From assembly GCF_009730915.1 (NCBI RefSeq), contig NC_052496.1, forward strand, positions 295,875 to 359,874: a stretch of 64,000 nucleotides of DNA. The letters run 5' to 3'. Every line of letters starts with the position of its first letter. The stretch's first letter is position 1. Positions 1 through 64,000 of this stretch are shown here, piece after piece. The position numbers and the translations under genes were made by a program. The notes under the pieces are model-generated. The model searched no databases. It saw only the letters and a list, made by a program, of their open reading frames with translations, and was not told the origin of the DNA. The stretch comes from Dioscorea cayenensis subsp. rotundata. Lineage: Eukaryota; Streptophyta; Magnoliopsida; Dioscoreales; Dioscoreaceae.

Positions 1-1130
1 GGGGTAGAAGAGAGCCAAGTGACTTGTTCAAACATGAGCCCAACTAAACTAATTACCGGACCTTGAATGATGTCTTGGGCGACCCGGAAGCATCACTAAC
101 TTAACTATATAAAAACAAAAAAAGGATGATCACATGGTCGTATGTATAGCTTTCATCATTCAGTTGCTTAAATTGACTGACATTTGGAATTGGAATTATA
201 TAGCTGGCTAGGTTAATTCTGGTCAGATGAACACTAATTGCAACTTAGAAACTGTGTTTCTCCATTGATTTTGTGACTAATTAAATGAAGTGTTGATTTG
301 GAATTAATTAGTTAGAGACGTGACAAGACTGATTAGACAATGAGAAAATTAGTTCACGTGATCGTTTAGTATATATTTTCTTTTTAGTTTGAGTGTATAA
401 TGTTCAAACATGGTCTTTATAATAATTTTCTTTTTCATATATTTAGCCAAAAATTTCAAGGTTCAAACGATGACCAAATTATAATTAAGTGGTATAATTT
501 CCTTGTGATGTCTCATTTCAATATATATCAATTTCATGGTGTATATTTTTCCAATCTAATAATCTCGATATGATTTCTTTTATCTGACTAAGTTGGCTAT
601 CAATGTCATGAGATTATTTAGAAATTAAGCTATAGAGGGTTGAGATTATCTTGAGATTATCTCGGGCCAATTAAGTTTAGATTAAATGCAAACCTAACGT
701 AGTTGAAAAATATTTGCATAGAGCCACCTCGAATTAATTAAAAAATGACCACTTTATTAATTCAAATTACCACCTTAATTTTAAACATCTCTTAAATTCT
801 GTAACCAATGTGTGAATGCTTCATAAATTAAGTTTAAATTCTAATTGAATCTATGTTGGACTTTTTTTAAGAATATATATTTATTAATGTAAAAACTTAA
901 GGGCATGTCATTTGTTAAAGACCAATGTTTAAGCACGTTATCTTTTCTCTCTATTATATAGTGATGGAGAATATGTCACAAAATACAGGGCATATATTAA
1001 ATTCTAATAATATTGATTTAATTTTGGTTTCATAAGGTAATTAAATTTTGTTAATTTGGATAAGAAGTTTATATCAGAGGGATCTAAAGTGAAGCTGGAA
1101 GATTCCATGGTGACGATTCCGGCGTACTTT
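1..1130. other. AT-rich intergenic sequence
   Basis: No coding region, RNA gene or bounded repeat could be supported here. The stretch is AT-rich with short homopolymer runs and no long open frame on either strand. Confidence 0.6.
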
Positions 1131-1373
1131 GAAGTTTTTTGGACTTTGTGCTATGAAGTCTAGTGGGGCCCGGTGTCAAAAGAGATGCATGACCAGAGCA
1201 CGGGCTAGGGTTTTTTTTGGGGGGAGCTTTGAGGCAACCCTTTGTTTCTTGTTTTTTTTTTCATTTATATGATATGTGCTTTTTTTGTTTCCTCCACGCC
1301 GGTTTCATGGAGGATTGTTTTTTTCTTTTTAATGGAAGTGATTTATCCATCTTTTCAACAAATAATAAAAAAT
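1130..1373 (+). mobile_element. possible LINE 3' end
   Basis: A GC-richer stretch with many T-runs leads into a motif of the kind 'AATGGAAGTGATTTATCCATC' followed by an A-rich tail. This resembles 3' ends of plant LINEs, where a 'TGGTTTATCCACCTTT' stretch precedes poly(A). No reverse-transcriptase frame is present, so this would be a strongly 5'-truncated copy. The left limit is approximate and the call rests on the resemblance of the tail alone. Confidence 0.35.
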
Positions 1374-1542
1374 TTTATATCATTGATTCACCATAATACA
1401 AAAACAAGCATCAGAGTGGATTGACCAATCATTTTTAGATGTCTTCTTTGTTTCCTTTCACATGTGAGTTCTAATACTTTTCCATAGACCATTTTTATAG
1501 GTTTATTTTTTACCTTTCATTACAATATGGTTTACTATTGGA

Positions 1543-1740
1543 TAGCCCAATGGTATGACACCAAAGTGTAAAGGGGGAGGTCATGGGCTCAAATCCCTCC
1601 TCCGGCAGTACTGTTCCCCGTTCATACACTGTTCACCGGGATTTTTATATTATTCTTATACTGTACATCCGGGCTTCAGTACTGTTCAGTACTGCGCTTG
1701 TCGCCTATTATTCAAATATATATCTATATATATATATATA
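1543..1740 (+). mobile_element. tRNA-derived SINE
   Basis: The head has a Pol III-type A box (TAGCCCAATGG, near 1544) and a B box (GGGCTCAAATCC, near 1584) about 40 bases apart, as in tRNA-derived plant SINEs. A GC-rich body with repeated 'TACTGTTC' words follows, then an AT-simple tail ending near 1740. There is no convincing cloverleaf, so it is not a tRNA gene. Target duplications were not identified. Confidence 0.6.
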
Positions 1741-2131
1741 TATGGTTTATATAGACTTTACTCATATATAAGAAAGAAAAAGATTAATTAGTCTCTCATG
1801 CAACCTTATAAGTGAAGCGATATTTTTACTAGTTAGCATGCAAATAATTGACTTTCATTTGTAATTATCATTGCATCACACTCAAAACAATTATTCAAAA
1901 AGAAAAACTCATGGTTTCAACGACAACAAGCACCACTTGAAAAGCACATGATCAATGATTGATCCTGCTATATAATTTTGAAGCAAACATTATTGTCTCT
2001 CTTCATCATTCTTTCTCAAATGAATGAGAGAAATTCTACAAATCCTTAGTCTTCAACTCTTCATCACTAGTCTCTAAATAATTCACAAAAAGTTAACATA
2101 TATATATATATATGGTCCCGCTTCCAATTAA

Positions 2132-2458
2132 TCAATGAATGAGATATGTGACCACAAGAGCAACAAGCATGAGAACATATCCAATAGCCTGATCTATCAT
2201 CTTGGCTGCACCGAAAAAGAAAAAAAAAAGAAAAAAAGAAAAAAAAACGACTTAATGAGCTTATTTTCTCTTCAATATCAAATCATTAATTAGAAACTGG
2301 TGTATATACATACATACATATATATATATATATAGCTTACCATCAGCCTTAGGAACATCAGAAGGTGAAGGAGGTGGAAGGCCAAGACAAGGATGCAAGA
2401 TGGTGGAGATCACAAAGTAAGCCAAAAGAAGTGTAGGCAATGTCATGGAACTCATCAT
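2132..2458 (-). CDS. arabinogalactan peptide (AG-peptide, GPI-anchored)
   Basis: Two exons, complement(2132..2205, 2341..2458), encode 63 residues. An N-terminal signal peptide (about residues 1-26, hydrophobic core LPTLLLAYFVIST) is followed by a very short Pro-rich mature core (PPPSPS), then the C-terminal block MIDQAIGYVLMLVALVVTYL, which is the hallmark of plant AG-peptides. The family's C terminus is a GPI-attachment signal, so the mature product is a short hydroxyproline-arabinogalactosylated peptide on the outer plasma membrane. The splice sites are canonical (GATG|gtaagc and gtgcag|CCAAG, phase 1). The start is the first of two adjacent Met codons. The 135-bp intron holds AT and poly-purine simple repeats. 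Its precise physiological role is unknown. Confidence 0.85.
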
Positions 2459-3890
2459 CTTATAAATTAAACTCTGATAATTAATTGATAGTCTTACATA
2501 TGAATGAAGTGGAGAAGATATATATGGTGAAGCACTTCTTATATAGACTTATAAGCGTACTTGAAGGATGGGTAGATACCGACCCTCTGAGCTTTTTGAC
2601 TTGATAGCATTGGGGTTGACTTTTAAGAATGGACAAAAAAAGTCAAAAAGCAGAAGGGTTTGACTCTGATGTAGATTTATAGCCACCCTTATGTTGATTG
2701 CTAAGAGATCATATTAATGCATGCATGTTACCATTGAAATATTCATTGTCAGTATTATGTCATCCCTTACATATATGCAGTAATTAAATATAAGCTTGCA
2801 TGTACTATACATATTTTTCTTTTTTACTTTTTTTTTTAATCTTAATTGGTGGTCTTTGAACCATGTTTTCAACCACTAATAAATTAGAAGTGTGGATCAT
2901 GTTCTTCTTGAGGCGGCATGGTTAATTAGCATTATTTTGATCTTACGTTTGTAAAAATGAAAACTTTGAAGTTTGTGAAGGTGAAGATGTGAATGGCCAC
3001 TTCAGCAGCTCTTTGACGTTGACCAAGTGTTTGACATTTGGAATTTGAACCAAATGAATTTTCAATATCAGCAATAAATGTAAGGTGATCTGTTTGACAG
3101 ATGGTGGATATATGGACATGGTTCTCATTCAAACTTAACAACCAAAATAAATGTGATGTAGCATGTTTTGTGTGCCTTTACAAAACTTATTTGTTTGATC
3201 AAATTACTTTTACAATATATGAGAACAAGTCAACCTTTAATTATCATCACACCTAATTGCATGAAAATGAGTCTGTTTTAGATGACCATAAGGACATTAA
3301 TGGAATGTATTGATTGAAGTTTGAAGGCAGATGGCCCTGGCCCTTTTTTTCATCTCGAGTCTACATCGAAATAACCAAATTAAACAAACATAAATTTATT
3401 TTATTTTAAAAACATATTTTTACTTAAAAAGTCAAAATGAATGGCCTTCACTTCAGCCGTACCAGCTGACTTTCAAACTATAGATTTTCGGGAATTTTAT
3501 CAAATATTCAATATCAACTTCATTTAATTCATTATTGTTTTCTCACTCTAGTTCAGAAATTGTATTACTTTGATGAGATCATCAATTGTTTTAAAATATA
3601 AAGTTGATTAATTTAGCTCAATTTGAAATGTCACTCCGCATCTACAGTTACTGAGCTCTTTGGCTGATTACAAGAAATATATTTTAAAAAATCCACATTA
3701 ATTTATGAAGGACAAAAAAAATTCAAAAGATTCATGGTTAATAGCTGACAAAGTGATGTAAAAGAAATCAGAAAAACATCAAAATAAAAAGGCAGAGAGA
3801 ACACCATGAATTTTCGAGTAAATAATGCGGATGAAATTGCACAAGATAATGATTGCATTAATTGGTAATAAAATGTCCAAGAACAACAAA
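2459..3890. other. intergenic sequence, no supported gene
   Basis: This contains the presumed promoter side of the AG-peptide gene, including a 'TATATATGG' stretch near 2519 and 'TTATATAGAC' near 2540 that could act as TATA elements. No coding region is supported in the remainder. Confidence 0.5.
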
Positions 3891-3898
3891 CAACAAGT

Positions 3899-4288
3899 TC
3901 ATCTGCAGAATTTTCGGTTCAGATGGACCAATTTCTTCCTGCAAACAATTGAAGGATGAGAAATAACAGGAAGGCCCCAATGTGACGAGAAGTTGATGGT
4001 TGGATATACGACACCGTCCGGCTTCATTGCGCTTGATATTTCCTCATACAACTCGAAAATCCTTCTCGGCAGCATGATCACTGAAAACTGCTTCCATTTC
4101 AACCTTTTCGAGGATGAAAGCCGGAGACCAAAGACCTTACCATTTACGTTCCTCAGCCACCGAATTCCAGGCCTCGGAGACTTGTCTTCACTAGTTAACT
4201 TGTGATAATGCCCTCCTGAGCACCCCCGGATTACGTCTCGCAAACCCATTAAAGAGGTGTGAAAATTTGGAAACCTGGAGCTCAAGTC
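3899..4288 (-). CDS. plant-specific protein of unknown function, last exon
   Basis: A 130-codon open exon follows a canonical acceptor (ggtacag|GACTTG, exon start 4288) and ends at a TGA at 3899. The 129 residues are rich in Arg/Lys, with conserved-looking blocks such as GLRDVIRGCSGGHYHKL, RWLRNVNGKVFGLRLS, WKQFSVIMLPRRIFELY and FSSHWGLPVLS-like residues near the end. I recall similar small proteins in many angiosperms, none with a known function. The exon has no Met at its beginning (it opens Asp-Leu-Ser-Ser), so the start codon should lie in an upstream exon that I could not locate with confidence. A Met 13 residues into the exon is a poorer alternative start. No membrane segment or known catalytic motif is visible. 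Confidence 0.6.
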   Translation of the reverse strand, partial: DLSSRFPNFHTSLMGLRDVIRGCSGGHYHKLTSEDKSPRPGIRWLRNVNGKVFGLRLSSSKRLKWKQFSVIMLPRRIFELYEEISSAMKPDGVVYPTINFSSHWGLPVISHPSIVCRKKLVHLNRKFCR

Positions 4289-6540
4289 CTGTACCAGATA
4301 TCAAGTATGGAAATGAAACTTATTTGATTTTGAATTGCAGAGAGTGAAGTTAAACAGACATATATAGATATGGCAACGACAGTAACATAACAAGCGGGGG
4401 AGTGTATTGAGCTGAGCACATGGAAGAATCCTTCACTGTACTAAATTGAGCATTAGAAATGCAGGGAAACAAACAAGGTTCCTTTGTCCAGATTCCTTTA
4501 AACACATGGCCAGCGCCAGTTGTTTACTCTTTTGGTAGAATGGGGGCAGTATGGTTTGTTGCATCAATAATTGGGCATGTGCAATCACTACTCACCATGT
4601 TAGTAAAGACGGATAAGGAACAAAACAAATCATCACTAATGATTTGTTAGAGAGAATGTAAGCTATTAACAATTACTTTTAAGATCTAAACTTGGATTGA
4701 CAGTATGTTAGAAGACAAAGTATAGACACAACACTTCCAATTATGTCATTTAATTACAGCAATCTTTGCAGCCTTATGATTCCAGCAGCTTTAGAAAATA
4801 AATACTGTATTAGTTTAATCATCCTTGACCACACTTGACCTAACTTCTCTTTTAATGAAAATAAGAGCATTAGATTATGTATGATCACAGAACAATCACC
4901 AGGAGAAAAATAAAAATAGGAATCAATAAAGGCCAGCTTTGCCTGAGCATTGCATTATAACAGTACAGATTCAGGGAAGCTATATAATCACAGAGTAACA
5001 GAGGAAGTGCTGCACGGTGACTGATTGAACATCTTAAGTTACACCAGCAGTATACAGATCAACACACAAGTGAACAGTCCACATAAGAGAATGCTCATCA
5101 ATAAATTTTTAGTTGTATGTACCGGATATATACCCAATTTCTTGAAATAATGAGGTAGGGATAAGCCTAACATTTTATTCAATAGCCATAACCATATAAG
5201 ATATGTAACTTAAATAGTGATGAAAGTACTTTCCTATACAGTTCTCACAGAGTCAAAAATGACTGAATTTTAGAATAGATATACAAGATTAGATCAATTG
5301 ACTAGACAGAATCATAGACTAGAGCGCCTTCTATGGGAAAGTTTGAATAACACTTCACCAAAGAGGCTATCAAGATGCTTCAGAAATGTTTCTCACACCC
5401 TAGCCAAAGATGCAAGGGGGCGAATAATAGGCAGGTGTTATAAATTAATTATTATGTAGGACCTCCAATGCAGCAGATCTGTTATTTTAACATGATTAGC
5501 TATTAGGTTGGTGTTTCAACATTTAACTATAGAATCCACCCTCCATTACTTACAAGATAAAGATATAGAGGTAGTTTGGCACTTCCAAAAGCACAGCCTG
5601 TTAGAAACTGGCATCAATTTGGAGTAATATAAACATGCACCGCCTAGAAGTCAAGATTGCAATTAAATGGATACTATAATGAAAAATGCAGTGTAGTCAA
5701 GGAGGTTACAAAAGGGCAAGGCCAGGATCTGACCCACATAAGCTGGAGCCTTGCCATCGAGTTTCAAAAATTAACCACCAAGCCTGCCTCCACCAAAAGT
5801 TGATGGCCCAAACACTTGCCTGAATATTAGCTGAGGTTTGAACCTAAGTTGAATAAGTTCAGACGAAATATGCAAGCCTGAGTTTGACATGTAGCCAAAA
5901 GGCCTGGGTCTAAATCACCAAGCCCACAGACACCCATTGGGTAGACAGGTTTTAGGTTTCAAATTTATTGTTGATAACATTTTCTATTTATGACATTCTA
6001 TCCTATGAACAAGCAGCATAAGAGAGTTCACAGAAATAAATACCAAAGAAAATGCAGCCCTTTAAATCCACCCAAGGTATCAAAGGAATAAATCATACTA
6101 AATACATTATTTTAGGTATCTACAAGAGCAAGCCTGTTGGTTATCATCCACGGCATCTAAGAGAATTGGGACCATTGACCAGAATCATGCTGACCACTAA
6201 AAACACATACCCATAGTGAAGAAAATACTATAAATAATTTCTATGTATTAACAATTTAGCATGAGAATCCAACAGTGGAAGAATGCTTTACTTATCTTCC
6301 AAGCTCAAAAAATACTAGGTCTTTGAAAAACTATATTTTAGGACATTCCAGAAACAAAGGAAGGAACATCATGCAAGTTCAATGATTGTGAAGCAAATTT
6401 TTCTTTTAAAACTGTTGGTGAAAAATTAACACAAAGAATAATATCAGGATTAGGAAACATATGGACAAATAATAAAATGTAGTCAATACATTTACCTAAT
6501 GAAAATTTTCCTTACTTCAGTATATGTCATATGACACATA
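4289..6540. other. intergenic / upstream region; degenerate repeat near 5.70-5.95 kb
   Basis: No coding exon could be supported. At about 5695-5955 a GC-richer stretch reads like decayed transposon sequence (repeated AAGCCTG and AGGCCTGGG words), but no terminal repeats or target duplication were found. The rest is AT-rich. An upstream exon of the gene ending at 3899 may lie here. Confidence 0.4.
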
Positions 6541-8621
6541 TCACTTGAATGAAAATTTCCATACTTCTCGTACATTTGATGAACCATCAGCAACTTCCGC
6601 AATCAAGCAAGCATCCATAACACCTTGAATAGGAAGGCAAACATAACATATCAGACAAAAAGTTCAAGTACAACAATTAGCAGAACCTATTAAGATAACG
6701 CATATCAGCCATGAACACCTACATGGATCATCATCACACTCATATGAAACAGTTTAGTTCATGCAAAACATACTCGGACATGTATAAGAGCAAAATAAAT
6801 CACTGTGAGCATATCAATGTTCTTGTGTTCATATAAACAAGAAAAGCAGAAGGTTACAGGGAAAAAAAATACAGTACTATGGCGATCAAGTACATGTCAA
6901 TTGGACTAGCAACCATGTATGACTTCAGAATTTTCAAAGGACAATTCGCAGTTAGATGGCCACTGAGAGCATGCTCAGTGAGGCACTATATGATGAAGAT
7001 GAAGAAAAGAGGATATCCTTTCAGCTCAAATTTTCCAAATAATATAGGGTTAAAACCTCAGCTCACCATCTTCTTCAACAAAAAGTTGGAACTGTCTCGT
7101 GCCCCCACCCACTCCAAAGTAATGTTTCTTCCCTGCCATGTAAACAACTCCATGGGGGTAGCATAGGCACTGCACCACAAGTTTATAATCATCAACAAAA
7201 AAAAAAGGTGCATAATTAAATGAGAATGAGGAGCTAAAGTCTATATAAATGCAAACAAAAGTATAGAATTGCGTCAACCTTCTTAATCAGACTGTAGAGA
7301 TTGGGAAGTGAGGACAATTCATACACAGTTTCTGCCATTAAAACAATATCATAACCATCATATGTGCCTCTTGTTGAGTTCATTCCTGAATCTTTCTCTG
7401 TGCCATCATGATCGCAGTTTTGGAAAAGTAAATCATGCATATTACTCCAGTCACCAGCAAAGAAGCGGATTTCAGGAGATTGACTTGTTTTTATGTCTTT
7501 CACATTTGAATTCTTCTTTTTAAATGAGTCAAGATTAACATTTACATTTGGTATTGTCAGACATTTTAGGACCTCAGAATTGAAGTCCTGAAAATGGATA
7601 GCAGAAGCACCCTGATGATCGAATAAAGGAATATCAGGACTTAAAACAAATGGAATTTATGAGTTTGAATATTAAGCAGAAGAAAGCAACTTACCTCAAT
7701 GCACGTAAAGATTCCAGGAAGCCCATGACCACATCCAAGCTGCAAATTCAAATTTTTGCAATAAATTAAACAAAAAAATAAAAAAGAATAGAAAACCATT
7801 TCCAAACAAAGACAGCATCATGGACACCTTCCCTTACTACAAAAACATCCATGTATGCATGCCATGCAAATGGGACAATGGTCTAGACGCTGATATTGGA
7901 GCAAGCAAAATCATCACCTCTAACACTCGTTTCCCTATGATTGATAGCTGGCCTTGTTGGATTTCAGTCCACAGAGTCCTGACAAGATCAAGAGAGCCTT
8001 CCCATAGCTTCAACCCACCTATTACAACAATAGAAAAATGAAGCAAAGAGTGAACAAAAGCAATTTCTCAGACAACAAGCATCAAAGCAAGCGCACCTTC
8101 ATATTTTCCAGGAACAAGGTCAGAGTTTGCCACTCCAAAAACATCAAAAGTGCTCACTCTCCCCTGAATTCGAAACCAGATAGAGGATTAGCAATCAAAT
8201 TTCACAATCTTCTCATTCCAAAGCTCAAGTTAACACCTTGAGCAGCGTGACCTCTACATTAATGACGACAGGCTCAGGATGCGAAGTCTTGGGGCATGAT
8301 TCCTGGAAAACAGAACGTAATTAATTAGCAGGAAATCAGAGTATAAAGAATAGCTTGTAGAAGCTCGGCAATCACCTCCGAAGAAAGCACTTCAACAGGT
8401 GGAGGCAAAGGCGAAAGTGGCTTGGCCGAGGAAGCAAACAAGCCAGAGCCGGATCCAAAACCCAGCCCTAGCTGATGATAATGGTTCGAGAGGGAGAACA
8501 GAGGGTAGGACTCCTGCGGACAAGGATCAGAGAAAGCGTGAGAAATCAAATTAGAGAAACTCTATAAGAGAAAAAACAAAACCTTAGGCTTTGGAGGTGA
8601 ATCCCGCTTCTTCTCCGCCAT
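6541..8621 (-). CDS. METTL18: histidine protein methyltransferase 1 homologue (METTL18/Hpm1 type)
   Basis: Nine exons, complement(6541..6623, 7067..7169, 7279..7611, 7695..7739, 7918..8018, 8097..8163, 8237..8302, 8376..8513, 8583..8621), all with GT-AG borders and consistent phase, give 324 residues. The product is a seven-beta-strand AdoMet methyltransferase. Motif I reads VLELGCGHGLPGIF (about residues 135-148), followed by HFQDFNSEVL, whose D-x-N matches the substrate motif of METTL18/Hpm1. The family block YMAGKKHYFGVGGGTRQF lies near the C terminus. Known members methylate a histidine of ribosomal protein uL3, and the same role is inferred here. The N terminus (MAEKKRDSPPKPK) is basic and the Gly/Ser/Pro-rich next exon is probably disordered. 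The start lies 263 bp from the divergent PPR start codon, so the two genes probably share a promoter. A 'CTAGGGTTTAAG' telo-box-like motif lies upstream. Confidence 0.9.
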
Positions 8622-8884
8622 GGATGGAGAGAGAGCTCCAAGGAATCAGGCGAGGCTTTGCTAGGGTTTAAGGGCGGAGACGACGCTGCTTCGCTGATGC
8701 TCTGTTAGCGGATCCGAGACCGGATCCGATAAGATTCTATATATCTATATGCAATTATGAGTTATGACACTCGCCAGAAATATTTTATAATTTTACTATT
8801 TATAGGGACTAATATGAAAATTTACACGAGGCGCGAAACCATGGCCATGAGGAAGAGCTCGAGCTCGCTCTGAACTCTCACTCC
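8622..8884. promoter_or_regulatory. shared divergent promoter (METTL18 type / PPR)
   Basis: Only 263 bp separate the two divergent start codons. The interval contains a 'CTAGGGTTTAAG' motif (a telo-box on the minus strand, near 8661), a short 'TATATATC' stretch near 8740 and CG-containing words. This compact arrangement suggests a bidirectional promoter, by inference from spacing. Confidence 0.5.
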
Positions 8885-11632
8885 ATGCATCGCTATTTTC
8901 CGGAGTTCTCTGCTTCAGCTTCTCATCTCAAGCTCCGGCGCCCACCTCCATCTCCATTGGAGAAGCTTTTAGCGGAAAAGAGAAGACCTTGCGGCCGTTT
9001 CTACAGTTCAAGATCCCCACCATTCCTAGATGGACAACTTGATGCTTATGGCGACCTCCTCTCTCTGTTTATTGGTTCTTCCTCTCCATCCCATTCCCAG
9101 AGCCTCCATGTTCATCTCTTTAAGAAAGGATTCGCTGAAGATGTCTTTTTGTCCAACAACCTCATCAACTCTTATGCGAGAACATCTCATATGGCGGATG
9201 CCCACAGGGTGTTCGACGAAATTCCTGAGAAGAATGTGGTGTCATGGACTTGCTTGATTGCCGGGTACACGCAAAATGGCTTTGCTTATGAATCTTGCCG
9301 TCTGTTTCGTTCGATGCTTTTCTCTGGATTCGCTCCCACTCACTTCACTTTCGGTAGTGTTCTTCGGGCGTGCATGGAACTCGGCCCTGAATGCATGGCT
9401 CTTGGTAAACAAATCCACGGGTTGATTATGAAAATGCTCTATGGAGTGGATACCGTGGTGTGCAATGCGTTAATATCCATGTATGGAGGTTGTTGCCTGG
9501 ACTCCACGAGATATGCTCGGCTAGTGTTTGATGGCGCATTGGTCAAGAACTCAATCTCTTGGAATTCTATTATATCTGTGCATTCTCAAAGAGGAGATGT
9601 TGTCCCGGTGTTTCAGCTTTTCTCTGAGATGCAGATGTGTGATTTAAGGCCAAACGAGTACACTTTTGGGAGTTTGATAACTGCAACTTATTCTTCTTGT
9701 TCTTCTTGTCTTGTTGAACAAATGCTCGCCAGAGTATGCAAGTCTGGTTTTTTAAGTGATCTTTACGTGGGCAGTGCTCTTGTTAGTGCTCTTGCAAGAA
9801 CTGGATTGCTTGATGAGGCTAGAAAATTTTTGAGGCAAATGAATGAGAGGAATGCTGTTACAATGAATGGTTTGATGGTGGGTCTCGTCAGGCAGGGCCG
9901 TGGAGAAGAAGCCGTGGATGTTTTCCGGGAAACATATGATTATCTTGTTCTCAATTGTGATTCTTATGTAGTTTTGCTTAGTGCTATAGCGGAGTTTTCA
10001 ACACCAGAGGAAGGTTGGAGAAGAGGGAGGGAAGTTCATGGGCTTGTTACTAGAACTGGTCTTATCAACTCTAAGGTTGCCATTGGGAATGGATTGGTTA
10101 ACATGTATGCAAAATGCGGCGCTAATGAGGAAGCTTGCAATGTATTCCAAAACATGAGTATGAGAGATCAAATCTCATGGAATTCAATGATTGCAGGTCA
10201 TGATCAAAATAATTGTTTTGAAGAAGCAATGGACACTTTCCGGGATATGATCAGCAGTGGTGTGATGCCTACAAATTATGCAACAATCAGCATGTTGAGT
10301 TCATGCGCTAGCTTGAGGCATTTCAGTGCAGGTTCACAAGTGCATTGTGCTGGGATTAAATTGGGCCTTGATTTTGATGTTTCTGTGTCAAATTCACTTC
10401 TTAACTTGTATGGTGAATGCGGTGATATTTCCGACTGCTGGAAAGTCTTTAGATCTATGCCGAGTTATGACCAGGTATCGTGGAATTGTATGATAGGAGT
10501 TTTAGCTGATTCCGAGAAGTCTGCAAGTGAATCAATTGAAGTTTTCCTAAATATGATGAGAAGTGGGTGGAGACCAAATAGAGTAACTTTTGTCAATCTA
10601 TTTGCTGCTTTGACACCACTTTCTGTTAGCAGTTTAGGCAGGGAGGTTCATGCATTGGCACTCAAATACGGGGTGTCAGACTACACTGCTGTCGAGAATG
10701 CGCTTATATATTGCTATGCAAAATCTGGAGAGATGGATGACTGTGAGCGCATTTTTCATAACATGTCAAGTAGAAGAGATGGTGTCTCATGGAATTCTAT
10801 GGTTGCCGGGTACATTCACAATGGACTAATGGCCAAAGTGATGGATTTTGTTTGGTTGATGGTTCACAATGGACAGAAGATGGATTGCTTCACCGTTGCC
10901 ACTGTCCTGAGCGCATGTGCCTCTGCTGTGACATTGAAACATGGAATGGAACTACATGCGTTCAGCATAAGATTTCTCTCGGAAACTGATGTTGTGCTGG
11001 ACAGCGCACTAGTTGACATGTACTCAAAGTGTGGAAGAATAGATTATGCGTCAACAGTCTTCAGATCGATGCCATTGAAAAATGAGTTCTCATGGAACTC
11101 AATGATTTCAGGCTATGCTCAACATGGACATGGAGAGAAGGCTCTTGAGCTCTTCAGGGAGATGCAGAGTGGGAATCAAAGACCAGATCATGTGACCTTT
11201 GTCGGAGTTTTATCTGCTTGCAGTCATGCAGGATTAGTGGAACAAGGTTTGGATTGTTTTGAATCTATGACTAACAAATACGAATTAGTTCCTCGAATGG
11301 AGCACTACTCATGTATTGCCGATCTCTTGGGTCGAGCTGGTAAGCTTGATAAGCTAGAAGAATTCATTAAAAGTATGCCAGTCAGTCCTAACATTCTCAT
11401 ATGGAGAACAGTGCTTGTTGCTTGCTCCCGATCAAAAGACGGAGCAAAAACCGATCTGTGGAAGCAGGCTTCGAAGATGCTTTTGGAATTAGAGCCTCAA
11501 AATCCTGTAAATTATGTTCTTACCTCACATATGTATGCCTCAAAAGGGAGGTGGGAAGAGATGGCAGAAACTAGAACAGCATTGAGTGGCAAACTGGTTA
11601 GAAAGGAAGCAGGTTGCAGCTGGGTCACTTAG
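8885..11632 (+). CDS. PLS-class pentatricopeptide repeat protein, E-type, lacking DYW domain
   Basis: An intronless 915-codon frame. An Arg/Ser-rich N terminus (about 60 residues), probably an organelle transit peptide, is followed by roughly twenty PPR motifs of P/L/S type (recurrent 'SWNSMI' and 'NALI.MY.KCG'). The C-terminal E motif ends in KEAGCSWVT and then stops. The repeat pattern and sequence match my memory of Arabidopsis At5g09950 (MEF7, mitochondrial RNA editing) closely enough to suggest orthology. That protein continues after GCSWV into E+ and DYW deaminase-like domains, and this one does not. It would bind organellar RNA and, if it edits, would need a DYW partner in trans. A short downstream string (MKAGYVL at 11682, another frame) resembles the start of the lost DYW region. 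The start ATG is the first after the divergent promoter. Confidence 0.9.
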   Translation: MHRYFPEFSASASHLKLRRPPPSPLEKLLAEKRRPCGRFYSSRSPPFLDGQLDAYGDLLSLFIGSSSPSHSQSLHVHLFKKGFAEDVFLSNNLINSYARTSHMADAHRVFDEIPEKNVVSWTCLIAGYTQNGFAYESCRLFRSMLFSGFAPTHFTFGSVLRACMELGPECMALGKQIHGLIMKMLYGVDTVVCNALISMYGGCCLDSTRYARLVFDGALVKNSISWNSIISVHSQRGDVVPVFQLFSEMQMCDLRPNEYTFGSLITATYSSCSSCLVEQMLARVCKSGFLSDLYVGSALVSALARTGLLDEARKFLRQMNERNAVTMNGLMVGLVRQGRGEEAVDVFRETYDYLVLNCDSYVVLLSAIAEFSTPEEGWRRGREVHGLVTRTGLINSKVAIGNGLVNMYAKCGANEEACNVFQNMSMRDQISWNSMIAGHDQNNCFEEAMDTFRDMISSGVMPTNYATISMLSSCASLRHFSAGSQVHCAGIKLGLDFDVSVSNSLLNLYGECGDISDCWKVFRSMPSYDQVSWNCMIGVLADSEKSASESIEVFLNMMRSGWRPNRVTFVNLFAALTPLSVSSLGREVHALALKYGVSDYTAVENALIYCYAKSGEMDDCERIFHNMSSRRDGVSWNSMVAGYIHNGLMAKVMDFVWLMVHNGQKMDCFTVATVLSACASAVTLKHGMELHAFSIRFLSETDVVLDSALVDMYSKCGRIDYASTVFRSMPLKNEFSWNSMISGYAQHGHGEKALELFREMQSGNQRPDHVTFVGVLSACSHAGLVEQGLDCFESMTNKYELVPRMEHYSCIADLLGRAGKLDKLEEFIKSMPVSPNILIWRTVLVACSRSKDGAKTDLWKQASKMLLELEPQNPVNYVLTSHMYASKGRWEEMAETRTALSGKLVRKEAGCSWVT

Positions 11633-12350
11633 AAGATTTTTGTTTCTTTGCTGAATTGAGAGTTTCCAGCATCAGAAATCAATGAAAGCTGGTTATGTTT
11701 TATGATCTTGTAGTGAAGTACAATGAATTGTCAAACTATCTGTCAAAGATAAACTTGCATTTGGATGGCAAATAATTGCCTGAGATAGTCAAGATATACT
11801 GAGATTAATGAGATAAATAAGCATTGGCATTCAACACTTTTATGCTTTTCATGTCTGTAATCTCATGGCCGCTATGTGAATGTTTCAATAATCAAAAGCA
11901 AACATAGTGATTTTTGTGTTTTATTTTGGGCATAATTTCACCAACCACAATATGTGAAATATGAAAGATAACAGAAGAGTGAACAGTCATGACTCATGAT
12001 GTTTAAACAATGTAAGATCAGTAGATTACAGTGAGTTGTACAGCAAACATGAACCCCTGGAGACTAATAATATAAGGAAAATAAAAAAGAAAACAAGGGC
12101 ACTAGAAAAACAAGAAACTCAACATACAAATGGTAAAATTTAAAACTTCATGCAAGATCAATGAAGCATGTGGTAGAAACAAAAGAATTCAAGCATCACT
12201 AATTGTTGATCTGCTTACACGGGTCTAGTAGCCGATTAGAACATTGGCCGAAAGTAGTAGCAATTTGTGGGTAGCCTGCTTCTATCTATTCACATGATTT
12301 CTCCAGAGGCAGTACTGAATTCATCCAATTAATTACATAACGACTCGAAG
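11633..12350. other. 3' region between convergent genes
   Basis: This AT-rich interval holds the 3' UTRs of the PPR gene (plus) and of the CaaX-protein gene (minus). No additional gene or bounded repeat is seen. Confidence 0.5.
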
Positions 12351-13235
12351 TCACTGGATAACACATTGGCATCTCCTTTCACCCTCGTCATCAAATTCCT
12401 CATCCGACAAATGACCTTCGCTGTCAAATGAAGCTTTCCTCGTGTTAGTAACATGCCAATTTGAACACTAGAGCAATTTACACAGGAAAAATGGAAGCAA
12501 AAAAGTGACTATACAAAAGGACTTTCACTTCGAATAATTGTATGTAATATCCAAGCGACAAAAAGAGTGTTTTTTGACAGTAAGACATGAATATCAAGGT
12601 TTTCAAGACTTAAAAAAGATTAAACAGTACTAAAGAATTAGTAACAACACAATTAAGCTTTTAAAGTGGAGACATAGTTACCTGGCCTCAAACTCCCTAA
12701 CTTCAGCAAGCTCTCTTCCACAGGCATCTGTCCAATGGACTTTCCTCTTTTCAGCACCACAAACTTCACTATCCTGCACATCCTCCACAGAGTTGCAGGC
12801 ATTCTCAGCGACAACAATCGTTACAGAACACTCCCTCGAATGTTTTTTAAGACTACTCTTCCGACAAATTTTCGTTTCATCCACATCAACAATAACATTG
12901 GCACCAATCTTGCTGTTCTCAGAAGCAAGAGATGAAATTGGTGAAGTTTCAGACTGTTTAACAGGACTATCTTTAGGAGGAGACGGTCGATCAAGTTCTG
13001 GGGATGCTTGGCCAAAGCATAAGAAAAATGTGCATCCCCGGGCCGCTGGTTTCTTCCTCGAAGCCAGCTGAAGATCAGAATCAACTTCTTGATCCACTAG
13101 CTGGTACTGATTCCAGGGCAACACTCTCATGGGTCTTTCTTCATTCTTTTGGCCAAGAAGCAAAAGGCTAAGCCCTTTGCTATATCCAGTTGCTGAAGAT
13201 GAGAAGAATCCACCTCCCTCCACAGCCAATAGCAT
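12351..13235 (-). CDS. plant protein of unknown function with C-terminal CaaX box
   Basis: Two exons, complement(12351..12438, 12682..13235), give 213 residues. The junction GAGGCCAG|gtaact / cacgag|GAAAGC keeps the frame. The N-terminal half is Leu/Ser-rich with LPWNQYQLVDQEVDSDLQLA and a CTFFLCFG stretch. The second half has a KVHWTDACGRELAEVREFE block followed by an acidic tail (SDEEFDDEGE) and the terminus RRCQCVIQ. The final CVIQ fits a CaaX prenylation signal, and the neighbouring Cys could be palmitoylated, so the protein is probably tethered to a membrane. Similar proteins with this architecture occur across angiosperms, to my recollection, without assigned function. A 5' UTR exon may lie near 13715-13790 (donor ccgag|gtttga on the minus strand), by inference. 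The Met at 13235 is the only plausible start in the exon. Confidence 0.75.
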
Positions 13236-13800
13236 TGCTAATACTCATCCAGACCACAAAAACATCTCTTCTTTTTCTACGTACAACTACACTGCCATGC
13301 TTACCCAAAGCAAGCAAACATCTCCATCACTGAAATTACAGCCAAGCTACCCTATGTCATCCATCTTGTTCACTATGCATCCAAGCTATAAAAAAATACA
13401 TATAAAAACGTCAATCATATTAGAAGAAGATATAATATGTCACTCAACAAACTATGAAAACACTAGAAAAAAAAAAACAAAAACAATTCCAAGTACAAGA
13501 TGAAGTTTCCAATTGAAATTTCTCAGATTAAAAACAGAAAAGGTTCCATCTTTTTCGGATTTGGGATCGTTTGCAACTAAAAAAAAACCAAACATAGAAC
13601 CGGATGTCAGGATCTATCAAACAAAAACAAGCTCCAATCTTTGCTAAACCATTTAAACAAACAAGATTTCTAGAACGGAAAACCAAGAACAAAATGGGAA
13701 CTTGGGATCAAACCTCGGGACAAAACGAGATCGAGATCTCCACTTTCGCTGGAGTGCGCCGAGCGGTGTGAGCTCATGCTCTGGACTCTTTAAAAGAAGC
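13236..13800 (-). promoter_or_regulatory. probable 5' UTR intron and leader of the CaaX-protein gene
   Basis: Upstream of the start at 13235 the minus strand is non-coding and pyrimidine-rich. A plausible untranslated first exon ends at a GT donor near 13715. No other gene is supported. This is inferred from base composition and the splice-like motif only. Confidence 0.35.
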
Positions 13801-13899
13801 CAGTGCCAGATACGCAGACACTGGTCCCGCGAGATATCCGAACACCAGAACACGAATCTCGATGTCGTATTGTGAACGTTGGATGATGATCATACGGTG

Positions 13900-14515
13900 G
13901 ACAAAGGGAGATCTTGGGCCCAGCCCAATGGATAGTGAGAAATGATGAGATCGGTGGGCCGAGGCCTGGTACCTTTTCCAACTGTCCTGGGCCGAAATCG
14001 CGATCATTGAGTCGCTTTTTGCCTCCCGTGGCGGCTTTTTTTTCCCCATTATTTTAATTAACTTTGGTAACCTTTTTCATTTTAGTGCTTGTTTTTTAAA
14101 ATTTTAAAGAGATCACATTTTGGGGAAATTAAATTGTATTTGGTATTTGGTTTTGACAGAGACAGCTCTATCTTTTTTGTTCCTTTTTCTTTCAAAAAGA
14201 AAATTCAAAAAACTCTTGGAAAAAAATATTAAAAAGTTATTTTTTAATTAATTGTTTTTAATTATATGTTCTCTTTTATATAAGAATAAGAATGGATAAT
14301 CCAATGCCACGCATTTGATCTTAATTAGACGGCTAGAAATAAAATATTAAATGATCTCAATCATGGTGAATTATGATATCAATTTAATCAGAATTAATTA
14401 ATAAATAATTCCTTATTCTCGTTCAAAGACTCTGTTGAAGAGGATGTCCCACTGATCAAGAGGAGTTTCAGTTTTACAAACTCTTTGCCTCTTAGTTTTA
14501 GTAGCCAACCCTCTT
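13900..14515. other. intergenic sequence, nothing recognised
   Basis: AT-rich sequence with no supported coding frame and no bounded repeat. Confidence 0.5.
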
Positions 14516-14790
14516 TCGCTCTAGTTAGAGACCCCGACAATCCCATCATATAAAGCAAATCGATGTGCCTTCCCAGTTAGAACGAGGGGGTTCTCTTCCT
14601 TTTTTTCTCCTTTTTTTCAAATTTTTTTCCACCTTTATAGGTTGGTCTACCTCTGGTGACATACTGACATGCGAGTTTTTATTTTCTAGCTTTTTTGTTG
14701 CTTATTACCCCATCTTTCTATGTTTTCTCGGTTTGTTTCTTTACTCTTCTTAATGAAATGTGGTTTATTCAATTTATTTCAAAAAAAAAT
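14515..14790 (+). mobile_element. possible LINE 3' end
   Basis: A T-rich stretch ends in 'AATGAAATGTGGTTTATTC' plus a pyrimidine-rich run and an A9 tail. This resembles the 3' tails near 1.37 and 57.28 kb and plant LINE 3' ends in general. No ORF of a LINE remains and the left border is unclear. Confidence 0.35.
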
Positions 14791-15223
14791 TTGTATAATT
14801 TCATACCCATTTGCGTCACAAACTATTAATCCAGATATTAATTATTGTTCTCTTTAATTATTCTCTTTGATCATATTTACATGTCCACCTTAACCTTGAA
14901 TGAGATTATGAACATCTATTAAAATTATTTTAAAAAATTTAAATTTATAAAAAATACATTAAATTTCCAAAAATATTTTTATTAAAAATTCATCAATCTT
15001 TTATTAATAATTACATATTTTCTTTTGAAAAAATATTTTATATTTTTTGAAAAAATATTCATTTTTCATTATTTATTAGAAAGGGTAAATATACCTTGTG
15101 CACTAATGATAAATTTGAAAAAAAAAAAAATAATGCTTCATAATTTTTTAAGTGGCTATACAAAGAAGAATACGAAAAGCTAGGAAGGATTGTTACTGTC
15201 TCTTGTCTTTTTTATTTATTATA

Positions 15224-15481
15224 TTTTAGAGGGTTTTTTTCCTTTTACTTATTCACTTAAAAAATTTATGAGACATTAAAAGTTATTTTATCCAAATTTA
15301 CTATTTATATATAATGTATTTTTACAATTTTAAATAAACTATATTCAATTACATATTTTTTAATGTATATTTTAAATAAAAATAAATCTTTGAAAATTAA
15401 TATAATTTTTTATAAAATTTAATTTTCTTAATATACTTAAATTTGGTAAAATTGATAAATAAAAGCCACCTAAAAAGAGTA
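15224..15481. mobile_element. degenerate Stowaway-like MITE copy
   Basis: The interior shares long runs with the better-preserved element at 19681-19963, for example an 'AAATAAAAATAA' stretch followed by 'AATTAATATAATTTTTTATA'. The terminal repeats are too decayed to fix the ends. Confidence 0.4.
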
Positions 15482-15768
15482 ACTTATAATTTTATTAAAA
15501 TCTAATATTAAACAATTTCACCATAAAGTCTGATTTTTATCCAAACCCACATACAAATAACAATGTAACTTGTTATCATTATCATTATTAATATTTAAAA
15601 ACCGAATCCAAACCAGGAGGCAAGGTGGGCCCCAAACACGAATCTCAAAGCAATCGGACGACCAATTGATGTCGGCAATACAAATCAGGACGGTCCAAAG
15701 ACATAAAAGGAAAAGATGAACGGTGGATATGACATGACAGACAAACAAAAAGGTAGGACCCACACATA

Positions 15769-15769
15769 C

Positions 15770-15816
<47 letters not shown>
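15769..15816. repeat. (TTA)n microsatellite
   Basis: About 16 uninterrupted ATT/TTA units lie about 90 bp upstream of the start codon of the plus-strand gene at 15906, probably in its promoter or 5' UTR. Confidence 0.9.
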
Positions 15817-15905
15817 GGCTTGTGCTTTGGTTGGTGTGGTTCTTTTCATCTTTGTCGTGGAGGCGAGGCTGTTCGATGGTCTGCAATCGAAGCGAGGGAT
15901 TTGGG

Positions 15906-18135
15906 ATGTCGAAGAAGAGGAAATCCGATGCCAGCCGCCTCGATGAGTCCGATCGGACGATGTACTCCACCTTCCGGAGCGCCGCCAACTCTTTGTCCTT
16001 CCTCTACACCCAAGCCATGCACCATCAGAAGCTCTCCTTTCAAGCTGGCCAGCGTCATGCTTTTGGTTTTTTAATTCTCCTTTTTCCCTTAATCAAGTTT
16101 TTTTTTGCTCCTTTTCTCTCTTCAATTGTCTCTGATTTGTTTTTATTTTTATTTTTTGTTGATGTTGTGGTTTTTTTTTTTGGGCGTTTGTTTAGTTGAT
16201 TATTGAAAAAACTAGTTTTTGGTGTTTGTTATCCTGATGAACGATTTTTATTTTTTATTTTTAATATGATGATGATGAAAATGTGTGATTTTTAGGGTTT
16301 AGATTGCTTGAGTTTGGCCGTTTATGGATTTTGATGTTCAATTTTGGTTTAATTAGTGTTAATTGATTCGTTGATTTTCTAGTGTTATTTATTTGTTCTT
16401 TTTTTTTTTTTTATCATTACCATTTATTTATTTATTTATTTATTTATAGACAGGATGTTCTTTAATCGAACCATGCTAGATTTCATGAACCAAACTAACG
16501 GGTTGAGGTCCAATCCGGGAGAAGAGGCCTCGTTGGCTTGATGGAATTGAAATTGATGTTTAAATTTTGGTTTGTATTTTGAATTGGGTATAGATTGGAG
16601 TTTGTTTTCAAAGGGTCAAATTGATTTATCTTTACCCAAATTCCTGTCTTTGGCTAGCAATGGGTCTCTTTTGGTTACATCCTTATCTGATTCTTTTTCT
16701 TGTTTCATTGGAATAATTTCTCAAACATAGTAATTTTTTAATGCTCAGTGGTTGTTGTTGTTTAGTTGTTGTGGTCCTGGTTATATGCTTTAATTATTTT
16801 TATATCATTTTGTTTGATATTATGTTTTTCACTCTTGTTCTATTGTTGTGTCATGGTGATGAACTTCTCTCGCCCTTTGATAGTTTAATGGGGATTATTG
16901 GTAGTTTAAGGACATATCGGTGGAAAATTAGTGAATAACCTAGTGAAATAACTGATTAAGCAAAGCAGGATGCATGTTGTGATAATGATTGAAAATCTAG
17001 GCAGTGTTTCAGAATTTCAGTGAGTGGTTGTTAGTACTTCATAGAGTTGTGCGTCACTGAGTAGTATTTTTTGCCCATATGAAGCTTCTGTTGCACTTTT
17101 TATTCAGATTGTAAATTTACCAAGCTTTGTTCTGTTTGTTGGTGTTTGTAGGAGAAGCTATATCAATGGATCTTGAGACAGCATGAGGAAGGATCAAGAG
17201 TATCAGTAGCTGATATAGTTGCCCATCTACAGGTTTGTAGAATAATTGCTCTTTTATGTTGCATTGTCTAATGGTCCCCATTATCAAACTCTCTTAATTG
17301 TCTTTTGCATTTGTGTCACCCTACTTATGTTCTTATGATTTTGACCAAGCAAAGTTGAATCTTTCTCATTTTTGAGTGGGAAACACAGTATACAGTACAA
17401 GTTTCAAACATGATCTGTTAGTTCTTAGCTTAACTTTCTCCAATATAGCAATGTTTTCTGTATTGTTCTCAACTCTACCAATGTGATTCATACCAGCTAC
17501 ATCATGACTTTGACTGGTCCTTCGTATGTTTGCTTCACCGAAGGATCTGATGTGGCAAATATACACTTGTTGCAGAACTTGCAGTTGGACAGTGTTTGGT
17601 TTTCACAATGATACTTTTCGACTCAATTTTGAAGTCAATATCCTGTTTCTTTATTTGTCACTTTGAATTAATTTTCATGCATCATCTGGCACAATGGTGT
17701 TAAACTATGTGTATGATTGTCAACTCTTTACATCCAGAAGTCCTTTTATCAGTTCCTATACTGCAGAATGAGATCGAGTATGGAGGGGAGGACATAACAT
17801 CACCAAGATCACCGCCACAACAACAACTATTTCAAACTGTGCCACACTATACAAATACAAACTTACAAATGGCTTCCGGCTTTCTTGGGCAGCAGCAAGC
17901 AGGACCTGCACCTCGAACCAACACTGTTTCTGACCAAGCCAAAAACTCTGTTTTCTCCAATGCTCTTTACAGTCCTATTCATAGAAACCTTCAGACCTAT
18001 CATCATGCTCAGGGAGGAGAATATTATCCAAATGAGATTGCACCATCATCAAACGGAACAAGGAACCATGAACCAAACTCTTCCGGTCAAAACCGAGAAA
18101 CCAATGATACATCAATGGATATGCATTCCGATTAG
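15906..18135 (+). CDS. conserved plant protein of unknown function (three exons)
   Basis: Exons are about 15906..16064, 17152..17232 and 17767..18135, giving about 202 residues. The conserved N-terminal block runs RTMYSTFRSAANSLSFLY...LSFQAGQRHAF, EKLYQWILRQHEEGSRVSVA, then QNEIEYGGED. The C-terminal half is Gln/Ser/Asn-rich and ends DTSMDMHSD. I recall close relatives in rice and Arabidopsis that databases sometimes label 'holocarboxylase synthetase', but no biotin-ligase domain is visible and I would not use that name. Exons 2 and 3 have clean AG/GT borders. The exon 1 to exon 2 border is odd: the only GT near the end of exon 1 (TTTTG|gtttt) would put the next exon out of frame, and the conserved reading HAF-EKLYQW needs a GG donor one base earlier. 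The start ATG (MSKKRKSDASR) has no upstream competitor in frame. Confidence 0.7.
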
Positions 18136-19678
18136 GTGCTTCTTGAATCATCACATATTTTCATGACAGAGATCTTTCATCAAGAAGTTCATTTTAGCTA
18201 TTTTACTGCAGATCTTGTCCAGGGCTTTTGTAGAGGCAAAGTGGATACTTGTTTTGTAACGGAGGAGAAGATCATTTGTGAAATGTAGTGCTGCTTCTTT
18301 TTTATTCATTCCTTTTGTCAACTTTTTTTTTCTTGATCGTTGCTAGAGAAAGAATTTGTCTGCAATATGGTTTGTGTACGTGAGACATCATCTGGAACTC
18401 TCTTGTATATACACAACAACTACTTGGTTAACTACAGTAGATAAATGGCCTGACCTTGTAATTTGATCAGTTTAATGGTTGGAGTTCAATGGGTTAATGC
18501 AGAGTTTTTTATGAAAACCTCTGAATTCCTGCAATTAGTGTGAGCGAACAAGGCTTGGCTAATTCTTGGTTTGTCAAGATTGGACACAATGTGGTGCTCC
18601 AAAAAAAAAAAATCTTTTTATTTTATTTAAGGATTGGATCTTAAATTAAATTTTATCTATATTTTGATAATTAAAACTTTTTATAAATTATAATTATAGT
18701 TATACCACTAATAATAAGCAACCACCTTAATGCTACTTTAGAAGAGAGCATTTTAGTAAAAGCTTTTTTTATTTTTTATTTTATTTTTTATTTTACTATA
18801 AATACAGATAACCAACAACTCTTAACCATTGTTGTTAGAATGAGTTAAAACCCTAGTTCTCATGTAGAAAAATGAGTTACCACTCTCCAATTGTAAATGT
18901 GTGTAAAGATCTACAATTACCGCATGCATTCTTTGCCATGCAGTGAACAAATCAGTTCGTGACATATATTTAGAATCACTTTGAATATATTTTTGGTCTA
19001 TTTTATTATCGAATTCCATTGACGACTTTTAGGAGTCATTTGGTTCACTAAATTTTAAATTACCATCCTGAATATAATTAGTAGGGATGTGAATCCCAAG
19101 TCATATTTACAAAAATATATATAATTTTTGTTTGGTTGATAATCCAGTCATATGGTTAATTAAAAATTTTATACTATTAATTATCTTTTATTAAAATGCC
19201 CTCACCATGCTAAATATAATAAAATGCTTAAGATTTTGATTTAAATATAAAAAAAATTTAATAATAAATATGTGTTATTATTAAAATAAAATAAAATTTT
19301 AATTTTAGAATATTTGCTTTTCACTAATATTAATTAAGTCAAACTTAATTATTCTAAATAAATATTAAATTTTCTTCTCCAATTTGAAAAATTTTTAATC
19401 TTAGACGTTTCTTATCTCCAACCATATATTTAAATAAATATATTTTCATAAGATATGTGTGAAAAGAAAAAAAATGATATTTTTATTTTTGAATTATAAA
19501 ATAATTGATATTTTCATAAGTTTATTAAATTTAAAGGTATAATGGAAAAACTTCACATTCCACTCGGAATGTTACATTGCCTAAGTTAGGGCTCATAAAA
19601 ACTTGGGCCATTTATTATTTAAAATATAATGGGAAAAAATTTTGTTTTTGTAACTTTGTTTCTCTTTTCTTAATATAA
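18136..19678. other. 3' UTR and AT-rich intergenic sequence
   Basis: The first 300 bases are probably the 3' UTR of the preceding gene. The rest is AT-rich with T-runs. A stretch beginning 'GGAGTCATTTGGTTC' near 19032 looks like a decayed MITE end, but no partner end was found. Confidence 0.4.
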
Positions 19679-19680
19679 TA

Positions 19681-19963
19681 CTTCCTCGGGTCTTTTTGAT
19701 TAGTCCTATTTTACCTTTTTTTCTTTGGTCATTTTTACTTTTTATTTAGAAAATTCAAAAGTTATGAAAAATTAAATAATGTTTTTCTAAATTTATACTT
19801 TTACAACTTCCAATAAATTATATTTAACTACAAATTTTATTAAATTATATTTTAAATAAAAATAATTTTTAAAAATTAATATAATTTTTTATAAAATTTA
19901 AAATTTTAACTAATTTTAACCGATTTTTTTAATTAAAATGAACAAATAAGAAATCCGGACGAG
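19681..19963. mobile_element. Stowaway-like MITE
   Basis: A 283-bp AT-rich element starts CTTCCTCGGGTC and ends as the reverse complement of CTCGTCCGGATT, close to the Stowaway end CTCCCTCCGTCC. It is flanked on both sides by TA (19679-19680 and 19964-19965), the target of Tc1/Mariner-type elements. It has no coding capacity. A decayed relative lies at 15.2 kb. Confidence 0.65.
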
Positions 19964-20274
19964 TACATGGTTTATCCTTCTCAAAATAAATAAAAAATAA
20001 CTAATTTAAATTATTCATAATCAGATCTACATTTCTACCTATGACAAATATTATTTTATTTACTCCATGGAGAAGGAACTAGTTTTATTGGTTGGCACCA
20101 ACTTGACTTTTTTTTAATTTTTAAAAAAAAAAATGATAAAATTTGATTCTACCCAAACTTGAACTCAAACCCCTGATCTTTCTAGAATCATTTTCCTTTC
20201 CAAAATCACTATTCAAAAAAAAAAAAATCTAATTTTAGATCAAATCAAACCCAAAATTATTTAAACCCTAAACC

Positions 20275-20286
20275 TCTATAAATACC
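20275..20286 (+). promoter_or_regulatory. TATA box of SAP1
   Basis: CTCTATAAATAC lies about 90 bp upstream of the 5' UTR splice donor. The same box and flanks occur at the two other SAP copies (near 26997-27007 on the minus strand and 30784-30795), so the core promoter was duplicated with the genes. Confidence 0.65.
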
Positions 20287-20374
20287 CAACCAAACCTCCA
20301 CTCCAACCATCATCACTTCCTCGTAGAAATCTTATTCTCTTTTTTCCCTTTTGATCTCCGGATCAACAACTAAG

Positions 20375-20464
20375 GTAATGAAATTTAGGGTTAGGGTTAG
20401 GGTTTGGGTTTTGGAATTTAGGGTTAAGGTTCTCATACGATCTATTCAATTGTTTGATTTGCAG
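20375..20464 (+). promoter_or_regulatory. SAP1 5' UTR intron with telomere-like repeats
   Basis: Donor taag|gtaatg and acceptor tttgcag|AGATAG frame a 90-bp intron just before the start codon. It contains three near-consecutive TTAGGG/TTTAGGG units (20384-20409) and one more near 20419. The other two SAP copies keep the intron (26837-26910 minus, 30889-30975 plus) with fewer telomere-like units. Confidence 0.6.
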
Positions 20465-20478
20465 AGATAGATAGATTG

Positions 20479-20880
20479 ATGGCGCCGATTCCTTGTTTGA
20501 AGGGTTGCGGCTTCTTCGGCAATCCAGATCAGCGCAATCTCTGTTCCCAGTGCTATAAAGATGAGATCCTTGCATCAGTGAGGACATCGATCCAGAAGCA
20601 AATCCATCTTGAGAAGGAGATGACGGATCTGAAAGTTGAGCCAGTGGTGCCATTGCCGGCCATTAAGACGAAGACAGTGACGAAAACCACAAAGCGATGC
20701 GAATCTTGCAAGAAAAAAATAGGGCTGACGGGTTTCAGCTGCAAGTGCGGCGGTGAATTTTGCTCTTCTCATCGGCTGCCGGAGACGCATCACTGTTCTA
20801 TTGATTTCAAAGGTTCTGGTAAAAACTCCATTGCCAAGAATAATCCAGTAGTCAAGGCTGATAAAGTTCACAGGATTTGA
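20479..20880 (+). CDS. A20/AN1 zinc-finger stress-associated protein, copy 1
   Basis: An intronless 133-aa coding region follows a 5' UTR intron. The N-terminal A20 finger is CLKGCGFFGNPDQRNLCSQC (about residues 6-25). The C-terminal AN1 finger starts RCESCKKKIGLTGFSCKCGG and ends with FCSSH...THHC and the family tail NPVVKADKV (about residues 74-131). All zinc ligands are present. Plant SAPs of this layout act in abiotic-stress signalling, often binding ubiquitin through A20. The start is the ATG at 20479 (MAPIPC), shared with the two other copies. It is the most diverged of the three, at roughly 20 residue positions. It faces a decayed TAR gene, as the other copies face theirs. Confidence 0.92.
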   Translation: MAPIPCLKGCGFFGNPDQRNLCSQCYKDEILASVRTSIQKQIHLEKEMTDLKVEPVVPLPAIKTKTVTKTTKRCESCKKKIGLTGFSCKCGGEFCSSHRLPETHHCSIDFKGSGKNSIAKNNPVVKADKVHRI

Positions 20881-21780
20881 GAGTACTTTTCATGGATTTT
20901 TCATTCATAACTCCTTCATTAATTTCTCTTTTTTTTTCATCTTCTCCTCTTCTTCTTCTCTTCTTCTTCTCCTTCTTCTTCAACTCTTGTGTGACTGTAT
21001 ATAATTTTGATGAATATGTATATAAACGCTATTATTTTTATTTTATTTTATTTTTATTATGGCGTAAATGTATTGAAAGTTTTTTTATTTTTTATTTTTC
21101 TTACGATCAATTGTTTGGCTTCAGATGATTTATTGTTCTGTTGCTTTTTTTTTTTTAAGCTATAACTTTTTTATTCATTTAATTTTTTCCATTAAATTTT
21201 AGTTCTTTACGTTGAGTAAAGAAATTAAATTGTTATCTCTAATTTCTTGGTCTAATAGTATTGATTTTTTATGTATGGTTTTTATATCATAGATGATTCA
21301 AAATTAAATTCTAAAACCCCCAAATTTACCCAATGTTAGGGCATAGATGCTTGTTGAGTGTGCATATCCCTAATGTTTATTAAATTGAGTGTTTTTTGGC
21401 TATTTACTTAAAATAAATAAATAAATATTGAAGTATTAGTTAGTTATCCATTGATATTTAAATTTTATATCAAAACATTATCTCCCCTCGTTTTTCAACC
21501 TAATTTCATCATCTAAACCTTTACAGGGTGGAGATTATTTTATAAAAAAAATTTTTACTCGTAAAACAAAAAAGTCCAATAAATATGATTCATCCACTTT
21601 AATAATAAATATAATATGACAAACCACATGAAGGATATACATAAATATGTCACTTAATTAAACCGATTTTTTCAATAAACAAAAGTACAAGTAAAGAGTT
21701 GTGTCAAGAACACGAACACCAGTAAAGACTCAGTGTCAAATAAATTAAAACATCATTAATTTTTTAATTAAAAGATTATA
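20881..21780. other. spacer between SAP1 and decayed TAR
   Basis: The SAP1 3' UTR with CTT-rich stretches is followed by AT-rich DNA. No gene. The corresponding spacers of blocks B and C are shorter (about 640 bp). Confidence 0.5.
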
Positions 21781-21886
21781 TATCCAACAGGCAACAAACA
21801 AGAGCTTCCCATAACACATGAGAGCGACCATAATTAAGTTCTAATCAAACAAACAATACATATATTGCTTCATTAATTAGGCTGTT

Positions 21887-21920
<34 letters not shown>

Positions 21921-23240
21921 GACAAGAGCAGTCATCTTGGTAATCAGGCGATCAAATTATAAGTTATCCTGAGACTTGATCAAGCTAAGCCTAACATATT
22001 TTTTATATTCTAAATAGATGGCTCATGAGTACGCTAACTAATATCTTATATATACCTACAGCCCTGAGCACCCCATCACAATCTTCATCTTCGTCCATCT
22101 CACTTCAACCAGCCATGAGCTGCATGCATTTAATAATATATTAATCATCGATCCAATCTTAATTACAACTTCACTAAAAAATATTAATTAAAACTTATCA
22201 AACTCAAAGCGCATGCACCCACTGCACCCACACACATACACATATATATAGATCATATACAAACCTGGAAGCTGAAGATGGATCTCTTGTGGTATTAAAG
22301 TAGTTACAGTAAACGTTCAAGATAGTGAAACAACTTCCCTGAGATTGATTGGTTGTCTCTAGATGTACCATAAGCGTTCATACATTGTACAAATTCGATC
22401 TCTTTTTTATCAATGCCCATCTGCAATATTATTAGAACTTTGATCTTGGAGGCAGTGAAGATCAAGAGATCCTCATATGTTAGAAAGATTAGGATCTGTT
22501 ACTTTTGTTATATTTATACATACATTGAGTGCTTGTATATTCAGTGCAAACTAGAGTGTTCTATGTATGAGGATCAAGAGATCCACATATGTTAGAAAGA
22601 TTAGTATCTGTTACTTTTGTTATATATATACATGCATTGAGTGCTTGTATATTCAGTGCAAGTTAGAGTGTTCTACGTATGAGGAGAGAAGATGAAGTTA
22701 GTTGGTTATTTCTTTAATTAATTTTCTCTTGACTTCTTTAAAACATTAATTACATTCATTAACTATATAGAGATACACACACACATATGCTGGAGAGTGG
22801 AGACTTACATGCACGTACACCTATAACAGGACTTCAGTTGACAACATCCAACCACCAAAACATAGAGACCATACTGACTGACAAAATCACTACAGGACCA
22901 TGCTCATATATATATACTCCATGGTGTGCGGCTTGGTCCATCCCTCCAGACCATCCATAGCCATGCCTTCATTGATCCCTTGATAGACCGCTCACCAGCA
23001 TGCTACACAGCTTCTAATCAGCTAGCCTCAACATCATCAACAGCTTCAGTGATGGCAGTGAAATGAGGCCAATAATAAGCATGATCATGGATGTACTAAT
23101 TATGAGCCATTGAGAAGAGCCTTTTTAAGCAGTCCATCAGGGTTGTTGGAGGAGGTTACAAACTCTATGAAGTTGTTTGTGTATCCCTTTGATGCACTCA
23201 CCCATTCAGATGTCACTTCCTCTCAAACAGTTTAGAATAA
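21781..23240 (-). pseudogene. decayed alliinase/TAR gene, block A
   Basis: Minus-strand remnants of three 3' exons are recognisable by alignment to the intact TAR gene at 32.0-35.5 kb. Terminal-exon sequence lies at about 21910-22140, exon 4 pieces at about 22262-22430 and exon 3 at about 23040-23232. Frames are disrupted in several places and long stretches are missing. Exons 1 and 2 are absent. A 112-bp tandem duplication (22457-22682) sits between the exon 4 and exon 3 remnants. It lies tail-to-tail with SAP1, the same arrangement as in blocks B and C. It cannot encode an enzyme. Confidence 0.8.
22457..22682. repeat. 112-bp tandem duplication
   Basis: Two adjacent copies beginning 'GA(A/G)GATCAAGAGATCC' (22457 and 22569) and ending 'GAGTGTTCTA(T/C)GTATGA' are nearly identical. 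They lie inside the decayed TAR copy. Confidence 0.85.
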
Positions 23241-24022
23241 AAGAATATATATATATATATATATATATATTAGTTAAAAGTAATAATTCTTTTCTTCGCA
23301 AGTGTTTTTTTAAAAAAAAACTCTTCTCACTCGAGAAGTAGTGGACTTAATTCTCTCTTTTAGTAATAATTAAGATTTATGATTTATTTATATTTATTAA
23401 AAAAAATTATTTGTTTTATGTACTCGTTATTTATGACGCCTTGCATGGCATGAAAAAGAGTTATTTATTTATTATTTTAAAAATAATTTATCTAAGTGTT
23501 GCTTATAAAAATAATTTATTCAAGAAGTGCTTTTTCCAAAAGCACCACATGGCTAGTTTTAGAAAAAAAAATAATTTTTTTCAGCTTTTTTTTCTTAGTT
23601 TCTGCTTCAACAGAAAAACTAATACAAACATATTTTTCTAGTCCAGAAATGCTTAACTTATAAAAAAACACTGCATTTACTTTTATTTATTTGGTTTGAT
23701 GTAAGTTTAAAACTATAATTACCATGTAAGTAAGATGGTAAAATTACTAAAATTATCTATTATTATTAATTATTTAATACTCATAAAAAATTTAATTTAA
23801 GTAAAAAAATTAATTAATTTAATAAATTATTTATTAAATTTAAAAATATTTAATATCTCTTTAATTTTTTATTTTAAAAAATTAATTAATTTCTAAAAAC
23901 ACTTACTCTATTTATTATTTTTATAATATTTTCAATAATATTTTTTTTATAAATTATTTAATTATATAAATATTTAGTTATAAAAATATAATATTTATAT
24001 AATTAAATAGTCATACAGACAG
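23241..24022. other. AT-rich junction between blocks A and B
   Basis: An (AT)n run near 23246-23270 is followed by about 700 bp of AT-rich DNA with no gene. It separates the two TAR remnants, which sit with their truncated ends toward each other. Confidence 0.5.
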
Positions 24023-24060
24023 CAATGATATGCATGTTTATATATATGTAATAAATAGCC

Positions 24061-25773
24061 ATACAGGCAGCAAACTGAGTACTTTGATTCTATACTGTCG
24101 GAATGGAGAGGAGTGACATCTGAATGGGTGAATGCATCAAAGGGATCAACAAACAACTTCATAGAGTTTGTAACCTCACCCAACAACCCTGATGGAGTGC
24201 TTAAAAAGGCTCTTCTCAATGGTTCATTAACCATCAATGATCATGCTTATTATTGGCCTCATTTCACTGCCATCTCAGAACCTGTTGATGAGGATGTCAT
24301 GCTTTTCACTACCTCCAAGCTCACTGGCCATGCTGGTAGTAGGTTCGGGTATGTACCTCTGATAATTAGATCAAACATATATATATATCTTTATGTAATT
24401 TTCTCCATTTTAATGTTAATATATGTTGTAGATGGGCATTAATAAAGGATGAGAATGTGTACAATAGAACACTGAGATATGTGGAGCTAAACACTGAAGG
24501 TACATCTAGAGACACTCAACTAAGAATGCTGAAGCTTTACAAGGTGATACTGATAATTACTACACAGAGAGTTAAGACCAAGAGGAACAACTTTCTTATA
24601 CAAATCAAACACTAAAAACAACTCCTTGGATCTGGAAAATTCATACAAGATGAGATCAACCAGAAAAAACAGAAATACTGAACAGCTTCACTAAAATAGA
24701 GATACCAATTTGTACACAACTCTGATTCCTCTGATATTCAATACATGAACAACCAACAACATGAGCAACAAAAGTCTAATACAAAGTTTTAGTCAAAACT
24801 CTCTCAGATTCACAGGAAAATTCACTGAACACACTTAAGAACAGAAAATTTCAGAAAAACATTACATTAACTCATTAAAACACATAACCTTATAAACTAT
24901 ACAATACTTGGGTACCCAAAAAGAAACTGGCGCTGAATCACTATAGCACGTGTCTCCACCAGACTCAAACCAACCGCTTAAGCTTCTCACCGTTCATCTG
25001 CCTCGAACTTACATCAAACCTTTGATTAATCGATCCTGGCCATTGATCACACTGAATTAACTCTTCTACAGACTGCCTCGAACTTAAACTTCATCTAAGA
25101 TCAAATGAATCTCAGCCCTTGGTTATCTTCCAGCCATCTCCTAACAAACTTAACTGATATTTGAACACCTGAAAAGACACAAACACCCTTCCAATTGAAA
25201 CTATTGACACCAGGACACTTCAGAGACTTCAATCTGCTTTTCTTCTTCACTTCAACTCCAAATTCTCTTTTGCTTCAATTACAGCTGACAGATACTGGCT
25301 AAACTAGGAGGAGGAAAAGGTGACATCTTTACCTTTGGTTATAAGACAATGAGAAAGAGGTGGATCAAACTCAACCAAGTTGTTTCTTTATCTAAACTTT
25401 TTTCTCTTCAAAAGCTACCAACTTCTCAGTACTGCAACTACTTCAATACCACCAGACATCCATCTCCAGGCATGTATATAAGATTGGATTAGTACTTTTT
25501 ATTAATATTTTTAGAGAAGTTGTAATTAAGATTGGATGATTAATTTTATTGCATTAAATGCATGCAGCTTATGGTTGGTTGAAGTGTGAGATGGAAGAAG
25601 ATGAAGATTGTGATGCGGTGCTCAGGGCTGGAGGTATTAGTGGGCGTTCAGGAACCATCTATTCAGATGATAAAAAGCATGTTAGAGTTAGCTTGATCAA
25701 GTCTCAGGATGACTTTGATCAGCTGATTACCAAGTTGACTGCTCTTGTCACCCAGACAAAAACAACAGCCTAA
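24061..25773 (+). pseudogene. 5'-truncated alliinase/TAR gene, block B
   Basis: The plus-strand copy contains exons 3, 4 and 5 of the TAR gene, with frames almost identical to the intact copy at 32.0-35.5 kb: TSPNNPDG and TTSKLTGHAGSRFG in exon 3, and AYGWLKCEMEEDEDCD in exon 5, ending at a TAA at 25771. Exons 1-2, coding the signal peptide, EGF-like domain and first part of the C-terminal domain, are missing. Exon 4 is interrupted by a 740-bp solo LTR. It therefore cannot make a full enzyme. The near-identity of its remaining exons to the intact gene points to a recent origin. Confidence 0.88.
24551..25290. mobile_element. solo LTR of an LTR retrotransposon
   Basis: A 740-bp insertion begins TGATAATTAC and ends AGCTGACA (TG...CA), flanked by an exact 5-bp duplication GATAC (24546-24550 and 25291-25295). 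The palindromic partner at 32.5 kb and the intact gene there show the empty site with one GATAC. No internal domains are present, so it is a solo LTR. It inserted after the block B/C duplication, so it is young. Superfamily is not determinable from the LTR alone. Confidence 0.9.
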
Positions 25774-26420
25774 AATTAACAAGCAATATGTATATATATA
25801 TATACATTATTTGTTTGACGAGTTATGATATTTGTATTATTACAATAAAGAGAGCTTCAAAGGGTGGATTTTATGTATATGATCCCATTATTATGGGAAG
25901 CTCGTCGTTGCTTTGGAAGTGTTGTATGTTTGTTGGATAATCTTTTGATCAATAACACATTATGTCATATTGTTTAAATTGAAACACCATTCATTCATAA
26001 ACTATAATTATATATTCATTCATACAAACATTATCTCATGTTTGTTTTTTTAAAATTAGTTGTAAAATTTAAACATTAGTGATTAGCTGATTGTTAATTA
26101 AGTACATAGTTAACAAAAAGAAACCATCAATATCAATATTTTTCTTGAAACATATTTTCCAAAAATCCCAAATTAATATATATATATATTATGCAAAGAG
26201 TTATACAAATAACTAAAAAAAAAAGAATTACAGTTTAAAAATATTGAAAAAACTTTGAATATATTCCCGCCACAACAAAAATTAAATAAGAATAAAATCA
26301 ATATCGTCTATAAATTCTTTAAAATTATATACAGAGTCACTCTCAATCACAACACACGCGTTGAAGAAGAAAAAGAAATTAAGGAATTATGAATTATTAC
26401 AAATCCCATGAAAAGTACTC
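25774..26420. other. spacer between truncated TAR and SAP2
   Basis: The two 3' ends face each other here. The spacer is nearly identical, in inverted orientation, to 31392-32031. No gene. Confidence 0.6.
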
Positions 26421-26822
26421 TCAAATCTTATAAACTTTATCAGCCTTGACTACTGGATTATCCTTGGCAATGGCTTTCCTACCAAAACCCTTGAAATCAA
26501 AAGAACAATGATGCACCTCCGGCAGCCGATGAGTCGAGCAAAACTCACCGCCGCACTTGCAGATGAAACCCGTCAACCCTATCTTTTTCTTGCAAGATTC
26601 ACACCGCTTCGTGGTCTTCGTCACTATCTTCGTCTTAATCGGCGGCAATGGTACCAGTGGTTCTGCTTTCAGATTCATCATCGCCATCTCACGATTGATT
26701 TGATCTTGGATTGATGCTCTCACTGACGCAAGGATCTCATCTTTGTAGCACTGGGAACAAAGATTGCGCTGTTCTGGATCGCCGAAGAAGCCACAACCCT
26801 TCAAACAAGGAATCGGCGCCAT
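26421..26822 (-). CDS. A20/AN1 zinc-finger stress-associated protein, copy 2
   Basis: A 133-aa intact frame, complement strand. It has the A20 finger (CLKGCGFFGDPEQRNLCSQC) and an AN1 finger with all Cys/His ligands (RCESCKKKIGLTGFICKCGG, FCSTH, VHHC). It differs from copy 3 at only about two residues (S/T near residue 38 and V/A just before HHC) and from copy 1 at about twenty. It has its own TATA box (near 26997-27007) and 5' UTR intron (26837-26910), so it is probably expressible. It lies tail-to-tail with the truncated TAR copy and head-to-head with SAP3 across the central array. Confidence 0.92.
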   Translation of the reverse strand: MAPIPCLKGCGFFGDPEQRNLCSQCYKDEILASVRASIQDQINREMAMMNLKAEPLVPLPPIKTKIVTKTTKRCESCKKKIGLTGFICKCGGEFCSTHRLPEVHHCSFDFKGFGRKAIAKDNPVVKADKVYKI

Positions 26823-27299
26823 CGATCTATCTATCTCTGTAGATCAAACAAATGAGAACCTAGCTTAATTAGAATTCCGAAACCCAAACCCTAACCCTAA
26901 ATTTAATTACCTTAATGGTTGGTCTATATCGAAAGGAAAAAAAAGAAGAAGATTTCTAGGAGAAAGTGAAGATGGTTGGAGTGGAGGTTTGATTGGGTAT
27001 TTATAGAGGTCTAGTGTTGTTTAAATAAGTTTGGGTTTGATTTGATTTAGAATTAGATTTTTAACAATTTTGGAAAGTAAATTGTAATAACTAATAATTG
27101 AAAGATTAGGTTTTAATTTTGAGTTGTAGTTTGAGTTTGAGTCGAATTTTATCACATTATTTGTTTTTTAAAAATTTTAAAAGAAGTCAGGTTCTAGAAA
27201 ACCAAGCAATTTAAATTTAATTTATTTAAACTAATTAAACTGGCTCTATATCTGTAGAGATAAAATTGATTATAAATAATTTAAATCAATCTCAAAATT

Positions 27300-30200
27300 C
27301 ATACAAAAATTTAAAACCTCACGTGACAAAATAAATAATTTAAATTTAAATTTAAATTTACACCACTAATGACACTTAAGCCACCTTGCTTGGCCACTAT
27401 AGACTTTATATGGCCAGACAAGCTTGTTGGTGACTACCGCATCCTAATGGATGTCCCTTAACCCCGATGAACTGCTGCCATATGGGACACACGAGGTGAG
27501 CTTGCAAATTAAAATAAATAAATAAATAAATAAATAAATAAAAAATAAAGAGAAAAATGTAATATTAAAAAAAACTAATTAAAAAATTCACATGGAATTA
27601 AAAATCAGTTAATTTTATTAAAGTGATGTATGGTAACACATCTTCAATTGGAGGGAGTTGAGGGTTGATTGAGTGCTCAACACAACTCTTTCCCATTAGA
27701 GAAGGTCCGTGGTTACCAACAGTTTAATTAGTAGATCCCTTTTTTTAAAAATTAAAAAATATGTTTTTAAATTCAAATATCATGGTGCCCACATTTTAAT
27801 TAAAATAGGTTTAATTAAATAATTTTTTTATCACCCACAAATTTAATGAAATTTTAATAAAATTATAATAATTTATTATTATTCGCATATTTTTAATAAA
27901 ATTTTAAATTTAGTTTAATTTTTAACCACTAATGAGTAATGACACATGGATGAGCTTAACCTTCTTTAAAGGTCACAAAAGGTTGAGTTCGCAAATTAAA
28001 AAAAATGTATATATATATATATATATAAGTATTATTAAAATGTGGGCTCCATTATATTTGAATTTTAAAATAGTATTTTTTTTAATTTTTAAAAAATGGG
28101 ATCTACTGAATAAACGGTTAGCGGCCACTGACCTTCTCTAATTAATGGGGAAGAATTGTGTTGAGCGCTCAATCAACCATCAACTCCTCCAATTAAAGAT
28201 GTGTTACTATACATCACTTTAATAAAATCAACTGATTTATAATTCCATATGGAATTTTTAATTAATTTTTTTAATATTACATTTTTGTCATTATTTTTTT
28301 TAATTGATAAATTGCGAGCTCACCTTGTGTGTCCCTTATGATTTGCTTAGCTAAGAAAGGTCATCCACGTGTCATTAGTGGTGTAAATTTAAATTTAAAT
28401 ATAAATTTATTTTTATTTTTGTTTATGTGTTTTTTTCATGTGATATTTTTAAATTTTTATATGACTCTTGAGATTGATTTAAATTATTCATAATAATCAA
28501 TTTTATCTCTAATAAGTATCATTTTTATTTACTCCAAACAAATATAGAGCTAGTTTAGTTTAAATAAATTAAATTCAAATTTCTAGGTTTACTAAAACCT
28601 GACTTCTTTTAAAATTAAAAAAAAAATAGTATGATAAAATTCGACTCAAATTCAAACTACAACTCAAAATTAAAACCTAATCTTTTAGTTATTAGTTATC
28701 ACACACTTTACTTTCTAAAATCGTTAACAAATCTAATTCTAAATCAAAACAAAACCAAAGTATTTAAACTGGTTCTATATCTGTCCGTTTGGAGTAAACA
28801 AAAATGATACTTGTTAGGGATATAATTGATTATAAATAATTTAAATCAGAAGATTCATATAAAAATTTAAAAATCTCATGTGACAAAAAAAACATAAATA
28901 AATTTAAATTTAAATTTAAATTTAGTTTAATTTTTAACCACTAATGACACATGGATGAGCTTAACCTTCTTTAAAGGTCACAAAAGGGTGAGTTCGCAAA
29001 TTAAAAAAAAATGTATATATATATATATATATATAAGTATTATTAAAATGTGGCTCCTTTATATTTGAATTTTAAAATAGTATTTTTTTTAATTTTTAAA
29101 AAATGGGATCTACTGAATAAACGGTTAGCAGCCACTGACCTTCTCTAATTAATGGGGAGGAATTGTGTTGAGCGCTCAATCAACCATCAACTCCTCCAAT
29201 TAAAGATGTGTTACTATACATCACTTTAATAAAATCAACTGATTTATAATTCCATATGGAATTTTTAATTAATTTTTTTAATATTACATTTTTGTCATTA
29301 TTTTTTTTTAATTGATAAATTGCGAGCTCATCTTGTGTGTCGCTTATGATTTGCTTGGCTAAGAAAGGTCATCCACGTGTCATTAGTGGTGTAAATTTAA
29401 ATTTAAATATAAATTTATTTTTATTTTTATTTTTATTTATGTGTTTTTTTCATGAGATTTTCTTAAATTTTTATATGAATCTTGAGATTGATTTAAATTA
29501 TTCATAATAATCAATTTTATCTCTAATAAGTATCATTTTTATTTACTCCAAACAAATATAGAGCTAGTTTAGTTTAAATAAATTAAATTCAAATTTCTTG
29601 ATTTACTAAAACCTGACTTCTTTTAAAATTAAAAAAAAAATACTGTGATAAAATTCAACTCAAATTCAAACTACAACTCAAAATTAAAACCTAATCTTTT
29701 AGTTATTTGTTATTACACACTTTATTTCTAAAATAGTTAACAAATCTAATTCGAAATCAAATCAAACCCAAAGTTATTTAAACTGGTTCTATATCTGTCC
29801 GTTTGGAGTAAACAAAAATGATACTTGTTAGGGATATAATTGATTATAAATAATTTAAATCAGAATATTCATATAAAAATTTAAAAATCTCATGTGACAA
29901 AAAAACATAAATAAATTTAAATTTAAATTTAAATTTAGTTTAATTTTTAACCACTAATGACACATGGATGAGCTTAACCTTCTTTAAAGGTCACAAAAGG
30001 GTGAGTTCGCAAATTAAAAAAAATGTATATATATATATATAAGTATTATTAAAATGTGGCTCCATTATATTTGAATTTTAAAATAGTATTTTTAAAATTT
30101 TTAAAAAATGGGATCTACTGAATAAACGGTTAGCGGCCACTGACCTTCTCTAATTAATGGGGAAGAATTGTGTTGATCAACCATCAACTCCTCCAATTAA

Positions 30201-30800
30201 AGATGTGTTACTATACATCACTTTAATAAAATCAACTGATTTATAATTCCATATGGAATTTTTAATCAATTTTTTTAATATTACATTTTTGTCATTATTT
30301 TTTTTTAATTGATAAATTGCGAGCTCACCTTGTGTGTCGCTTATGATTTGCTTGGCTAAGAAAGGCCATCCACGTGTCATTAGTGGTGTAAATTTAAATT
30401 TAAATATAAATTTATTTTTATTTTTATTTATGTGTTTTTTCATGTGATATTTTTAAATTTTTATATGAATCTTGAGATTGATTTAAATTATTCATAATAA
30501 TCAATTTTATCTCTAATAAGTATCATTTTTATTAACTCCAAACAAATATAGAGCTAGTTTAGTTTAAATAAATTAAATTCAAATTTCTTGGTTTACTAGA
30601 ACCTGACTTCTTTTAAAATTTAAAAAAAATATTGTGATAAAATTCGACTCAAATTCAAACTACAACTCAAAATTAAAACCTAATCTTTTAGTTATTAGTT
30701 ATTACACACTTTACTTTCTAAAATCGTTAACAAATCTAATTCTAAATCAAATCAAACCCAAACTTATTTAAACAACACTAGACCTCTATAAATACCCAAT
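27300..30800. repeat. tandem array of ~1-kb units at the palindrome centre
   Basis: Landmark 'GACACATGGATGAGCTTAAC' recurs at 27941, 28946 and 29959, a period of about 1005-1013 bp. The units look very similar by eye. Each unit contains inverted segments: 'CCACTAATGACACATGGATG' at one edge pairs with 'CATCCACGTGTCATTAGTGG' further on, and 'AGTATCATTTTTATTTACTCC' pairs with 'GGAGTAAACAAAAATGATAC'. Each unit also includes sequence related to the DNA upstream of the SAP promoters. A diverged inverted partial copy lies at about 27340-27760. No coding frame of note. Confidence 0.85.
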
Positions 30801-30989
30801 CAAACCTCCACTCCAACCATCTTCACTTCCTCGTAGAAATCTTCTTCTATTTTTTCCCTTTCGATCTCCCGACCAACCAACAACTAAGGTAATTAAATCT
30901 AGGGTTAAGGTTTGGGTTTCGGAATTCTAATTAAGCTAAGTTCTCATACGATCTATTCAATTGTTTGATTTACAGAGATAGATAGATCG

Positions 30990-31391
30990 ATGGCGCCGAT
31001 TCCTTGTTTGAAGGGTTGTGGCTTCTTCGGCGATCCAGAACAGCGCAATCTTTGTTCCCAGTGCTACAAAGATGAGATCCTTGCGTCAGTGAGAGCAACG
31101 ATCCAAGATCAAATCAATCGTGAGATGGCGATGATGAATCTGAAAGCAGAACCACTGGTACCATTGCCGCCGATTAAGACGAAGATAGTGACGAAGACCA
31201 CGAAGCGGTGTGAATCTTGCAAGAAAAAGATAGGGTTGACGGGTTTCATCTGCAAGTGCGGCGGTGAGTTTTGCTCGACTCATCGGCTGCCGGAGGCGCA
31301 TCATTGTTCTTTTGATTTCAAGGGTTTTGGTAGGAAAGCCATTGCCAAGGATAATCCAGTAGTCAAGGCTGATAAAGTTTATAAGATTTGA
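30990..31391 (+). CDS. A20/AN1 zinc-finger stress-associated protein, copy 3
   Basis: A 133-aa intact frame with A20 (residues ~6-25) and AN1 (~74-120) fingers and all zinc ligands, almost identical to copy 2. TATA box at 30784-30795 and 5' UTR intron 30889-30975 (aag|gtaatt ... ttacag|AGATAG). Its 3' end faces the 3' end of the intact TAR gene 640 bp away. The product is a cytosolic/nuclear stress-associated protein by family. Redundancy with copy 2 is expected. Confidence 0.92.
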   Translation: MAPIPCLKGCGFFGDPEQRNLCSQCYKDEILASVRATIQDQINREMAMMNLKAEPLVPLPPIKTKIVTKTTKRCESCKKKIGLTGFICKCGGEFCSTHRLPEAHHCSFDFKGFGRKAIAKDNPVVKADKVYKI

Positions 31392-32031
31392 GAGTACTTT
31401 CATGGGATTTGTAATAATTCATAATTCCTTAATTTCTTTTTCTTCTTCAACGCATGTGTTGTGATTGAGAGTGACTCTGTATATAATTTTAAAGAATTTA
31501 TAGACGATATTGATTTTATTCTTATTTAATTTTTGTTGTGGCGGGAATATATTCAAAGTTTTTTCAATATTTTTAAACTGTAATTCTTTTTTTTAGTTAT
31601 TTGTATAACTCTTTGCATAATATATATATATATTAATTTGGGATTTTTGGAAAATATGTTTCAAGAAAAATATTGATATTGATGGTTTCTTTTTGTTAAC
31701 TATGTACTTAATTAACAATCAGCTAATCACTAATGTTTAAATTTTACAACTAATTTTAAAAAAACAAACATGAGATAATGTTTGTATGAATGAATATATA
31801 ATTATAGTTTATGAATGAATGGTGTTTCAATTTAAACAATATGACATAATGTGTTATTGATCAAAAGATTATCCAACAAACATACAACACTTCCAAAGCA
31901 ACGACGAGCTTCCCATAATAATGAGATCATATACATAAAATCCACCCTTTGAAGCTCTCTTTATTGTAATAATACAAATATCATAACTCGTCAAACAAAT
32001 AATGTATATATATACATATTGCTTGTTAATT
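31392..32031. other. spacer between SAP3 and intact TAR
   Basis: Shared 3'-flanking DNA of two convergent genes. Near-identical inverted copy at 25774-26420. Overlapping 3' UTRs are possible. No gene. Confidence 0.6.
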
Positions 32032-32669
32032 TTAGGCTGTTGTTTTTGTATGGGTGACAAGAGCAGTCAACTTGGTAATCAGCTGATCAAAGTCATCCTG
32101 AGACTTGATCAAGCTAACTCTAACATGCTTTTTATCATCTGAATAGATGGTTCCTGAACGCCCACTAATACCTCCAGCCCTGAGCACCGCATCACAATCT
32201 TCATCTTCTTCCATCTCACACTTCAACCAACCATAAGCTGCATGCATTTAATGCAATAAAATTAATCATCCAATCTTAATTACAACTTCTCTAAAAATAT
32301 TAATAAAAAGTACTAATCCAATCTTATATACATGCCTGGAGATGGATGTCTGGTGGTATTGAAGTAGTTGCAGTACTGAGAAGTTGGTAGCTTTTGAAGA
32401 GAAAAAAGTTTAGATAAAGAAACAACTTGGTTGAGTTTGATCCACCTCTTTCTCATTGTCTTATAACCAAAGGTAAAGATGTCACCTTTTCCTCCTCCTA
32501 GTTTAGCCAGTATCACCTTGTAAAGCTTCAGCATTCTTAGTTGAGTTTCTCTAGATGTACCTTCAGTGTTTAGCTCCATATATCTCAGTGTTCTATTGTA
32601 CACATTCTCATCCTTTATTAATGCCCATCTACAATATATATTAACATTAAAATTGAGAAAATTACAGAA

Positions 32670-32706
<37 letters not shown>

Positions 32707-33033
32707 TGATCTAATTATCAGAGGTACATACCCGAACCTACTACCGGCATGGCCTGTGAGCTTGGAGGTAGTGAAAAGCATGACATCCTCATCAACAGGT
32801 TCTGAGATGGCAGTGAAATGAGGCCAATAATAAGCATGATCATTGATGGTTAATGAACCATTGAGAAGAGCCTTTTTAAGCACTCCATCAGGGTTGTTGG
32901 GTGAGGTTACAAACTCTATGAAGTTGTTTGTTGATCCCTTTGATGCATTCACCCATTCAGATGTCACTCCTCTCCACTCCGCCAGTTTAGAATCAAAGTA
33001 CTCAGTTTGCTCCCTGTATGGCTATTTATTATA

Positions 33034-33065
<32 letters not shown>

Positions 33066-35504
33066 AACATGCATATCATTGCATGCATGCTATTAATTAG
33101 TCTACGTAAAGAAATTAAGGAAATAATTAAAAGATAAACTACAATTGATACTCATAATGCTTACAGCGTAGTAAGGGACGGAGGCGACCACACTGTCCGG
33201 AGATGAGGTGTTGAGGGAGCCGGCGAGGGCGTGGACAAGGGCGTAAAGAAGCTGAGTAGAGCCGGCACCGAAGACGATGAACTTATCATCGGTGACTGCG
33301 TTGCCAACGGCGCGGTGAAGCATGCGAATGTGGCGTTCCAGTTCCGTCGTGATGTAGTTCTTGCCGGTGGTTGAGTAGCTCATCCGGTGCCATCCGGCCA
33401 CCACCACCGCGCTGTCCGCCGCGTGCTTCTCCCAGTAGGGTTTCAGAAATAGTGGATCTCCACTGTATATTATTATTATTATTATTAGCGGGAGAGGTAG
33501 ATACATATATGGTAAAAATAATACTCACATCTGACATGAAATTGTCATGATTTTGATAATAATATTTGAAATTTAATTAAATATATTATTATTTAAATTT
33601 TTTAAAAATAATACACTTGGTCTAAATTTTAAAAATTATTTATAAATTCTCTTATTATTTGAATGATTCTTTTAAATTTTTTTTTGTCAAATAGAGTTTA
33701 ATAAAAATATTATAATAAAACTATATATAAAAGATAAATTCATGCTATATATTATTTATAAATTACTCTCTTCAATAAATCATAATTAATTTATAACTAA
33801 ATTGTAAGTACTTTTGTGGTTTAGTAAAGCATTCCCTCAAATAATTTATAATTAATTTTGAACTAAATTACAAATATTTTCATATTGTTGCAATACAACC
33901 CTTCTAAATATATACAATTAATTGAAATTTATATTTGAACAATATTTTTATATAAAAAATTCATCAATTTTTTAAATTATAAATATTTTTTAATTATAAA
34001 TATTTGTGAAATTATAATTTACTTTTAAAATTTTGATATAAATATTTCAATATTATTATAATGTTATATGATTTTGACAGAAAAATTTGTAATGAAAGAT
34101 TGACACCTGGCACGAGACTATCATACTTTAATATATATAGATCATTACAAAACTTTTTTTATTGTTTTGAATTTGGTGACATATTTATTACATTTATTAT
34201 TAAAATAGATTTTATTTTTATTTTTTCAATTTTATTAAGAATAATTAAATTAAATTTTGGTCAACTTAACCATCCTTTGCTTGAGGTGATAATAATTCTT
34301 ATATAAAAATCTTTTTTCTTTTAACATTTATCCTTCCCAAATTATGTGAAGGATATATGAGACCATATTAATTTTTTTTAAAAAAATATAATAGTAGTGT
34401 TAAAGGGCACTAACAGCTGTTGACCAATAAAATCTTGGCTTTACAATTCTTTAAATTTTATAAATTTTTTAGGAAAATTATTTTTCAGGTTTTTTTTTTC
34501 AACGTGGACAAACCTATACCACGGGAGACTCCACATGGGCCATGCACAAGGAGCCCGGCCCATCATGCATTTGATGAGAATTGAACTTTCAACTCCTCCC
34601 ATGGAAAGGAATAACTTCACCATTGTGATGTTATTAGTTTTTTAAAATACCAAACATGCCCTTGCACACATGGCGTTGGATATGACATGATGATAACCCA
34701 ACATTAGTGAGATCTCCCTCAACAATGATGGTGTTCATCCAGAAGCAGAGTATTCTCTGATCCTCTCTTATCACATTCTGACATGTATGCTGTTATGTTT
34801 TTATGTCGTGATTAGGAATACGTGTCAAACTGTGATAAAAAAAACAGACTAAAAAATAATCTAGTTATGGAACAAAGCAAGATGACTTCACTAAAAAAGG
34901 GCTCTTGTCTTGGAAGCGCTTACACTAGTGCAAGGCGCACTCATGATATATAAGCAAGTGTGCCCAAATTTGAGGGTCAAATAAAGTACTCATAGACAAG
35001 CAAGTGTTTATGGTCCGGTTTATTTATAATTTATATGATTTTAAATTTAGAAATAATTTTTTTTAAAATAAAGATATTTTGAAAATATAAAAACTAGAAT
35101 ATTTAAGAAATTAAAAAGATGCACAGCTTCTCCATGTATCGGTGATTCGGTGGTCCATGCATAATTAACACAAAATAGTAAATTTATCCTCTAGTGTTGA
35201 AGTATGAAGGGAAGGAAGAACTAAACACTGACCTCTCTGCATTGGCTGTACAATTAGAGAAGAATATAGAGCAATCATCACCACCATAGCAAGTGTTGCA
35301 CTCGCATGATGGTTTACCGTCAACGATGTCGCCGTCAATATAAGCTTGGCCGTGGCCGGAGCAGTAGATAATGGCCACACCTTCAGCCTCGGTTGCCGCT
35401 TTCCGGGACCATCCAAGCTTTGGACAAGCAGAAACAATGGTGTGGCAGATAAGGATGAAGAAAAAGAAGAAAACTTCATTCTTGTGGATTTGAGACCCTG
35501 CCAT
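32032..35504 (-). CDS. alliinase-fold aminotransferase, TAR3/4-like (intact, block C)
   Basis: Five exons, complement(32032..32237, 32336..32628, 32732..33021, 33165..33462, 35233..35504), give 452 residues. The order is: signal peptide (residues ~1-26), six-Cys EGF_alliinase domain (YCSGHG...SCECNTCYGGDDCS, ~48-85), then the PLP-dependent alliinase/aminotransferase domain. Visible motifs are SPNNPDG (~230-236), HAYYWPH (~252-258) and TTSKLTGHAGSRFG, whose Lys (~277) should bind PLP. The family includes alliinases (S-alk(en)yl-cysteine sulfoxide lyases) and tryptophan aminotransferase-related proteins of the indole-3-pyruvate auxin route. I cannot choose between them from sequence alone. The EGF domain plus signal peptide fits TAR3/TAR4-like secretory or vacuolar members. 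The last intron uses a GC donor (CCAG|gcatgt). Start is the Met opening MAGSQIHKNE. It lies tail-to-tail with SAP3. Confidence 0.9.
33463..35232 (-). other. intron 1 of the block C TAR gene
   Basis: A 1.77-kb AT-rich intron carrying a SINE near 34492-34634. No other gene. It separates the EGF-coding exon from the catalytic exons, as in the second intact TAR gene. Confidence 0.7.
34492..34634 (-). mobile_element. tRNA-derived SINE in TAR intron 1
   Basis: On the minus strand an A-box-like CACAATGGTGAAG is followed by a B-box-like AAGTTCAATTCTC about 35 bases on, then a GC-rich body (GGGCCGGGCTCC) and an A10 tail. This is the usual order of a plant SINE. Target duplications were not resolved. 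Confidence 0.5.
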
Positions 35505-37175
35505 ATTCTTGATGTCAATAACAGAGTCATGTTGTTCTTGTCTATTTATACTAGTGAACTTTGTCTTCTTTGTTACGTAGTCCCTAATATTGTACATTCA
35601 TGAGAGGCATGAGGTGGAATATAGACAATTCTAAGCTTTGAATTGTATATATGACTGTTAATTCTCTTTCTAACTTGGAATTTGTTTTCTTCTCTTGCAT
35701 AATAATTAATAAGTATATTATGTGTCTAACTTATCCATATATATGACTATATATCTATATATCTATGGGTGGGTGTGATTTTTCTATTTAAAAAACAAGA
35801 AATATTCATTATTCAATAAGGATAATGGTAAGTAATCTTATTGGTTGTAGTGATTGTATTTGTTTGTTCCATTGACTAAGGGTGTCTCGCCCTTTTTCCT
35901 TAAGAGAAAAGGATGTAAGGGCTATGTGCAAGTACATTTATTTGTAAGCGTTGAATAGATATATAGTTCAATTTTTTCAATTAATGATGTTATATTTGAA
36001 GCTTGAATTTTCAAATTAAAAATTAATAATTTCCATTGGGAAATTTCCATACATAAAACAAACGTGTATAAATGCATCTGATGACCTTATTATTTTATTA
36101 GAGGTTTTAGGTAGATATAATAGATTTATTATTCTTATTTACTGTATGTGAAGTTACATGAAAATTTTAAAGATTTTTTATGTCTAATAATGAGAAGGCA
36201 TGAAAATTCAATGTACATATGTTGCGTGAATAATCATATCTTTTCAAGAACAATAATTGCCGTAGTGTCTTTCATAATCCATCGGTTTGTACAATTGTTT
36301 GTAAAAACAATATGACTTTGACTTTATGAACCAGATGCATGTATGCATGCATTTGTGGACCATAACTTATGAGCTTTCTATTTGTTTTTCAAATGTTCAG
36401 TTTTTCTTTGTGAGCTTTTGTTTAACAATCTTGAACTTCATTCTTAAAAAATATTAATTAAATATCCTTTAACTGCCGCTCATGGGAAAAAAAAATTAAA
36501 GTTTTGGGAGACTTGAGAACGAAGCCTAAATTCCCGAGACTTCGTAGCTTAGTTGTATTAGTCCCATTGTTAAAAATATTAATATTAAATATTTAAAGGT
36601 CTTGAGTTTGTAATAAATATTCGGTTGTGGGTATTGACTTAATTATAATCTGAACCCTATGTCTTTGGGTAAAAATGTACTTGTTAGAGTTTTAATTTTT
36701 GCCCCTAAAAATACCCTTATAGTAGCATTTATCGCATTTGTTAATAAAATTGAGTTACAAATAAACATTAATTGATAATTCATGAATATAATTAATATAT
36801 AATAATCGCTCATATATATATATATATATATATTAGGTTGGCATGTGTATGTTTTTATTCTATATAATTGAGTTTTTATACACCCTCAAAAAACTAATAT
36901 TTGTCTATATATTTATCATTAATAATCAGTTCGTATTTTTTTCTACTTTGTCAATTAAAATAAAAATATAATATAAAAAAATATTTCTACTAATGATAAA
37001 AAAATAATAGAACATTGAAGAGTAAAAATATTATATTACACAGCTTTTTTTTTATAGAAAAAATTACACAGCCTTGTTGATGCATTTATATTTTCATTGT
37101 CACAATTATTACCGCGACTATTCCTACTACCACTAAACACGCTTTTAATATACAATTTTTTTATGTCACGCATGT
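35505..37175. other. intergenic DNA upstream of the block C TAR gene
   Basis: AT-rich, no supported gene. Around 36545-36640 a weak A-box-like TAGCTTAGTTG and B-box-like GGTCTTGAGTTTG may be a decayed SINE. Confidence 0.4.
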
Positions 37176-37183
37176 GGTCCAAC

Positions 37184-38089
37184 CAAGCTTGTCAGACCCG
37201 GACCGGCCCGGCCGGTTCAACCGGAAAAACCGGGAACCGGCCATGTGGCCCGCCCGGGTATACCCCATTGACCCGGGTATTAAAAAACCCGGTGTTAACC
37301 CGGTGACCCGGGCGGTTCAACCGGGAACCGGTTGACCCGGCCGGGTCAATCGGGTCACAATGTTTATTTTTTTTTCATTATTTAATAATTTATTATTATT
37401 TTTCTCATTAAAAAAATCACAAAAATCGTGTATATTTATTAATATTAATTTATAATTTATAATCAATAAATAGAATTACAATATATATATATATATCATG
37501 AACATACCAACAAAAAAAGTAACATTTAAAAAAATAAAATATATTAATGTGTTATGTAAATACTTTCTAAAAAAATTAATTTATTAAGAAAAATAAAAAC
37601 AATAAATGAGTGTAGTTTTTATTATAAAAATATAAAATTAAAGTATTCTAATTAAATAAAAAATATAAGAAAATTTAAAACAAAATAAAAACTCAATTGA
37701 GATATAAGAATTAGTGAATTAAATTTCTTATTTATTTTAACAAAATCAACCAATAAACAAATAAATAAATAAATAACATCGAGAGAAGTTCGATAATTAT
37801 ATATTAATATATTAAATTTGTAAATATTTAAAAAAATGTAAAAATAAATGACATAATTAGAAAACTCTATTGTATATAAGTCATGTATCAATTTAAATAT
37901 CAAATTTGAGTAGGTTTTTATAATATAATTATGGGTTTAATATTATATTTGCTTATTATTAATTATTATAATATTTTTTATATTTAATTATTGACCCCGG
38001 TTCAACCCCGGTTCGACCCGGTCGAACCCATTGACCCCTGACCCCTGGGTTTAGCCGGGTCATTGTCCGGGCCGGGTCTGACAACCTTG
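37184..38089. mobile_element. non-autonomous hAT-type element
   Basis: A 906-bp element with terminal inverted repeats CAAGCTTGTCAGACCCGG (left) and CAAGGTTGTCAGACCCGG (right, reverse complement), 17 of 18 matching. It is flanked by an exact 8-bp duplication GGTCCAAC (37176-37183 and 38090-38097). The subterminal regions are full of CCGG/CCCGG words and the middle is AT-rich. An 8-bp duplication and CA-starting ends fit the hAT superfamily. No transposase. Confidence 0.85.
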
Positions 38090-38097
38090 GGTCCAAC

Positions 38098-39065
38098 TAC
38101 TTTTATACCCTTTTAATATCATTTTACCCATTTTTTCCCATTTTTTTTTCTTTTTTTTTAATAATAATTGTAATAAATTTGTTCATAATTAACAAAGATT
38201 TTCATTAATTCAACATTTATATAAAGTCAAGTTTTTTCCCATCTCTTCAAAAATTACATGACAAGAGAAATTAAGATCATGGGACTATGATCTTGGATAT
38301 ATCATTTTAGACTGATGTAGCAGGCTTTCATTGTGCCATATATTAATTTGGCCCGAATAATAAATCTTTAAAGAATCATTAAGTTATCTTAATTGATGTA
38401 TCTTTATACTAACTTATCTGTTTAATACTCTTAGATGATGGTGCTTGTCACCTATATATTCATCAAATGAATAAATAAATAAAATCAAACTCTAATTACT
38501 TTCCACCTAAACAAGGTAATAACTCCTATTCAGCAAACCCAACAAAACTTTTTCACATTAACACAAAATATGCCACAAAAAATTAAAGAAAAATAAAAGT
38601 CAAAGTCAAAAAATTCATAAGTTGTGTTTTAACCACTTTATTAAAAATAAAAAAGTCATCTAATATCTGCTCTATAACTTGCATTTAGCCACCTCAAGAT
38701 AAGTGTTTTTTTCCCATGTTTTGTGAATATATATAATAATTCCATTGTGGCTCCAAAGCTTGCTGATAGAACATGAGATCAAAAGCAAAACATACTAAAA
38801 ATCCTACATCAAAGATAAGATGTCAGCACAAATCAAAAGCAATTCAAACACAAAGATCATAATTGTGACGAGCACAACCAAACAATGAATACACACCTCA
38901 ATTCAATGAAAAAAATTGGAAAAATTTTATTCCTCACTTCTATAATAGAGTTTTCTAGTAACAAAAAAAATTATCGAATCTCTAGTATCATTAATAAAAT
39001 TCTTATCAAAATTTCTATAAATTGGATACGTGGCCAACTCATTTTACATATATATATATAAGAAC
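38098..39065. other. intergenic sequence, nothing recognised
   Basis: AT-rich DNA between two hAT-type elements. No supported coding frame. Confidence 0.5.
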
Positions 39066-39073
39066 TGAGTAAA

Positions 39074-39651
39074 CAGAGGCGGACCCAAGGGGGACTAATA
39101 GAGGCTAAAACCCCCCTCGGCGTCAGAAATACTGTTTTTCAGGCGTTATAAGATTTGATGATATCGATTTTTCTATACTTAAACTAATGTTAAATAGACT
39201 ATTTTGATACATAAAAGTGTAAAATGGAGTTGTGCTTGAGTGGTTAGTGAGCATGTGTTTTTTTTCACATTTTATTTTTTAATTTAAAAATTAGTAGGAT
39301 TTTAAAATTTTAATAAAAATTTATAAAAATATTAAATATCTTATATAAAAATGTTAGTAATTTAAAAAAAAAAAGTTGAAATTGATCGTGAGGTATCGTA
39401 AATATATTATAACATATATACATATATATTTTTTAAAAAGTTGAGATGCGTTCTTTTATTAGCTGAATTATTGAAAATCTTATATATTTGTTATAGATAA
39501 TAAGTGTTTTTTTAATGCGTATTCAAAATTTTGTTATATTAATACATTAGTCTTCATTTAAATTAATTATTTTGTTGTATTATTTTTTTATTTTTTTATG
39601 TTTTGTTTTGAGGTTTTAGTACCCTAGCATCGAATCCTAGTTCCGTCACTA
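39074..39651. mobile_element. non-autonomous hAT-type element
   Basis: A 578-bp element with short terminal inverted repeats CAGAGGCGGACC (left) and TAGTGACGGAAC (right, reverse complement). It is flanked by an exact 8-bp duplication TGAGTAAA (39066-39073 and 39652-39659). No coding capacity. The ends 'AGGCGGA...CCCCCCT' recall a common plant MITE family. Confidence 0.8.
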
Positions 39652-39659
39652 TGAGTAAA

Positions 39660-40627
39660 CTAAATGATAAAAAACTAAGAATTGAGGAGATCCTATAGGA
39701 ATTAAACCAACAAAATTAAGAGTCGCTAAGATCACTAAAATTTTAACATAAAACCCTAAAAAATAACTAAATCGAATAAAAAGTTTAAATTTAAGAGTAA
39801 ATATAATAAAGACACTGTAAAATGAGACGAGTGTGTTCAAAGCAGAAAAAAAAATCTCCTACTCATTGGCGTGGGAGCCGTTGGAAGGTATGAGAAGATG
39901 GAGAGAACACCATGTTTGAAAAGAAGAACAGAACACTGCTTTAATTTCTTTTACATTGGGGTGGCCCAAACCAATGACTCACCAGAACAAACCAATGACT
40001 CATCATAACCATTACTACACTAACCAATGTGTTTAAACTATTAGCTTGAAAGCCATTGTTTTGAGAATTTATGGGCTGATTTAGCATAACCATTCCTCTC
40101 TATAAATAGGCAATGAAGCTCTCATTAAACACACAACTAAGGGAAGAAGCAAAGTGAGAGTGAGAAAATTAGAGAGAAAAAAGACAATGAGAAGAGTGAG
40201 AAAATATTTTAACAGAATTAGTCTATTCTCCTAATATATATAAGAAAGAGAGTACCGGTTTTTTCCTTATTATTAGAGAGAGTTTATAACTCCAAAAAAA
40301 ATTCACTTAATAAATTCTTTAATCTTTTTTCATGATTTTTATTCTAATTATTTATGGGTTTTTCCAAGTAATATCTTTGTATTCTTTATTTTTCAACATT
40401 TATTTTGTTTATTTTACTAAATTAGTAGCAATGGTTTCACGACCCTGACGGACATCATCTACTTAATTAAAGCTCTACCTTGATTTTAAAAAATACTAAT
40501 TTATTTTTAATAAATAAGAATAAGTCATAACCTTTAATCATCGCATTGCATTGAAAAAGAGTTCAACTATCAACATTCCCACATGAAAAAAATGAACTGT
40601 CACCCGCTACTACAAGATGGATACCAC
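39660..40627. other. intergenic sequence with no supported gene
   Basis: A stretch near 40100-40270 is AG-rich with 'CTATAAATAGG' at 40100-40110, which could be a TATA box of an untranslated or decayed transcript, or an LTR-like fragment. No coding frame follows it. Confidence 0.4.
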
Positions 40628-41419
40628 CACTACACCAAATTAGGCTTTTCGTGGCGTTTTATTAGCGGCGTTTTATGTAAACCCCGCTAATATTTTATAT
40701 TTTGCGGCGTTTTTTGGTCATAAATGCCAGCATGTGATTTTGTGCACTTTGAGTGATTAAAACACGAGAAAATATTTTTTATTAGCCATGTTTATTTTAT
40801 AAGACGCCGGGATTTTTTTTTAGTGGCGTTGAATCAAAAAATGCCTTGAGCCGTATTATTGGAGAAATCAGGGCAAGGAGGGAAAAATTCAATCAGTGTT
40901 GTTTATTAGGGAAAACGCCACTAATTTAGTGGCGTTTATTCATAAAAACGCCACCAAATTCCGGCGTGTTTCATCAAAAGGCCACTAAGTTGGGTGGCGT
41001 TTTTGAAAATAAACGGCACACTAATACCGGCATTTATTTACAGAAACGCCACCAAATTTGGTGGCGTTTTTGTAAATAAACGCCACCGAAATAGTGGCGT
41101 TCATTCACAAAAACGCCACCAACTTCCTGGCGTTTTCAAAATAAACTCCACCATATTCATGGCGTTTATTTACTAAAACGCCGCTAAATTGATGCCGTAT
41201 TCAAGAATTTGAAAACAAGCTTAGAGCGGCGTTTTGTTTATAAAACGCCACTAATTTGGCGCCGTTTTTATGTTTAAACGCCGTGAATTTACCGACGTTC
41301 ACTTCAGTGGCATGTTTCTCGGCGTTTTCTAGATTCGCCGGGGTATTGTGGCGGCTTTTATAAACGCCGCAAAACCCATTAAAAAACGCCGCCAAAAGCC
41401 CCCTCTGGTGTACGTAGTG
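40628..41419. mobile_element. CACTA-type fold-back element with GGCGTTT arrays
   Basis: A 792-bp element starts CACTACACCAAATTAGGC and ends as the reverse complement of CACTACGTACACCAGAGG, the CACTA signature. The inside is dominated by alternating inverted units such as GTGGCGTTTTTGTAAATAAA followed by CGCCAC, forming many short hairpins. It resembles the subterminal repeat regions of CACTA elements collapsed together without transposase. The expected 3-bp target duplication is not exact (CAC versus GCA). Confidence 0.75.
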
Positions 41420-41806
41420 GCACTTTTGATCTCCTTTGTCATAGGGATATCTCTTTTAAAATATTTCAAGTGATTTATATAATTTTTCAAAAATATCACT
41501 GCCAAATTCAATCGTTCTTAACTTGTGATATCACTGATATGTCAGCTGATGGCATGGGTCCATATATATATATGCATAGATCAATATAAACCTAGCTAGT
41601 TCCCCTTGTAGCCTTCTTCACCAACTAGTTTTGATAATCATGATCATATAAAAGTGCCATAAAAACGAAAACCAAAGAATGCATTGTCTTTAAATTCTGA
41701 TCACCAAATCAAGCACTGCATCTTATTGATGACTAATTAACTTATATATATAATTAGTTACAATCAACAAGACACTTGTTCATTGTCAAATATAATCTAT
41801 AATATC

Positions 41807-44760
41807 TCAAATAGAACTTATGCTCGAATGATCAGAAACCAGAGCATCCATTTTTTGCACCAACTGATCAAAATCATCTTGTGTTTTGACCAAACTCAAT
41901 CTAACGTACCGATCATCGGCTTCAAATAAGCTACCTTCACGGCAAATTATACCCGCATTTTTTAGCACAACATCACATTCTTGGTCTTCATCCCTCTCGC
42001 ATTTCAACCAAGCATACGCTGCAAGAATATTTTCAATCTTATATTAAGATATTGTTATCTTATTATATATGCATCTCTATTATATATATATATATTATAT
42101 GCATGATATTACATATATATATATGATTATTACCGGGAGAAGGATCTCTGATGGTTTTGAAGTAATTGCAATACTGAGAAGGAATAGTTTGAAGAGAGAA
42201 ACGTTTAGACTTTGAAACAACTTTGTTAAGTTTGGTCCATCTCTCTCTCATTGTTTGGTATCCAAATGAAAAGATGTCACCTTTTCTTCCATGTTCTGCA
42301 AGTATAACTTTGATGATCTTCAACATCCTCAGTTGTGTATCCCGAGACACACCCATTGTGTTCAATTTCATGTAATATATCGCCTTCTTGTAAACTTGCT
42401 CATCTTTTATCAATGCCCATCTACAATATATACAATTCATCTCAACCTTGTATATATGCAGTTACATAATTAATAGAAGTTCAAAGAAAAGTATTAGTAG
42501 CAAGAGAGGGTATTACCCAAACCTACTGCTGGCATGGCCGGAAAGTTTGGAGCTAGAGAAGATCATGACATTGTGATCAGAAGGGGCAGGGATGGCAGTG
42601 AAGTGTGGCCAGTAATAAGCATAGTCATAAATGACTGATGAACCACCAAGAATAGACTGTTTAAGAAGTCCATCAGGATTGTTAGGTGAAGTCACAAACT
42701 CAATGAAGTTGTTCATTGATCCATCTGATGATGATGATGATGATGATGATATTGATTCATTAACCCAGCTTGATGTCACTCCTCTCCATTCTGCCAGTTT
42801 TGAATTAAAGAGATCCACTTGCATTTTGTATACCTACGTACATGCATAAATAATATCATTAAAGCACTAATTAAGTAACGAGCTCTCTAAAGTGAGTCAT
42901 CGAGATATATATATATATATATATATATAAGAAAACTAACAGGGTAGTAAGGAATGGAAGCGACGACGCTGGCAGGGGAGGAAGAGTTATGGGGAGAGAG
43001 AGCGTGGACAAGAGCATAAAGAAGTTGGGTGGAGCCGGCGCCGAAGATGATGAAGCGATCGTCGACGACGGCATTGCCGACGATGCGATGGAGCTTTCGG
43101 ATATGTTGCTCAAGCTCAACGGAGATGAAGTTTTCTCCGGTGGCATCGTAGCCCATCCGGTGCCATCCGGCCACCACCACTGCACTGCCCTTTGCATGTC
43201 TGTACCAGTATGGCTCCAGAAACAATGGATTTCCACTGCCATTTAATAATAATTATTATAATAATAATAAGATTATTATTAAAAGTTCAACTCCTCAAGT
43301 GGTATGTGGAAACAGAGAATAATGCTAATTATACTTCATACAAGGGTCTTAATTTTTATTATGATGTTTTTCAAAATTAAAAGAATCTTTGATGCATGTT
43401 TTTATAATTTTTTTTTTTTTTTTGTGATTTTTAACATATTTTTTATATTTATTATTTGGGTGTTTCCAGTTCCTGAATAGAAGAGATCAAAATTAAAAGA
43501 CTCAATACATGCGGTCAAAAAAAATCTGGAGTTTGCAGACTTTCTGAAGGGTGAGTCGAATAGCCTCTAATAATTAAGAGTAGCATTGTGTGGTAGTTAG
43601 TTTACTAGTACTGACACCTTGAGCCTCAGATATTTTTTTTTTCTTTTCTAATCAAAGAACCTATGTTGTCTTTGTTTTTTCCCTTGTTGTTCACATTTCT
43701 ATTTAGCCAACGTATTTTCCCTTGTCTTTGTTTTTTTTTTGGTCCCTTTTTTTTTCATCTACTCTTTTTTTTCTTGCAAGTAAAAATTTTAGGATTTTAC
43801 TGTTTTTGATGATTGAGTTTCAATTTATTTTTTTTTCAATTACCCTATATTGATTCTATTCACTGAGAAGTTACCCATAAAATTCTAATTAATTTTTGCT
43901 GAATTAGTCATTAGAATTAAATGTCATACATTAAACTAAAGTTATTTAATTCAAACTAGCTTGAATACATCAGTAAGGTGTGCGGGAAATACACATCAGC
44001 ATATACCTCATAAAGGGCTTCTCATGAAATGCTGATGTGTATGGTGATATGTATTTCTAACACACTTTGCTAATGTGTTCAAACCAGCGTGGATTAAATA
44101 ACTTTAGTTTAATACATGACATATAATTTTGGTGGTCAACTCAGCAAAAATTGATCAGAATTTTATAGGTGATTTCCTGATGAAACAGAATTAATGTAGG
44201 ATGATTGACAAAAATTTTTTTTTTGAAATTCAATGAGTAAAGTGACAAACTATCATAGTACAGTGGCCTCTTAAAATTTTTACCCATTTCTTTGCTTATA
44301 AATATATCCCAGCACTATCATCAACATTGCTGTGTTCATCAAAGCAATGAAAGTAATAATAATAGAGTAATGTTATATAGAGCGAAGCAATTACAGGAAC
44401 CAGCCACACAACTGATGTGGCTGGTAACATGGCAAACGATTTAAGTTTTTTTCAATAAAAAATTAAAAAAAAATTAAAAAAATTAAAAAGAGAGTAAAAG
44501 AGCCTATTGTCTCTTTTACTTTATCACTCTCTCTCTCTCGTGTGGCTCAATGGTCCTGACGCAGAGCCACACGAGAGAGAGTGGCAAAGTATAAAAGACA
44601 ATCGGCTCTTTTACTTTCTTTTTTTATTTATTTTTATTTTTTTTATTAAAAAAAATTAAATCGTTTGTCATGTCACCAGCCACATCAATTTGTCATGTCA
44701 CCAGCCGCATCAGTCATGTGACTGGTTCGTGTGATTGCTTCACTCCACATAGCATTACTC

Positions 44761-44811
<51 letters not shown>

Positions 44812-45237
44812 TTAATTTGTACTGATCATTATTAATTAAAAAAATTAATATCAATAAATATATATATATATATATAGATAATTAAATGATGATGCTGACC
44901 TGTCAGCGTCCGCAGAGCAATCAAGAGAGGGAATGGAGCAATCAGAGCCATGATAGCAAGTGTTGCACTCACATGAAGGCCTGCCATTAATCATAATTCC
45001 GTCCACAAAAGCACGGCCATGGCCGGAGCATGATATGGCCGCGACGGCTTCGGCTTCTTCCGCCGCCGACTGACTCCACCTGGGCTCCGGCCAAAGTGAG
45101 AAGATGGAGGAGTATGAGAAGAAGAAGAAGAAGAAGTAGACGTTGAAGAATAGAGAAGTGATGAAGAAGATGAGCAGTAGTAGGTTAATGGAGCCAAGCC
45201 TTAGCTCCAAACCTCTACCTCCTGCTCTTGCTCCCAT
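41807..45237 (-). CDS. alliinase-fold aminotransferase, TAR3/4-like (second intact gene)
   Basis: Five exons, complement(41807..42018, 42134..42420, 42517..42833, 42941..43235, 44900..45237), all GT-AG, give 482 residues. The N-terminal hydrophobic segment (~17-46, Phe-rich) is a signal peptide or anchor. It is followed by the six-Cys EGF_alliinase domain (SCSGHG...SCECNTCYHGSDCS), then the PLP domain with SPNNPDG (~260-266), YDYAYYWPH and SSSKLSGHASSRFG (PLP Lys ~307). Exon structure matches the block C gene, with the same intron positions and phases. It differs by a Ser run (~241-248) encoded by a TGA/ATC-type microsatellite at 42722-42750. It is more diverged from the block A-C copies than these are from each other, and has no SAP partner next to it. 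Substrate (Trp/IPA route versus Cys sulfoxide) is undetermined. Confidence 0.9.
42724..42751 (-). repeat. coding microsatellite giving a poly-Ser run
   Basis: A (GAT)n run on the plus strand is read on the minus strand as consecutive Ser codons within exon 3 of the TAR gene. The block A-C copies lack it. Confidence 0.8.
43780..44283. mobile_element. long-TIR fold-back MITE
   Basis: The ~504-bp element folds on itself. GTAAAAATTTTAGGA at the left pairs with the right end, and the match continues through TAAAATTCTAATTAATTTTT, TTGCTGAATTAG and CATTAAACTAAAGTTATTTA to a short loop near 44020. Arms are diverged but alignable over about 200 bp. Flanks show only an imperfect TTTCTT(T)GC repeat as possible target duplication. 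It may be Mutator-related, judging by the long inverted repeats. Confidence 0.7.
44365..44760. mobile_element. near-complete hairpin MITE
   Basis: The 396-bp element has ends GAGTAATGTTATATAGAG and, as reverse complement, GAGTAATGCTATGTGGAG. The inverted match continues through AAGCAAT, GAACCAG, TGATGTGGCTGGT and CAAACGATTTAA to a strong central hairpin around 'GAGCCACACGAGAGAGAG'. It is flanked by ATA/AAT repeats on both sides, so the target duplication is masked by the microsatellite. Confidence 0.75.
44761..44808. repeat. (ATA)n microsatellite
   Basis: About 16 ATA units directly abut the right end of the hairpin MITE in intron 1 of the TAR gene. Confidence 0.9.
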
Positions 45238-47175
45238 TGATTCAATATGAGACTAAAAGAATGTTGTTGTTAATGGCTCCAGTGACCTCTTCTCCACTGG
45301 TTTTTATGCCCATTTGTTTTAGTGCCTTGTTTCTGGTGTTCCTCTGTGCTTTTTTTCTTAACCTGCTTCTTCAACATAATTACATAAATGCCCTTGATTT
45401 GTTAGATTTTTTTTATTTTTTATTTTATTTTATTTGAAAACCACCTTGATGCTGACTCTTTTCCTTGGACAAATCTCATCTCCCTCTTGTAACATTTTGA
45501 TTTGGTTAAGGTGAGTTATTGTTTATTCACTTTATAAAAAAAAATTATAATTATATATTTGTAAAAATAATATATAAAGATTAGTAAAAAGATATTTGAA
45601 ATATAAATAAAATTATATTTAAAATGCATAAATTGCCCTTATAATATGGGTGGTAATCTTTTATTATTGTTATATATATATATAAACAAGTGGCAATAAT
45701 GTGGGCAATTGACTTTATTACATGGGGTCATGTGTTTTGATGACTTATCTACATTGCCAAAACTTAAAAAATAAGTTGAGAATTCTAATTTTTTTATTTA
45801 TTCACATTTTTTTTAATTAAAAAAGCTTTTAACAGATAAGATAACCATGATTAGTTGCTTGAATTAATAGCCTTTGAAAGGGCCAATCTTTGGCATATAT
45901 TTACATGATTATTGTTATTATTTATGAGGTTATATTATATTTTATTTTGTTTTATTTGTATGATTCGATGGCAGATTTAATTATATTTGTGTTGGATTAT
46001 ATTTTTTATTAAAAAAATAAATAATTTATGTTTTATTGGGAGATAAATATTATTTTCTCACTTGAAAGTGTTCTAACATTTTATTTAAATAAAATTATTG
46101 AATTATTTTTTAAAACAATATTAATATTAACAAAAACATTATTATTTAAAAAAAGGTTGGCTCAGTGCTTGATCAGGTTAAGCTAAACTTCGATGATAGA
46201 ACAAGATTCCAATTTGAAAATTAAAATCATGAAGAAGTTGACCAAGATATAATAAAATTTGGGGATTTATATTCTACTCAAAGCTTGACTACTGGAATGA
46301 AATCTTTATTTCCCTTTTTATTTTTTTGAAAAAAAAAAATCACTGAATTGAAATCTCTCGTTATAAGGTAAGACTATTTATGCATCTATGCATATATTTA
46401 TAGTAGACGTATACTTTACCCGAAAAAATATTTTAAAAAATAATTATAGATTTTTTAGATATTATTATGCTTAAATATTTGTTTGCATTATTTATGACAT
46501 TAGCAACATAAAAGTTAATTGAATTCAATAATTTTGTATTAAATATTTTATTAATTTTTTTAAAATTAATTATAGTGATTAAAAAATATTTATTTTGTGA
46601 AAAATATATGCCTGGACATAGTTATTTAATCAAGACTGTTTTTAACCAATATGCAAGTTATAATTAAAAACGGGTATTTATCTTCATTTATATCTATGCA
46701 AATTTAAAAAATTTTAAAGCATCGAAATATAGAAAATTAAAAGATGATAGGTATAGAAACTTTAAATTCTAAATGTATTTCTCAAATGTGATAATTGATT
46801 TTAATTTTTTTAATGAGTTGTAAAAAAAATTGTGATATATATTATTGTAATTTTTTTTTAAAAAAAGTTATTTTATTTGTATTTGTTTTATTCATTTCTC
46901 ATAATAACTTGTAAATTATGGTATTATTTAATTAATTAAAATATTTTATTTATTTTTTAAATTATATCTGTATGTAATATCACGTTACAATCATCATTGT
47001 TAAAAAAAAACTTTCCAGAGTGAGGCATGAAAATTTGACTAGTTATAATATAAATAAATGTATATATCTTTATTAAAAAATGTCGTTGTCATTACAATAT
47101 TTTTATCAATTAATAAAGCTGGTCCAGGCATTGAATCGCCTGCCAAAATTGACCAAAATAGCATGAATATATAGC
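45238..47175. other. AT-rich intergenic DNA
   Basis: No supported gene. The first few hundred bases are the probable promoter of the minus-strand TAR gene. The rest is AT-rich with short A/T runs. Confidence 0.5.
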
Positions 47176-47183
47176 CTAATGAA

Positions 47184-47791
47184 TAGAATTGTCAAAATGG
47201 GCCTAACCCGTGGGGCCGGCCCTCCCCGCCAACAAAAATTGACGGGTTGAGTTAGTCTTTTGTAGGTCCGTTTGGAAGTGGGCCAAAACAGATCAACCCG
47301 TTTGGGTTAGGGTTATGGGCGGGGCGAGGCGGGACGGGCTAGCCCGCCCCTTTAATTTACTAAAAAAAAATTTAAAAAAAAAAAGATTAAATGAGGAAAA
47401 ATGTTTTAGGTGCTTTATATAACACAATAATTATGATGGAAATTTTTGAATGTTGGGTTAATTGGTTAATTTGCTTGGATATGTTGTTATTTACTTGTTT
47501 TATTATTTTTAGTTGTGTGATTTATTATAACCTCATATGTAAAATATTTTTTGAAATATGTGTTTTGTATTATGTTTTGTGCCTTAATAAATATCTTTTG
47601 GTTTGTTAAAAAAAATAATTAATATATAAAATATATAATTTTTAAATATTTTATATTTTTTGTGGGCCGCCCTGCCCAACTCGGCAACCCAAGGTGGGTT
47701 GGGTCGGGTTGGCATTTTGCTAACCAGCCAAATGACGGGTTTTGATAGCCCACGGGCCGGCCCGCTCAGCCGGCCCGTTTTGACAGGTCTA
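47184..47791. mobile_element. non-autonomous hAT-type element
   Basis: A 608-bp element with terminal inverted repeats TAGAATTGTCAAAATGGG (left) and TAGACCTGTCAAAACGGG (right, reverse complement), 15 of 18 matching, flanked by an exact 8-bp duplication CTAATGAA (47176-47183 and 47792-47799). Subterminal regions are rich in GGGCCGG/GGCGGG words and the middle is AT-rich. No transposase. Confidence 0.85.
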
Positions 47792-47799
47792 CTAATGAA

Positions 47800-48190
47800 T
47801 GATTTCAATATTTTTATTCATTTAAATTTATTTTACATCTTATAAAATTTGTGATTTTTGGAAGGGAAAGCAACAATAATAACACAAACAACTAAGCCAG
47901 AAATTTGAAAAGAATCCTAACAACATTCACTAGAAATGAATATAACAAACAATAAAAAAAACAACAACGGCATAAACCAAACCAAATTAAAATATACAAA
48001 ACAAGGAAAAACAACAACAACAAGAGACAAACTTCAAGGGTGCCATGATAATGGTCAAATTATACTATGAAAAGAAAATTATACAATTATATATACATTG
48101 TGTAACTTTAAATCCTGATTCCGTTATAAGGATAAAGAAAGTTGGATATGTTCCCTTCTCTTTCTTAATAAATAAAAAGAATTAATAAAT
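47800..48190. other. intergenic sequence, A-rich
   Basis: An A-rich stretch with CAACAA words on the plus strand. No gene or bounded element seen. Confidence 0.5.
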
Positions 48191-48191
48191 T

Positions 48192-51100
48192 AGGGTTTTG
48201 TAACTTGCACATCTTATAGGTTACATCTTTCTCATATTTATATATAAAATAGGGTTACATGTTTATAGCTTACAATCAACGTTGATACATATCCTATAAT
48301 TATGTGATATGATTTGATTTCTCACCAACTATACATGGATCCTAATTATCTTAGCATCCCCCGTCAATCACAACTAATGAAGATTGAGATTGCGCTTGAA
48401 ATTCTTCTGTAGATGTACAGGCAATGGCTTTGTAAAGCCATCTGCCACTTGATCTTGTGAAGGGATGAATCAAATGTCAAGAACCCTGCGTGTAACTTGT
48501 TCTCGGACAAAATGGAAATCCACCTTAATGTGCTTGGTCCTGGTATGGAAGACAGGGTTCGTTGACAAGTAGGTGGCAGCAAGATTGTCACACCATAAGC
48601 ATGCCGTCCGAGATTGAAATACACCGTGTTCACGAAGTAACGACTGTACCCAAACAATCTCCGCCGTAGCATTCGCAAGTGCTTTATATTCTGCTTTTGT
48701 GCTAGATCGAGGGACTGTTACTTGCTTGTGTGCACTCCACGAGATCAAGTTGGATCCAAAGAAAACAGTAAAGCCACCTGTAGACCTCCTATCATCAGGA
48801 CATCCCACCCAAACAGCGTCGGAAAAGGCACTCACCAATGAGGAAGAGCCTGTGCCAATAATGTCATCAACATAAATGAGAACATAGATAGTAGTCACAC
48901 CATTGTTATAAATAAATAAGGAAGTGTCAGCGCGAGACGACTTGAACCTAAGTTCCTGTAGCTTTGAGCTCAGTCTAGCATACCAAGCTCGTGGTGCCTG
49001 TTTTAAACCATACAGAGCCTTATGCAGCTTGCACATAGGATGCGATTGCTTTGAGTCTGTGTACCCAGGAGGTTGAAACATAAAAACTTCCTCTTCCAGA
49101 ACACCATACAAAAACACGTTATGAACATCCAATTACTGCAAGTCCTAACCACGTCATACAACAATGGAGAGAACCAAGCGAATTGTAGCAGGTTTAACCA
49201 CTGGGCTGAAGGTATCCTCATAATCAATACCATAACGCTGTCGATATCCTTTTGCCACTAGACGAGCTTTGTATCTGTCGATGCTGCCATCCGGCTTGTG
49301 CTTAACCTTGTAAACCCACTTGCAGTCTATGATGTTTTGACCGCGAGTGGGATGAACAAGACTCCATGTACCATTCTTCTGAAGTGCTTCAAATTCCTTG
49401 TCCATAGCATGCTTCCAATTCGGATCTTCCAACGCCATATCAAGCGACTCCGGTTCACGGGTAGCACTATACCCATAACAAATAGTGCCATCTGTGAATG
49501 TACGAGGCACTCGGATGTTGTCATGGAGACGTGTCATCATGTGGTGAGTGCGTCCATGTGGGGTAGGCGATACAACAGGAGATGCAGATGCTTCAGGAGC
49601 ACTCAACGCTGCACTAGCCCTAGACTCGGCAGGCACTACCGCTTCCTGCCCATAAGATAGTTCCGTGCCAGTAGGTGCAGACGGGGCCAAGCCCAGCCCA
49701 GTCATTTCATCTTGCACACCCGGAGGCACAACAGCTACAGTGTTAGGCACGTTCGCCTCACCAAGTGCAGGGACAACCTGTGGCTGCACAAAAAAAAACT
49801 AGGCTGCACAACAACATGAACATTAGTAGGTTCATTAGTCACATGGCCATGATCAATACCCGGAACAGTTGGAAAAGAATAGTTTCTGATAGGATACGAG
49901 AACCATTCATGCACAAAGAAGTGGCAAAGGGAAATACTCCTTCATCGAAAACATCACGGGAGATGTATATACGACTAGATGTTAGATCAAGACACTTATA
50001 GCCCTAATATTGAGTACTATAGCCGAGAAATACACATCGGCGAGAGCGAAACTGAAGTTTGCGAGCATTGTAGGCTCGAAGATGAGGCCAACACGCACAC
50101 CCAAAAACCTTTAAGGAGGAATAATCAGGTTTGATGTTGAATAATTTTTTCTAATGGAGTGGAATTGTGGATAACTTTACTTGGTAGCCGATTGAGTACT
50201 ATAGCCGAGAAATACACATCGGCGAGAGCGAAACTGAAGTTTGAGAACATTGTAGGCTCGAAGATGAGGCCAACACGTACACCCAAAAACCTTTAAGGAG
50301 GAATAATTAGGTTTGAGGTTGAACAATTTTTCTAGTGGAGTGGAATTGTGGATAACAACATTACAGGAGTTGTATATACGACCAGATGTTAGATCAAGAC
50401 ACTTATAGCTAGCCCTTATATTGAGTACTATAGCCGAGAAATACACATCGACGAGAGCGAAACTGAAGTTTGCGAGCATTGTAGGCTTGAAGATGAGGCC
50501 AACACGCACACCCAAAAACCTTTAAGGAGGAATAATCAGGTTTGATGTTGAACAATTTTTCTAGTGGAGTGGAATTGTGGATAACTTTACTTGGTAGCCG
50601 ATTGATGAGGTAACTGGCAGTGCTAAAGGCTTCATCCCAAAACTTGAGGGGAACACCCGAAAGGGCAAGAAAAGCTAAATCAGTTTCGACGATGTGCCGA
50701 TGCTTTCGTTCAGCTGCACCGTTTTGTTGAGGTGTGTGAGGACAAGAAACACAATGAGCAATGCCAAGTTGATTAAAAAATGAATGCAACTTGTGATACT
50801 CACCCCCCCCCCCAATCAGTTTGCATGCAAAGAATCTTCCTATCAAGTTGTTTTTCAACAAGAGTTTGAAAATGAACAAATGTGCGAAAAACATCAGCCT
50901 TACTTTTAAGAGAAAATACCCAAATAAACTTGTTGAAATCATCAAGAAAACTCACACAATATTTTAAACCCCCAGCAGAAGTAAGAGCAGGACCCCATAC
51001 ATCGGAATAGACAAGTGCTAATGGAGACAACAAAAGTTCATAAGAATTAGTGTAAGGTAACTGATGACTTTTAGCCTGTTGATATGAATCACAGACCGAC

Positions 51101-51928
51101 ATATTATTGGAACTATTGGAACAAGGAAGATTATTTAGACTAAGAACACGACAAACTATAAAAAGCGACGGATGACCGAGACGATTATGCCATCTTTCTT
51201 GAGTGGGTGTGGCAACAAAATAGGAATGCTTGGAGGACGCTGATGATGAACTCTATAGGAGGGGATAGAGGCCACCCCGACATTCCCCGCGAAAAAGTGT
51301 TCTCTTCATTTCCCTATCCTTAATAAGAAAATGGTCAGGATGATATTCAAGAAAGACATTGTTATCAGAGGTTAAACGATGTACGAAAACAAGATTTTTC
51401 TTGGCATTAGGAACATGAAGAATATGTTTCAAGGATAAAGTTTGATCGGGGGTATTAATCGATGAATGACCAATATGACTAATAAACACACTTGCACCAT
51501 TTGCAGTGTGTACCTGATCACGACCATGATATCTGTCACGGACCGTCAGCTTATAGAGCTCACTAGTGATGTGGTAGGTGGCACCCGTGTCGGCGTAGGA
51601 GTGATTGATGTAGTTGTAGGGCATGGTGTTGATGTAGTTAGCCACACGATCATCCTTTGCCTAGTAGGGTTTTGTAACTTGCACACCTTACAAGTTGCAT
51701 CCTTCTCATATTTATATATAAAATAGATTAGGGTTTTGTAACTTGCACACCTTACAAGTTGCGTCCTTCTCATATTTATATATAAAATAGAGTTACATGT
51801 TTATGGCTTACAATCAATGTTGATACATATCCTATAATTATGTGATATGATTTGGTTTTTTACCAACTTTACATGAATGTGATATAATTTAGTTTTTTAC
51901 CAACTATACATGGATCCTAATTATCTTA
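48192..51928 (-). mobile_element. broken Ty1/copia LTR retrotransposon
   Basis: A minus-strand fossil. Related LTR sequences flank it: about 48192-48357 (3' LTR) and about 51666-51928 (5' LTR, longer because of short internal duplications). A purine-rich tract precedes the 3' LTR. Inside, in copia order, are protease with a DTGA motif and the GAG-pre-integrase region, integrase, reverse transcriptase and RNase H. GAG is essentially missing. The element is broken, with roughly half a dozen or more interruptions and losses, and is not expected to be active. LTR difference judged by eye is some 7-8%, suggesting insertion a few million years ago under commonly used plant rates. This is a rough estimate. 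Confidence 0.88.
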
Positions 51929-52205
51929 AAAATAAATTTGTGGTTTATCTACTAAAAAAAAAGAGAGAGTTGGATATAATCCAGTGCATCCCAATGAAGA
52001 TTATTTCTTTTTAATATTTTAATATATTTTTTTTCACTCTAAACTCACATGTAATTATATATTTTACTAGGGTAACATTGAAAAAGAGTTGAATACTTTT
52101 TTTTTTTTAGAACACTCAAACATTACTAGGGTAACATTAAAAAAGAGTTGAATACTTTTTTTTTTCAGAACACTCAAATATTACTAGGGTAACATTGAAA
52201 AAGAG

Positions 52206-52240
<35 letters not shown>

Positions 52241-52980
52241 TATATATTTTAGAACATTCAAATATTACTAGGGTAACAAAAAAACACTTTTATTTTTTGA
52301 AAATAACAATAAAGCATAAATTTAGTCAAAAAAATATATCTTTTATTATAATTATGACTAAAAATGAAGTACATCTTCTCAAAATATCTACTAGGTTTTA
52401 CTGGTCCTCAAAATATTTATTAGTTTTTACAAGAAAAAGAGATAACTGTTATTATCGCAAAAAAAAGTCAGTTAATAAAATTGTGATTTTTATTTTATTT
52501 TATGTTAAAGAAAATATTGAGACTTGTGTGTAGAATGTTTTTGTTGGATATGGCATTTTTTTTTATTATTTACATTCGTTTCCACAAATTGTTTTGAGCA
52601 AGGTTTAATTTTTTAAAAATTTTATACAATAAAAATGTTTTAGCCCAAATTAATTGTTATTGTAACCATCCAAAATATATTAAACAAAAATAAAATGATT
52701 GCAGGTATAAAGACATGACATGTAGTATATGCATATAAAAAGTTTGAGCACATTGAAAAGAAGTCATGAAGTATAACAAATCTTAACAAATCTTGTAGAA
52801 AATGACCACTCAAATGGATTATTTTTATGCAACCGGGGAGCTAGAAAATGACAAAGGGGTAAACAAAAATTAGCAAATCAAAGTTAAAATATTTACAATT
52901 GATATATAATAAAAATAAACAAGTACTATATCTACTTTTTAAAAGAAAATATCTTTTACTTAAATAAGTAGTAAAAAAAA
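51929..52980. other. AT-rich intergenic DNA with a minisatellite
   Basis: Apart from the minisatellite at 52065-52278, nothing is recognised. No supported gene. Confidence 0.5.
52065..52278. repeat. ~57-bp tandem repeat, about four copies
   Basis: 'ACTAGGGTAACATTGAAAAA' recurs at about 52065, 52125, 52183 and (partial) 52266, separated by T-runs and 'AGAACACTCAAA'. One copy carries an expanded (AT)n run. Confidence 0.85.
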
Positions 52981-55535
52981 GTGGTAATTGCCAAAAACCC
53001 CTTAACAATTTTCTTTATGGACAATTACCCCTCCTAACTTTTAGTATCCTCAAAAAATCCCTCTTTTTTCCTCAACTGACTTTTCAACCCATTATGCATC
53101 TAACGGATAGAAACAGAATTAATTAAAATTTTCATGGACAATATTACCCTTGCTTGGGAAGTTGTGGACAACCACTATATAGTGCGAAATGACCATCATG
53201 CCCATCATGTAACCACTTTGACACTTGAGAAGATAAAACTAGAAAGTAAACAGGTTTTTTTTAGTATTCATCTTTATTAGCGAAACTTTTTTCCTCTCTT
53301 CGGCCTTTCATCTACTTGCAAGAGAGGACCTGCACTTCTTTCCCTTGTTCTCCAAGCGTTTGATCCCCAAAGATACTGTGTTATGGAGAAAATAGTTACT
53401 AGAAGCAAGCTTCCTTAGTACCTATGTTGTCATTCCTCGAACGCAATGAGGTGAACTTTGCTCTCCTCTCATTTCTTTTCTCCTTCTTACCGAGTCTTGG
53501 ATGCATTCTTTGGCTTTCAATACTGACCTTGGACCTCCACTGTCAACTTAACTTCCTTCTCATGTTGGTAAGCTTCTTTCTTTTTCTAGTTTCTGATCTT
53601 CCTTCTTGCTTTAGAAACTATGGATTCCTATTCAAGTCTATGCTCCAACAATGGGAATGGAAGAAGGACCACCTTCGATGGATTCTGATTTCAAGTCCTT
53701 GTTCAATGTTGATGGGTCACTGGGCTTACAATAAATCATTAAGAATTTGTGTTATAGTTTTACCTTATATGTTAATTCGTATATGATTAAGTTTAGTAGT
53801 TTCTGTTTAATAGTTTTGGGTTGTTGTTTACGAATACGCTTTTTACGTTTAACTATCTTGTTTCCGTTTATCAATCCTGGTTTATGTTTAAGTTAACACG
53901 TTTCCGTTTAATAGTCTTGGTTTTTGTTTAACAACAGTTGTTTTTTTTTGTTTAAATTACCTTGTTTCCATTTATCAATCCAGGTTTGTGTTTAAGCTAA
54001 CGCGCTCATCCATTGCAACATAGATCACATAAAAACGATCACATGGGAAGCAACAATAACCATTCAAATCGATTCTAGCCAAAATCAAACAACCAAAATT
54101 ACTAACAAATCAATAAAATGATCCAACAAAGATTCGATCTTCAAAGTCAAATACCAAAGCCATCACCAAATCAATTAAACAAAATAGAAAACACAAGAAC
54201 AAGAACTTTAGGGAATCGGAACGTAAAAGAGTTACCTTTTCATAGATATATGGATCAATCTCTCCGGCTCCGAGTTGAATGAGGCGGCTTAGAGAAATGA
54301 TGCAGCTTTTCGCCTCCCAGCTTTGCAAAGCGAAGGATTAAATGCTCATTTGCATATTACCCCCTCAAATAATCTCTAATTCTCAATTAATTCTTGTTCA
54401 CAACCTCTCTCTCTCTCTCTATCTCTCTCTTTTTTCGTTTCTTTAGTATTAAATGATCATCTAATTTATCAGATTATTTGCATATTACCCCCTCAAATCC
54501 TCTCTAATTCTCAATTAATTTTTGTTCTATAAACTTTAGACTATTTTACCGTAATCCTTCAAATCATACAAATTTCTATCAATATTTCCCTTTAAATTTA
54601 AAAATTATTATCCCCTCAAATCCTCTCTAATTCTTAATTAATCCTTGTTCGGGTTTCAAAATTATCTTTATTTAAAATATGATTTAATGAAATGTGAATT
54701 TGAATATGAGTTGTTAGAAGTTGAAGAAGTAAATTAAATATAAAGATAAATTTTATGTTTTACGTTTAACAATAGTTGTTTTTGTTTAAGTTATCTTGTT
54801 TCCCTCTATCAATCACAGTTTCCGTTTAATTTAACACGTTTCCGTGTAACAATCTCGGTCACTGTTTAAGTTTACTCGTTTATATTTATCTAATTACGTT
54901 AAAGCACATTGTTAAATGTTTTACTTTTAATTTGTTGGGTTTCAATAGTTTTACAATATATGTTAATGCGTATCTGATTAAGTTTACTAGTTTGAGCTTA
55001 ATAGTTTTGGTTTCTATTTATGAATACATTTTTTACATTTAACAATAGTTTTTTGGTTTAAGTTATCTTGTTTCTGTTTAAGTTAACACGTTTCCGTTTA
55101 ATAATCTTGGTTTCTGTTTAATAATAATTATTTTTGTTTAAATTACCTTGTTTCCGTTTAATTATCTGGATTTGTGTTTAAGCTAACGTATTCCCAACAA
55201 TCAGCCCCATGGTAAACATTCCAATAATTTCAAATTTATCTATACAAAAAAATGGACATAAATCGAATGAATAGGAATTAAAAAAAGACACACACATGTA
55301 CCAATTCAAAATCTCCAAGGGGATCGACATAGGCCCTAAATCGGTCCTCCATCTCAAGCCTCTTCCTTCCTCTCTTACAAAACACCTCATACCTCTCACC
55401 CTCCTCATCCTCCTTCCGCCCCATCAGATTTCTTCGGTTCTCCAAAGCACAGCACATCCCCCATCGGTATATCGATCATCGCCGATCTCATCTGGGAAGT
55501 TTTGAAACTGTTAGGGGGTAAAAATTAATTTTCCC
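52981..55535. mobile_element. non-autonomous Mutator-like element (MULE)
   Basis: A 2555-bp element with similar inverted ends, GTGGTAATTGCCAAAAACCC and, as reverse complement, GGGAAAATTAATTTTTACCC, both followed by CCTAACARTTT-like sequence. It is flanked by an exact 9-bp duplication TAAAAAAAA (52972-52980 and 55536-55544). The 9-bp size fits Mutator-type elements, although the A-rich target weakens that evidence. Internally, runs of 'GTTTCCGTTTAA' and 'GTTAACACGTTTCCG' words form two related clusters (about 53760-54005 and 54755-55192). No MURA-like transposase. Short minus-strand frames (54110-54328, 55178-55408) could be captured gene pieces but I do not recognise them. Confidence 0.7.
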
Positions 55536-55654
55536 TAAAAAAAATGATGTTAAATTCCTAATCGTCCTCTACATTAAATGAAATTTTTAGTTTTTTATTT
55601 TATTTTTTAATGTATTGAATAGAATTTTAACTTATATATCTTTAAAAATGTTTG

Positions 55655-57290
55655 CGAAAAGATGAGCGGAGACGTCCGCCTCACATTTGATCCTGAGGTA
55701 GAGGAGGAGGAGGAGCTTCCTTGGTCCTTTGACGTCGAGGAGGAAGTTGAGGGAGCGTTGTCGGTGTTTTTTGACCCGACATTCGGGGACACGGGGGAGT
55801 TGCCAGCTTTGGCGGCGCTTGGTCCTCACGTTGGGCTGGGAGTGATGGAGCTTGGTTCCCGTCCTAGTGGTTTCCCCCCTCACTTTGAGGATGATGAGGA
55901 GGAGGGAGAAGTTGGTGCTTCCGTTGCACCCTTGGAGTCGTTGTTTAGGGTGGACCCAGCAGGTGTTGAGGCGGTGGAGAGTGGCTCTCACGAGGGGGAT
56001 GTGGAGGTCATTCCTGTTGTGGTTGTGGTGGAGCGGAGCTCTCATGCCAAAGTGGAGCTAGGTTACTGTATTGGAGGAAAGGTTATGGCTGTGGTGGAGC
56101 GGAGCTCCAAGCCGGAATGAAGCTAGGTCACCGAAATGGTGTTTCAGTTGGGGGGGGTGGAGACCATTCCAGTGGTGGTGGTGGAGCGGAGCTCCCACGC
56201 CGGTCTGGAGCTTGGTCATCGAGTTGAGGTTCTAGTTGATACGGTGGTGGACCGAGGCTCTCACCCCGAGATGTTGCTTGGTCACCAAGACGGGGGTCCT
56301 GTCGAGGCTGTGGTGGAGTGGGGGTCCCTAGCGGGAGTTGAACTTGGTCATCGAGATGGGGATACAGGTGAAGCGGTGGTGCAGGGGAGCTTTCGTGCCG
56401 GAGTAATGCTTGGTCACCGAGAGGGGGGCTAGTTGTGACTGTGGTGGAGCGGAGGTCCCATGACAATTTGGGTCTGCGGCGAAGCGTACACGCTGGTTTA
56501 CATCAGCGACACTCCCATCTGCCAAGATGTCGGATCAGGGGTTTATTCGAAGTTCGATATAGTGTTGGTGGTCGGGAGGTTAGGTTTAGAGAGGTGCTGC
56601 TCCTAGTGAGCTTTGCTCAAGGCGACGTTGCCCGGAGCTGGTGGTGAAGCTGGTCGGACTAAGAGTCGGATGAGGGCTCGGTTCTCTAAGAGATGACGAT
56701 CAGATTGTTGGGATGAGGAGCATGCGTGGAGCTCGATGCAGTGACGTGTAGTGTGTAGGCATCCTTTGATGAAAGGTGGCGCTCAGCATTTGGTTGAGGT
56801 TAATTATCTTGGGATTTGGGAGTCAAAGGTAGCGCATGTGCCCAATGAGGTTTTTGGTGGTCCACATTCTTTCATGTATTTGTTTTTGGGCTTGGAGTAT
56901 TATTGGGCCATGCTGATGCTGGCCTTATTTTCAGTTTGGTTTAAGGGCCCTTCTTGGTCTTGTGAGTTTGATTCCACTTCTATTTGGCATTAGGCCACTT
57001 CTAGTGGGGGTGGGTTAAGCAAAATTAGCAAGGGGAAGTTTGGGCTAAGGCTGGCCCTAATCTGTTTAATGGGCCCGGGCCCGACAGAGATTGGTGGGGA
57101 GGACCCGTTTTGGTACTAGGCTAGTTGTTCATGTCTTCTCTCCTTCCAGTGGGAGTTGTGTGTCGTCGGTTTATCTTTATGTTATTACTGTGATGTTCTC
57201 TGTTTCTGTCCACGTCTAGTAGATTTTTTGTATTTAATCTCTTTTCTAGTAATGCAATTGGTTTATTCACCTTTCCCAATATATATATAT
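55655..57290 (+). mobile_element. GC-rich repetitive insert, possibly a 5'-truncated LINE
   Basis: A sharp rise in GC begins near 55660. The first part has an acidic-looking open frame (55662-56120) and a degenerate minisatellite. The last part contains T-rich 3'-UTR-like sequence and ends TAATGCAATTGGTTTATTCA, then CCTTTCCC and an (AT)n tail at 57284. The end resembles plant LINE 3' tails. No reverse-transcriptase motif is visible, so the family is uncertain. It could also be a captured host fragment in another element. Confidence 0.4.
55990..56490. repeat. degenerate GC-rich minisatellite (~65 bp, ~7 copies)
   Basis: 'GTGGTGGAGCGGAGCTC' followed by 'GAGCT(A/T)GGTCA(C/T)CGAG' recurs about every 60-70 bp with 20-30% divergence. 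The units are not in a constant reading frame. Confidence 0.7.
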
Positions 57291-57790
57291 ATCATTTTTA
57301 GGAGAAATCTTTGAGAGTTTTTCATAATTGTGTTTACAATTTAGGTTTATTTAAACCAAATCATAATAATGAATAATTTTATAGTAAAAAAATTATGAAC
57401 AATATTGTCATTTTATGTGACTTTTTAATATTTTACACATAAAAATCTTTCCCTTTAATTTTGTTCATAATAATTTCTCATATTTAATTATTATTTAATA
57501 TTTAAAGTTTAAGTGTATACTAATTTTGGTGTTATCATAAACATACTTTGCAAAATCTGAACCTAATGGGCCGCTGATGGGCAGCTACCTCTAATGGTCT
57601 TAATTTTGGGACAACAAGGCCCATCCAACTCACAGTGCAATTTAGGCCCATTCATTATCATGTTTATTAGACAACTAATGTTCTATATATATTTAGCCCT
57701 TAATCCTACTAGCTGTCTCAATTAAGACCCGTGAAATCACAACCGCGAAAGCACCCTGGGAAAATGATCCCAACCGTTCATTTCAAACAA
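57291..57790. other. intergenic sequence upstream of exportin-2
   Basis: AT-rich, then moderately GC-rich sequence near 57560-57680. No gene supported. Confidence 0.5.
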
Positions 57791-57801
57791 AACCTCCCTA
57801 T

Positions 57802-57818
57802 CACGTGCTATTCACGTG
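57802..57818 (+). promoter_or_regulatory. paired G-boxes
   Basis: Two CACGTG hexamers (57802-57807 and 57813-57818) lie 11 bp apart, about 120-130 bp upstream of the exportin-2 start codon. G-boxes are bound by bZIP/bHLH factors. The close spacing (one helical turn) suggests cooperative binding, by inference. Confidence 0.55.
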
Positions 57819-57886
57819 ACCAACTCTTGCACCTTTTTCCTGGAATCCATTCGAGCTTTCTTTTCCAGTACCTTCGCTTCGTCGCC

Positions 57887-57897
57887 TAAACCCTAAT
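57887..57897 (+). promoter_or_regulatory. telo-box in 5' leader
   Basis: TAAACCCTAAT, a telo-box, about 40 bp before the start codon of exportin-2. It is common in promoters and leaders of plant housekeeping and translation genes. Confidence 0.55.
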
Positions 57898-57934
57898 CCC
57901 GGCGACCTCCATCGACGATCCTCGAGCTCCGTCC

Positions 57935-60856
57935 ATGGATTTCAACAACCCGGCGGCCTTGGAAACCCTCTCCCAGTGGTTCCTCCAGAGCCTGTCTCCA
58001 TCCCCCGAGCCCCGACGTGCCGCGGAGTCTTCCCTTTCCGCCGCCGCCGATCATCCTGGCTTCCCCATCGCTCTCCTCCGCCTCGTTGCCGGTTCCTCCA
58101 TCGACCAACAGATCTGCCTGGCCGCCGCGGTTCACTTCAAGAACCTCGTTCGCTCCCGCTGGTCCCCGTCCGATACCGACCGTCCCGTGATCCCTCAGCC
58201 GGAGAAGGACCAGATCAAGTCCCTCTTGCTTCCTCTGATGCTCTCCTCTCCGTCTCCTCTTGTCCGATCCCAGCTCTCTGAATCCTTGTCCCTCATCGCC
58301 TCCCATGATTTCCCCCAATCCTGGCCCTCTCTCCTTCCTGACATAGTCTCTACCCTTCGCTCATCAACCGATTACTCGGCGATCAATGGCCTACTCGCTG
58401 CCGCGAACTCGATTTTCTTGAAGTTCCGACACTCCTTCGACACCCCAGCTCTCCGCCTGGACCTCAAGTACTGTCTCGATCTCTTCGCAGCCCCGCTTCT
58501 TGAGATCTTCCTCAAGACCTCTTCTCTCATCTCCACCACTATCTCCGGCAATGGCCAGCCAGAATCCCTTCGAGCGCCGTTTGAGTCGCAGCGGCTTTGC
58601 TGTGAAATCTTTCTTTCGCTGAACTTCATTGATCTTCCCGAGTTTTTCGAGGACCATATGCGCGAGTGGATGTCCGAGTTCCTGGTCTATCTCACCAAGA
58701 CCTATCCTCCAGCATTGGAGGCTGATGGGTCGGCGGACGCGCTGCGAGCGGCGGTGTGCGAAAACCTGCAGTTTTACATGGAGAAGAACGAAGAGGAGTT
58801 CAAAGACTACCTCAAGGACTTCGCCTCCGCCGTGTGGAACCTTCTCATAACCCCCGCCACCTCCCCATTCCGGGATCAGCTGACGATCACTGCCATTCGG
58901 TTCTTGACCAAGGTGAGCACTAGTGTGCACCATTCTTTGTTTAGTAGCTCCCAGGCGTTGCAGGAGATCTGCCAAAGTATAGTCTTTCCCAACGTTAGAC
59001 TACGTGACGAGGATGAGGAGCTCTTTGAGATGAACTACGTTGAGTACATTAGGCGAGACATTGAGGGCAGTGACATTGACACAAGGCGAAGGATAGCATG
59101 CGAGCTATTGAAGGGCCTTGCTCTGAATTACAAGGAGCAGGTGACGGCTCTGGTGTCAATGCAGATACAGAACATGCTGGCACTATATGCCGCGAATCCC
59201 GGGGAGAATTGGAAGGAGAAGGACTCAGCTATCTATCTTGTCGTGTCCCTCGCTACTAAAGGGAGCACAGGTCACCTTGTTGATGTGGATAGCTTCTTTG
59301 CCACCGTGATTGTGCCTGAGCTCCAGGGGCAGGACGTCAATGCATCGTCCATGCTCAAAGCAGGGGCACTCAAGTTCTTCACGACATTCCGGGAACAGAT
59401 ACCTAAGCAAGCTTCAATGGCGTTGCTTCCTGATGTGATTAGATTCTTGGCAGCAGAGTCAAATGTGGTGCATTCTTATGCTGCCAATTGTATTGAGAAG
59501 CTTTTGTTGGTGAAAGACAAGGTGCCCGCACCTGCTTCTGGATTGACTGCGGTGCATTCTCATGCACGGTATGGTCCCTCCGACATTGACCCTCTTTTAC
59601 CATCTCTTCTTACCAATCTCTTCAATGCTCTGCAATTTCCCGATTCTCAAGAGAACCAGTATGTCATGAGGTGCATTATGAGAGTGGTTGGGGTTGCCAC
59701 CGTCGTTGGTGAAGCTGCTGCGGTGTGCATGGCTCGCCTAGCATTTGTGCTAGGTGAAGTATGCAAGAACCCAAAGAACCCTATCTTCAACCATTACCTC
59801 TTTGAGGCCATAGCTGCACTGATTGCAAGGTCTTGTGAGAAGGACCAGTCTCTGATCTCCTTGTTCGAAGGCAACCTTTTTCCTGTGCTTCAAAATATTT
59901 TGGTGAATGACATTACTGAATTCTGGCCGTATGCATTTCAGATATTTGCTCAGCTTGTTGAGACTAGCAAACCACCGCTATCAGGTAGTTATATGCAGCT
60001 TTTCCAGGTTCTTCTCTCCCTAGAGTCCTGGAAAAGGTCAGCCAATGTTCCAGCATTGGTTCGGTTGCTTCAAGCGTACTTGCAGAAAATGCCCACTGAG
60101 CTAAACCGTGAGGGGAGATTGAGTCAGGTCCTTGCAATTTTTAACAAGCTCGTTATGTCTCCCAGTACTGAAGAATTGGGCTTCTTTGTGCTCAACACTG
60201 TTGTTGAAAACCTCGGCTCTGATGTCTTAGCACCCTACATAGGTCACATATGGAGTGCCCTGTTTACACGGTTGCAGATCAGGCGGAATGTGAAGAAGTT
60301 TGTGAATTCATTAATCATTTTCATGTCATTAGTTTTGGTTAAGCATGGGCCTGGTGTTCTTGTCGACTCTGTTAATGCTGTTCAGCCAAATATATTCGTA
60401 ACTATCCTTCAACAGTTTTGGATTCCTAATGTTAAGCTTATCTCAGGAGTGATTGAAGTGAAGTTGGCATCAATTGCTTCGACTAGGCTTTTGTGTGAAT
60501 CACCTAGTCTTTTGGACCCTTCAGCAGCAGAACTCTGGGGGAAGCTGCTTGACAGTATTATTACTTTGCTTGCCCAACCAGAGGAGTTCAGAGAGAATGT
60601 TGAAAACGAGCCACCAGTGGTTCCAGAAACCGAGGGATATTCTGCATCTTTTGCACGCCTTCACAATGCAGGTAAAAAGGAGGAAGATCCTTTGAAGGAG
60701 ATAAGGGATCCAAAAGAATTCTTGGTTTCATCATTGGCTAGGCTTTCGGCTGCCTCTCCTGGGAGGTATAGGGCAAGCATTGAGAAGTTCGTTGATCCAC
60801 AAAATCAAAGTGCTCTTATCCAGCTTTGTGGTGCTTATAATTGCACCATAGTATAG
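57935..60856 (+). CDS. XPO2: exportin-2 (CAS/CSE1), importin-alpha re-exporter
   Basis: An intronless 973-codon frame, the usual length for CSE1/CAS. The N-terminal importin-beta-type domain (about residues 1-100) has the IBN pattern [13 protein letters not shown] and [21 protein letters not shown]. The central Cse1 HEAT-repeat region (about 155-520) has, for example, [20 protein letters not shown]. The C-terminal CAS_CSE1 region ends [15 protein letters not shown]. The protein exports importin-alpha from the nucleus with Ran-GTP. Intronless coding regions are usual for this gene in plants, as I recall. Start is the first ATG after a telo-box leader ([12 protein letters not shown]). A consensus splice donor (GG|gtaagtt) starts one or two bases after the stop codon, so a 3' UTR intron is likely (acceptor perhaps ctgaccag near 62431). 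It would be too close to the stop to trigger nonsense-mediated decay. Confidence 0.95.
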
Positions 60857-63800
60857 GGTAAGTTCATTTCCAAGTCATTTCTCTATGTTCCTGATTTCTT
60901 TTACTTGGTATGAGAACTTTTTCTTGGATCTGCACTTTCATTAATGTTTTATTCTATTGTCCCTGTTACTGATCCGTTAAGGATGTTACTCTACATTTTA
61001 CATTTTTGTTGCCGGACGTTCAAATTTATAGTTGCATGACTGGTTGATATTGTCTGTGACAAGCTAATCTTTGTTTGAGTTAAGACTATTGTCCTACAAA
61101 TATATAGTTAATGATTGCATGCAGAGTTTTGGTCTCATCTGAAATGTAGTATTTCAATTCAGTTTAAATTTTGCAAATGTTGTCTGAAGTGGTTAACTGT
61201 GAGTAGAACTTACAGTTTTGACATGAATGTGTTATGTAAAAAAACAATGAGAGATATTTGAGACCCCTGCTCATTTGAGAGCCTGATGGAGCCAGAACTT
61301 GATATGCACTGTTTGATTGGAGCATTTTTTATTTTGCAGAATTTGATTTTTGGTATAGGTGGTGCGTATGTCGATAAAATTTATATGCTCTGAAATTTTG
61401 TAACATGAATGATAACAGTTGAAATCTGAAACATTCAAGTTTCAAATATGTTACTAAGCATTACTAATGATTTATAAGGTTGTTTCCCTTGTCACATGCA
61501 ACCTCAAACTAATACACTCTGGGAAAATGGTTGTCCTCTTAGAAGGGGAATGCTATCTATGTTGACATCCCAACCTCTAACCAAACGCCCCAAGGGGCTT
61601 GCAGTTATCCTACCCAACTTTTTTTTCACTAGATGTAATTACTTTTTATAATAACATCTTTAATAAGCATTAATAGTCACAAACACTCTATCATTAATTT
61701 GAAAAGTGAAATTGTAATCTTATTTTTTATTTTTTATTTTTTGAAAAAAAGTTAGTGTTTATTAGTCAACTTTTGATGAAAGTTCACTCGAAAACAAATT
61801 CAAATAACCAAACACTGCCTAATAGACATTACATTTGCACTTCACAAACTGCTAGTCTTAGAAGTCAGTGTTCCTGCTTATTATTAATCAAATTTATTCC
61901 ATAATTCAACTTATTGAGCTGATTCCATTTCAGTGTTTTATTTACCTAGCTCACTTGGCCCTGGTAGTTTTTATTGCTATTTGTTTGTTTTGGTCTATTT
62001 ACATGATTAAATCATGATCAGTGGAAGTTGTTATTTATCAGCTTAATTTAACCCTTGTGTAAGACTTGGTGTAAATTCTAACTATTTGTTGACTTTTTTC
62101 TATCCATTATATTTAAGTTACGACTTAGATCTAGATTATACAATTTCTTAACTTGACCAATGTCTACTACATCATTGTTTGGCTTATACGTATACTCTTA
62201 TTTCTTTTGCAATCACTCTAGGTGTTTAGCTCATTTGTACGATGATGGTAACATTCTTTTCCTAGATGATAACTTTACCTTAACAAAATATGAGGATTAA
62301 CTTGTGTTCATAGATTATAAGTTGTAACCTTGGAAAGCATTAGATTACATTATTTTCGCATTTTATGAAGTCCCTATTTCATTTATGAACTATGCAATTA
62401 CCTGAATTTGCAACATGTTTTTCTGACCAGTAGATTACAGATCTGGAGGCGGTGGCGTATCCTTTTTCTCTAGTCATTGCATCCGTCAAGTATATTGTAC
62501 AAACGAGTGTGGTTTTGGCGGCATCTGAATTTCTGAGGTTCCCAGTTGCTGTTTGTTTCTCGCAGTTAAAAGCTATGAAGCTTTCATCTCCATTTAGGTT
62601 CTACCTCAGTGGTTTACCGTTTACCTGATGCATGTGCTTCTTAAGCAAACATGAGCTGCATTTTGTGTGGGGATGAGGTTGTTCATTTCCCTGGATTTTG
62701 TCGGCATTTTCATTGGTAAAGTTATACATGTTTCGGCCCTATCTTTTATGTTTTCATTTTGTTTCTTCAAATATAACTTGAAACAATCAAAGTCTTTCCA
62801 GGGTTAATACTGTTCTTCATTAGAAGTTTTCTCTACATGGCCATGCTTGATGAATGTTGGGCAACAGTTGTTTGTGAGTTCTTGTTTCAGCAATGAAGTC
62901 TTTATTAGTATCCTGGAAATGTGAAAGTTGAAAGTTGTTGTCAAGCCAGTTGTCAAGTCTGTTAATGACATTTTGAAGTTCACAGAAGTATTCAAATTTT
63001 CTATCAGTCATACATGCATCATGGAGTAAGTAAAAACATTTTTTTTTTTTTCATTATTTCTTCTATAATGTGAACAGCTTATGCAACAGGATTTGTTTTG
63101 ATTATATTTGAAGCTTCATGCATGTTTGTGTCTCATCACCTGCTGTTAGAATTTTACTAACTAGGGAACAAAAATTAGAACCTTGTCAGAAGCACAAACC
63201 CAATTTAGTTACACTCATCTGATCTTTTGAATACTTTTAGTTTATTTACAAAGTAGTAAAACGAGATTGGAACAACCAAAAATGAGTGACAATAAAGAGG
63301 AAAAACATTATCTTTGGATAATTAAATTAGAGGATAGGACTCTTAAGCCTCTGACAAAGTTGCATATGACAGTCTCGTTAAAACGTCTAAGTTACTTATA
63401 CCCTGAAAATTTTAATTTTTAAAGATTAATTAATTTTAGAAAATTATACTTTTAATTTTTATTTGAAAGGTACTTTCTGTTTTGAGTCAAGACTATTGTC
63501 CTACATGCATATTAGATGGTTGCAGACAGAATTTTGGTTCCATCTGAAGGATATGATCTCAACATGACTTAATATGTCTTAATTGTTGTCTGAATTTGTC
63601 AACTGTGAGTAGATAACTTACAGTTTTGATTCACATGATTAGCAGTTTTAACATATCTAACAAAACAAATGGAGATTTTTATTATTTACTTGTTTATAGC
63701 TTCTGAATTGTATTATGATGAATTCACACAATTAGGATTATTAGTAGTTTTGTTTTCACTTGAACTTGTGGAAATGATTACACTGTTCACTGTGTTCTTT

Positions 63801-64000
63801 TTCTTAGGTACATGATACAATTTGGCTTATCTTCAGAAGACAAATAGAGGTTACTACTTGTTTATTTATAGCTTCTGACTTGTATGCTTGGAAATCATTT
63901 GGTTGTATTATGTTCTCAGTTCCGAAAGCTGTGTCTTTTTATGTATGAGATATATATTGTCTTGCCTGAATTTGCATTTTTCTTCTCACCAGGCAGATTA
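60857..64000. other. exportin-2 3' region and non-coding DNA with duplicated segment
   Basis: No coding region is supported. A probable 3' UTR intron occupies the start, with untranslated exon sequence near 62432-62720. Segments at about 61070-61255 and 63480-63690 are diverged direct duplicates ('AAGACTATTGTCCTACA', 'AACTGTGAGTAGA', 'CTTACAGTTTTGA' in the same order). The stretch 61540-61830 (ending 'AACCAAACACTGCC') resembles a MITE without clear ends. Confidence 0.5.

What the first reader, a model, noticed from the sequence alone, without database searches (positions are those of the whole stretch)
20275..35504. A convergent SAP-TAR gene pair is present three times, once inverted
Each block has an A20/AN1 zinc-finger gene facing the 3' end of an alliinase/TAR gene. 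The order is A: SAP1(+), decayed TAR(-); B: truncated TAR(+), SAP2(-); C: SAP3(+), intact TAR(-). All three SAP frames, their TATA boxes and 5' UTR introns are intact, while two of three TAR copies are dead and both lack exons 1-2. SAP has been kept and amplified while TAR was repeatedly truncated, so selection may act on SAP dosage, with TAR exons as passengers.
Basis: partly seen in the sequence, partly recalled or inferred. Interest (0 to 1): 0.7.

Follow-up and report, generated by a model that had tools for sequence, protein, structure and literature searches.

The report
Duplicated SAP genes with TAR fragments
A small stress-protein gene and the tail end of its neighbour were copied several times in this plant genome, once in reverse orientation in this stretch; two of the copies were probably made nearly identical again by DNA exchange, which looks like ordinary gene duplication rather than a sign of selection for more copies.

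Summary
The arrangement is real: three A20/AN1 SAP genes with intact frames face two dead alliinase/TAR fragments and one intact TAR gene. Blocks B and C form an inverted repeat. From just before the SAP start codon to TAR exon 4 they differ at 7 of 1580 sites, against 24 of 403 on the promoter side; a change-point scan was not matched in 500 permutations. The tract is mostly non-coding, so gene conversion is the best reading, and SAP2/SAP3 similarity cannot date the duplication. Both truncated TARs end within 85 bp of each other beside an intron AT repeat; TAR B also holds a probable solo LTR.

A genome search with SAP3 found 10 places; 5 keep an open SAP frame. One C4 copy keeps TAR debris in the same convergent order. 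So SAP copies die too. SAP lies inside the copied segment and TAR at its edge, which explains the asymmetry without dosage selection. SAP1 against SAP2/3 shows purifying selection (dN/dS about 0.3); dosage selection was not tested. Ordinary segmental duplication with probable gene conversion.

The parts
20277..20880 (+). SAP1 (block A): TATA box, 5'-UTR intron, coding exon 20479-20880
21921..23243 (-). TAR A: decayed remnant of exons 3-5; stops and frame changes; ends at an AT microsatellite
24020..25773 (+). TAR B: exons 3-5 only; exon 4 interrupted
24551..25290 (-). 740-bp insert, TG...CA with 5-bp duplication GATAC: probably a solo LTR inserted in TAR B exon 4
   Evidence: structure only; genome copy number not obtained
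26421..27005 (-). SAP2 (block B): coding exon 26421-26822, 5'-UTR intron, TATA box
27479..28340 (.). imperfect palindrome (74%) at the centre of the B/C inverted repeat
27891..30773 (.). three tandem copies (third partial) of a roughly 1-kb unit upstream of SAP3, each holding distal SAP promoter sequence; the SAP2 side has one copy
30787..31391 (+). SAP3 (block C): TATA box, 5'-UTR intron, coding exon 30990-31391
30940..32532 (.). tract nearly identical to block B: 7 of 1580 aligned sites differ, probably gene conversion; the matching stretch on the B side is about 24528-26860 including the insert
32032..35504 (-). TAR C: intact five-exon alliinase/TAR gene, 448 aa

Best explanation
The locus is a product of segmental and inverted duplication. 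A SAP gene convergent with a TAR gene (best represented by block C) was copied together with the last exons of its 3' neighbour. Copies lie locally (block A), elsewhere in the genome (a C4 copy with TAR debris) and, as an inverted copy, in block B. Because SAP is short and lies inside the copied segment while TAR is 3.5 kb long and straddles its edge, copies carry a whole SAP and a headless TAR. Blocks B and C, as facing inverted arms, later exchanged sequence by gene conversion over about 1.6-2 kb, covering the SAP coding exon and TAR 3' exons but not the SAP promoter. A probable solo LTR landed in TAR B. Shown: anatomy, identity steps, the insert's ends and duplication, other genomic copies. 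Inferred: direction and order of events, conversion as the cause of the identity step, geometric truncation.
For: B/C substitutions: 24/403 on the promoter side, 7/1580 in the tract, 11/468 on the outer TAR side (Fisher 8.8e-12 and 5.2e-4; the region borders were chosen after seeing the differences). A change-point scan gives 13/1986 inside 30971-32976 against 29/470 outside; 0 of 500 permutations reach its score. The tract is mostly non-coding (3 of 402 CDS sites differ, the rest 4 of 1178, CDS count), while A-C distance is 12.5% in the 5' intron, 12.2% in the CDS and 16.1% in the 3' UTR. B-C is 0 of 180 in the next intergenic piece, where C and the C4:19316 copy differ at 35 of 178. Upstream, the B unit differs from the C units by 11-14% in two of the blocks compared, falling to 5% next to SAP3. 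Both truncated TARs end, in TAR C coordinates, at about 32998 and 33082 beside an AT repeat. DNA search finds 10 SAP places on 5 contigs; one C4 copy keeps TAR exon-4 and 3' sequence downstream in the same convergent order.
Against: The distal promoter is fast-evolving in every comparison (A-C 63/174, C-C4 26-29%), so part of the promoter-side B/C divergence is rate, not lack of conversion; relative to A-C the step is 0.16 in the distal promoter, 0.27 in the proximal, 0.9-1.0 in 5'-UTR exon 1 and 0.4 in the 5' intron, against 0.06 in the CDS and 0.03 in the 3' UTR. No relative's genome was available, so the ancestral state of the pair is unknown. In an unrooted tree SAP1 groups with the C4/C2 copies (ultrafast bootstrap 82), so block A is not clearly sister to B/C. 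An assembly that copied reads between arms would give the same identity step.
Confidence: 0.72

Rival explanations
1. Selection for SAP dosage: extra SAP copies were favoured and kept, with TAR exons as free passengers.
For: Three intact SAP frames, TATA boxes and readable introns in the window; omega about 0.3 for SAP1 against SAP2/3; this SAP group makes up 6 of the 11 A20 places found in the genome.
Against: 5 of 10 SAP-derived places lack an open frame and SAP too is reduced to a promoter-only piece. SAP2/SAP3 similarity is probably due to conversion. Low omega over an old split shows past function, not benefit of copy number: C4_19060, which is frameshifted, still gives omega 0.09 by NG86 against C4_19316 (0.36 by YN00).
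Confidence: 0.12
2. Assembly artefact: B and C are haplotypes or a misjoined inverted copy, or the identical tract was made by consensus polishing.
For: 99-100% identity over much of the tract; no reads could be inspected.
Against: The arms differ by 6% on the promoter side with several indels, by tandem-unit number (1 against 3) and by a 740-bp insert; the window has no N. A polishing artefact limited to the tract is not excluded.
Confidence: 0.1
3. SAP was spread by a mobile element that captured it (for example a Helitron or MULE).
For: SAP-derived sequence on five contigs; C4, C2 and C1999 copies share flanks on both sides.
Against: The flank shared downstream is full length in only 4 places and partial in a fifth (40 of 132 candidates scored, so a lower bound); C2 and C4_19060 are collinear over about 6.7 kb in three pieces, up to the ends of the C2 stretch held. 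Common termini were not seen in the stretches held, but flanks were too short to rule them out.
Confidence: 0.08

Closest known systems
Partial (incomplete) segmental gene duplication
   Same: Complete copy of an interior gene, truncated copy of the gene at the edge; local copies and copies on other contigs
   Different: Orientation alternates between neighbouring blocks, and both TAR cuts in the window lie beside one AT microsatellite
Ectopic gene conversion between duplicated genes (signatures in 26 of 184 young human duplicate pairs, PMC4546093, passages seen; reported for pear duplicates, PMC5816897, passages seen)
   Same: A bounded tract of near identity between otherwise more diverged copies
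   Different: Seen here between facing inverted arms, with the tract edge about 20-50 bp before the SAP start codon, so the coding exon is homogenised and the promoter is not
Plant stress-associated proteins (A20/AN1 SAP family)
   Same: A20 plus AN1 in one coding exon; expansion by duplication (PMC9696418, passages seen, reports 9-32 SAPs in the angiosperms it surveyed, whole-genome duplication the main mode)
   Different: This group grew by local and dispersed segmental copies
Alliinase / TAR aminotransferase family
   Same: EGF_alliinase plus Alliinase_C, full 448-aa gene in block C
   Different: Enzymatic activity unknown; the copies beside SAP1 and SAP2 are fragments

Membership tests
A20/AN1 SAP | A20 zinc finger near the N terminus | tested here: met
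   PF01754, residues 4-27, 34.2-36.7 bits against cut-off 21.6, 3 of 3 proteins
A20/AN1 SAP | AN1 zinc finger near the C terminus | tested here: met
   PF01428, residues 74-109 or 74-110, 40.1-42.7 bits against cut-off 27.9, 3 of 3
A20/AN1 SAP | stress-responsive expression and stress function | not testable with these tools
   no expression data
Alliinase/TAR family | EGF-like plus alliinase C domain in one protein | tested here: met
   TAR C only: PF04863 4.2e-25, PF04864 2.3e-149
Alliinase/TAR family | tryptophan aminotransferase or alliin lyase activity | not testable with these tools
   sequence closest to 1LK9, then 3BWN; activity not inferred
Ectopic gene conversion | identity step with tract boundaries not explained by constraint | tested here: met
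   partly confounded by faster promoter evolution
Ectopic gene conversion | ortholog quartet showing paralogs closer to each other than to orthologs | not testable with these tools
   no related plant genome held (note)
Solo LTR | TG...CA ends and 5-bp target duplication | tested here: met
   740 bp, GATAC on both sides
Solo LTR | same sequence flanks full elements elsewhere | not tested
   the genome search did not complete; no second copy in the window and the loci held
SAP in a mobile element | shared termini and target duplications across copies | tested here: inconclusive
   copies share long flanks with differing ends in the short stretches held

The most novel reading that the evidence does not exclude
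Facing inverted arms keep the SAP2 and SAP3 proteins nearly identical by gene conversion while the tract stops just before the start codon, so the promoters (one upstream unit against three) drift apart. The pair would be a natural case of coding homogenisation with regulatory divergence, and the palindrome itself would be the device that preserves the extra SAP copy.
Probability: 0.12. Interest if true: 0.5.

Novelty: new member of a known kind. Interest (0 to 1): 0.25.

Why it matters
It shows how gene order and length alone can make one gene look selected and its neighbour look doomed, and how gene conversion can make a duplication look younger than it is. If the promoter/coding split is functional, the locus would be a compact test of whether conversion preserves duplicate proteins while their regulation diverges.

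Tried and rejected
Rejected: dating B/C from SAP2/SAP3 Ks (the tract is probably converted). Rejected as general: 'all SAP copies are intact'. Considered and not supported: SAP carried by a high-copy mobile element. A link to the reported rice OsSAP1-aminotransferase interaction (PMC4949214, abstract and section outline seen) was judged a coincidence; nothing here tests it. The species was not identified. The 10 kb on either side of the window hold no SAP or TAR match (L032, L033).

Papers: seven searches answered; several listings were cut short (15 of 91, 10 of 108, 10 of 29 papers). One of them paired SAP terms with alliinase/TAR terms (6 papers, none with a SAP-TAR gene pair in its title or abstract start). 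I make no wider claim that the pair is not in print. Passages were seen in PMC9696418, PMC4546093 and PMC5816897; the other papers were seen as listings only.

Not obtained: genome copy number of the central 1-kb unit and of the putative LTR, and a genome-wide DNA search for further TAR 3' debris. The genome search tool answered 4 times and was busy otherwise.

Full report
What is there. Three open 133-aa frames at 20479-20880 (+), 26421-26822 (-) and 30990-31391 (+) each carry A20 and AN1 zinc fingers above the Pfam cut-offs, a TATAAATA box 183-203 bp upstream of the ATG and a readable 5'-UTR intron of 74-90 bp. Downstream of SAP1 lies a minus-strand TAR remnant (21921-23243) with stops and frame changes; facing SAP2 is a plus-strand TAR fragment with exons 3-5 only (about 24020-25773); downstream of SAP3 is a five-exon TAR gene (35504-32032) that splices to 448 aa, with EGF_alliinase and Alliinase_C domains and alliin lyase and L-tryptophan aminotransferase as nearest solved relatives. 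One TAR C intron has a GC donor.

Inverted repeat. B and C align as an inverted repeat from about 24020-27375 to 33082-30374 (the outer end read by eye). Its centre, 27479-28340, is an imperfect palindrome (74%). The SAP3 side has three copies (the last partial) of a roughly 1-kb unit, about 95% alike, each holding distal SAP promoter sequence; the SAP2 side has one.

Identity step. Between B and C, 24 of 403 aligned sites differ on the promoter side (30500-30939), 7 of 1580 in 30940-32532, and 11 of 468 in 32533-33020; Fisher 8.8e-12 and 5.2e-4, with borders chosen after seeing the differences. A one-segment likelihood scan, which does not choose borders by eye, puts the low-divergence segment at 30971-32976 (13 of 1986 against 29 of 470), and none of 500 permutations reaches its score. 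Only 402 bases of the tract are SAP coding; they hold 3 of its 7 differences. As yardsticks, A and C differ by 12.2% in the coding exon, 12.5% in the 5' intron and 16.1% in the 3' UTR, and C and the C4:19316 copy by 35 of 178 in the piece after the 3' UTR, where B and C differ at 0 of 180. Against this reading: the distal promoter is fast-evolving in all comparisons (A-C 63 of 174; C against the three C4 copies 26-29%), so some of the promoter-side difference is rate. In 5'-UTR exon 1, B-C (8/89) is about as far as A-C (8/92). In the central unit, blocks of B against the C units differ by 38-42% (first block, probably not homologous), 11-14%, 24-25% (around a B-only stretch), 7-13%, and 5% next to SAP3. 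Gene conversion between the arms is the simplest reading; a polishing artefact confined to the tract cannot be excluded.

TAR damage. In TAR C coordinates TAR A ends at about 32998 and TAR B at about 33082, both next to the (AT)n repeat of intron 2. This may be one inverted-duplication junction or a fragile repeat hit twice. TAR B exon 4 also holds a 740-bp insert with TG...CA ends and a GATAC duplication, read here as a solo LTR. Its copy number in the genome was not obtained.

Elsewhere in the genome. The A20 family search gives 11 places, six of them in this SAP group. A DNA search with 30774-31600 gives 10 places: C26 three (this window), C4 three, C8 two, C2 one, C1999 one. Open SAP frames: 5 of 10 (three here, C4:19316093 and C4:19331550). 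The C4 copy at about 19.0600 Mb has a one-base insertion just after the start codon; both C8 copies have frameshifts or stops; C2 is wrecked; C1999 lacks the coding exon. A further promoter-only piece lies at C4:19327791-19328185. The C4:19331 copy leaves homology about 20 bp after its stop and has other sequence in place of the usual 3' UTR. The C4:19316 copy keeps TAR exon-4 and 3' sequence downstream in convergent order. It is the only one of the 7 places outside the window at which TAR sequence was seen, but TAR was looked for in only 2.9 kb at each C8 copy, 3.0 kb at C2 and 2.2 kb at C1999, against about 10 kb at each C4 copy. Other TAR genes found by the Alliinase_C search: TAR D in this window and one on C17:681595-683043.

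Selection. SAP1 against SAP2 and SAP3: dN 0.092, dS 0.33 and 0.31, omega 0.28 and 0.30; 1 and 0 of 1000 codon bootstraps had dN>=dS. YN00 gave omega about 0.40 for both and failed for SAP2/SAP3. SAP2 against SAP3 has one synonymous and two nonsynonymous changes and says nothing. The frameshifted C4 copy also gives low omega (0.09-0.36 by NG86 against the SAPs and its C4 sisters), so such values show past function. Unrooted, the coding tree places SAP1 with the C4/C2 copies (bootstrap 82); in the promoter tree the A branch is long. NG86 dS between the groups block A, block B/C, C4 with C2, and C8 runs from 0.18 to 0.49 (wrecked copies included), which looks like old splits of similar age.

Reading. 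A short gene inside a copied segment stays whole and a long gene at its edge loses its head. That, with later conversion, gives the pattern seen without any dosage selection. Purifying selection on SAP is supported; selection on copy number is untested. The finding is an example of known processes. The bold reading, near-identical proteins with separately evolving promoters, is open and testable by expression data.

Noticed in passing
41837-45237 (-): TAR D: a further alliinase/TAR gene, matching TAR C over residues 28-441 in exon-like pieces; tandem neighbour of TAR C. Not spliced here.
   Followed up: partly
L034 and L035 (C8:15044483-15044909 and 15067027-15067446): Two SAP pseudogenes whose homology to SAP3 spans only from the 5'-intron acceptor to the stop codon; the two share flanks (91% over 1.5 kb) that do not match block C.
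   Followed up: partly
C4:19331975-19334109 (L009:5376-7510): A 2.1-kb stretch that follows SAP in two C4 copies and in C2 and C1999; full length in 4 places, partial on C1, with a short piece (148-287) found in many places.
   Followed up: partly
48470-49705 (-): Pieces of a Copia-type reverse transcriptase (RVT_2).
   Followed up: no
8885-11632 (+) and 57935-60856 (+): Ordinary genes: a PPR protein with E motif and a CSE1/exportin-2-like protein, each in one open frame.
   Followed up: no
22456-22685: A 112-bp tandem duplication (93%) inside the decayed TAR A.
   Followed up: no
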